Assembly (NCBI RefSeq): GCF_026210795.1
Contig: NC_089449.1
Coordinates: 186,001 to 250,000 of the forward strand
Direction: 5' to 3'
DNA: 64,000 nt
From: Rhizophagus irregularis
Lineage: Eukaryota > Glomeromycota > Glomeromycetes > Glomerales > Glomeraceae
Shown: piece after piece, positions 1 through 64,000 of the stretch
Numbering within the stretch: the first letter of the stretch is position 1
How the letters are laid out: every line of letters starts with the position of its first letter
Translations under genes and position numbers: made by a program
The notes under the pieces: model-generated
Database searches by the model: none
What the model saw: the letters and a program-made list of their open reading frames with translations, nothing else
Told to the model about the DNA's origin: nothing

Positions 1-3000
1 TTTCAGGAGATAACTTCCAAGCAATTTCCTGTTGCTGGTGTCGTTTTGCTTAATGAAGGTAATTTTCATTTACTTTCTTTAGGTCTTTTACATTATATTA
101 TTCACATTATTATTATTCTTTTATAGTTGGTTTGGATGAAACAAGTCCTTTCAATCCGTTGAGTGTACTTCACTATTTGCTTGAGCCAAGTTATCCAGCC
201 ACAGGGCCAACTGTTTCAGTGATAGGAATATCTAATTGGCGCTTAGATAACAGTAAAAGTAGTCGTGCATTACTTGTTCAAAGGTATGATTTTTTTTTAA
301 AAAAAATTAAATATTAACATACATTTATATAATTTCACAATTTTGCATCTTATTTACAATTTTCTTATATCCTCTCTACAGACCACAATTTAATTTGAAT
401 GATTTAGTTGATACTGCTGAACGTTTATTAAATGAAAGAGCTATTGCATCTGGTCATAAAGGCGCCTTAAAACCTTTAGCCAAGGCATATTCAAATTTTG
501 AAAAACATGGCCAATCTTCGTCTAACTTCCATGGTCTTCGTGATTATTATGCACTGGTTAAACGCCTCTCATTAAACGAAATGACTTCAGAGAATATTCA
601 AATGGCATTAGCACGTAATTTTGGAGGAACAGACAATCATGTCAAATTATGTGATCAATACTTTGGAAATGTTCTAAAAATGTTTAATAGTCATAAGCCA
701 TGGACATATAAACAAATTCAAATCGAACAATTAATTGATTCAAATTTAAAAGATACTGATTCACGTCATTTAATGGTTATCGGTAAAAGTGATTCAATTG
801 TAAATTTGCTGACTTATCAGCTAAGAAGGAGAGATTTGGATCCTGTTGTAATTCTAGGATCACAATTTCCTGATGATCAAGAGGATTATTATTATAGTGT
901 TTTGAGGAGAATCATGGTTAATAATTTAATTTTCAACTCAACTCAAAGAAATTTTTTTTTCTGGTTTAATATCATGCTTATTTATATTAAAATCATTCTA
1001 CCATTTTAGATGTGCGTTGAAGCAGGCAGACCATTGATTTTAACAGATTTAGAAATAATTTATGGTAATTATTTCATTTACTATCATAGATATAATAATC
1101 AAGTAAATTAAAATTTTTTTTTTCCTATTTCAATAGGGAGTCTTTACGATTTATGGAATCAAAATTATATTGTGGTGGGAAATAAAGATAATGTCAAATA
1201 CTTTACGAGAGTTGCACTTGGAGCATATTCCAATCCTATGCTGTAAGTAAATTTATGAAATTTATCATTCATATTTTATTATTACAAAAACATTTTAAAT
1301 AATAATAAATTTTTAGGTACGTTTCTCCGAATTTTAAATGTATTCTTATTATGGATGAGGCTAAGTTGGCTTTGGCTGATCCCCCACTTCTTAATCGATT
1401 TGAGAAACAAAAAATGTCGATTAATGACATACTTGACAATAATCAAAAGTTACTTTTTGAAAATTTAAATGATTGGGCAAGAAAATTCTCAACTCCGATC
1501 AATAATAATCAAGCAACTCAATCACGTAATAAATTTACCCAAAAGGACCTATTCATTGGATTTGATGGTAATGAAACCTTACAAAGTTTAATTATTGACA
1601 TTACGAAGAATAATCCCGAAGCAGCAGAAGAAGAAATATTAGAAAAATGCAAAGAATGTTTAATTGCAACGGCGACTTCTGATGGTGTTGTGAGAGCCGA
1701 GTTATCAGCCTTAGAGCGAGATGAATTTGAAAAATGGAAACATGTTTATTTTAATCAACAGCATCATGATAGTCTTTATGATTACTTTGATAATCAAGAA
1801 ACGCCATCGGATTCTAATGGACATTTATTAATTATAAACACTTTCTCCAATATCAATACGGATGTTAAGTTTTGTTTACGAAAGCTTGTTAGTTGTCAAG
1901 TGGATAAATTGTCGATTTTCAAGACTGAAGCTCAACTTTCGAATCGGGTAAGTCAAAGCGATGATTTATTAAGTTAATACATGCACGTTTTTCTTGCTAA
2001 CCTATACAACTTTGTATTGTAGGTAAAACACTATTGGTCTGAAGAATCAAATGATCAAATGCTAATTCTCCAATGCGATGTAACTACTGTTAGTACTGGA
2101 TGTATTAAACTAGCCAAATTCATTATTGAACAATTTCGAAATGAATATATATCAAAAAGGGATCAAATGGAGCGGAAAATGCCTACGAAGCATGCATGTA
2201 TCATTCTTCATACTCATCGAGATCAGGAATCCACTTTTACATCTTTTAATTTCATGTGCGGTTGGAAACAAATGACTATTGAAACATTATCAGGAAGTGA
2301 CGTTCCTACCTCAGGTCTCTTGGATGGGTCTTTATCTCGTATTGTTGATTCTATTTATCCATTTGAAAAAATTTTACAACAAGAACTGTTATGGTGTCTA
2401 TCATGTATGAGATTTCCGTCGAATGACAAGTCAATCAATTATATAAAGTAAGTAGCACGTAAAGTAATGATTTTTTTGTCTTTCATATATATATAATTTT
2501 CAATTAAAGTTTGTGTGTTAATCTTTTTTCTTTAGGACATTAAACGAAAAAATCCTAGAGTATTCAAACTTTATTAATTGTTTAAAAGTAAGAGTTCTTG
2601 AATGGATTGAAGAAAAATCAATAGATAATTGGCAATATAAAGTCGCATCAGCAAAACAAAATTTATACCCATACCCTTCATTTTCTGTAGCGCTACAAGC
2701 TCATATTAGAATACTGTTTAGGAAACCGATAGCCCAAATTTTATGTGCTTTGGAAAAATTATCAGCAACAAAAACATTTTTTTATATTAATGAACGAGCA
2801 AGATCAGAAGGAAAATATGAGAAATTACTTAAGTTTTGGGAACAGGTTTATATGGATAAAAAAATCATCAAAATTAAAAATATGCGAAATCCAATACCTG
2901 ACGGGTGTGATATGCCGGCAGGAAGTTTACTTGATCTTAAATTCCCCTTTTCATTATATTTTATGAACCAAATTAATAGTTTTAAAAAAATTTATGAAGA

Positions 3001-6000
3001 AGAAATAGCTAAATTACAAGAAGATAATGAGAGAATTGATGAAGAAACTAATGAACTATACGATTACGTGATTGAGGATCATTTGAAAGAATTCAAAAAT
3101 AATATTCTTACGTCAATTCCGCTGTTAAAAGAAAAAGATTCTCCACTTGAATGGGAATGGGCTTCTGAACTATATTTCAATGACTTTGTTACTATTATTG
3201 CGTCAAAAGATGGTGAAACAAAGAATAAAAAAATGTTAGTATTAATCTTGAAGTTACTCATCGGTGATAAAGTACGTAAACCAATTTTCCTTCATGCATA
3301 TTGGTGGAAAAATGGCAACGAAGTTTTAGCTCAATTACAATTGGCTCAAATGTCTCCAATAATAATTAAAAATATCGAAATTCAAGGAAATATTACTGTT
3401 GGAGAAAGTCTAGAAACATATCTCGCAAAAGAATTGATAAAATTGATGTTGCAGCGAATTTGTGGAAATTTCAAAGGCGCAGAAAATTCTCATTTGATTG
3501 ATAAATGGCAATATGATGTCATAAAAATATTATCCCTTGTTAGCAAGATAACGCGAGCAAAGAATTTACCAGATCTTAAATTGTTACGTATTGTAAACGA
3601 TTTAGTTGCAACAAAGTCCATTCCTTTAGATAGTATTAGAGAAATTGTTCAACTTAGATTAAGTTCGGATGAACAAGTAGTTTTCTCGGAGAAATTTGTC
3701 AGCACTGTACTTAATAAGCTAGATAAATTGGAACAAAATGAAAAGAATATAATTCCAAAAAGATCATTCATCATGAGATTCCTTGCATTGATTCCAATAG
3801 AATCAGAAGTTCGACTAAGTTTCTATGAGAAATTGTTCTCGAAAGAACCTTTTCCATTAATGGGTGCAATCATCGAAAGAATCTTTCTGAAGGAAGACGG
3901 AGAAAATGAAGATATATTTTTTATAGTAATTACAGATTTCGAAGAAGCTATAATGCAGTCTCCTCGATTAAATATTATCAATAAATGTTTAGGAGATTTA
4001 GATACAAATATGGCTACTTTGTGTTGTGATACCATTGAACAAACCTTCTTTATGAATGAAGAATTAGAAAATTTAGGGGCTTATATTGGACCGGCTCTTG
4101 AAGCTTTATATAAAAAAAGAATACCATCATTACAAAAAATAACTTCTATTGCTTTGCTTAAAGAATTCGTTCGTCGATTCTGGGACAGTTTCATTAAGAA
4201 AGATTATAATGATCCTGACCAAATGGAGGAAGACGATTTTGATAACGATTTTGATAATAATGACTTACTTGATCAAATTAACAATATTATGACATTCGTT
4301 CATCCTTTGATTCATTCTCTCAAAATTTACTTTTTAAGAGATTTGTGCCGAAGAGATTTTTCAATGGATGATATTAGAAAATTTTGTGATGCTCAGAAAC
4401 ATCTTTTACCGTGGCTTGGATCTTTCAATTGGGAAGATATTAAAGAAAATCGATTGTCATTTAATCCCTATTGTTATTTACCTGAATATAATGAAGCTGA
4501 AAATAGTATTATGTATTTCTATAGTGTAGGAAATAAGGCACCTTTTCAAAAATTTATCCAAAACATGAACCAAAATATGACTTTAACGGCAAAATTATCT
4601 TTAATGGGGCTTTTCTTTGTACGTCTTCATGCTTTGAGAGCTTCAAGAGAATGGCAACATCCAGAAGAGCGATTAGAAAAATTATTGACACGAGAACTCG
4701 TTGGAATAAATCTTCCAGATTTACTTAAACTAATTGCAACAAATATCTTGTCGAATAAACAACCTCTCCTTAAAATTAATAGTCCGGAAATTAATAATAC
4801 TGAATTGCTTATAAAATCCGTTATTGCTCATATTATCATATTTCACGCATCGGTTGAACCGAATTCATCTCAATTAGCAATGTATTTACACAAATTACTA
4901 GATTGTCAGAACTCGTTTATTTTATCATGCATGTCTGACGTAGAATCAATGGTGTTAAACGCCGTTGCTGCTACTGAAAAAACAAATACAAACAAACTTA
5001 CAAGATATGTTTGTAAGTGTGGATATAAATATTTCATCGCAAATTGTGGTGGAGCTGTTGTTACTACTAGTAAATGTCCGGAGTGTGGAAATACAATCGG
5101 CGGAGCGGGTCATAAATCAGCAGAAGGAAATACTATACTCGATAATAAACCAGTTGCTCAATTATCGGTAAACGATCAAACAGGATACATTGGAGAACTA
5201 GCTAATCAAAATTTGTATCATTCCGTCAGATATATGACACCTATGTCGTATCGTATTTTACATTTAATTGTTCATGCTCTTATGGGAGCTTCTGGACCTC
5301 AAACTGCCCTTGCCTTCCTTCAAAAAAATAATCAAATTGCCACAGATTCTGAAAAGTATTGTATGGACCATATTAGAAACGATTGGGAAATGCTGAAAAA
5401 ACTTCTTAATTGCTCAGATGCGGTATATTTACATAAATTTTTTTTTCATTTTATTAAAATAAATTATTAACTAATAAAAAAAAAAACTTTTAATTCTAAT
5501 TAGAATTTGGCGTTAATGTTCCATTCATTAATTTCTTCAATGATGGAAAAACCATTATCGAATCAACAAGTGACAACATCTGTTGAGCGTGAAAAGTGGG
5601 AAACAGAATTCAATAATTATATCACACCGCAAATTAAAAATATAAATGAAACAGTAACTAATTATCGTATGAAATTAAGCGAAGTTCTAAACAAAAATCA
5701 AAAAAGTAATTTAATTGAAAGTGAAATCAATCAAACTTTAGTTATGGATCAACGATATCGAAGTGAAAATTTACCAAACTTGTGGAGAACGATTGGAATG
5801 ATTGGTTTTGACAGTTTCCGCGCTTATTATATGAGCGATACGACAAGAATCAACGATTATCCATTCCTTTCAGTATTTTTAAAATATTCTCAAGAATTAG
5901 AACTTCTCAAACATCTTTTACCTATAGTAAAGTTCGTTCAAATTTTGCATTCCAAACTTGGATATCGGTTAACAAGACAAACTGCAGGAGAAATGACTTT

Positions 6001-7464
6001 CAGACAATTTATTCATAAAGAATCCAATGATGGTGAGAATTATGAAATTTTCAATAGCTTGAGAACAGCTTTTGATGACTTTAAACTTGGTTGGAATACA
6101 GTAATATCTCTCGTAAATCGATATCAATTTAATGAACTTCCCGATGATGAGCCAGCCATGAGAGATAATTCACCAGTTGTTCTTGGTTTAATGGGACAGA
6201 AAGATTCAGGAATTTACTTATGCGCAATTTTATATCATTTAGTTAATATACAAAATAAATTTCTACAAGAAGTCATTGAAATTTCACCTGGAACTTGTAA
6301 ATCTCTCAAATTTTTAGATGGACCGACAATTGATTTTGGATCATCAACATCAAAAGCAAAATCAGAAACACCTAATAGATATTGTCTTCAATCGATGTGT
6401 CTTGATCAAGTTCGTTCCGTTAATATCATAAATTTTGAATGGGATGATGAAATTCTTGCATATAGTCAAAGAAATTTAGCAATTGCTAGAGGAGAAGATA
6501 TTGTTTATGATTTGACAAAAATTGAAGCGGAATTAGCAAATATTTTAGTATTTGAAAAAGTTTACCTAGAAACTCAACCAGAGTCTCAGTTATATTTAGA
6601 ACCTTTCCCATATCATATGGAACTTTTCCAAGGATATATGAGAATTCTTAGTGATATTAAGAATTTAATAACTCAAGAACCCATCTCAATTGAAAAAATG
6701 AATTTATTAGATCATACTTTAGATAACGCGTCAGAAAATTTATCATCATTAGAGTTTCTCCTATGTTTTGTTAAACGTACAGCGGTTAGAGATAAAGACA
6801 TATCCATTAAGGATTATATTTCAAAATGGGTGAAATTATCTTCATTGTCTACACATGAAGGATTCGCTAGATTCTTAAATATCGATTTACGACTTAAACA
6901 CTTGGTAGCTTTATACGAATTCGTTGAAGAGCAAGTCGCCGATGTTAAAATTAAATATATTCATGAAAAATATAAAGAAGAACTTTCAACAGATATGAAG
7001 GCGGCAATAATGAATTCTGTAGATTTTAAAAAGCAAACTACAATGAAAATAGCTATACCAGCAGAAGCATTCTCGTTAGCCCTAAAAAGGTTCATGTTCC
7101 GATTTTTAACTTTAGAGAATCAAAAAGAAATGGAGCCACTATATGTTTATTTACAAGATAGTTCATTAAATTTATGGCCCTCAACAATTCCAGAGAATAT
7201 TATTGATGAATTATTTCCAGAAAATCTGTTAGTGGCTAATACATATGATGCTTACGATTTTACAATGAGAAAGCTTGAGGTGAGAAAATTTTAAATGTAC
7301 TATATAATGAACATATTATTTTATATTGTTCATTTATCTAATAAGAATATTTTTATTTCAAGTAAACGAAGTCAAATGCACCCGGAAGGATATTAAATCA
7401 GCCCAAAACTGCTATACATATACCAAGAACGCTAAAAACAAGAAAAGGTATATTTGATGTTTAA
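1..7464 (+). CDS. RNF213/mysterin-like AAA+ protein, copy 1 (5' end outside the window)
   Basis: Inferred exons: <1-58, 127-283, 382-916, 1010-1064, 1137-1242, 1317-1947, 2023-2447, 2536-5422, 5504-7279 and probably 7372-7464. All introns are GT...AG and the joined frame stays open for 2240 codons. It begins in the AAA4 module: a Walker B-like VVLLNE at 43-57, then a sensor segment (ISNWRLD) and LVQR. Next come the hinge region (LNRFEKQK near 1390), a long helical C-terminal part and an RZ-type zinc finger at 5006-5113. I find no RING cysteine cluster. In animals RNF213 is a giant cytosolic AAA+ ubiquitin ligase that acts on lipid droplets and intracellular bacteria; the fungal role is unknown. 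The Walker B Asp is Asn. The C-terminus is uncertain: the first acceptor AG (7361-7362) gives an immediate TAA, whereas the next AG (7370-7371) gives 30 more codons. It is paralogous to 51004-63532 (22 of 40 residues identical around LNRFEKQK). Confidence 0.88.
5006..5113 (+). other. RZ-type zinc finger coding segment of RNF213-like copy 1
   Basis: This segment of exon 2536-5422 encodes Y-V-C-K-C-G-Y, then I-A-N-C-G-G, then C-P-E-C-G and finally I-G-G-x-G-H. The CG, CPxC and IGG signature is that of the RZ finger shared by RNF213 and ZNFX1, which in RNF213 supports RING-independent ubiquitin transfer. Vertebrate RZ fingers have a Cys-x3-His first ligand pair. Here the His position is Tyr and an extra Cys makes a C-x-C pair, so the zinc ligands may be Cys only. 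The paralogue at 51004-63532 has no equivalent segment. Confidence 0.8.
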
Positions 7465-7491
7465 TAGTAGTTTTTCTAATATGATATACTA

Positions 7492-8217
7492 TACAGGGAT
7501 GCCAATTTGCCACAATTGCAGAAAAAATTCTTAATTTTTAAGTGTTCAATGATATTTCCAGCCAAAATTAAGATAATTTTGACCATGTTTTTTTAACTTT
7601 TTAGGGCGTTTCGATAGTTTCGATAGAATGTAATGATGGATACATACCAAAACCTAAAAACCTGTATTGCTTAATTTTGAACCGAATTACACACATTTTT
7701 ATTATTTTATGCAATAATTAAATAAATACTGTACGTACAGTATGTATCGTATGAATAGTTAATAAAATCACATGTCCGTACATTATTAAGAATTTTGAGA
7801 CATTGAGTTTTTATCGAGTTTTCTGATTTTAAAGTGAGAAAAGTAATATCAATAACTTTCAAAACGGTTTATTATAACGTAAAATTACAAAGTTACAAAA
7901 TGATGTTTGAATTAATAAGTAAATATAGATCAACTTTCAGACCAGAAACGTGTTAAAAAAGTGATCTCTAGAGAAAAGAAAAAGCATCCAAATCAAAGAT
8001 CAATAGTTAAAATTTTTTTTAAAAAACAAAGAAAACTCTATAAAACGTGTCATCAAAGTACTCCTAAAAAGAAAGTGGTAAAAGAGCCTGTTAAAAAAAA
8101 GAAAACCCGCGTTTCGAAGCAATAAAACATATAAAATTTACCCAAAAAGCATCTCAAAGTGTTTTAAAGTAAAAGAAATAATTAATGTAGAAAAAAGAAA
8201 AACCACATATCCCTGTA
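7492..8217. mobile_element. Possible small DNA transposon remnant with TACAGGGAT termini
   Basis: The 9-mer TACAGGGAT occurs at 7492-7500 and its reverse complement at 8209-8217, 726 bp apart, just after the RNF213-like copy 1. If TA is the duplicated target, the termini would be CAGGGAT, which suits a Tc1/mariner or pogo-type non-autonomous element. The match does not extend further inward, so this may be chance or a very decayed element. The interior holds only a short lysine-rich frame. Confidence 0.2.
7919..8125 (+). CDS. Short lysine-rich open frame, unassigned
   Basis: The frame from 7919 to the TAA at 8123-8125 encodes about 68 residues, very rich in Lys and Arg, ending KKKKTRVSKQ. 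It has no ATG and is preceded by an in-frame TAA (7916-7918), so it could only be coding as a downstream exon entered through an acceptor such as the AG at 7939-7940. It could equally be an old exon relic or a chance A-rich frame. I recognise no family, and its place inside a possible transposon remnant argues against function. Confidence 0.15.
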   Translation, partial: VNIDQLSDQKRVKKVISREKKKHPNQRSIVKIFFKKQRKLYKTCHQSTPKKKVVKEPVKKKKTRVSKQ

Positions 8218-8431
8218 AAGATAAGAAAGGTAGTAATGGTTAAAGAGCACCGCCTAGGATGATTAGCTTTATTATCGATCTTTTTGAACACCGTTTAATA
8301 ATTACAGCATATGGACTAAGGGGAAGTTATTTTCCCTTTAATAAGGCGAATCTTCTATAGCCCGCAAAAAAAATGTCCTAAAATTAATCCTAAAGAAAAT
8401 GGAGAAGAGAGAGTGAGAAAAAAAAAGGATA

Positions 8432-8830
8432 CAGTCGGCACTCAATGTAACGAAGTAGGCGCGGTCCGGGCCGATCAGGCCTTCGTTATGAGAAAATTCG
8501 TTAATGCAATAACGAATTATTCGGTATAGTAGGAAAATTTAGTATAAATATAGGAAATGTAAGAGAACGTGAGGTAAGGAAACTGCATTAAAGTAGTAAA
8601 ATTGCTTATTTGAGAATAAATTTCATAAAATTCAAACATCAAATTGCCCTTTATATTAAAATTAAATTTGTAAAAATCTTCGTTATACGAAGAAGAAGTT
8701 CGTCTTAATGAAAATTCGTTATGTAAAGGGTTTATTTTATATATGCGTATAAAAATAACTTCGCTAAACGGTATACAAAATTTGAAGATTCGTTGTGAAA
8801 TTCGTTATATCAAAATTTGCTATCAAACTT
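8432..8830. mobile_element. pogo/Tigger-like terminus or MITE relic with TTCGTTA dyads
   Basis: A TA followed by CAGTCGGCACTCAATGTAAC (from 8432) resembles the CAGT-type terminal repeats of pogo/Tigger elements. TAACGAAG (8448-8455) faces CTTCGTTA (8481-8488), ATTCGTTA (8496-8503) faces TAACGAAT (8510-8517), and CTTCGTTATACGAAG (8678-8692) is a palindrome. More ATTCGTTAT-like words follow to about 8810. I cannot find the matching opposite terminus or any transposase, so this is a truncated or internally reduced element. The 8451-8483 stretch is locally GC-rich, unlike its surroundings. Confidence 0.35.
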
Positions 8831-10893
8831 CATACACGATAACACACGAAGGACTAATCGACTAGATCGAGAACGTTATTCAAGAATCTAGAGTAAATTT
8901 TGCATGACATTATCATTTGGATTTCATCAAGAATGCAATAAAATTAATAAAATTAGCGAGCAAATAATAAAATTATGACCAACTAAATATATATTATATA
9001 TAGCCCAAAACTAAAACGTTAATTATGTAATGAGCTTGAAGAAATTAAAAAAGAGGTAATGAATTGTATGCAAACAATTAAAGTGAAATATAATGGTAAG
9101 GTTAAGAAATTGAATCGTGGTTAGCTATGCTGAATTTGCTTATCATCGTGGGGTCAGTATCAATATATTTAATATAACAGATAATATTGTATTTTTTGGC
9201 AAATGGCAACAATATCCTGCTATGTTGGCTGTAATATTTAATTTACATAAATGTCGTATATTTTTAACTATAAATTTGTACATGTTAATCAATCTACAAT
9301 GATAAGACTTTCTCTTACAATATTTAATCTTTTCGTCCGTGTTTTCTCACTATCATTACTACTTATCCTAAATAATACTGTAATACATGGTAATCAATTT
9401 TTTTTTTTTTAAATTGTTATCATCAACATTTTCAATCAATTCAAGATTTTTGTGAATATCATCAACACTTCCCTCAGAGATTTGGGCTTTCTGTACGATA
9501 TTAAAAATTTTAAATTTAATAAGACTGTCGTTATTGTTATTAGGTTTCCCACTCACTAAAAAAATTACAATAATCATTAATGGTTATTTTATAACGAGTA
9601 AATTGACAATCCATGCTAGCATAAATATTTTGATTTCATAAGTCCATCTAATAATCCTTCATAAAATTTAAATATGTAGTACGCGCATAGGAAAATTTGC
9701 ATGAAGTATAATAATTATTCAATTCATCAGTCCCAATTCCCAATTATAATTATTTTTATAAGCTTCTATCATGAAAGGTTTAACGTCAGTTACATGTCCA
9801 TATTCGTTAGCCATTAATCCTTGCACGAATTAGCCCTCGGTTTTTATAATTAATTTGGAATAAATGTTGGTTTGCGTAATTGAAAAAAAAATTCTTAAAT
9901 AAGGGATCAGAGGCTGCATGTTTCAGCAGCGCCATCGCTTATTAAATTCTCAAGAAAGTTTGACTGAAATCTGATTGGTTTGTGTGATAGAAAAATTGGC
10001 CCAAAATTTATTTGATTGGTTAAATTCTATTATAAATAAGAAAGGATCAGATACATATTGTAGAAAATCAATGGATCATTTATGATTTACCGATAGGAGC
10101 ATTTTGCCGAAAATCATTTCATCGAAAATCATTTCCCCGAATTTTCTTATTTTTTTTTTTTACACTTATTAAAGTGAAAAAATACAATGTGAATTATTTA
10201 TTGTGTAGAATTTTTATAATATGCAGTACGTAAAAATTTATTTTAATGGATATTTGTGAAGTAATCAATAAATCAACAATATTTACGACTTTGGTAAGAA
10301 TATACCATTATATTAACATTATTATGTTAAAATATTTTCACACCATCACCCGAAAAAATGGTAGACGGTTTGATTTGTAGGATCACACGTGACTTCGGAT
10401 ACTGGTCGTTAAATTGTGTCGATCAAGCTTTCTTATCCCCAAATGCAGGAGTTGATCGCCAAAAAAAGGGATCTTGCGTTAGCGTTAAGGAGGTGGAAAA
10501 AACTACTGTCATTATAATATTTTTCTTATGTTTCTTCAGGTTTGGTACATATAAATTTTTTTGGAAAAAAAGAAAATTTTAAAGGAAAATTTGAATGAAT
10601 ATACTTATTTTCACGTGACAGTCGTTGCACGTCATTTTTTTGAAATAAAAAAATATATATTGCTAAAAAATGAAGATTGATTGATATAATGATTTTATAA
10701 TTTTAGGAAATTTAGACATATATATGTAAACAGATTTCTAAATAAGCGGTCAAAATTAGAATCTAAACATTATTAATTAAGTACAAAAAAAAATTGAGAA
10801 AGATTTATCATAAATAGTCAGTAAATAAACCTTTTCATTTGGAAAAAAAAAATATATAAATTTATTTTTCTTTTCATCATCAATTTTAAAAAA
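8831..10893. other. Intergenic, no supported gene
   Basis: AT-rich DNA with only short chance frames (for example 9368-9577 minus and 10358-10582 plus) that match no family I recognise. Near 10092-10140 the words GCCGAAAATCATTTC and TCGAAAATCATTTC occur in near-tandem. A related word, TTTCGAAAATCATTTG, recurs near 42982, so this is probably a dispersed repeat. Confidence 0.5.
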
Positions 10894-11887
10894 ATGAATT
10901 TGATCAAAATTTTAACAATTATTAGTTGTTTCTTTTTTAAAGTAATAATTGCACAAGTTCCTATTTATATATTTCCAATAGAAACTGTTAATTATTATGT
11001 TAATGGTGGAAATGGAATTCAAATTTATGTATAAGAAAAAGGAAATACAAAAAAAATCACAATTTTATTTACCAGTGGTTATATGTCATCACGACAATCT
11101 TGGCATCCATTATGGTATGATACAGAACTTGGAGAAAAATTTCAACGAAGTGATAAACCTAGAGATGTTAAGGGGAGTTACACATATCACGTAATATTCA
11201 TTTTCTTATAAACCTTACCCCCCCCCCCCCCTGTTAGATTTCATAACCAATCAAATTATAATATTTATAAATCATATGATTTAAATAAGTGTAACGTAAA
11301 ATTTTAACTACCCCCCTCCCCCCCTATAATAATTACATAATATGTGTAAGCTCCCTAAAGCGTACACTTAAATTAGTTGGACAAGATCTTCACGCCGTAA
11401 TATCAAAATTGATGGATTTATTTCGGTTGGAGGAATGATATATTATAACTTACAGAAGCCAGTTTAATTGTAAAATATTCCATCGCAGCAATTGATCCAG
11501 ATTATAAATTTTCAACAATTGCTTATGGATTAATCAATTTCGTGCTTTTAAGCTTGGTGAATCTATTATTGTACCATCTGAATATCGAAAATTTAAAGTT
11601 CAACGTGAGTATTAATTAAAAATTTTTTTTTTTTTTAAAAAAAATATAATATAAATTAAAAAATTTTATTTAATTATAGCATTTGATTTTAGAGATTTCT
11701 TTAGTTCTTTAGATATTTCAACATTAAATCTTATCAGGGAAAAAGATAAAATGATTTCGCTTGAACATAGTTTACAATTTGCAAATCTTGCAAAAAAGGG
11801 GAAAAAATCGCTTATAAGGATATTGGACACTCACCACCATGAAAAGACACTAAATCAGTTGTTAGAGATATCACAGAATTTGTGTAA
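10894..11887 (+). pseudogene. Broken secreted alpha/beta-hydrolase-like gene
   Basis: An ATG at 10894 opens a good signal peptide (hydrophobic core ILTIISCFFF, then IIAQ) followed by about 25 residues and an in-frame TAA at 11032-11034. The same frame continues as ITILFTSGYMSSRQSW, an alpha/beta-hydrolase strand/oxyanion-like start. Further down, IDPDYKFSTIAYG (about 11490-11530) shifts frame into FRAFKLGESIIVPSEYRKF, which runs to a donor at 11605. An intron with acceptor AG at 11678-11679 leads to PFDFRDFFSSLDIS. A second frame change near 11800 precedes KDIGHSPP-stop-KDTKSVVRDITEFV, with TGA at 11840-11842. GHSPP is the expected catalytic-His segment of this fold. There are two internal stops and at least two frameshifts; the middle (about 11200-11400) is interrupted by poly-C sequence. 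I see no exact subfamily. Confidence 0.65.
11218..11324. repeat. Paired poly-C tracts inside the hydrolase pseudogene
   Basis: A run of 14 C lies at 11218-11231, and a second interrupted run (six C, T, seven C) at 11311-11324. Such long C homopolymers stand out in this AT-rich window. They bracket about 80 nt of ordinary AT-rich DNA that breaks the hydrolase-like frame. Confidence 0.7.
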
Positions 11888-12121
11888 AAATTTCTTTGTA
11901 TTAAATATGTTTAATATTTAAAAAAATTTCTTTGTATTATTAAATGTTAGGATTGTTATTTTATTCGTAGAATTACTTTTTACTATTATAATTTATTTAT
12001 TATATAAAATCTTGTAACTATGTTTTATTTTTAATATTAAAATTTTCAAGCTTGTACCGTACTTGTTTACTATTGTTTATTTAATCCTAAAAAACGTGGC
12101 GCAATAAAATATTGGAATTTT

Positions 12122-12175
12122 TGAACATCCTGAACATCCTGAACATCCTGAAAATCCTGAATATCCTGAATATCC
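12122..12175 (+). repeat. 9-bp tandem repeat TGAACATCC, six units
   Basis: Six units of 9 bp run head to tail: three TGAACATCC, one TGAAAATCC and two TGAATATCC. A 9-bp period would preserve a reading frame, but no open gene surrounds it, so I treat it as a minisatellite. Confidence 0.85.
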
Positions 12176-12837
12176 CCTGTTTAATAAGGATTATTAGGTA
12201 AGGTTTGAAACGAGTTATTATTATTATTATCTTTGTTACATATAAATAAAAGAAGAACTTTTAGGTATTAGAACATAACTTTTTATGGAATATAATATAA
12301 TGATGTGAAACTTCATTATACATATATGTACATATAATATTTATTTGGTAATGATGAAACGCAAACAAAAAAAAAATAAAAAAATAATAATAATAAAATT
12401 TTTTTTTTATCCAATCGTTTAAAATACGGAAAATTTTTTTAGGCAACCCAGAAAAGTTTAAAATATTTTAAATTATTGGGTTTGGGTTTTAAATCGAGTT
12501 TTAGAATTTTAATTTTAAGTTTCATAAAAAAAAAAATATGGAACAATCTAAAAAAAGTTTTTTTTAGAAATTTGATCGTCACTCGAACAATAAGAATTGT
12601 TGGTGGTACTATTGTACTATTGTTTAATTACTTTTTAAATGAAAAAAGAATTACGTATCAATTTGATCGACAGAGCGCAGCATAAATATTATTCACATAT
12701 TAGAGACAATCCTGAAAAATTTTGAGTTATAAATTATCTTAAATATGATATGAATGAACGTATAAATGGTAATAAATGCATCAAATTGTCTCGGTATCCA
12801 TTATTAGAAATGAGCGACTTTCTATAGTTTCGGCACG

Positions 12838-12845
12838 TATAAATA
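12838..12845 (+). promoter_or_regulatory. TATA-box-like TATAAATA upstream of the BTB gene
   Basis: TATAAATA lies 191 nt before the ATG at 13036. It is followed by an A- and CT-rich leader that ends in a T10A11 tract right before the start codon. The position suits a core promoter with a leader of roughly 160 nt, but no transcript start can be seen. Confidence 0.4.
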
Positions 12846-13035
12846 TGCTTCACCGCGACGAAGATTTCTTGCAACAAAAAATTTAAAAATTCAAATAATA
12901 ATAAAAAACAAATAAAAAAACAACAAATCTATAAAAAGCTCAAAGCAAATACCAAAAAAAAAACAAAAATCAAATTTCTCTTTTTTTCCCCCTCAATTAA
13001 AAAAACACACTTTTTTTTTTAAAAAAAAAAACATC

Positions 13036-13446
13036 ATGTCTGTTGTCGAAGGAATTCCAGCTCCTTATTACGTTACTTGTTTACATGAAGAAGGACGAAG
13101 TTATTACAATAATAAAAATCATGCATTTGAATTAAGAGTAAATGGTATTGATAGATCATTCTTCGTACATTTAGAATATCTTACCTCTCAATCAACATTC
13201 TTTCGAGATAATTGTACCGACGTAAAAGAAGGTGATCTAGTGGTAATTGATGTACCATCTCCCGAGACATTTGAGCCAATTATTGAATATTTATATTTTG
13301 GAAATGGTGATAAATGGTATGATACCATGACTATTGATAATTATGGTGATGTTTATCATAACGTTGAATACCTCGGTTTAGACGATAACGCAAAATCAAT
13401 TTGTCTTGCATTTTATCAAGCAAATCAATCCAGTTTAGAGGCGTAA
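13036..13446 (+). CDS. Small stand-alone BTB/POZ-domain protein
   Basis: This intronless 136-aa protein consists almost entirely of one BTB-like fold. Residues about 34-105 read FELRVNGIDRSFFVHLEYLT, SxSTFFRD, then VVIDVPSPETFEPIIEYLYF, the usual sequence of a mobilisable ligand-binding edge, the dimer interface and the Pro-containing PETFEPIIEYLY helix. BTB proteins normally dimerise or recruit substrates to Cullin-3; here no Kelch, MATH, TLDc or DNA-binding partner domain follows, and the last 30 residues are a short helical tail. The start is chosen because it is the first ATG after a clear leader (TATA-like box at 12838) and the BTB core begins soon after. AATAAA occurs at 13482, 36 nt after the stop. 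It is probably an adaptor or regulatory short BTB protein; the partner is unknown. Confidence 0.8.
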   Translation: MSVVEGIPAPYYVTCLHEEGRSYYNNKNHAFELRVNGIDRSFFVHLEYLTSQSTFFRDNCTDVKEGDLVVIDVPSPETFEPIIEYLYFGNGDKWYDTMTIDNYGDVYHNVEYLGLDDNAKSICLAFYQANQSSLEA

Positions 13447-15272
13447 AAAAAATTATAGAAAAAAATAGATAGATCTATACAAATAAAAGTAGCTCTTCTA
13501 GTTCTGCAATTGTAATTTTATTCATATATACAGTATATATTATTTCAACAATCAAAAAAAAAGAAAAAAAATAGCTTTTAAAAAAAAAAGGACATTTTCG
13601 CATAAATTCACGTTTTTAATTTCATCAGATTGTTAAAAAAAAAAAGAAGAAATAGTTCATTTCGTGTTTATTAAATTTTCTTTTCTTTTCTTTATTTTTT
13701 TTTTCTTATTTGTAATTTTTTATTCATTTTTCTTTTCATTTTTTCCTGCATTTGAATTCAATAAAATTCTATTTTGTTTTAAAAAAAAATGATCTTTTAA
13801 AATTTTTTAAAATATTATTTAAACAATGTGGATAATAACGTCTTTCACGTTGATTATGAGTTTCATTTTCTCTAATTTTTGCGTTTTCTAAGTGTTTCAG
13901 GATGAATAAATACAGGCTGGCTATCCATTTTACATTTTTAATTTATTATTTTAACACAAGATATGTTATATTTTTTCATTTATTATATTTTTTTCGTTTA
14001 TTATAAATGAATCTTAAATTACATGAAGAAATAATTTAAAAACAACTAAATTTATTATATACAGTACATCTTATGAAGGTTAAAATAAAGTTTAATTCTA
14101 AGCTAATATCAAAATTAATAAGCTAATAGTATAAAAAGTATTAAGCTTATATATGTCACGTGTATATAAGTCACGTGTGGGACAGACAAACTTTTGCGTA
14201 GAATGTAAAAGTCCTCCACTTCGCTTCGGACAAAAATATGGCTATTTATACGTATCCCTATTTGATTACACATAACATACATTGGAGCTAGTGTAATCTT
14301 ATCAAAACTAAACACTATACTATGATATAATAAATACGTATTAATTTCTTCGGTGCTGGTAGTAGCTTTTTTAAATTTCTGGGAATTAATAACACCTGAT
14401 AAAGAAGTGCAAACCTTATATTTGATCTAATCTTACCTAATAATTCTATGAATTCAATATTTTATCTTTTTCACATCCTAATATGAAACCTTCTAATTTC
14501 CTGACTTTACACCGTCTTTTACTCCATCTTCTTTACTAATTTCTACAAACCTATAAACAATATTAAGGATATTAACTGAAAATTATAAATAATTAAATTA
14601 TCGGCAAAATATGAAACTAACGTTGATTCAAGATTTACTCACTATCACCATGCGCCAACATCCATTCATCAGTAGTAGTGACTTTTTTTTCGTACGACCT
14701 TCCTAGCATCAGGAAGGTGAACAACTTAAAATTTAGCGGGACTTTTACTAAGGTTAATGTTGATTTATTTTCGACATTGGGTATCTCATATAGTATAACT
14801 AACAACATTATTTTTGTTTATCCAGAATATTGATGATTGGGATAAATTAAATCAGATCATGGACTTATTAATGTTGGGATGCTGTGTTAATATACTGTTC
14901 GTATAGTTTGTAAACCGGTGTAGTCCGTAGGCATTCCATTTTGCTTTGTAAAGCAAACTTACATAATAATTTCTTTGGTTACCCACACTGGAGTGGCTGG
15001 ACTCATGTTAACGATTTTTGTGTAATTTCGGATGAATAAAATTATAGTCAAAAAATAATGGTGAATCGCAAAAGCATTTAAAGTTTCGAGTTTATTCAAT
15101 GTGACCCAATTCTCGAAGATGCTCTGGAATAATTCTTCGTGATACTAAACATACTCTAATTCTTTTTCGCATAATTCTTTTTTGAGTTGATCCCTTTATT
15201 GCTGTTTGATAAAATTTTTGGAATTTCTGTGGAAGAATTCGATATATTTTTCATGTTTGGGATAGGGTTGGA
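13447..15272. other. Intergenic, no supported gene
   Basis: The 3' flank of the BTB gene contains poly-A-signal-like AATAAA words (13482 and near 13761), followed by AT-rich DNA with only short random frames. An 8-bp perfect hairpin, ACCTTCCT / AGGAAGGT with a 6-nt loop, lies at 14697-14718. I see nothing else of note. Confidence 0.5.
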
Positions 15273-15346
15273 TTAGTCCAGTCCAGTCCAGTCCGGTCTG
15301 GTCCCAAAAGACTGATCTTTCAGCCTGGACCGGACTGGACTAGACC
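15273..15346. repeat. Inverted repeat built from TCCAG pentamers
   Basis: The left arm contains TAGTCCAGTCCAGTCCAG and then TCCGGTCTGGTCC, ending at about 15304. The right arm GGACCGGACTGGACTAGACC (15328-15347) is its near reverse complement, with about 23 nt between. The arms consist of TCCAG units, so the structure may be a microsatellite that fell on both strands or the terminus of a small element. Confidence 0.6.
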
Positions 15347-15669
15347 AATTAATATTTAGAAAATCTGTCCCACGATGCATTTAATTAATGAAAAGTTTAA
15401 TAATTGAAAAAATTTATTTAATTTTTAGTAAAATTCACATGAATTATAAATTAAATCCATTTCGTTTTAATCGATTTAATTATAAATAAAGTAAAAAATT
15501 TAAATGTCTAAACGTACAAAATTCGCTAAATATAATTTAATAAAGAATTCTCATTTAGATTAAATATTTAAAAATTTGATTTATTACTATGTAGCAACCT
15601 CAATACAATAATTTCAAAGACATCAATTAAAAAAAGATATCAATTGACCAATTAACAAATGGCTTCACG

Positions 15670-15902
15670 AGGACCCCGAGCAATACTGAAATAGGTAACA
15701 AGAAATAAACGCGTAGAATAGGCCAAACCATGAAAATCTTTCCCTTTTTAGATAATTTTCGATAATGTTGGTCAGAATTTTATTACTTATTTTATAATAT
15801 CTGACTGACATTATCATAATTCCGGCCCTGAAAAATTACGTAGAGCTAATAGTAAATTTTTGCTAATTTCCTATGACCTATTTATATATTGCTCGGGGTC
15901 CT
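15670..15902. mobile_element. 233-bp MITE with imperfect TIRs and an 8-bp target duplication
   Basis: The element begins AGGACCCCGAGCAATACTGA (15670) and ends TATTGCTCGGGGTCCT (15902). The terminal inverted repeat is perfect for 16 bp and continues imperfectly to AAATAGGT. Both sides carry a perfect direct repeat, GCTTCACG, at 15662-15669 and 15903-15910. An 8-bp duplication is what hAT-type transposases make. The interior has no coding capacity, so the element is non-autonomous. Removing it and one target copy rejoins DNA beside the hAT transposase fragment at 15955-16179. Confidence 0.85.
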
Positions 15903-15954
15903 GCTTCACGAATCCAACTTTTCAAGCACAATGTTACTCTAGCTATTTTAGCAT

Positions 15955-16179
15955 TCAATGGCGAAAAAGCTTTTTCTGATGCCACGCTCGTGCAGTGTTG
16001 TTGCGTAGATTTTGAAAGAAATTTCGCGTCTCCTCTATAATATCATCTGTTTCTCCTGTTGTATTTTCTGCAAGTAAATCGGTCAAATTTAATACTAAAT
16101 TTTTTGCATTAGTTTTTTCGATTTTATCTTCAAATGCAGAGAATTTCACCCTTGGATCTAATAATAAAGAAATTTGCAA
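15955..16179 (-). pseudogene. hAT-family transposase fragment
   Basis: On the minus strand a 74-residue frame reads ISLLLDPRVKFSAF near its start. The LLDPRxKF motif is characteristic of the C-terminal half of hAT transposases, ahead of the dimerisation region. The frame starts at a TTG and has an in-frame stop just upstream, and no DDE core or BED finger is visible nearby, so this is a relic. It lies 45 bp from the target duplication of the MITE at 15670-15902. Confidence 0.6.
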
Positions 16180-17600
16180 AGATTACGCTGCAAAAAGCTC
16201 TTATCATTAAATATCGAGATAAATGGTCCTTAATACTGAGAAAAAAATGAACGAACGTCACCATGAGTTGGATAACTAGATGTTAAAAGGAAGCAGATTG
16301 CACGTTCGATTAACTTAAAAAAACCATACTAGCATCCTAATTTTATAAGTTTCTGCAATACTATTATTGAAAGATATGCTGAAAGGATACTTACATCAAT
16401 ATTAATACGATCAACATCGCCAAAATACGAACATTTGAATCATCAGCGGCAAGTAATTCAAAGCAAGCTCCATTCATTTCCACTTTTCCGACATGTAAAA
16501 GGTGGAATTCCACCTTGTATTAAAGTCTAACTTGGATACTAGATATTCGATTCCTTTACTTTACATAATGTTTTTAACGAGCCACGTACCGGCTGAGAGA
16601 ATTTAATGTAAAACATTAGAAATCTTACTTTCTTAACGGACTCACTCATCGGGAAAAATGTACCCAAAAAATCATGCTAATCGCTTATTTAGTTAGATTA
16701 TATCACATATACCTCGTCTTTATTGGTTGCAAGTGTGAAGAGTCTTTACGATTATCATATAATATGGTAAGGTTACGCATCAATTCTTACTGAACTGGCT
16801 TATTAATCAATCCCTTACCATGATATTGTAACTGATATTGTAGGTATAAATAGGCCAACATTAGTGCTTTATGTCTATACTTATCGCCGTCAGAATTAAT
16901 TACGGCACGCGGACGAATGGACGACTTTCGAATACATTCCTATCAAGAGCTTAGATTGATGATTTGTCTTTTATCAATATATTAATTTTTCTTGTTTAAT
17001 TTTCTTTTGTTTTAAATTTATTTTTTATTTTTATCATCAATAATTTTTTAGTTAATCAATTTTATTACGATAAGATACAAGCATGTAGAGTATAGGAAAT
17101 AGAAAATGAAAAACATAGGATAATATTAGAAAATCAAAAAAAATTTATATAGAACTAGGCGTAACCCGTCGTGTTGCGCCGGGGATGATACTTGCTCATC
17201 AAGTAAGAGAGTAATAATAACGCACTTATATTTAATTTGCAATGCAGTGTGAATAGGTCTAGTTTTTATTATTATTATGATGGTATTAGTAGGAAATAAA
17301 TGTAATAAATTACACAATTTATATGATTATACAAATAACAATGATTTGTGTGCAAGTGTTATACAGTATATGAAGTAATATTATTAAATGCAAATTTTAT
17401 TTATCACACGAAACAAATGTTACAGTACTGTGAAATTTACAAATTCATTACAAAAACAATTTTGTATAAGTAGTTTATTGTTACATTGTCACAAAAAAAA
17501 ATCTTTTGTTTTATCTTAAAAAATTCCATTGTAGCATTAAAAAAAATTACATCCTCTAGAAAGAAAAATATCTCACTAATTAATATGAAAAAAAAATTCT
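16180..17600. other. Intergenic, no supported gene
   Basis: AT-rich DNA with a perfect 18-bp palindrome, AAGGTGGAATTCCACCTT, at 16499-16516. A locally GC-rich patch near 17160-17185 (ACCCGTCGTGTTGCGCCGGG) looks like repeat-derived sequence; the word ATATAGAACTAG beside it recurs near 18423. I support no gene here. Confidence 0.45.
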
Positions 17601-17664
17601 CAGAAAAATTAATTATAACGATCTATTGTCACCAGAAAAATTAATTATAACGATCTATTGTTAC
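17601..17664 (+). repeat. Tandem duplication of 32 bp
   Basis: Two adjacent 32-bp copies (17601-17632 and 17633-17664) starting CAGAAAAATTAATTATAACG differ at one base near their ends. Confidence 0.9.
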
Positions 17665-17809
17665 AAAAAATAAATAAATAAGTAATTAGGTTAGTCTATT
17701 ATTGAGCCTGATACAAAAAAATATTATTATTAATAATAAGAATTGGGAAAAAAGGCAATTGCCATGACGCCGCAACATCGATTTGATCACCCATCCAAAC
17801 CTAAATGGT

Positions 17810-18360
17810 GAAAGAATGTATTTGGGAAAAAAAATTCGGTTTGAAAGAATAAAGCCAAACCGAAAAAAAAAATTTGAAAAAATAAAAATGAAAAAAAAAT
17901 TTGTGGGGAGGAACAAAGAGAAAAATCGGATTGAAAAAAGAAACCGAAAAGGAAAAAATAAAGAAAAAATAAAAAAGAATTTGAAAGAAAAAGAAAAAAA
18001 AATTTGGGGGAAAAGAAAAAGGATAAAGAAAGAGATCGGGTTTAAAAAAAATAAGTACCGAAAAAAAAATTCTGCAAAAAAAAGGACAATAATTTGGTCC
18101 AAAAGACCAAATAACGTTAATAGATTATTTAATAAGAATAATTTTTCGGTTTTGGAAAAAAAACCAAATCTAAACAGGAAAAGAATGAAAAAAAAACAGA
18201 GGAAAAAATGAAATTAAAAAAAAGGAAAAGAAAAAGGTAAGAGAAAATCTGAAAAAAAAGAAAGAACCATTTGTAAAAGATCGGTCCAAGAAAAAAAAAA
18301 TGAAAATTAAAAAGAAGTGGAACCGAAAAAAAAAATCCGATTAAAAATTTCTTAACCGGA
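17810..18360 (+). repeat. Homopurine, A/G-rich low-complexity tract
   Basis: About 550 nt are almost pure A and G on the plus strand, with scattered CCGAAAAAAA-like and GGTTT words. Frames stay open on both strands (142 and 138 codons) because the composition lacks stop codons, not because they are coding: the predicted products are almost only Lys/Arg/Asn on one strand and Phe/Leu/Ser on the other. Tracts like this can form triplex or unusual chromatin structures. Confidence 0.8.
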
Positions 18361-19131
18361 ATTGATAAAGAATACGGATCAGCAATTCAAAAATTAGGCT
18401 AATCTAACCCCAATTTTTTAATTATATAGAACTAGCAATTTTATTTTCAAAAGCAATAGATAAAAAATTAAAGAGCACCGATGATGTAATGATGACGTGT
18501 ACAATAACGCAAATTTTCGTCATAAGCAACACGGGTCACTGTAACGATTAATTAAAAAGGAAATTTATAAATAGTCTATCAAGAAAACGAATAAGATTTA
18601 ATGTCGCCCTTATTTGAGACCGCCAATCAGATATTAACCACCCCACTTAACATACTTTCCTCCAACCTCCGATAAAGTATGCGTATTGCGATTGTATTTT
18701 ATATTTGGCAATTTCAATGACTTTTTTGAGGATCCTTATCATAGTCCTGCCATGCATTAAATTACAATGATTGATTTTTTTTTTAGTGAAAACATTTTGT
18801 CAAAAGATTTTTAAAGTCCCAATTTCATCCAAAAAATTACCCATTCAAATTTTTTATAAGTATTAATTAATAAATAGTAATTACAAAATTTGACGTTCAA
18901 TTAAAAGTATTATAACATATTGTTATTTTTCAAAATTCATAAAATCAAATATTTAAACATTAATTTTTATGTCGGTAAAGCAGATAAAATAGTGAAATTA
19001 ATTATATGTGCTTATAAATTAAAAAATACTGTCAGAGTTAATGTTCAAGAAAGAAAAAATATTATAAATCGATTTATGCTTATCTTGTGGATTGGTAATA
19101 TAAGGTTCCGGGCAATACAGAATTTGTATGA

Positions 19132-20262
19132 AAGGAAGACGTAAAGAAAGGGCCTAAAAGAAAAAGACCTAGAAGACCTAGAAGACCTAGAAGACCTAGA
19201 CAGAGATATGATAAACCTAAAAAAGATGACGAAAAAAAATAAAATGAAACACCACACACACAAACCCACTCCCAACCCACACTCCCAACCCACACTCCCA
19301 CACCCACTCGCACTCCCAACCCACACTACCCGCATACCTAAAGAGTGACGTAAAGAAAAAGGGCCTTAAAGGAGATCTAATAACGAGAAGACCTAGACAG
19401 AGATAAGATAAACCTAAAAAAGATGACGAAAAAAAATAAAATGAAACACCACACACACAAACCCACTCCCAACCCACACTCCCAACCCACACTCCCACAC
19501 ACACACTCCCACACCCACACTCCCACACCCGCACTCCCAACCCACACTCCCACACCCACTCGCACTCCCAATCCACACTCCCACACCCACACTTTCACAC
19601 CCACACTCCCAACCCACACTCCCACACCCACTCGCACTCCCAACCCACACTCACCTGCACTCCCAACCCACACTACCCGCATACCTAAAGAGAGACGTAA
19701 AGAAAAAGGGCCTTAAAGGAGATCTAATAACGAGAAGACCTAGACAGAGATAAGATAAACCTAAAAAAGATGACGAAAAAAAATAAAATGAAACACCACA
19801 CACACAAACCCACTCCCAACCCACACTCCCACACCCACTTGCACTCCCAACCCACACTCCCACACCCACTTGCACTCCCACACCCGCACTCCCAACCCAC
19901 ACTCCCACACCCACTTGCACTCCCAACCCACACTCCCACACCCACACTCCCAACTCACACTCCCACCCACACCCGCACTCCCAATCCACACTCTCACACC
20001 CACACTCCCAACCCACACTCCCACACCCACTCGCACTCCCAACCCACACTCACCTGCACTCTCAACCCACACTACCCGCACACCTAAAGAGAGACGTAAA
20101 GAAAAAGGGCCTTAAAGGAGATCTAATAACGAGAAGACCTAGACAGAGATAAGATAAACCTAAAAAAGATGACGAAAAAAAATAAAATGAAAAACCACAT
20201 ACACAACCCACACTCCCAAACCACACTACCCACATACCTAAAGAAAGACGTAAAGAAAACCA
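19132..20262 (+). repeat. Composite minisatellite: C-rich CCCACACTCC arrays inside a longer tandem unit
   Basis: Four successive higher-order copies share a purine-rich segment (from ACCTAAAGAG: GACGTAAAG, GGGCC, AAGACCTAGACAGAGAT, AAACCTAAAAAAGATGACG) followed by a C-rich array of words such as CCCACACTCCCAACC and CCCACTCGCACTCC. ACCTAAAG anchors lie at 19336, 19683, 20082 and 20236, so unit lengths are about 347, 399 and 154 bp; arrays differ in repeat number. The first copy carries AGAAGACCT repeated in tandem (19165-19200). In the first copy one frame reads KKGPKRKRPRRPRRPRRPRQ, then ends at TAA before the C-rich part; later copies do not keep this frame. The C-rich strand is nearly free of G over hundreds of bases. 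I interpret it as non-coding satellite. Confidence 0.85.
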
Positions 20263-22246
20263 CACTAAAGTGTGTGAGTGAAGCGTATGAGTGAGGTATC
20301 TTATATATAAACAAAATAAAGTTAAAAATAATAAAAATAAAATAATTTTTAATTTAAAAAAGAAACTTTTTGAAAATATCCTCCGCGTAGTTTTTGAAAC
20401 GCCAAAAAGGATAAGAAAATCACGAAGATGAGTTACTATGTGAAAAAAAAAGTTTTCATTTGAGCTTTTTTCTTGAAAAAAAAAGAAACATTATTTTTTT
20501 TTTATGGGTTACTATGCTAAGGGGAAGAAAAGGATATTTTTTAAAAAAATTTTTTGATGGAGAGGTATTTGTATAAAAAAAATTGGCATACAAAAATTTT
20601 TTTTTCTCACGGAGTTTTGCGAGTTTGAGTAAAATCGCGTCATGATGTAAGAGATGACTCATGATTATTGATCATGTGATCATGTGATGAAAAAATAAGC
20701 TGGATCATGCATAAAATTTCGAAGGTCCGCAAAATAGTATTTGCAAGTGAATTCAAAACATATATTAATAAAGCATTCCCATATCGGATTTTATTTTTTA
20801 AAAGTGTGTTCTGCATGTGTCAATAATATGACATATTATAGTACTTTTTGCCAAACATCACGGAAATAATTTGCTATAACGGTTAGATTATCCCGAGGAT
20901 ACTGCGCTGTTTCTTCGGCGCAATATTGACGAACCTACTGGACAGCTCATCAGAAAAAAATAATATTTTTCAGGATAAATAAATATGTATGCATTAATAA
21001 ATTTATAATTAAATTCGCATATGTTTTATATAACTCGTGTGCATAAACTAATTGAAAAATGCTTTTTAATTTGTAAAATTACTATATAACAAATTATGCA
21101 ATATAATTTATAATGATACTATAAAGAAATGATCCCGCTACAATAGATTAAAGTGCGTCTTAGGCGACAGTTCCTGCAAAGTAATATCATTTTTGTGTTC
21201 TTGTGTTGATTGCACGAGACCTGATCGGTAGATCGCTTCTCCAGGACGCTAGATGGGACCACACGATCGTCTCTGCGCAATTGCCACCGTTCTTGATTTT
21301 CTATCAAATTCATGTTCCTGTCTCGGGAAAAAGACGATTGTATCTCATGATGAACTCCTGTCCCTATCAGTGTTGTCCCGAACGAGATCTTCAAGGTTTT
21401 TTGTCGTTTTTTGTTGTCGGTATGTCGTCTTCTACTTCGTCTGCCTCTAAAATCAATATCCACTTCGTGAGAATTATTTGCCGGTTGTTTCTGGAGTATC
21501 AAATAATCTTTAATGCGGCATTTGCTTAAAGAAAACACGACAATATTTGAACATACTTGTAAGGTTTTTGTATGTCCTTGACAATTTTTTTTTTAAAAAA
21601 AAAAAATTTATGATGCATAAATTATTTTAGTTGCACATAAAATTTCGTCTATTACACATCATTACGTCCAAATAATTCCGAATATTTACCGATAAAGTAT
21701 TTGAAAGAATACATAAAATATTAACAAAAATTTATCTCACATTCTTTTTTTAAAAATTTCTATTTATTTTATTGAGGAAAAAAAAAAACTTTCACATATA
21801 ATTATGTAAGAAACTTTATGAAATATATATGTAAATGTGATTTACGATGACGCTAGCGCAACATTTAAACAAAATGAGCTAGTTAATAGCCATTTCCAGT
21901 AATATCGTCACTTCGTAGAATCTCTGGCTACATTCGTACAAAAAAAATAACGTGTCTGTAATGGTATAAGATGAATCGCATGCTTGACTCTTTGAGCCGA
22001 TGTTTTACACCTACAGTTTCTCACTAGAGGCAAGCACAGAAACAAACAGCGATGGACTTCTAGTGACACAATATTTTTTTGTCCAATCATCGTGACATCA
22101 TTCAAAGTAAGTATTCTGTCAAAATTAAGAGCAGTAAATGAAAAACACCAGACAGGTAAAACTCACTTTAATTATTTCCAAATACGATGTCTTACATGTT
22201 TGCGAGTAGGTGATGATTATACATGTCAATATCATGAATAATAAAC
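20263..22246. other. Intergenic, no supported gene
   Basis: A somewhat GC-richer patch at 21180-21520 stays open on both strands (139 codons minus without ATG, 108 plus), with no family I recognise. A T10A12 tract lies at 21585-21606. The stretch 21901-22203 is related to DNA at 27673-27843 (see that entry) and forms the 3' flank of the protease gene. Confidence 0.45.
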
Positions 22247-24359
22247 TCATCTTACTACTAATGAAAGTTCCAAAGGATGGAAAGCCTTAAGAACCACGTT
22301 AATTGGTGAGCCCACACCATAATCCATCCCTCTTATTATTATTGACCCATGACTTAATGCTACGACATTCCCATCAATATCGAACCATGCACATCCTGAA
22401 TCTCCTTTATTCATGAATGTGCCTTTTTTAGCCTTTACCAATATTTGTCTGTCAAGCCATATATCTTTGTTTTTGTCACCCTCCATTAAAACATCATGGA
22501 AAATTCCAACTTGGCGTCTCATCATGTTTCCAGTATTAACTGAGACAGGAATTTCTTTAATCACTCCTTCGGTTAATCCAGTTGTACGTCCAACCTTAAA
22601 TATACGTCTAGATGCACTGTCTTCAATATTCTCCTTTAAACCAGAAAGACGTATATTAGGGATATTACAAACGTTGAACGAACTATTTCTAATAGCAAGT
22701 TTACTTGGGTTCAATCCTCGCTTGTCGGGTAGTACGAGGGCAATGGCGGCATCAACACCATACTTATATTGACCAAATTTATAATTACCACGTACGCCCT
22801 TTTCAATTAGAGCAAATCTAGTATCTTTTTGTTGCGCAGATTCGAATTTTTTTTTATTTTCTATACATGTCTGATAGCTTGAATCCAGAAATTCAAGTTT
22901 TTTAGACAATTTGTTCTTGAAAAATTCATAATCTGTGTTTAAAATTTCATTCCATTCCTTTTTCGTTTTGTTGAATTCACATTCGAGTCTATGCAGTTTA
23001 AGCATTATTTGTAATGCCTCTAATTTTTCTAGTTCTACTTGTAACTCCTTTTTTTTTTCGTTTTTTAACTTATTTTCTGTTCTAAACATCAATAATTTGT
23101 TGAGAGCTTCAAGCATTCTCAATAAATCCTGATGTTTTACATTATTTCCATCTTCCTCAACTATAACTTCTTTCAAGACTGAGATTACTGATTCTAATCT
23201 TTTTAACTCTTCCATATCTTCTGTCGAGGCTGAGTGACCATGCTCTTCATTCATTACATTCTTCGGGTTGAACGATTCAATCATAGTAAGTTTTTTCTCA
23301 GAATCGTTTAATAGTTTATCTTCAAAGATCAATTCCTCTAATGTTTCTAATGATGATGCCAGATCATCCAAAGAACGACCAATGTAGTCAAAGTCAGATG
23401 GTTGGTGTATATATTCAGAATTGTGTCCTGAAACAACATGTTCGTTTGTCATCAAATATATTTGCTGGTTGGAGTCTTTAACGAAAAGCCCTAAAGTTCC
23501 TACTCTACTGTTTACGCCAATACTAGATCCAGGTGATACCCTTTTCTTATATTCACAACAATCGATTTCCCCTCGTTCAACAATGGTTTGTTCATAAAAA
23601 CCTTCACATACATCTGTAATAAAACCGCCAATATTTTCAGGAAAAAGAGTGTTATTATGAGGTAATATATTCTTACGTATTACATAAAATACAATAGCAG
23701 GTACATTCTCGTAAAGTTCATTTCTAATTTTCCAATATAAACTAATAGCAATAAGGTTATGGTGTTTTGAACGAAAGTCATCCCCAAGTTCGGTATCTAA
23801 TATATTGTTAAATTTTTCTATATCTTTAGAGGAGAGTGCTTCCTGTGGTGGATCGTTTAGAGGTGAGTTTTCCGTAAAAGTTCCCCACTCAATATATCTT
23901 ATCATAAATTTTCCCAAATTTTGCAACTTTATTTCTGGCATTCTGTTCACTACAATGTACAAGTTTTGTTTAACATATGGTGGTTCTTCACTGCCAAAAA
24001 ACATATCCAATACATTCGGATCATTTAAAATTTTGTGAATTTCACACGCGTTTTCTTTAGTTATGTAAGGAACGTTATTACCTTGTAATAGAATAGTCAT
24101 AATATTAATAATAAAAATTAATGTTACAAATAATTACCAATGTTTATATTACCATTCTTATTTTCAACGTATTCTCTTTCTTCCATATCCTTTGAGGTTT
24201 TATCAAAATCAGCTGAGGAATTAAGACTGTTGCTTCGTACTTCAACTATATTGTCAGTAATAGTTAGAATAAATACAAAATTAGATCTTTTGTCACACAA
24301 GATCACAAACCTGTCATATTGACGCTTCTAGTATCAATCTTGGCAACGGTAATAGACAT
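22247..24359 (-). CDS. PA-clan (trypsin-like) serine protease with a coiled-coil insertion
   Basis: Three exons on the minus strand: 24311-24359, 24153-24245 and 22247-24081. All junctions are GT...AG and the joined frame gives 658 aa starting MSITVAKIDTRSVN. Catalytic triad candidates are His262 (LMTNEHVVSG), Asp491 (KYGVDAAIALV) and Ser609 (NKGDSGCAWF), in chymotrypsin-fold order; VGRTTGLTEG lies at 544-552. No signal peptide is seen, so it is probably cytosolic or nuclear. Residues about 281-471, between His and Asp, are Glu/Lys/Leu-rich, predicted coiled coil, a long insertion for this fold. The N-terminal 220 residues resemble no domain I can name. The start is inferred: the ATG at 24100 would lie inside the second intron of this model and give 617 aa. 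It could be a chaperone-like or regulatory protease of the kind expanded in Glomeromycotina. Confidence 0.8.
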
Positions 24360-26781
24360 GATACGAAATAATAAATGTAAAAATATTTTTTTGCAGAAAG
24401 AAGAAACAAAAGAAACAGTTTATGAGAAATTTTTTCATTGATAAATCATAAACTTTTTGTATTGATTATATTTTGACTACTGCAGATCAAATGTATAATG
24501 ATGTAGGTTCGTGTCATTGCTATGATTTTAATGATTTTAATTTTATTTTCCGCATGTATCACAGGCTATGTCTATTTCTTGCGTGTATTAATTTCTTGGC
24601 AAAAGTGATTAACGTAACAATTTGTCACTTGCACAAGGCAATAAATTTGTAATAACATCAAAGAGCCCTTACTCTGGTCCTGATTTGGAGTTACAACGCT
24701 TTGACATGACCCAGTATCAAAACTTTTATTGAGACTGATATGTATTAATTCACGTGTTAACGATATTACTGCATATTAGTCATATGTCCTATTTGTCTCT
24801 CTCGCATTTTCCATTAGTTACTCTTTTATTTATTACTACTAATTTTACTGATTGTATTTAATGAAACAAATAAAAGTAATTTTTTATCCCGAATGCAATG
24901 GTTTTATTTATGTATAATAGCTATTTTAACGAAAGATATCACCATTTTTGTTATTATTAGATGAAAGCGTTTCATATTAATGCAAATACCAGAATTCGAT
25001 TATGAAAATAATAGGTATTGATGTAAAAAATAGAATCCCAGATCAGTAACTGCGACTAATTTTTTTGTAACTATACTTGATTACTCATTCTTGACCACAT
25101 ACGCTCGTTTTTCAGCTTCAAATAATCTTTACATTTTTCAAGAAGTAGTTGACATTCTCCCTTTGAATTTTTCTATCTTAATGTATTTTGAGATATATAT
25201 ATACTTTTTGTGTAAAATCACGTGTCTCTGATCGTTTCCCGAGGAAATTATTTTTCAGAAAATAGTTTTGCCGTTGGTCCCATCTTGTCATATTCTTTAT
25301 ATCCGTATTCTTCTCCGCAATCGTCTAAAATAATATTTTAATATACTAGTAAATACACTAAACAAAATTTAGAAGTGATAATTCTGATTGCTTATTTACA
25401 AGAATTGTTCACGGGTTTATTCCTACTAAAGAAGCGATGAACATTTCACAATAGACAGCTTGTAGTCAACTTGTGCTTGATACTGGGGTAAATAACAAGT
25501 GTTCAGAGTGTCACGTGGACGGAGTGACGTAATCATATTGATTCTTATTCTGACGGCAAATTTATTTTTTCATTTGTCTCAACAATAGTAATGTGGATTA
25601 ACTTTCTGTATTACATAAATCAAATACATAAATAAATTGCATGTCCTAGTTTGTGGAAAAAAATTTTGAATTGATGGAATAAAAGTACTGGCACACTCAC
25701 TACCGAAATGAACAAATGTTCTCGGTTAAAAGTGTACTTCTTTGATATGTATCTTGATCGAATGGCAACGTAAAAAAGTATACTTATACAGTAAATCGTC
25801 TTGTTGGATCATTTGAGTCGACCAGTCCTCATGATCACAACCGAATACTACAAAACAACATTACAATAATGAGCAAATGCATGATAATTTTTTAGCTACG
25901 CTTAATTTTCATTTAACTGGTCTATGTTGCATCTTACCATTAGCATAAATTTTCTATTACTTGACAAGTTGATTACCGACAGTATTACTTTACTTCCAAC
26001 AAATCATCCCGGAAAGAATACCACTCAGAATTCTTATAGACGAAAGTAGTCAAGGTAGCAATTTAGCAATAGAATTTGGGTGAAACCAAGTTCCACTAGA
26101 ATTATTGTTTCTACATACGAGGTCCATTCCCTTTTGATGCCAATATTCTACTATGCCTATTTCTTGACTATATTTCAAGGAGTTGTAACTGTGACTGGAA
26201 TGTAAAAATAGCCAACTGCGAGATTGTAATCCTAGATTCCATCTAGAACTGGAGGAACTAATAACTACATTCCTAGGAGAATGGAGAGCAAAAAAACAAA
26301 AAATGGTTGTCATCGATAACATTTATCCACGAACTCAGAGTGAATATGTAACAATTATTTTACTTATTTTTTGTACTAAATATATGACAACCGTAATCAT
26401 AAGACTTTCGGTCTTATTTAACTAGAGGTTTTAGAAGATACTCTCATAATGGGTCACGATTGAATTATTCATCACCGACGTAGTGAATTGTTCGGAAATT
26501 ATTAGTTGTCATATTGACAAAGCCACTAGCTATCACAATGTATATTGAGGAGATAGCCATAATTTTTACATTATATAACATTCTGTGAAAAAATAAATTT
26601 GATCAGTTACGAAGAAAATAACTCATATGAGAATCACGTAATAGTACAAACCTGTACAAAGCCTGAGCTGCCAGCAATAGTACAAGAATTTCAACCGAAC
26701 CGCAATTGCATATATATATTTTTTGGTGAATTCGCAGGATTGTTCCAGTGGACCGAATAATCCAACTCTTATGTCACTAAA

Positions 26782-26893
26782 GGCAAAACAGTTCCCCGAG
26801 GGAACGATCAACTAACTGAAGTCATCAATGGCAAAACAGTTCCCTAAGGGAACGATCAACTAATTAACGTGATCGAAGGCAAAACATTTCCCT
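26782..26893 (+). repeat. 48-bp tandem repeat carrying GTTCCC...GGGAAC dyads
   Basis: GGCAAAAC starts at 26782, 26830 and 26878, an exact 48-bp period with a truncated third copy. Units 1 and 2 contain the dyads GTTCCCCGAGGGAAC and GTTCCCTAAGGGAAC followed by GATCAACTAA. The rest of the unit has diverged by a few bases. Confidence 0.85.
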
Positions 26894-27672
26894 CAGAACA
26901 ATACCTTTACCAATTCCGCTTATTTCCCACAATAATAACAGATAATATTTTTTGTTACATAAGTTTCTGCCGGTATTTTTTCTCGTCAAAATGGAAGTCA
27001 AAATATATTCGAAACACACTTTGTTGTTTCTGTCCACAATATTTCCCATCATCGGTGTTTTAAAAGAATCTTTTTATGATTATCGTTAACTAGGATCCAT
27101 GTTGTAACTTCTCGATGATATGAAAATGTAAAAGTAACATGTACAGACCGATAACGTAATTTTTTATTTATTAGTATAGTATATAATGGAAATAGAAACT
27201 TAGAAAGCGTTTGTTCTTTACCTACCCAATCACATTACTGATCTGCTTAGTTAATAGCGAAAAAGTGTTCATGAAATTCTTGATCACGATGGAATGATAC
27301 ATTGTGTAGATTATGTCCCTTATATATTATACTGTCTACCGTATATTTTTACTCATGAAATGACACCGAATGAATATCTCACCAGGGATAATATAATAGT
27401 ACCAAGAGTTAAAAGAAGAATTGCAATTAATTATGCAGAAATAATTTATTCGGATATTACAAGTGATAGTATTTTTGATAATAAGGCCTCATTATAAGCG
27501 AAACATTATTATTGTACAAAATAGATTAGGAAAGGGGTACTAATCACCACAAAGGGAAATTAGGTTATACTTTTTCTAGGTAAATTCCCATTATTAAAGA
27601 ATTCTATCATTTCCAATGTAAATATTGGCATATACTGAGAAGATATGCTAATGTCGTAGATATCTAAAATTT

Positions 27673-27843
27673 AATGTCATTGCTTCGTAAAATCTCTGGT
27701 TACATTTGTGCTGTATCTAGAATAATAAAAATGAATCTCATGTCTGAAGGTGTCCACTAGAAGAAGTATGATTATAAACAGCGCAACAGCACAATCGTAT
27801 TGCTTATTTTAATTATTTCCGCATACAGCTCATATGTTTGCGA
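27673..27843. repeat. Diverged copy of the protease 3'-flank segment 21901-22203
   Basis: 27673-27711 aligns with 21901-21939 without gaps over 39 columns; 31 match and the eight differences are all transitions. A second block, around TTTAATTATTTCC to ATGTTTGCGA, matches at 27808-27843 and 22166-22203. The distance between blocks is about 300 bp at the first locus and 168 bp at the second, so one was lengthened or shortened. The homology may reflect an old duplication of the protease locus whose second copy has decayed. Confidence 0.6.
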
Positions 27844-30605
27844 AGCTCTGATATTATGTTCTATAACATCAGTTATGCCATACAACCCCTAAGAATTACA
27901 TGGAGAATGGGAGCAATTAATAATTCGACCACAGATACACAGTATCCCTTGGATATTAATAACAAGTATTCGAATACAAGAAAATGGCCACATGATATAA
28001 TTTTTTAGTAATCGATAAGGATTCAGAAAAATATCTTCTCGTTGTTTAATAGCGTAGTATGATACTTGGGAGCAAAAAGAAATAATTCATTGCGAAACAA
28101 AAAATAAATATGTGTAGAAGCATGTTATCATGGAACTCTTTACGAGTGACATTTAGAAGGTGGAAATGTAACAAAGATATTGCATACAAAACATGGTGTC
28201 AAGCTTGTGGTCTTATTTAGACATGGAAAGACTGGAAAGTGGAGATAAAGTTGTGATTATTGATCATTGTATGATATCACGTGAGGATGCTGTGCACAAA
28301 CCAATCATGTGTTACTGCGCCTACTCAAAGCATAATTTCAATGTGAAGAGAAAAGTTGTTTGCATCTGCTATGCAGCAAAGTGGAAGAATACATCAACAG
28401 TATATGCTATCAAAAAGGTTTAACTTCCGTATCTAGTAATTTCGTATACTTTTTTTTAAAGCGTAATATATCTCCTCCTCTGATTCCCAAAGAACATAGT
28501 TCTGTTAGCTCTTTTCTGACCCCACGGTATATGAAGGTGTACCTAAATAGAAAGAAAATGCACTAAATGCAGATTGCTTGCAAATGGTAATTTTGATAAT
28601 AAAGAGTTATCTTAAAGTATTACCTTGTTTTATACGCTCTTCTATAATTTTATTAATTATATGATGAAGCTCGTGAAACTCGTAAGAAAAGGTAAATTCA
28701 GGCTTTTTAACAAAAATGTGGAAATGTTTTTTATTGGAAGACGGGCTGAAGATATATTTAATGGTTTGTATTGGGTTTAGTATTTCTTTCCATGTAAGTC
28801 ACCCTCAACATAGGTGTCAATATCGGGATAGTTTTCGAGGTTCCGCAATTTTGCTTCTTCATCAAACGGAAGGTATATTTTTCATAACACTATATCATTA
28901 GGGTCGGTGTAATGAAAAACACTCTTCTTTTCTTTCCTAATCCAATGCTTAAAATGAAAAATTGTTTCTTCAGACTCTGCTCTATTGTGAATGAATACGG
29001 GAAACTATTGCGAATCTCCTTGGAGGAAGCACCAGAGCACATATTCTGACATAGTTGCAAAACTTATATTTCCAGGTGGAAACACCTACGGGTATTGTGT
29101 TTTCAGATTGAGAAGAAAAAACGATAACAAGAATATATGAATATATCTGCATGAAAATATAACCGGTATTAGACAATCGTAGGTAATATGATTAGCTAAC
29201 TTTACGTATAATGACGCAATAAATGACTATTTTTTTTGGAAGTAGAACAAACCAACAGAGTTATTTCCTAGTTACATATAAAATATGCTGATATATTGTT
29301 TCTCGATTGTAAATCTTGCAAGAGCATTATGCCATCAAATGATAATTATATATTTTTATGCTGTATTGTGAAAAACAGCAATCGTTTAGAAAAAACATGG
29401 GACTCGAAACTAGTTAATTAAAACATCACGTATATATCAGGAACAAAGTCCCAACAAATAACTGTTTTCCGTACTCAGAAGTCCAAAAAGGAGAAAACAG
29501 CGGCCATTATAAATGCCAACATACGTTTCTCATCGTAATTTCTTCTATTTATTAACTCTACTCCATGTGAAAGGAATGTTTACAAGATCATTAAAACAAA
29601 GGAAATAATCGCACATGAAATCGATTAGAACTTCTCTGAAGCTTGTAATGTAAAATAATGGTTATTTCTTGTTACCCTTAAAAATAACTAGCTTCTATGG
29701 AAAGAATATGGCGCATTGTCCTAGCCTGACGTTGGACTTTTTGTTGTTCAATAACAATTACCTTCTCTCGAAACAAACTATATCAAACATGTAAGTCGTA
29801 TCCAAGTAACATATGTATACCAATAAAGAAATCAACAAGTAGCCTATTATTCTTCATCTATTTAATCGTAAATAGTACTACGATTCTTACAAAATATCAC
29901 GAGACAGAAGCTATCAATAATATAAGGAAGGATTCTCTGATACCAAATCATGCCCGAAGAGCCTTTAGTATACTTGTCTGCAGAAATATTCATCTGGATT
30001 AGTTTGCGTATTATTGGTTTCTTAAGGATAGTGACATCTAAAATATTTTTTCATGGAGGGATAGAACTCGTGAGAACAAGTAGTAGACAAATACTATGCT
30101 CATATCGGTTCCTCACGGCGTTGCTTCCGAAACAATAACTGCTCATTTGTGTCCAGGGATTTTATTTATTGTTCCGGCGGATAATACAATACAGGTAAAA
30201 GGTATATCCACGGTATGGAATAATCATCACAAAAAAAATATAGATTAGCTGTCATCATGTAGTACAATGTTTGAGAAAGCCATAACTACGAGACAGTGTC
30301 CCTCTGGTCACGGTTAGCTTATTTATCGGACCGACAGAAAAAACAAAGAATGCATCGAATATACATACACATGAATGACATGATAAAATGGTTTACATAC
30401 AATTTTGTACACGTGTTTGTATTCCAGTGGCCATTTTGTTCACTCACATAATTGATTATATAAAAATAAGAAAACTCTTTCTGACGATCGTTAAATACCA
30501 AAAATTCACAGAAGAAATTTTCACCATAAAAATACATTTCTCTATAGACAAGTGTCATTTTTTCTACAAATTTTGGTCTCTACGCACTCCTCGGAACATT
30601 ATCAT

Positions 30606-32748
30606 ATGAGTTTTGCTATAGGAAAAAAATTTTCAAATAAATTCCTTAAAAATTTGGAAAAAAACTATCGTTCTATTTCTAACGACGAGGATATATATCT
30701 CACCTACTCGTCTTCCAACAAAAACAAATTCAATATGACCTCTAGTCAACCTGCAGCGCCTTCTCAAACTGCTAACAACACTTCAACAGACACAACTATG
30801 GAAGAAGCAACGACTTCTTCTCCTACTCATGCTCTTTCGCACAGCGAAATTGAACTTACATCACGTGACTCACATGAACAAGATGTTCACACACAAACAC
30901 CAATCACTGACAAATTGACTAATATGGATGTAGATCCCATAGATACTAACACGGATAAAGGAAAATCACCGGAAACACAATCAGCCACACAAACAAACAC
31001 CCCTAATCCGTTACATATTACGGTGCTAACAGATATATTTACACATACACCACAAGTTTCAAACAAAGTTCACAAAGGATTTATTCCTAGAGATAGTTTT
31101 CAGTCAAAACTTTCTAACAACGATATTATCAATCTAATCAAAACGTCATTCATTAAAGATAGCAATGCTTTTAGATTTGACGTCAATACAACGTCCACTT
31201 ATAGATACTTTACCATCCATTTCAGAACACGTGACTCGCTCGACCAATACATAGCAAATAGTCCCTGACAACCTCAAAAACATAAAAATTTACGAACTCA
31301 CCAATGAGGCTATTAATACGTTAATAGAACAAAAATTCTCCAACCTAGACCAGGCTGTTATAAAAATTATGGATATACCATATAATTATGATACCTCCAT
31401 GCTTATTAAGCATCTCGCTGCAAAAACAGGCAGCAATATCATAGAACACAAAGAAATTAAAAAACCTCCAAGAAAAATTCCTAACCGCAATAACCGCGGT
31501 CGTCCTATTTTCATAAAACCAGCTTATAAGCAACTTATTGTCCAATTTGACAAACAAGCAGCATATGATTATTTCATGAAAGAAAACTATTGGAGCCTCG
31601 AAATAGAAAATTTCGTAGTAAGGATCTTACCTGGTAACACTGAAGACCCTGAATATAAAATACGCACCAGTAATTATTTTAAGATCACCGGACTTCCCCT
31701 TAACACCACAGCCAAGGACATTGAACCTCTTATCAAACACGTCTACGGACGAACTTGTACATTTACACAAACTACCAAATATTCAACCATGAAAAATGCT
31801 TATATTTACGTCTCACCTAACAATTATCCAGTGGACGCGTCCAATGGAGCCTCCTCACTTTTCGAAGGATACAACCTCCACGTTCTACCAGGACACCTTT
31901 CACTAAAAACATGTAATATTTGTGGTTCACCACTTCACGAGACAAATATCTGTGACGACAAAAACTTCGATACAGATCATAATAATCGGAAAATCTTCAA
32001 AAAACGATTTATTAAACGTAACGAGGAAAAAATTACAATCAACGATAACCACAGAACCAGGTTTAATCACGTCATCACTTTAAACGCAAACAAAAGATCT
32101 CCCTCAATGTCACACGACCCGAAAACCAACCATACACCACCGCATAACTACAATAACAAGAAATACCAACAAGCAGACAATCCCCAAAGGTCAGACACCA
32201 ATCGTTATGAACAACGAATTACACAATTGGAACGCCAAGTTGAATCCCTCTTAAATAGTGTTAAAACACTCCAAGAAGGAAAATCTAAAGTCGATAATAC
32301 TATCGCCGATATCCATCACAATCATAATTTAATGAGTTCTTCACTCAATGACATCACAATCAGACTTGACAAATACGACACAATCCTACAACAGCTCACG
32401 ACTAATATTAATCTACTTAGTCAAGAAAAGATTACACAACATAGAGAACGTAACGCCAAACCACCAAAACGACCGTCACCGTACGAGCAAACTTCGTATA
32501 AGGCAACTAAAAATAGATATAACCTAAGAGGCAATAAACAGGGAAACATATCAGCGGAAGACAGCGAACAACACCATTTGGCAACTGATGACGATACCGA
32601 TGCCCCTGACGACGCCGCGATGTCAGACGGTGCCGTCTTCGAAGGAATCATTGACGAAGTGTCAAATGCTTCATCATCTGAGCCTAAATTTTCAGTTAAA
32701 TCCTACAATCCCCTCAACCTCCTCCCGCAGTTTAATGCGACACGTTAA
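30606..32748 (+). pseudogene. LINE ORF1 protein (RNA-binding, CCHC zinc knuckle), one frameshift
   Basis: From the ATG at 30606 the frame runs to a stop at 31266-31268; the downstream frame is open from 31261 to the stop at 32746-32748. Ignoring a single base near 31260 joins them into 713 residues. The N-terminus is Ser/Thr/Gln-rich and probably disordered. Two RRM-like segments follow, then a zinc knuckle CNICGSPLHETNIC (31912-31953, C-x2-C-x4-H-x4-C), then a coiled coil (about 32210-32440) and an acidic tail. ORF1 proteins bind the element RNA and chaperone target-primed reverse transcription. The coiled coil lies after the knuckle, unlike mammalian L1, where it is N-terminal. The break is probably an inactivating one-base insertion; a +1 programmed shift is possible but less likely. 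Confidence 0.85.
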
Positions 32749-32881
32749 TATACGTGTTTACCATTAAATCAAATATATCCCCCTTTTATTTTGGACATAC
32801 TTTTTGGATTTTCCCATTTTGATTTTAACGGTTTATTATTCTTTTTTATACACATTGATTCTTTTTACATACTTTTTTTTT

Positions 32882-35800
32882 ATGGAATACACCAATTTAC
32901 AACCCCCGGCTGACCTCGAAAATCAGCCTTCAGAACCAGTTCTACAATATTCTTATAACAAATATAATAAAAACACAAAAACACAAAAAAATCATAAAAA
33001 TCCCCAAAACCACAAAAATAATAATCAATACCTCCATACCCCAGATAATAATGATATACCAACAATGAGTTCACGAAACTATATTCGCGAACCTCGTAAT
33101 GATGAAGACGAAAATATGTTAAACCACATTGAACACCATTTATTTGATGACCAGGATACAAGAGGGTCAACGTCGTCTACCTCTCAAACACACGACGCCC
33201 CCATATCAACATCTTCTCAATTGCGAACACAATTTATTGATTACTATAAATTTGGTACAATCAATATCCAAGGAGGATTCAATAATAAATTGAATGATAT
33301 TCTCCACTTTTTTACACTTCATAATTATGATATTTTAATTTTAACCGAAACAGGTCTCCATCAACATATTAAAATAGATAGAGATCATAATAAAACAACA
33401 TACTCCACGTTTCCACTCCCAACACTGAATGATGATAATACTATTCATAATATTCATCTTTATACAGATGACAAAGGCAACACCAAAGGCAGTGGCGTCT
33501 CAATGATAATCACGGATCAATTACAAAAACACATTATCAGAACCAACACTTTTTATGGCCGTATTTTAACGGTCGATCTATGTTTTAAAGGCAACCATTA
33601 TATTAAATTTATATGTTGTTATTTACCTGCTAATGCCGTTGATGACAAAGATTTAATTATCAAATGTTACAAAGAAATTGAAAACATTTTGATCAAGGCT
33701 AAACACGATCATTTTGAATGTATAGTTTTAGGCGACTTTAATATTAGTTTCGACAAATTTAAAAAAGCCAATCACTATCCTATTTGGAGACGTGAAATCA
33801 AAACAATTTTAAAAAATTTTGACCTTAAAGATTTACTTAAATCCTTTCACGATCACCCGAGCCCGACTCATACTACCAAGAGAAATGAAGGTCCAGATAT
33901 ACAGTCTCGTATAGATTATATTTTTACCTCACCTCATATCTTTCACCATAGCTTTTATGCTTACACTCACCATATTTCAGCAGATTTTTTTACTACAGAC
34001 CACCAGGCTCTCAGTTGTTATTTGACGCAGGATTATTTTAAAAATAAATTCAATAGCTCTAGGAAAAGCCTAGAAAAATCACCTACGTACAAACCTAACA
34101 CAGACCTGAAAATTCATTTTAAATACCATTTAATGACCACCGAATCTTGGTCTAATTATAAAGTTACCAATGGTATTATTTATCGACAACACATTAACAA
34201 ATCAATTTTACCAAATACAACACCAGAACAACAAATAGAATTATATTGGTCAAATATCAAAGATATTATTATACAAACAAAAGAGAAATGTATCCCTTAT
34301 TCCTCATATAAAAAATATACGAAACAGGAGCGACCGTTATCATTACGACAAAACAATAACAAGATACTTTTACTTCGTATGATTCTACGAAAATTTTCTA
34401 ATATCAAACTTAATAGACTACAAGGTGATATGGATAAATGGAAAGATTATTGGAACACCTGGAACAATTCGCGTAAACAAATTTTTGTTATCGACGTCCA
34501 TTTTAACGCCAAACGTACTATTTGGCTACCGTACACTTTGACGCCGGATAATATATCCGATGTCAAAAAAGATTTACAAAGTCTTCTACGTATATCTATT
34601 GTTTTGCACAAACAAGAAGAAGATTCATGGACTCTAAAAAATATTAACAAATACGTTAATGACAGGAATAATAATTTAATTCATAATCAAAAAAGAATGA
34701 TTAACAGTATCCTTAATCGAAAACCTCAAAAGATAACATTAGATCGTTTACATTATTACGATCATGAAACTAATCAATTTCAATTTACTAACAATCCTCA
34801 TATTATAGCAGAACAATCAAATTTACATTTTCAACGGTTAGGAAAAGACCTTAACGATATTAATAACGTCAAAGAATATATGACAATTCAAGACCTCCCG
34901 TTATATTGGAGATCAACTTACGAACCCATCAACAACCGTGATTGCAAACATATGACTTCGTTAGAGGACGAATTCTCAATTGAAGAATTATCCCAAGTCA
35001 TCTCATCACTCCCAAACAACAAAGCCGCAGGCATTTCCGGCATCACATACGAAGACATTAAACATACACACCAAGACTTTAGAGAATATATTAATAAATT
35101 TTTCAATTATATCTTGCAGGTCCAAATTTACCCACGGGACTGGTTACATGCTTTCCTTTTCCCCATACCCAAACCTAAGGCTTGGGACTGCAAAATTGAA
35201 AATACTAGACCTATAGTCTTATTGGAAACATTTAGAAAATTATTCGTTAAAATTTTGACACAAAGAATTAATATCAAGCTTACAACGTATAACCTGATTA
35301 ATGAAAATAATCGGGCCGGCCTAACGGGACAATCAACGTTACAACCGCTACAAGTTATTCAACACATAATTGAATCTGCTTACAAAGATAAGAAACCATT
35401 ATGGATTGGTTTACAAGACCTCAGCAAGGCTTACGATAGAGTTAATAAATCTCTATTACGACTAGCATTACAACGCCTCCATTTTCCCGATACGATTACC
35501 ACTCTTTTAATTTCTCTATTTAGTAATCGGAAAAATAATGTTATTTTACCCTTTGGCTTATCCGCCGATTTTGATGTACTTCAGGGTATTGACCAAGGAG
35601 AAGTCATCAGTCCGCTATTATGGATTATTTATTATGATCCCATGTTCACACACCTTTCACAGTTAACCAATAACCTTCATATTACCAGCGTCAACAAAAT
35701 TACTAATATTTACCAACCTGACTCCGACCTTCAGATTAATTACTCAGCATCTGTGGTGGGTTATCTTGATGATACCAGCTGGTTTGCATCTTCCAAATCG

Positions 35801-38800
35801 CAGTTGGAATCCAATCTCCAAATTGCGAATTCTTTCTATGACATGGCAAATATTACCATTAATCATGACAAATACACCATCCTTACCAACATTCCTAAAT
35901 TTTGTAACAAGGAATTACAATTTCAAGTCACCCCTGACAAATCAATAACGATTAAAACAGCGTCACGGGCCTCATCTAATCGAATTCTTGGTATTTATAT
36001 TAATGCATTCAACTCACACACGCCGACGCTTAAAAAGATCAAAAAAATAATTAATCATTTCGCGTATACAATGCGCTTTAAAAAGATAACTCATGATCAC
36101 CTCATTTATATTATTAACAAAGTATTATTACCTAAATTAGAATATATCAATCAATTTACTATTTTTACAAGGTCACAATGTGACCTTTTATTAGCCCCTG
36201 TTAAAAAACTTTTTAAACAACATTTAAAATTACCAATTTCTACACATAATAATATTATTCATAACAAATTATTTCCTTCTATTAATAGTTTTTTTTATAA
36301 CCAATTTTATTCACATATATCAATTGTTAATGTTATTTTTAACACCCCTATGTTCTCCACTATTGGTTTACAAAAAATTTTGAATACACAATATGAATTT
36401 TGGATTCCCAATTTCCCGACGTCTAAGGACTTAGTCAACCCTATTTCGTCAAATTATCAATCCCTTTTGACTCGACAATTACGTTTATTCAACACGTTTC
36501 ATATAACTTTTTTACCACACTGTAATACGTGTATCACTGGTGGTGGTAATTCTATAGTTTCATATTTTAATTCATTTAATTCTCTAGATTCTTTATCCAC
36601 TAAAGACCTTCAAAGTTTACGGAAAAAACGTATAATGTTTATGGATCAATTAACATCCCTTGATGGCTATTTTCTAAGTACTTGGAAAGACGTTAAAAAA
36701 CAAAACCCCAAGGCCAATTTCAAAGGTCCTACGCCCAAGTGGTTTCAAAATCTTGAAAAATTTAACATTTTGGTGAACGATAGTTCACGTCGCCTCTTAC
36801 GAGATTTAATGGTTTCACCCCCAGCCAGATTTGATTCTATGTCTCCTTCTATACGAAAAGCATGTAAATATCGTCCCAAAAATGAATGGACTATTTCCTG
36901 GGACGCAGTACACCAGTGTGAACTGTATGGCAAGACGATTGAACAACAAAATGATTTATACGGTACCAGCCTCACTTATCGAACACATTACCTTCCAGAG
37001 GTTAACGCTGATACTAGAATCAACTTGACACCCAAAAAAGTAACCCCTATTCTACGACCTTGTACAGGTCACTGTGGTCATAGCGTACCTTTTAGTGGCG
37101 ATTTACGCCCAAAATGTGTTATTGTTTCTTTAACATCACATTTAATTCTTTTTAATGTTCACGCAAAATCTTTTATACCTAATAGACCTTTTATAAAATT
37201 AGATAAATCTTTTATTTTCCCAACTACATCTTTACACACCCTTCGTACTCAAGCTTTTACATATAACAAACATAGATTAATTGTACCTAACGTTTTACCC
37301 CCAATGATTCCCATTCTATCCTCTTTGGACTCATACTTAGAGGAGAATCTTTTTTTATTTACTAATAATTCAATCAATTTAAATTTAAATATCTCTTCCT
37401 CCCTTTTTATTAAAAATATTTTTGTAGGAAATAGAGATTTAATTATTCAACTTTTAGAAATAGCTAAACAATTTTTACTTCGAAAAAAATTTATTTTTTA
37501 CACTGATGGTTCTTTTTCCCCTATAGATGTTAATTCTTCTACTCAAACTCAAATGGGTTTTGCTTGGATCGAGATTACTGATGCAACTCCTGATTCTGGA
37601 CCTCCTCCACCATCTTACAAAGGCGCTTTATCTTTTAATCCGTCTTCTACTAAAGCGGAAGTGTACGCGCTTTTAACAGCTATTATTGCTGTTCCCGATG
37701 AGAGTGAATTGGATATTTTCACAGACTCGTTGAACGTCATTCATACCTTCCATGCTGTTACAAACAAATTGACTTCCATCAGAAGAAAGCTGAAATGCAA
37801 TAACCATTTAGCGTGGCGTTTGATTGACACGTTAATTATGAAAAAATCATTGATCGTCCACCTACACAAAGTCAAAGCTCACTCCAATGATTTTTGGAAT
37901 GATATGGCCGATAGCTTAGCTAATGCTGCACGTCAACTTGCACCTTACGAGATTAATCCTGCAACTCTACCGGGTTCTTTAATGACCCCTATTTGGGCCT
38001 CTATTGCACCAATTGACCGCGACATTAGAAAATTCTGTCATAATCTTACAGATACTTACACTTTTAGTCAATTTTTGGGTAATTCTTCACTTTCACCCAT
38101 TTTCGATAGATTTCCCTTGTTCTCAATACATTGGCCTCTAACTAGAGCGTGGTTACAATTTAATCCCACGTCCGATGTATGCAGTTCTACCAAATCATCA
38201 CACAACGCTTTTAAAATTAAAGCACTTAATCATATTCTTCCTTGTGGTGACGTCCTTACCAAACATTATCCTGATCTTTATCCTGACAATCATATACCTT
38301 GCCCGGTTTGTAACAACCATCAAGATACTAATGAACATTTGGGAATTTGTTCGAAACTTTTACCTATAATCAACACTACCCTATCAGAACATAAAGTCAT
38401 ATTACAACATCTTCTTGAGAAGCATACTTCCTCTAATCCTATCCTTATTAAACAATCCATCGATCGATTTGATCTCCTATTACCGATCTCGGAGTCAAAT
38501 TCTTTCACTCATCCAATATATTTAATTATACACCAACTTGTTTCACAAGACTTTTATAATTTAGTACGATCTTTCACCTTTAATGACAAACTTACCCGTT
38601 CAATCATATGGGAATTTTTAACCTCATTTCACGAACGAATCTACCAACAAATATGGCCTAAACATTGTTCTCTGTTGAAATTGTGGGAACTGCGTAATGG
38701 AATTACGCCCAAACGCAAACGCGATTTTCGTAAGAAAAAACCTTTGAAGTCACGTGATCATAAAACATCACGACCTACTACTCGCTCTAGAGTTGCCTCT

Positions 38801-39109
38801 ACTTCTCATAACAGATCACAAAATCTTTCTCAACCCAGAGTTAGGACGAACTTTTTACCCCCGGATGGTATTTCTCGCCGATCACTTCATCCTTGGATTT
38901 CCTCGGCCCCGTCTACTCGCCCTTCTCACTTACCGCAAGTACCGATGTGGTTGATTTTGTGCACTTGTAATTTTTTACACTCTGGTGGATGGTTATCTTC
39001 TGTCCGGCACCCTAGTAGTTTTGAGTTAGATATAGATAATTTTTCTTCTTCATGTAATTTTAATTTTAATTTTTTTAGTTCTTCATTTGCATTTGATAGT
39101 CCGTTTTAG
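32882..39109 (+). CDS. LINE ORF2: AP endonuclease, reverse transcriptase, RNase H
   Basis: One intact frame of 2075 codons from the ATG at 32882; the open frame extends 26 codons upstream but without an ATG. The AP-like endonuclease is at about 33250-34020, with FGTINIQG, LTETGL, LGDFNIS, SRIDYIF and TTDHQALS carrying the catalytic Asn/Glu/Asp/His set. The reverse transcriptase is at about 34980-35900: LQDLSKAYDRV holds the first Asp and GYLDDTSWFA (35759-35788) the catalytic YxDD, where most non-LTR RTs have FADD. RNase H at about 37490-37950 has FYTDGSF, TKAEVYAL, IFTDSLNV and NDMADSLANAA, supplying the Asp/Glu/Asp/Asp residues. A CCHC knuckle CPVCNNHQDTNEHLGIC follows near 38300-38350, then a basic tail. 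It nicks target DNA, copies the element RNA and removes RNA from the hybrid. It should supply mobility if ORF1 is provided in trans. Confidence 0.95.
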   Translation: MEYTNLQPPADLENQPSEPVLQYSYNKYNKNTKTQKNHKNPQNHKNNNQYLHTPDNNDIPTMSSRNYIREPRNDEDENMLNHIEHHLFDDQDTRGSTSSTSQTHDAPISTSSQLRTQFIDYYKFGTINIQGGFNNKLNDILHFFTLHNYDILILTETGLHQHIKIDRDHNKTTYSTFPLPTLNDDNTIHNIHLYTDDKGNTKGSGVSMIITDQLQKHIIRTNTFYGRILTVDLCFKGNHYIKFICCYLPANAVDDKDLIIKCYKEIENILIKAKHDHFECIVLGDFNISFDKFKKANHYPIWRREIKTILKNFDLKDLLKSFHDHPSPTHTTKRNEGPDIQSRIDYIFTSPHIFHHSFYAYTHHISADFFTTDHQALSCYLTQDYFKNKFNSSRKSLEKSPTYKPNTDLKIHFKYHLMTTESWSNYKVTNGIIYRQHINKSILPNTTPEQQIELYWSNIKDIIIQTKEKCIPYSSYKKYTKQERPLSLRQNNNKILLLRMILRKFSNIKLNRLQGDMDKWKDYWNTWNNSRKQIFVIDVHFNAKRTIWLPYTLTPDNISDVKKDLQSLLRISIVLHKQEEDSWTLKNINKYVNDRNNNLIHNQKRMINSILNRKPQKITLDRLHYYDHETNQFQFTNNPHIIAEQSNLHFQRLGKDLNDINNVKEYMTIQDLPLYWRSTYEPINNRDCKHMTSLEDEFSIEELSQVISSLPNNKAAGISGITYEDIKHTHQDFREYINKFFNYILQVQIYPRDWLHAFLFPIPKPKAWDCKIENTRPIVLLETFRKLFVKILTQRINIKLTTYNLINENNRAGLTGQSTLQPLQVIQHIIESAYKDKKPLWIGLQDLSKAYDRVNKSLLRLALQRLHFPDTITTLLISLFSNRKNNVILPFGLSADFDVLQGIDQGEVISPLLWIIYYDPMFTHLSQLTNNLHITSVNKITNIYQPDSDLQINYSASVVGYLDDTSWFASSKSQLESNLQIANSFYDMANITINHDKYTILTNIPKFCNKELQFQVTPDKSITIKTASRASSNRILGIYINAFNSHTPTLKKIKKIINHFAYTMRFKKITHDHLIYIINKVLLPKLEYINQFTIFTRSQCDLLLAPVKKLFKQHLKLPISTHNNIIHNKLFPSINSFFYNQFYSHISIVNVIFNTPMFSTIGLQKILNTQYEFWIPNFPTSKDLVNPISSNYQSLLTRQLRLFNTFHITFLPHCNTCITGGGNSIVSYFNSFNSLDSLSTKDLQSLRKKRIMFMDQLTSLDGYFLSTWKDVKKQNPKANFKGPTPKWFQNLEKFNILVNDSSRRLLRDLMVSPPARFDSMSPSIRKACKYRPKNEWTISWDAVHQCELYGKTIEQQNDLYGTSLTYRTHYLPEVNADTRINLTPKKVTPILRPCTGHCGHSVPFSGDLRPKCVIVSLTSHLILFNVHAKSFIPNRPFIKLDKSFIFPTTSLHTLRTQAFTYNKHRLIVPNVLPPMIPILSSLDSYLEENLFLFTNNSINLNLNISSSLFIKNIFVGNRDLIIQLLEIAKQFLLRKKFIFYTDGSFSPIDVNSSTQTQMGFAWIEITDATPDSGPPPPSYKGALSFNPSSTKAEVYALLTAIIAVPDESELDIFTDSLNVIHTFHAVTNKLTSIRRKLKCNNHLAWRLIDTLIMKKSLIVHLHKVKAHSNDFWNDMADSLANAARQLAPYEINPATLPGSLMTPIWASIAPIDRDIRKFCHNLTDTYTFSQFLGNSSLSPIFDRFPLFSIHWPLTRAWLQFNPTSDVCSSTKSSHNAFKIKALNHILPCGDVLTKHYPDLYPDNHIPCPVCNNHQDTNEHLGICSKLLPIINTTLSEHKVILQHLLEKHTSSNPILIKQSIDRFDLLLPISESNSFTHPIYLIIHQLVSQDFYNLVRSFTFNDKLTRSIIWEFLTSFHERIYQQIWPKHCSLLKLWELRNGITPKRKRDFRKKKPLKSRDHKTSRPTTRSRVASTSHNRSQNLSQPRVRTNFLPPDGISRRSLHPWISSAPSTRPSHLPQVPMWLILCTCNFLHSGGWLSSVRHPSSFELDIDNFSSSCNFNFNFFSSSFAFDSPF

Positions 39110-39157
39110 ACTCCAGGTTATGCTTGATTGTTCTATAGAATAATGGGCAAGACGACC

Positions 39158-39179
39158 CCTTCAGGCTTCTCCTGAGAGG
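39158..39179 (+). other. 3' UTR stem-loop of the LINE
   Basis: CCTTCAGG (39158-39165), a 5-nt loop CTTCT, then CCTGAGAGG (39171-39179). TCAGG pairs with CCTGA and, after a bulged G, CCT with AGG. Stem-loops in LINE 3' ends can be the recognition site of the reverse transcriptase in stringent-type elements. It lies 49 nt after the ORF2 stop and about 90 nt before the A-rich tail. Confidence 0.55.
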
Positions 39180-39406
39180 TTGGGCAAAACACTAGCTTAG
39201 AATTTATTGATCTTTTAGACCATGTTTATTCCTATTTAACGTTCGACCCCAGTCGAGTCTATATCTTAAAAATAAAAATAAAATAAAATAAAAAGATTAT
39301 ATAAAAATAATGAACACATTTTTTGGAATCAAAAAGAAACAGTTATATAATAATCTAGAAGAACTTTCTTTATTGTTATACAATTTTTGATAATAATAGC
39401 TAATAA

Positions 39407-39444
39407 TAGCTCTGTTCAATTTCGGTCAGTTGCATTTTTCGGTC
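39407..39444 (+). repeat. TIR-like terminus, TAGCTCTGTTC family, left-facing copy
   Basis: The 38-bp segment starting TAGCTCTGTTCAATTTCGGT matches the reverse complement of 44278-44315 at 34 of 38 positions. TAG...CTA ends with an internal CCCTGTTC word look like hAT-type termini. The two ends lie 4.9 kb apart and bracket the Kelch gene, but their outside flanks share no duplication that I can see, so they may belong to separate elements. Confidence 0.55.
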
Positions 39445-40008
39445 ATATGCAAAATAATCCATTCTATTGGTGAAACACATTCAACCGAAAAAACCCAAAA
39501 ATTTTATGGTCAAAAATTCTCGTATGTTATAGAAAAAATCAGGTGATTGATTATAGCTGATGAAATCATTATAATTATAATAATTTTATCAAAAAAATGT
39601 CATAAGAATAATAATAAACAATTTTTTCTCCTAGTAAATAAAACAGGAAACCAGTATACATATTAAATATTTATATGGTAAATCTAGAATGATAAAGAAT
39701 TCATGTTTGTTCATATTAATGATTTCATTCATAAATAATAAATCTCAATAATAAATAAATAAATATTTTATTAAGTATAAGTAAATTTATAAGTAATTTT
39801 AGTAATTTTGCATAAATAATCTTAACTGATATTTTTAAGTTATCGATTAATCAATTTCCTTTATAAAATCATATGTGTTAATTAACCACTTTAATATCAT
39901 ACAAAATATGATGGCATATACAATTATTTTTTGTGAAATAGTCAAGTGGTACATTTATCTGTTTAATGAATTAATCATATTAAACCTACACATCGGCTTT
40001 CCAAGTTT

Positions 40009-41533
40009 TTAATTCGCTTCCTGTGATGAGAGTACATCCTGTGATTGGGATAAATCTTGTGATGAGGGTACAAGCATATCTGGTCTTGATAGTCGTCTTT
40101 TCCTATAAAAGTATATAAGAAATGAAGCCCCTATCAAAGCAAGCACGATTGATAAAATTATAATTCCTATGGTAAGATTTTTGGTTTGAGTACTTAGATT
40201 TTTGTTTAGATTTTTATATATATTTAGATCTGGATCAAACTCGGTAATCCATTTGTAATTAGATTTATCGTGCGTGTCTAAAATAAATACTTCATTTGAT
40301 GTTGGTAATGGTAATTTAATATCATTTTTTCCGAAAGCCACGATCATATAATAACCGACCAAAGTAGCCGTATGGTAATAACGTGAAAGTGGTGAATTTG
40401 TGGAGACATACGCTTTTGACCATGTATAATCAGCTTGTGATGTATCTAATATCACAAGATCATCTTTTGCAGGACCACCTTCCTTAGTAAGGCCTCCATA
40501 CACGATAATACGACCATCTTGAGCTATATAATTTAGAGAACAATTTAATATATCATATTTACCCATTTTATTAAATTCACAAAAATAAGATTAAAGATAT
40601 AATTACTCAGAACAGCAGAATGGTATGCACGAGGTGTTGGCGGATTACCGATTGCATTCTGAAATATAAATGTATTTTATAAGAGAATGAACGATTAACT
40701 TAATTTAAAAGAAACACCTTACCATTGAAGTCCATGTATTATTATTTGTATTATACAAAAGTAGCTAATTTTTTTTTTTAAAAAAAAATGATCAGTAAAT
40801 ATATAGTTTAGACTATCAATTAATCAATTAAACGGTGTCGATTTACCTCTGACATTTCTGCAAATCCTTTGCCATCAGGTAAGCTACCACCTATATAAAT
40901 AATATTACCGTTTGGTAATAATGTACCCGTATGATCAAACCTAGCAAAATCTATACTAATATTTTGCCACACTAGCGTCGATGTATCCAAAATATTCATA
41001 AATTTATTTGTAGTATCAGGTTTTGGTCTTATGCCACCAAATATATACATTGTTCCAGTTCTAACATCACAAACGGTTTGGGTCTGGCTGTGATAATTTA
41101 ATGAAGGTGGATTGGCGGTCGTAAAGCTGTTCCATTGACGTAAACTTAACTTGTAAGTGTAGACTGTTGGATCTTCAAGATTGGGGTCATTGTATTCTCC
41201 AGGAAACAAAATTAGAGTATCATCTTGTCCACAATTTGAAAACGCGCTCCATGCATGTTCTGGAAGAATTTGCGCCTCGGAATTAAGATCCACCCAAGGT
41301 AATTTATCTCCTGTTCCGACTCCAAAGGGTTTCTCAACGTCTAAATAATAAAATTCTTTGGAACGAGTTGATCCTTCAAAACCAATCGGGTTTTTGGGAA
41401 TGATACCACCTGTAATATATATTCTAGAATCTGCAAATACGGCGCTGTGGCCCCAAACTGTATTGGTAGGGGTGAAAGCCAAAGTGAACTCATTAAGATA
41501 CAGGCAAATAACGATCAAGCAGAGGAAAAGCAT
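40009..41533 (-). CDS. Kelch-repeat single-pass membrane protein
   Basis: Four exons on the minus strand: 40847-41533, 40723-40764, 40607-40658 and 40009-40523. All junctions are GT...AG, and the joined frame is 431 aa. A signal peptide (LFLCLIVICLYL, about residues 2-20) leads into Kelch-type beta-propeller repeats with the usual GG doublets and Tyr/Trp pairs: RIYITGGI, GTMYIFGGIRP, NIIYIGGSLP, RIIVYGGLTKEGG and the D-S-x-W / N-T-W ends of blades (NNNTWTSM, DYTWSKA). A transmembrane helix (TIGIIILSIVLALIGASFLI) near residues 370-395 is followed by YRKRRL and a Ser/Gln-rich cytoplasmic tail. The propeller should face outside or the secretory lumen. This architecture is common in large fungal families; ligands are unknown. 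The two small exons encode one propeller strand each. Confidence 0.88.
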
Positions 41534-42339
41534 TATTAATAATCATAAAGGAGTTGAAAATTACAATAAGAGGCTAATATTTAACGATGTACAAATTGTG
41601 TACCACTTAAAGGTACCTAATGGCTAATGGTACAGTGACATTTTCGATGCTACTTAAACTTAAAATGCCAAGACATTGTTTTACGTAAATGTGTACGACA
41701 TACCAATTCCGCAATCTATGCTAATTATGATCGACAAGGCAAATAACGGCATGTCACATGTAAGTAAGGCATAATTATATCATCATTTGCAAAATAAATA
41801 AATAATAATAATAATGATGATTTTCTAGATTATCTCGTCATAATATATTCGACCAATCAGTTTTTGAATTTGCTAAAAACAATTTGCACTACAAATTACT
41901 GCGCCCTTGTGATACGCGTGTCCAGGTTCGGTAATAAAGTTTAAGTTTTGAACAAATACGACCAGTCAGAGACAGAAAATTTTCGAAAGCAATATTTTGA
42001 AAGAAATTGAAATTTTTTTTATGTATATCGAAAATAATCTAAATAATAAAAATACTTTGTGTTTCTTTAAAGCAGTATTAAGAGTTTGACAAAGTTTCTT
42101 ATTCGGTTAGTATGTTCAATGTGATGTGTTGAATCTACTAATAATATTAAGTTACAATTCGAAGTTTCTTTAATAAAAAAGTGGTAGTACCATTATACCA
42201 AATCGGGTATGTCCAGTGATTAATAATACGTGCCGATACAAAAATTTTACCGGGCAAAGAATTAAAATTTTTCCGGAAAAGAAATCCGGTTCAAAAAATT
42301 TTACCGGAATTTAAAGTTATCTATTAGTTATAGTGAACT
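41534..42339. other. Intergenic, upstream of the Kelch gene
   Basis: AT-rich DNA without a supported gene. Near 42250-42310 the words TTTTACCGG and TTTTTCCGG recur in AAAATTTTACCGGG-like contexts and lead into the tandem repeat at 42340. A short frame at 41358-41627 runs antisense to the first Kelch exon and is not credible. Confidence 0.4.
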
Positions 42340-42510
42340 TTCGGAATGGAGATTCCGATAGGTTATAGTATATACTATACCGTCTTAAGCAAAGAGAAAA
42401 AAAGAATTTTCGGAATGGAGATTCCGATAGAAGTTATAGTTTATACTATACCGTCTTAAGCAAAGAGGAAAAAAAAGAATTTTCGAAATGGGGGAATTCC
42501 CGATATAGTC
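42340..42510 (+). repeat. 69-73-bp tandem repeat with nested palindromes
   Basis: TCGGAATGGA occurs at 42341 and 42410, and a degraded TCGAAATGGG at 42483, giving periods of 69 and 73 bp. Units one and two contain the hairpin CGGAATGGAGATTCCG and the region GTTATAGTATATACTATACC (unit 1), in which ATAGTATATACTAT is a perfect palindrome; unit 2 has one change in it. CCGTCTTAAGCAAAGAG then follows in each. Confidence 0.85.
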
Positions 42511-43029
42511 ACACAATTTATTGTTTAGATGATTAGGCGTAGTAATTGTGTTCAAATTTGGTGTCACATTATGAGTAAATAACATTAGTATGTTTGTGGA
42601 ATTTTATACTTTGTATGTATGATTTTTTATGGTATAGTGCAATATAAAATAATATGTATGATAGTATAGGTTTAAATTTTTTTATTACGTACAAATAAAT
42701 TTTGATCAATTAAACGTTTTAAACGTTCTAATTTTTTTTATCAATTCGAGATTTATTTTTTTTTAAAAAAAAAAATTCTTTTATAAATATTTTATTATAA
42801 ATAAATTTTACGTTAATCAAAATAATTACATCAATTAAAATATTAAAATAATTAATAAAATGGCTCAACCGGCTCTCACGTATATGAATTAGTTTGATTA
42901 TGAAATTTTCAATCCGATATGTGGTTATTATTGTAGGACATGTATTTGTTGATATTTTGGATAAATGGTTTTGATACGAAATTTCGAAAATCATTTGAAC
43001 GACAACAACTGTACGAAAAAAAATGAAAA

Positions 43030-43260
43030 ATCCTGACAAGTCAAAATCCCGACAAATCATTATACCGACAAGTTGATTATCCTGACAATTTAGAACAAAA
43101 TTATAAAATTATATCACATTTAAACTAAATATTACATATTGCAATCAATTATTTTATTAGAGCACACATCATTAGATATTGTCGATATAATGACTTATCA
43201 GGATTTGATTGTCGAGAACTCGAGATTTGTCGTGCAAGTGACTGTCGAGATTTTGATCGG
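43030..43260. repeat. Inverted-repeat region built from CCTGACAAGT/CCGACAAATC words
   Basis: On the left side (43030-43090) TCCTGACAAGTC, TCCCGACAAATC, TACCGACAAGTT and TCCTGACAAT follow in near-tandem. On the right side (about 43180-43260) the reverse-complement words GACTTATCAGGA, GATTGTCGAG, GATTTGTCGTG and ACTGTCGAG appear. The arrangement is that of a small MITE with sub-repeats in its arms. No coding capacity is seen. Confidence 0.55.
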
Positions 43261-43535
43261 CAAAGGTTTTTCAAGAATTATAAAGTACAACTTAAAAAAT
43301 CAATTATTTTAAATTACCAGTAGCAATAAGACTAAATACTTTAATTTAATTATTGAAATAAAATTAGTAATTTGAAAAAAGTACCGATTCCGATATTTCA
43401 AAATTTTCCATTTCAAAGTGTTAAAAAACGAATATAAAAGAAAGAAAAAAAAAAATGTTTTTTTTTTAATTAAATAAATAAATATTGTAAAATATAATAA
43501 TAAAAAAACTTCACTTTAAAACTTCAAGCAAATAG

Positions 43536-43565
43536 GACCGACCGACCGGAAATGAACAAGGGCTA
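43536..43565 (-). repeat. TIR-like terminus, TAGCCCTTGTTC family, second copy
   Basis: ACCGACCGGAAATGAACAAG followed by GGCTA (ending 43565) matches the end of the copy at 44278-44315 apart from one extra A. It is a third member of the terminus family and shows that the sequence is dispersed locally. Confidence 0.55.
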
Positions 43566-44277
43566 GTGAGTCATGATTCTGGTTCACGTGAACATCTAAA
43601 ATGAAAATTACGCCGATTACAGAATCATTTTTGTTCTTTTATCAAAAATAATTTTATTTCATGTTTTTGGATGGAGAAAAATTTTTTACTATCATGAATC
43701 AATTGAATCATGAATCATGATATAGGGGTTCTAATTAAAAATTGATCGTTCATTAATGAAAATAATAACCAAGGTACGTGATCGATAAAATGCATGATAC
43801 GAAATTAAAATCTTATAAACCCTTTTTTTGATTATTTTTCGCCCATTTCCTTCTTAAAGAATTTATTTTATATTGTATAATGTTTTAAATCTGTTTGTAT
43901 GATTGTTGAAACTATCAGTACACTCATAACTTTTAATATATCATCCATAAAAATATCAATAGGGAAAATCACGGGTAACAATTAGTAAACGTGGTACGAA
44001 ATTAAAATATGTTATTAAAGTAATATAGATCATATTAATATAATATTCAAACGCAGATTTAAGTTAATTTTGATTGGGCTGATCAGTTTGTACAACGCAA
44101 CCATTTTTATCCCAATTTTTTTTTTGGTTTTTTGGTCGAACGCCAAAAAAATAACCAACCAAAATTAGATAATTTCTGTTTACGTGACATTTAAGAAAAA
44201 AAATATATATCAATATAAGTCAATTTGCGATCGAAAATAAAAAATTTTTATTGGATAATTTTTGTACAACAAAATTC

Positions 44278-44315
44278 GACCGAAAAATGCAACCGACCGG
44301 AAATGAACAGGGCTA
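44278..44315 (-). repeat. TIR-like terminus, TAGCCCTGTTC family, right-facing copy
   Basis: Read on the minus strand it begins TAGCCCTGTTCATTTCCGGT. It pairs with 39407-39444 at 34 of 38 positions. The neighbouring DNA (44090-44270) is AT-rich and contains Phe/Lys-type chance frames only. Confidence 0.55.
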
Positions 44316-44850
44316 CTATATCTTTTTCATGACCTCTCCTATTACATAATTTTGCGTGTGTTGACAAATCACCTTCAATAGGAATTAGCAGCTCGCAGGT
44401 TACCATTTACTACTCTTTTACTCTAATATTATATATAGTTTAAACTGTTCAAAGTAAATTGGTGTAGTGGTGCAGTGTCACGTAACGTTTTGATGATTAA
44501 TTAATTACTACACCACCGCACCACCGCGTCTTAAAGACTTCCAAAGTATGATGGAAATATTCATCCAGATGAATGGATAATGCAAAATTAGAGAATGTTA
44601 TTTCATTAGATGAACTTAATAATTTATTGAATTTAAAAAAATGAAAATTACTGTTAAGAATTTTATTCAATAAATATTAACTATATTGACTATTAATTTA
44701 ATAATCCATTTATTAAAGAATCTAATTCTATGAATGAATTAGAAATTTTGACGATTTTTTATTGGGTTATTAAATGGTTAAAAATAATTCATGTATAGCT
44801 TTAAACTACATCAAATCCCCAATTCCTCATTCGTATTCAGTATAATTGAC

Positions 44851-45148
44851 CTACATGCCATCCAGTAATTCTACCTCCAGTTGTAATAATTTCCAAACCG
44901 TATAATATGATGCGAATCTTGAAAATATAACGTTTAATCTTTTATCTCTGTGCCATTCAAAAAAAAAGCTCAATATGTCCTGGTGTCTCAAACACTTCAA
45001 CAGAACCATCAGAAAAGTCGAACGTGATAGCTTTAATAAAGCTATCAACATAATCAGATTTGTTGAATTTGATCTTGAATTCAGTGCAATCTCTATTCAT
45101 CTTGTTCATCACATCTTCAAGTGACGCCAAATCCGAATATCTAGCCAA
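44851..45148 (-). pseudogene. Small hypothetical protein, frame broken in a poly-T tract
   Basis: From the ATG at 45148 (minus) a frame of 63 residues starts MARYSDLASLEDVMNKMNRD and ends ...GHIELFF. The next frame continues EWHRDKRLNVIFSRF to ...LLDGM-stop at 44851. The shift falls in a run of nine A on the plus strand (44959-44967), so one base there would restore about 98 residues. I recognise no domain. The sequence complexity and the two matching halves suggest a real former or present gene; a sequencing or assembly length error in the homopolymer is a serious alternative. Confidence 0.45.
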
Positions 45149-45720
45149 TCTGCTTATTTACTATGTTTTAATCGTTATAATAATTGTTGATGACAAATTC
45201 TGAATGCAACATAAAAAAAAAATAAAATCTACGGTGTTTAGTACTTAATTTTTAAACATAATAAAGAACAATACCGATATTCGGTATTCAATTATTAAAA
45301 TTTGATATAAATTATTATAAGTTACAAATCGTGAGATATGTTTTGTACTCTGATAATTAAAAAATATATGAAGTCATTTTATTACTACCTTTTTTTTATA
45401 CGCGGTATCGCGGTATTAAAATAATTCTTCCAAGTGATCTCTCTGACATGTAAAACTTATTTAAAAAATTTGGCTAGCTTTATGATTGTTAGTTCGACAT
45501 TGTGGCGTAGTAAACGGATGATTGATGTACAAAATGTAACACGGAAATTAAGTTGGATATTCTGCAAATAAATGCAAATGCAGCTACTATTTTTTTCTGA
45601 GCAAAAGTTTCTATAATAATTTAACTAAATTTAGCACCATATTATTCATATATCATTGCACAACCTGGTACAGCTTCTTTTTTTTTCTAAACTTTTTCCT
45701 TCTTTCAGTTTCCAAAAAGA
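45149..45720. other. Leader and intergenic region of the F-box gene
   Basis: AT-rich, without a gene. The last 60 nt before the ATG at 45721 are pyrimidine-rich (T/C runs, TCCTTCTTTCAG), as in other leaders of this window. An AG at 45708-45709 after that tract could also be an intron acceptor, in which case an upstream non-coding exon is possible. Confidence 0.4.
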
Positions 45721-60000: not shown

Positions 60001-63000
60001 TTTGGAGGATGAATTATTATGGTGCTTATCTTGTATAGGATATCAAATTTCCAATGAATCATGTTATAATGATTATATTAGGTATGTTGATTTTTTATTA
60101 AAGTTATCTATTTATATTAAAAAAAAAATAATAATTTAATTTATTTCTGCAGAACGTTAAATAAAGAAATTTTGGACAATGCACATTTCATCCAATGTAT
60201 AAAGGAAAAAGTTTATAAATGGATTTTTGAAAATTGTAATGATTGGCAGTTTGAAGTAGCTAAAAATCAAGATTATTTAAGCCAATTTACAAGTCTTTTA
60301 CTAGCTTTACAAAACTATGTGAAAATGATCGTTAAGCATACCATAGCAAAAATCTTATATTCACTTGAAAAATTATTAGTAACAAAAACATATTTTACTT
60401 TCGAAAAAATTGATGATGATGAAATAAAAGCAGAACTATCAGGCTTATGGAAACGATGTTTTATGGATAATACAATTATTAATATTAATAATTTACCCGA
60501 GCCAAAAACTTCTAAATACATAATGTCATATTATGTAATTGATGAACTTAAATTTCCTTTTTCATATTATTTTTTTAATCAAATTAATTCCTACAAGTTA
60601 TATTATGATGAAGAATTAGATATTTTAAAACAAGATTTAAATAATATTGATGAGAAATCTAATGAATTACATATTGATTTGATTGAAAATCATATTGAAA
60701 AATTTAAGAATAAGTTGTTGTCTACTAAATCAAATTTTAGAATATTACAAAAATATTCAGAATTATATTATAATGATTTTATTAGGATATTATCTCAGAG
60801 AATTAAAAAATTAAATCATGTGAAAGAGTTGGATTTTATTATTAAACATATAATCGGAGATAAAATAGTTTCTAGTCCATTCCTTCTTCATATTTATTGG
60901 TGGAATCATGCAGAAAGTATTTTAATTCAGTTACAGTTAATTGAAATGTTTCCAACTACTTTTGAAAAAGCTCAAAAAGATTTTATCATTTATGGTAATC
61001 TTGATCAACTCCTTTTTAATGAAGCAATTAATTTTATTTTACAAAAAATTTATTATAATGAGGAATGTGAAAAAGAAATGGATATTGTTTTATCCTTAGT
61101 TAATAGGATGAATTATACAAAAAAACTTACAAATCTTCCTTTGTTACAGATATGTAATGAATTGTTAAAAATCAAATTAATTCCTCTGGAAAAAATAAAA
61201 GAAATGATTAATTTAGGAAGAGCTAGAAGACAAGAATTTATTACTATAGAAATAATTGAATTAGTATTATACATTTTAGATAATAATAATGATTTAACAG
61301 TAACTAATATAAGATCCTTTATTATGAAATGTTTAGAAATTATTCCACTTGAATCTGAAGTTCGGTTAACTCTTTACAGAAATTTATTTTTACAAAAATC
61401 TTTTAATTTAACTAATGAAATTATTGAAAAAATGTTTATTGATGAAATTCAACAAAATGATGAAATATTTTTTACGCTGATTAATAGTTCCAAACAAGTA
61501 TTACAACATTCAATTAGATTAAATGTTATTAATAATTGTTTGGATGATAATAACTTGAATACAAATATAGGAGAACTCTGCTGTGAAATAATTCAAGCAA
61601 TTTTCGGTAGATTTGAATTGAAAAAATTAATTTCTTATTTCCCTAATTTTATTGAAGATACAGAAAATTCAGCTTTACAACATATAACCGTAATTGCATT
61701 TTTAAAGGAATTTACAGTTAAATTCTGGAAGGACTATATGCAAGATGAAAGTTCATTACCTGAATCATCAATCAAAATGGTTAATGAATATGTGAAAATT
61801 AATCATCCCTTAGTTCAATCGTTCAAATCGTATTTTTTATTTAAACAAAAAGGATTTTCAGTAAACAAAAACCAATTGAAAATAATTTCAAATGAATTTC
61901 CATGGATTGAAAATGATTCTAACGAAAAAATACCTTATTATTCAATATTTTGGAAAGTGATTAGACAAGTGAATTTTGAAGATTTTCACACTTTTTACAA
62001 TAATAATTTAGATAGTTGTATTAACTATCCATTTTTGCTGGTATATATTAAATATTATGAAAGATTAAAATTAGTTAAATATCTTTATCCAATTGTTAAG
62101 TTTATAAAAATTTTAAACTCAAAACTTGAGTATCGTAAATCTAGAAAATCAGCTCAAATGATGACATTTCATGAATTTATTGAAGAGGAATCTAAAGATA
62201 ATACTGTAAATGGAGATTATTTGAAATCTTTATTTGAAGGATTTGCATTAAGTTGGAATTCTGTAATTAATTATATTGATCAATATCGATCTAAAGAATT
62301 GTCTAACAAACCATTTATGAATCTCAAATGTTCTGTTATTTATGGTTTAATTGAACAAAAAGATGCAGGAGTTTATCTATGCGCAATTTTAGAATTTTTG
62401 ATTAAAATGCATAATGAATTTTTGGATAATGTTTTTTCTATTCCAGTAGAACAATGTAAAAGTCTTAAATTTTTAGAACATTTATTACCTTGCAATAATC
62501 CGGCTTATTTCACTAAATCAATTATGATAACTCAAGCACAAGAGATTAATTTTATTAATTATGAATTAGATGAAAAATTTTTAAAATATAGTCAAAGAAA
62601 TCTTGATCAAAAAGATGAAATATCATTTAATTTTAATTTACAACAGATTGAAATGCTGCTTATGAGAGAATTAGTTATTGACAAAGTTTATTTTGAAAAA
62701 GGAAATAATCAATTTTATTTCGAAGATTTTTCATTCAAACATGAAATATTTCATAATACACCTAGAATTTTCTTTAATGTAAGAGAAGTATTACAACAAG
62801 AGCCTATTCAAACTGACAAAATTAAATCATTTTTGGTAGCTTTACAACCCTCAAATTCTTTTATTTCAGAATTGCTCTTGATTTTTGAAATAATTCTTTG
62901 TTTTATAAAAGAGTTAGCAATTAACAATAATGAAATACTTATTGAAGATTTTATTAGGCAATGGTCAAAATTATCAAGATATAATATGATGCTAACTGAT

Positions 63001-63532
63001 ATATGTGAAGAGTTTTCTGAATTTTCTCTAAAACATATTATAGAATTATATGAATTGATCGAACAACAAGATGCTGATTTATTTAATAATACAATAATTG
63101 ATGATAAATTTAAAATTCCATTAGAAGAACAGATGAAGAAATCAATTAATGACTGTATAGATTATTATAATCAATCAGAGTCGAAAATTTCTGCTAAAGT
63201 ATTTGCTCTTGCTTTAAAGAGGTTTATTTATAGATTTTTATCAATTGATTCTAATATTGAAAATTTAAATTTAACTAATTACTTTTTGGATTTTACGTTA
63301 AATTTATGGCCAAATTATATTAAGGAAGAATTGGTTGAAAAATTGTTTCCAACTTGTTTACTTGTATCACATGCTTATAGTTGTTATATTTTTATTAATG
63401 AAGAAATTGAGGTATGTATATTAATAGGTTTATTATTTATTTTATAATTATATGATACTAATTTGATAATTCTGTTAACAGAAAATAAAGGAAAAACAAA
63501 ATAAAGAAAAGAAATTAAAATTCAAATTATAA
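51004..63532 (+). CDS. RNF213/mysterin-like AAA+ protein, copy 2, complete, without RING or RZ finger
   Basis: Twelve exons: 51004-52763, 52848-54557, 54648-56511, 56592-57526, 57608-57695, 57758-57884, 57964-58120, 58188-58701, 58792-58931, 59008-60081, 60153-63411, 63482-63532. The sum is exactly 3893 codons (3892 aa). Residues about 6-110 look like a CBM20 domain (HVHIPTGIENLGGYPVVIGD, ELGDW), as at the RNF213 N-terminus. An AAA2-like P-loop GQGKT is at 1417-1421. AAA3 has Walker A GEAGCGKTS (1772-1780) and Walker B LLFDEIN (Asp1828, Glu1829); AAA4 has GETGSSKS (2087-2094) and a Walker B ALFDHV with His2161 in place of the catalytic Glu. The C-terminal part parallels copy 1, but PWIENDS joins almost directly to the segment that follows the RZ finger there, removing about 420 residues. 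It may be a motor or scaffold without its own ligase activity. Confidence 0.9.
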
Positions 63533-64000
63533 TAAAATTGTTAGCTATAGCACATCCTCATCCTCACATTCAAAGTTCACGTTCTCGCATTCGCTCTTCT
63601 CCCTCCCACTCTTCCCATTTCTATTTTTGTTCTCAAACTCAAGTTCACATTTGTATATTTTTTACGAAGTTAGGAATTGAGGAACGCGCTGAGGATACCG
63701 TATAAATAATAGGTTACAACTTAAGTAGTTCCAGTTTTAAAATTTTGCAATAATTTGATTAAAGTGCAACTTTATTAGTTTTATTAGTTATAATGATTCA
63801 TTTTTTATTCTTAAATGTATATTATAAATAATAAATAATTAACTTATAAAAATTTTGTTAATCAAAATGCGCATTAATCAATATTTTTATTATTTTTAAA
63901 TTTTTGTACGTTAAATTACATCGCAAAAAAGACAAGAATACAGACGGAATCATCACACTACTGCAGATTAAATTATTAAAATATAAATACTGTAAAGTGT
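63533..64000. other. 3' flank of RNF213-like copy 2
   Basis: A C/T-rich patch (63551-63640, CATCCTCATCCTCACATTC and similar) is followed by AT-rich DNA to the window end. I see no gene. Confidence 0.45.

Follow-up and report, generated by a model that had tools for sequence, protein, structure and literature searches.

The window, a stretch of 64,000 nucleotides of the Rhizophagus irregularis genome, carries two RNF213-like genes and raises the question of what such a protein does when its RZ finger is gone. The case for or against a ubiquitin-independent job of the RNF213 AAA machine has so far been built on individual mutants studied in mammalian cells. According to the initial annotation, one of the two genes (copy 2) has lost the RZ finger still present in its paralogue (copy 1) by an in-frame deletion of about 420 residues.

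Copy 2 is an open gene without an RZ finger

Copy 2 occupies positions 51004–63532 of the forward strand. In our spliced model, in which the splice sites were set by hand, all 11 introns have GT-AG borders, there are no internal stops, and the 12 exons encode 3892 residues, so that the 12-exon gene described initially does keep its frame. Its CBM20-like start was also recovered: Pfam places a CBM_20 domain (PF00686) at 51082–51234 (+) in exon 1 with a score of 25.3 bits, above the cut-off of 23.3 (E 1.3e-5). Exon 4 matches RNF213 chains in phmmer with E-values of 1.6e-24 to 1.6e-21, which identifies the AAA3-AAA4 block as being of the RNF213 type. Exon 11 (60153–63411, +) is a single open frame of 1086 residues, which encodes an E3-module tail without the E3-shell/RZ segment, and exon 12 (63482–63532, +) adds a basic C-terminal tail of 16 residues and the stop. 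The CBM20 start, the AAA3/AAA4 block and the long C-terminal E3 region thus follow each other as in human and mouse RNF213 (mysterin). In contrast to RNF213, however, copy 2 is short (3892 residues versus 5161–5247 in RNF213 PDB chains), no RING was found in it, the RZ finger and about 415 E3-shell residues are absent, and the AAA4 Glu is replaced.

In an alignment of 29 paralogues, the junction lies at 61897–61953 (+), where FPWIEN (from 61897) is followed by YSIFWKVI (from 61939) in the same open exon. For comparison we used the last two large exons of copy 1 (2537–7279, +), the start of which lies outside the window, at about 179 kb of contig C21. The counterpart anchors in copy 1, LLPWLGS (4403) and SENLPNLW (5762), are separated by 429 residues, whereas the corresponding distance in copy 2 is 14, which amounts to a loss of about 415 residues and confirms both the place and the approximate size of the proposed deletion. 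The segment of copy 1 that is missing from copy 2 (4403–5761, +) includes an intron (5423–5503) and the ZnF_RZ domain (PF20173) at 4991–5134 (+), which scored 62.8 bits in a genome search and has an E-value of 1.8e-15 in the Pfam scan.

Neither RZ nor RING was found by Pfam in the eight of 12 exons of copy 2 that were scanned (the four outside the scan are short ones), and the ZnF_RZ search of the genome has no match in this gene either. The eight exons gave no match to the cross-braced Cys/His cluster of a RING, and the entire 3892-residue protein has one CxxC. The absence of a RING, which had been claimed at the outset, is supported by the exons scanned, but it is nothing special, as the last two large exons of copy 1 show no RING either and mouse RNF213 does not need its RING for autoubiquitination (PMC7311170, in excerpt). 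According to the counter-view, the RING matters in combination with UBE2D2 (PMC8831215, in excerpt). We rejected an unseen exon in copy 2 because all 13 RZ-less genes have a frame that stays open through the junction, and an RZ finger supplied by a neighbouring gene because no match lies nearby.

The missing segment in terms of mouse RNF213

A profile of three single-frame RZ-bearing rows (A7) aligns with residues 4364–4844 of mouse RNF213, and another profile (A1) aligns with residues 4336–4581. In the A7 alignment, the cysteine of the fungal GECG/NCGG motif is in register with Cys4462, the active site of mouse RNF213 (PMC12075652, in excerpt). The 3' border of the loss maps to about residue 4684 and the 5' border to about residue 4250, the latter being extrapolated by about 85 residues from A1. 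With these borders, both the RZ domain (4433–4499) and the E3-shell residues 4605–4618 are gone. In mouse RNF213, the E2 docks on the CTD, and E3-shell residues 4605–4618 make a secondary E2 contact (excerpt of PMC12075652).

As judged from the alignments, the C-terminal region, which in RNF213 houses the E2-docking CTD, is retained and conserved in the RZ-less tails. Tail residues 1021–1080 form the most conserved bin, with 30 of the 60 columns at or above 90% among the RZ-less rows (29/60 at residues 241–300), and this bin also has the largest number of columns identical in both clades (15). A third, collinear stretch of A7 lies in the CTD with an i-E of 8.8, which is below significance alone. 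No RNF213 match was obtained with profiles of 28 C-halves (all 29 paralogues but L033) and 29 N-halves, or with the RZ-less profile A2 (4 of the 13 rows). The AlphaFold2 model of the whole tail, calculated from three rows of the window only, had a mean pLDDT of 42.6 and gave no Foldseek match at E ≤ 0.001; the mean pLDDT of the C-half (two window-only rows) was 36.1. The statement that copy 2 has no known ubiquitin-transfer module is correct insofar as the RZ finger is gone and no RING was found, but is too strong because the conserved C-terminal region, which in RNF213 houses the CTD, stays.

The loss is shared by a clade of paralogues

Exon 11 of copy 2 served as the query in a search of the 32 contigs (146.7 Mb) of the genome, in which 42 of the 75 candidates were scored, so that all counts are lower bounds. 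Thirteen of the 42 matches run unbroken over the junction. The other 29 are broken there: they end at about residue 540–615 or start at about 545–600, and they derive from 16 RZ genes including copy 1. The genome thus contains at least 13 RZ-less and at least 16 RZ-bearing paralogues, and the loss, although real, is not the peculiarity of a single paralogue that it had been taken for. In all 13 genes the same segment is missing, with 14–25 residues between the alignment anchors, and the recurrence of the same borders in 12 further genomic copies makes chance or assembly error very unlikely. Three RZ-less genes (copy 2 among them) are on C21 and seven on C25, while C3, C8 and C28 have a single one each; the match on C28 starts without the first 106 residues of exon 11. 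Eleven of the 12 relatives are only 54–58% identical to copy 2 (the L009 tail is 76% identical), and the RZ-bearing tails are 37–42% identical to it over the shared part. Exon 1 of copy 2 (CBM20 and stalk) has a match upstream of each of the 13 tails on the same strand, at a distance of about 9–10 kb, or only 2 kb in the C28 copy.

The genome search for ZnF_RZ (PF20173) gave 26 matches, of which 16 are in RZ-bearing RNF213-like genes. The catalytic Cys is kept in all 16 of these genes, whereas copy 2 and its 12 relatives have no RZ finger with a catalytic Cys. Contigs C25, C3, C8 and C28 have no match, N-masked stretches apart. In this search both L031 and L035 carry an RZ finger, though their spliced tail models skip the RZ part, which has little effect on the tail trees and dN/dS values because these use only shared columns.

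The tail trees, which are unrooted, were calculated from 1077 columns common to both kinds with the missing segment excluded. A single branch separates the 13 RZ-less tails from all others, with an SH-aLRT of 100 in a short search under a mixture model; under LG+G4 the branch has a support of 100/100 and is present in all of 200 bootstrap trees. As the RZ finger sits at a collinear place in animal RNF213, it appears to have been lost rather than gained.

Nei-Gojobori dN/dS over the shared columns is 0.26–0.59 (median 0.36) for all 78 RZ-less pairs and 0.18–0.49 (median 0.28) for all 120 RZ-bearing pairs. It is 0.33 for copy 2 and its nearest paralogue, and the highest nearest-pair value in the RZ-less clade, 0.59, belongs to the C28 copy. 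We rejected decay of the RZ-less genes because every one of the 78 pairs has a value far below 1 and the long exon is open in 13 of 13 genes, and copy 2 with its intact frame is indeed not a decayed copy, as had been asserted. By these measures, the RZ-less clade is a maintained subfamily under purifying selection, and the constraint on its tails is perhaps slightly relaxed.

Seven RZ-less genes and no RZ-bearing one lie within 0.3 Mb of C25 (3120000–3427000 in G000). Two more CBM20/stalk heads are found at about 3.160 and 3.283 Mb of this contig, their tails being absent among the scored matches. The C28 copy (L047 and L020; G000:C28:1348345–1353401) is devoid of the entire AAA core in addition to the RZ finger. 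A single open frame leads from its stalk, which reaches the counterpart of about residue 686 in copy 2, straight into the part that starts at residue 2901 of copy 2, which would give a CBM20-stalk-tail protein. The head match of this copy has one in-frame TAA, which may be part of an intron.

AAA4 has lost its Walker B glutamate in most RZ-less genes

In copy 2, the AAA3 Walker A motif GEAGCGK (56491–56511, +) continues with TS in the next exon (56592), and the AAA3 Walker B Asp-Glu (56739–56744, +) is intact, with the Glu in register with mouse E2449. The AAA4 Walker A motif GETGSSKS (57516–57620, +) is split by the intron 57527–57607, and its Lys is in register with mouse K2736. The AAA4 Walker B (57878–57883, +) reads Asp-His in place of the Asp-Glu of RNF213 (mouse E2806). 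E2449 and E2806 are the Walker B residues of AAA3 and the Walker B Glu of AAA4 in mouse RNF213, respectively (PMC12075652, in excerpt). The Glu of VVLLDE in the RZ-bearing profile A8 lands on mouse residue 2806, where copy 2 has FDH. Copy 2 therefore does not have the two working ATPase sites of RNF213: only AAA3 looks competent in hydrolysis, and because of the DH in AAA4 we class copy 2 as a homologue and variant of RNF213 and not as a functional RNF213. The description of the protein as motor-only is accordingly doubtful.

The AAA4 Walker B Glu is missing in 10 of the 12 RZ-less genes that have an AAA core versus one of the 16 RZ-bearing genes. The corresponding Fisher p of 5e-5 ignores kinship, and the ten losses may represent one or a few events. 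The RZ-less genes have DN (L009, L010, L014, L016 and L017), EN (L015, L018 and L019), DD (L012), DH (copy 2) or DE (L011 and L013) at this site, and L013 has a Gly to Glu change in its AAA4 Walker A. The RZ-bearing genes have DE in 13 cases, NE in copy 1 and L027, and DG in L032. The AAA3 Walker B Asp-Glu is present in 12/12 RZ-less genes with an AAA core and in 14/16 RZ-bearing genes (L025 has DG and L027 has NG, as read by tblastn). The AAA3 Walker A Lys is likewise kept in 12/12 of these RZ-less genes, and the last Gly of this motif is changed in L016, L018 and L019.

Copy 1 (window positions 1–310, L053) has Asn for Asp in its AAA4 Walker B (LLNE, then GLDET), by which its own AAA4 may be weakened.

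AAA cores were exchanged between the two kinds of genes

A tree of the AAA3-AAA4 segment was calculated for 25 of the 29 genes (without L010, L025, L027 and L020, the last of which has no AAA core). In this tree, a single RZ-less clade is rejected (AU p 9e-6). L011 and L014 group with RZ-bearing L021 (85/84), and L013 groups with copy 1, L029 and L033 (97/94). The DNA identity of the AAA cores, introns included, is 87.8% for L011/L021, 84.7% for L013/copy 1 and 83.7% for L014/L021. In each stretch this high identity breaks off at about 3.9 kb, roughly 0.5 kb upstream of the last long exon; past this common junction there are just shorter matches of 65–73%. The tails of L011 and L013 are near-copies (dS 0.10), whereas their AAA segments are far apart (dS 0.65). 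Within the RZ-less clade, L010 is 87% identical to copy 2 in exon 4 and 58% in the tail, whereas L009 is 64% identical in exon 4 and 76% in the tail. From the tree and the DNA identities we conclude that RZ-bearing and RZ-less genes have exchanged AAA cores, which end sharply at a common junction. As L011 and L013, both of which have the AAA4 Glu, are among the three exchanged genes, an exchange that restored the Glu would fit, the direction being our deduction. Since their AAA cores were exchanged, both kinds of proteins probably share one assembly interface.

Possible function of the RZ-less proteins

The explanation that we favor, with a probability of about one half, is that copy 2 is a ligase-dead, assembly-prone RNF213-like subunit of a maintained subfamily that scaffolds or restrains the RZ-bearing paralogues. 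According to this explanation, ATP would be bound at AAA3 of the RZ-less protein, and the hydrolysis step at AAA4 that dismantles RNF213 oligomers could not be completed without the Glu. The RZ-less proteins would therefore sit in stable assemblies. Given the probable common interface, RZ-less subunits would most likely mix with RZ-bearing ones, and would act either as a scaffold or as a brake (a natural dominant negative) on ubiquitin transfer. A second Walker B mutation alone strengthens RNF213 oligomers, and a mutation in the first Walker A cancels this effect (Morito 2014, PMC3963067, in excerpt). RNF213 with a mutated RING or with R4810K still binds the wild-type protein and lowers ubiquitylation as a dominant negative (Bhardwaj 2022, PMC8831215, in excerpt), a precedent that concerns the RING and R4810K mutants and not the loss of RZ. 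An AAA4 Walker B mutation leaves the E3 activity unaffected in vitro (PMC12075652, in excerpt). The initial suggestion that copy 2 could be a partner or a competitor of the RZ-bearing paralogue is supported as a possibility.

Several observations count against the favored explanation. Four RZ-bearing genes (copy 1, L025, L027 and L032) have AAA3 or AAA4 Walker B changes too, the RZ-less tails are under slightly weaker selection (median dN/dS of 0.36 versus 0.28), and the AAA3 Walker A Gly is changed in RZ-less L016, L018 and L019. Locking at AAA4 would not be general, as L011 and L013 keep the Glu and the C28 copy is without an AAA core. The oligomerisation of RNF213 is disputed, no ATP-dependent oligomers having been seen in vitro (PMC12075652, in excerpt), and the human AAA4 Walker B mutant fails to coat pathogens (PMC11549300, in excerpt).

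A tentative and rather improbable extension is a two-tier RNF213 system, in which AAA4-locked ligase-less subunits form permanent assemblies that recruit RZ-bearing ligases, and AAA cores are shuffled between the two tails. If this were true, the relative amounts of the two kinds, rather than a single enzyme, would determine the ubiquitin output.

Alternatively, the RZ-less proteins could act alone and independently of ubiquitin, as an ATP-driven coat or scaffold whose targets would be membranes, lipid droplets, endobacteria or others, which we regard as unlikely but the best of the alternatives. Human RNF213 with a dead RZ still coats Toxoplasma vacuoles without ubiquitin (PMC11549300, in excerpt), and all 13 tails have the upstream exon 1 match (CBM20 and stalk). 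However, the same excerpt reports that human Walker A and Walker B mutants, among them the AAA4 Walker B mutant, do not coat pathogens, and copy 2 and nine other RZ-less genes are without the AAA4 Walker B Glu.

A remaining role of the RZ-less proteins in ubiquitin transfer, with the CTD docking an E2~Ub that is handed to the RZ finger of a neighbouring RZ-bearing subunit or with another cysteine acting in its place, is improbable. The conservation of the C-terminal end described above and the docking of the E2 on the CTD of mouse RNF213 would be in line with such a role. The CTD is also part of the AAA-E3 interface, however, which could explain its conservation, and the second E2 contact (E3 shell, 4605–4618) lies within the missing part.

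We give little credence to the notion that the RZ-less genes are relics of a dwindling branch in a birth-and-death family, with frames that are open only because the branch is young. In its favor, the C25 copies are clustered, and the copy on C28 lacks the AAA core and has a dN/dS of 0.59 and one in-frame stop in its head match, unless this is an intron. The low dN/dS of every pair and the open long exon of every gene are at odds with this notion, and an identity of only 54–58% between copy 2 and 11 of its 12 relatives means that the clade is not young. Finally, an artefact of assembly or annotation (a missing contig piece or an unseen exon) can practically be dismissed: nothing in its favor was found, 13 copies on five contigs have the same borders, no intron is needed, and the closest ZnF_RZ match to copy 2, at a distance of 46 kb, belongs to copy 1.

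Relation to known systems

The RZ-bearing paralogues (copy 1 and 15 others) are close relatives, and AAA cores in this group reach 84–88% DNA identity with those of three RZ-less genes, but they differ in having the RZ catalytic Cys (16/16) and the AAA4 Glu (15/16). The functional lesions of the RZ-less clade are the same as those of engineered RNF213 (delta-RZ, human C4516S or mouse C4462 mutants and Walker B mutants). The latter are laboratory changes, whereas the clade combines both lesions naturally. In pseudokinases and other pseudoenzymes the catalytic part is lost, the rest is under selection and the family is expanded; the RZ-less clade differs from them in that it has lost a whole domain and not just key residues. 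Our searches of the open-access literature turned up no account of RZ-less RNF213 paralogues, nor of an expanded RNF213 family in fungi of this kind.

With at least 13 RZ-less and at least 16 RZ-bearing natural versions in one genome, the question of whether the AAA machine works apart from ubiquitin becomes testable by evolution. In the sequences compared here, selection in the absence of the ligase seems to keep AAA3, the C-terminal region and the CBM20 head and to let AAA4 hydrolysis go. Research on the RNF213 family has treated it as an immune factor of animals; the genome described here shows that a fungus can have it in strongly expanded form.

Other RZ fingers and neighbouring genes

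In place of the mammalian C-x3-H zinc pair, the fungal RNF213-type RZ fingers (window positions 4991–5134 and L021–L035) have C-x-C-G and then a Tyr, Phe, Met or Cys. Six of the 15 RZ fingers read have Tyr or Phe instead of the proposed general-base His (mouse H4483). An RZ finger with a canonical C-x3-H adjoins NFX1-like cysteine repeats in L001 (233–1698; G000:C16:1709261), a gene which we presume to be ZNFX1-like. Other RZ matches outside RNF213-like genes are on C16, C26, C18 and C4, and several of them contain stops.

Between the two RNF213-like genes, the window contains a LINE-type retrotransposon (30495–39109), which encodes an endonuclease, a reverse transcriptase and an RNase H in one frame of 2113 residues. 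The neighbouring frames at 22250–24133 (−), 40823–41542 (−), 12916–13443 (+) and 45691–47334 (+) gave Nal1_C, Kelch, BTB and sub-threshold F-box matches.
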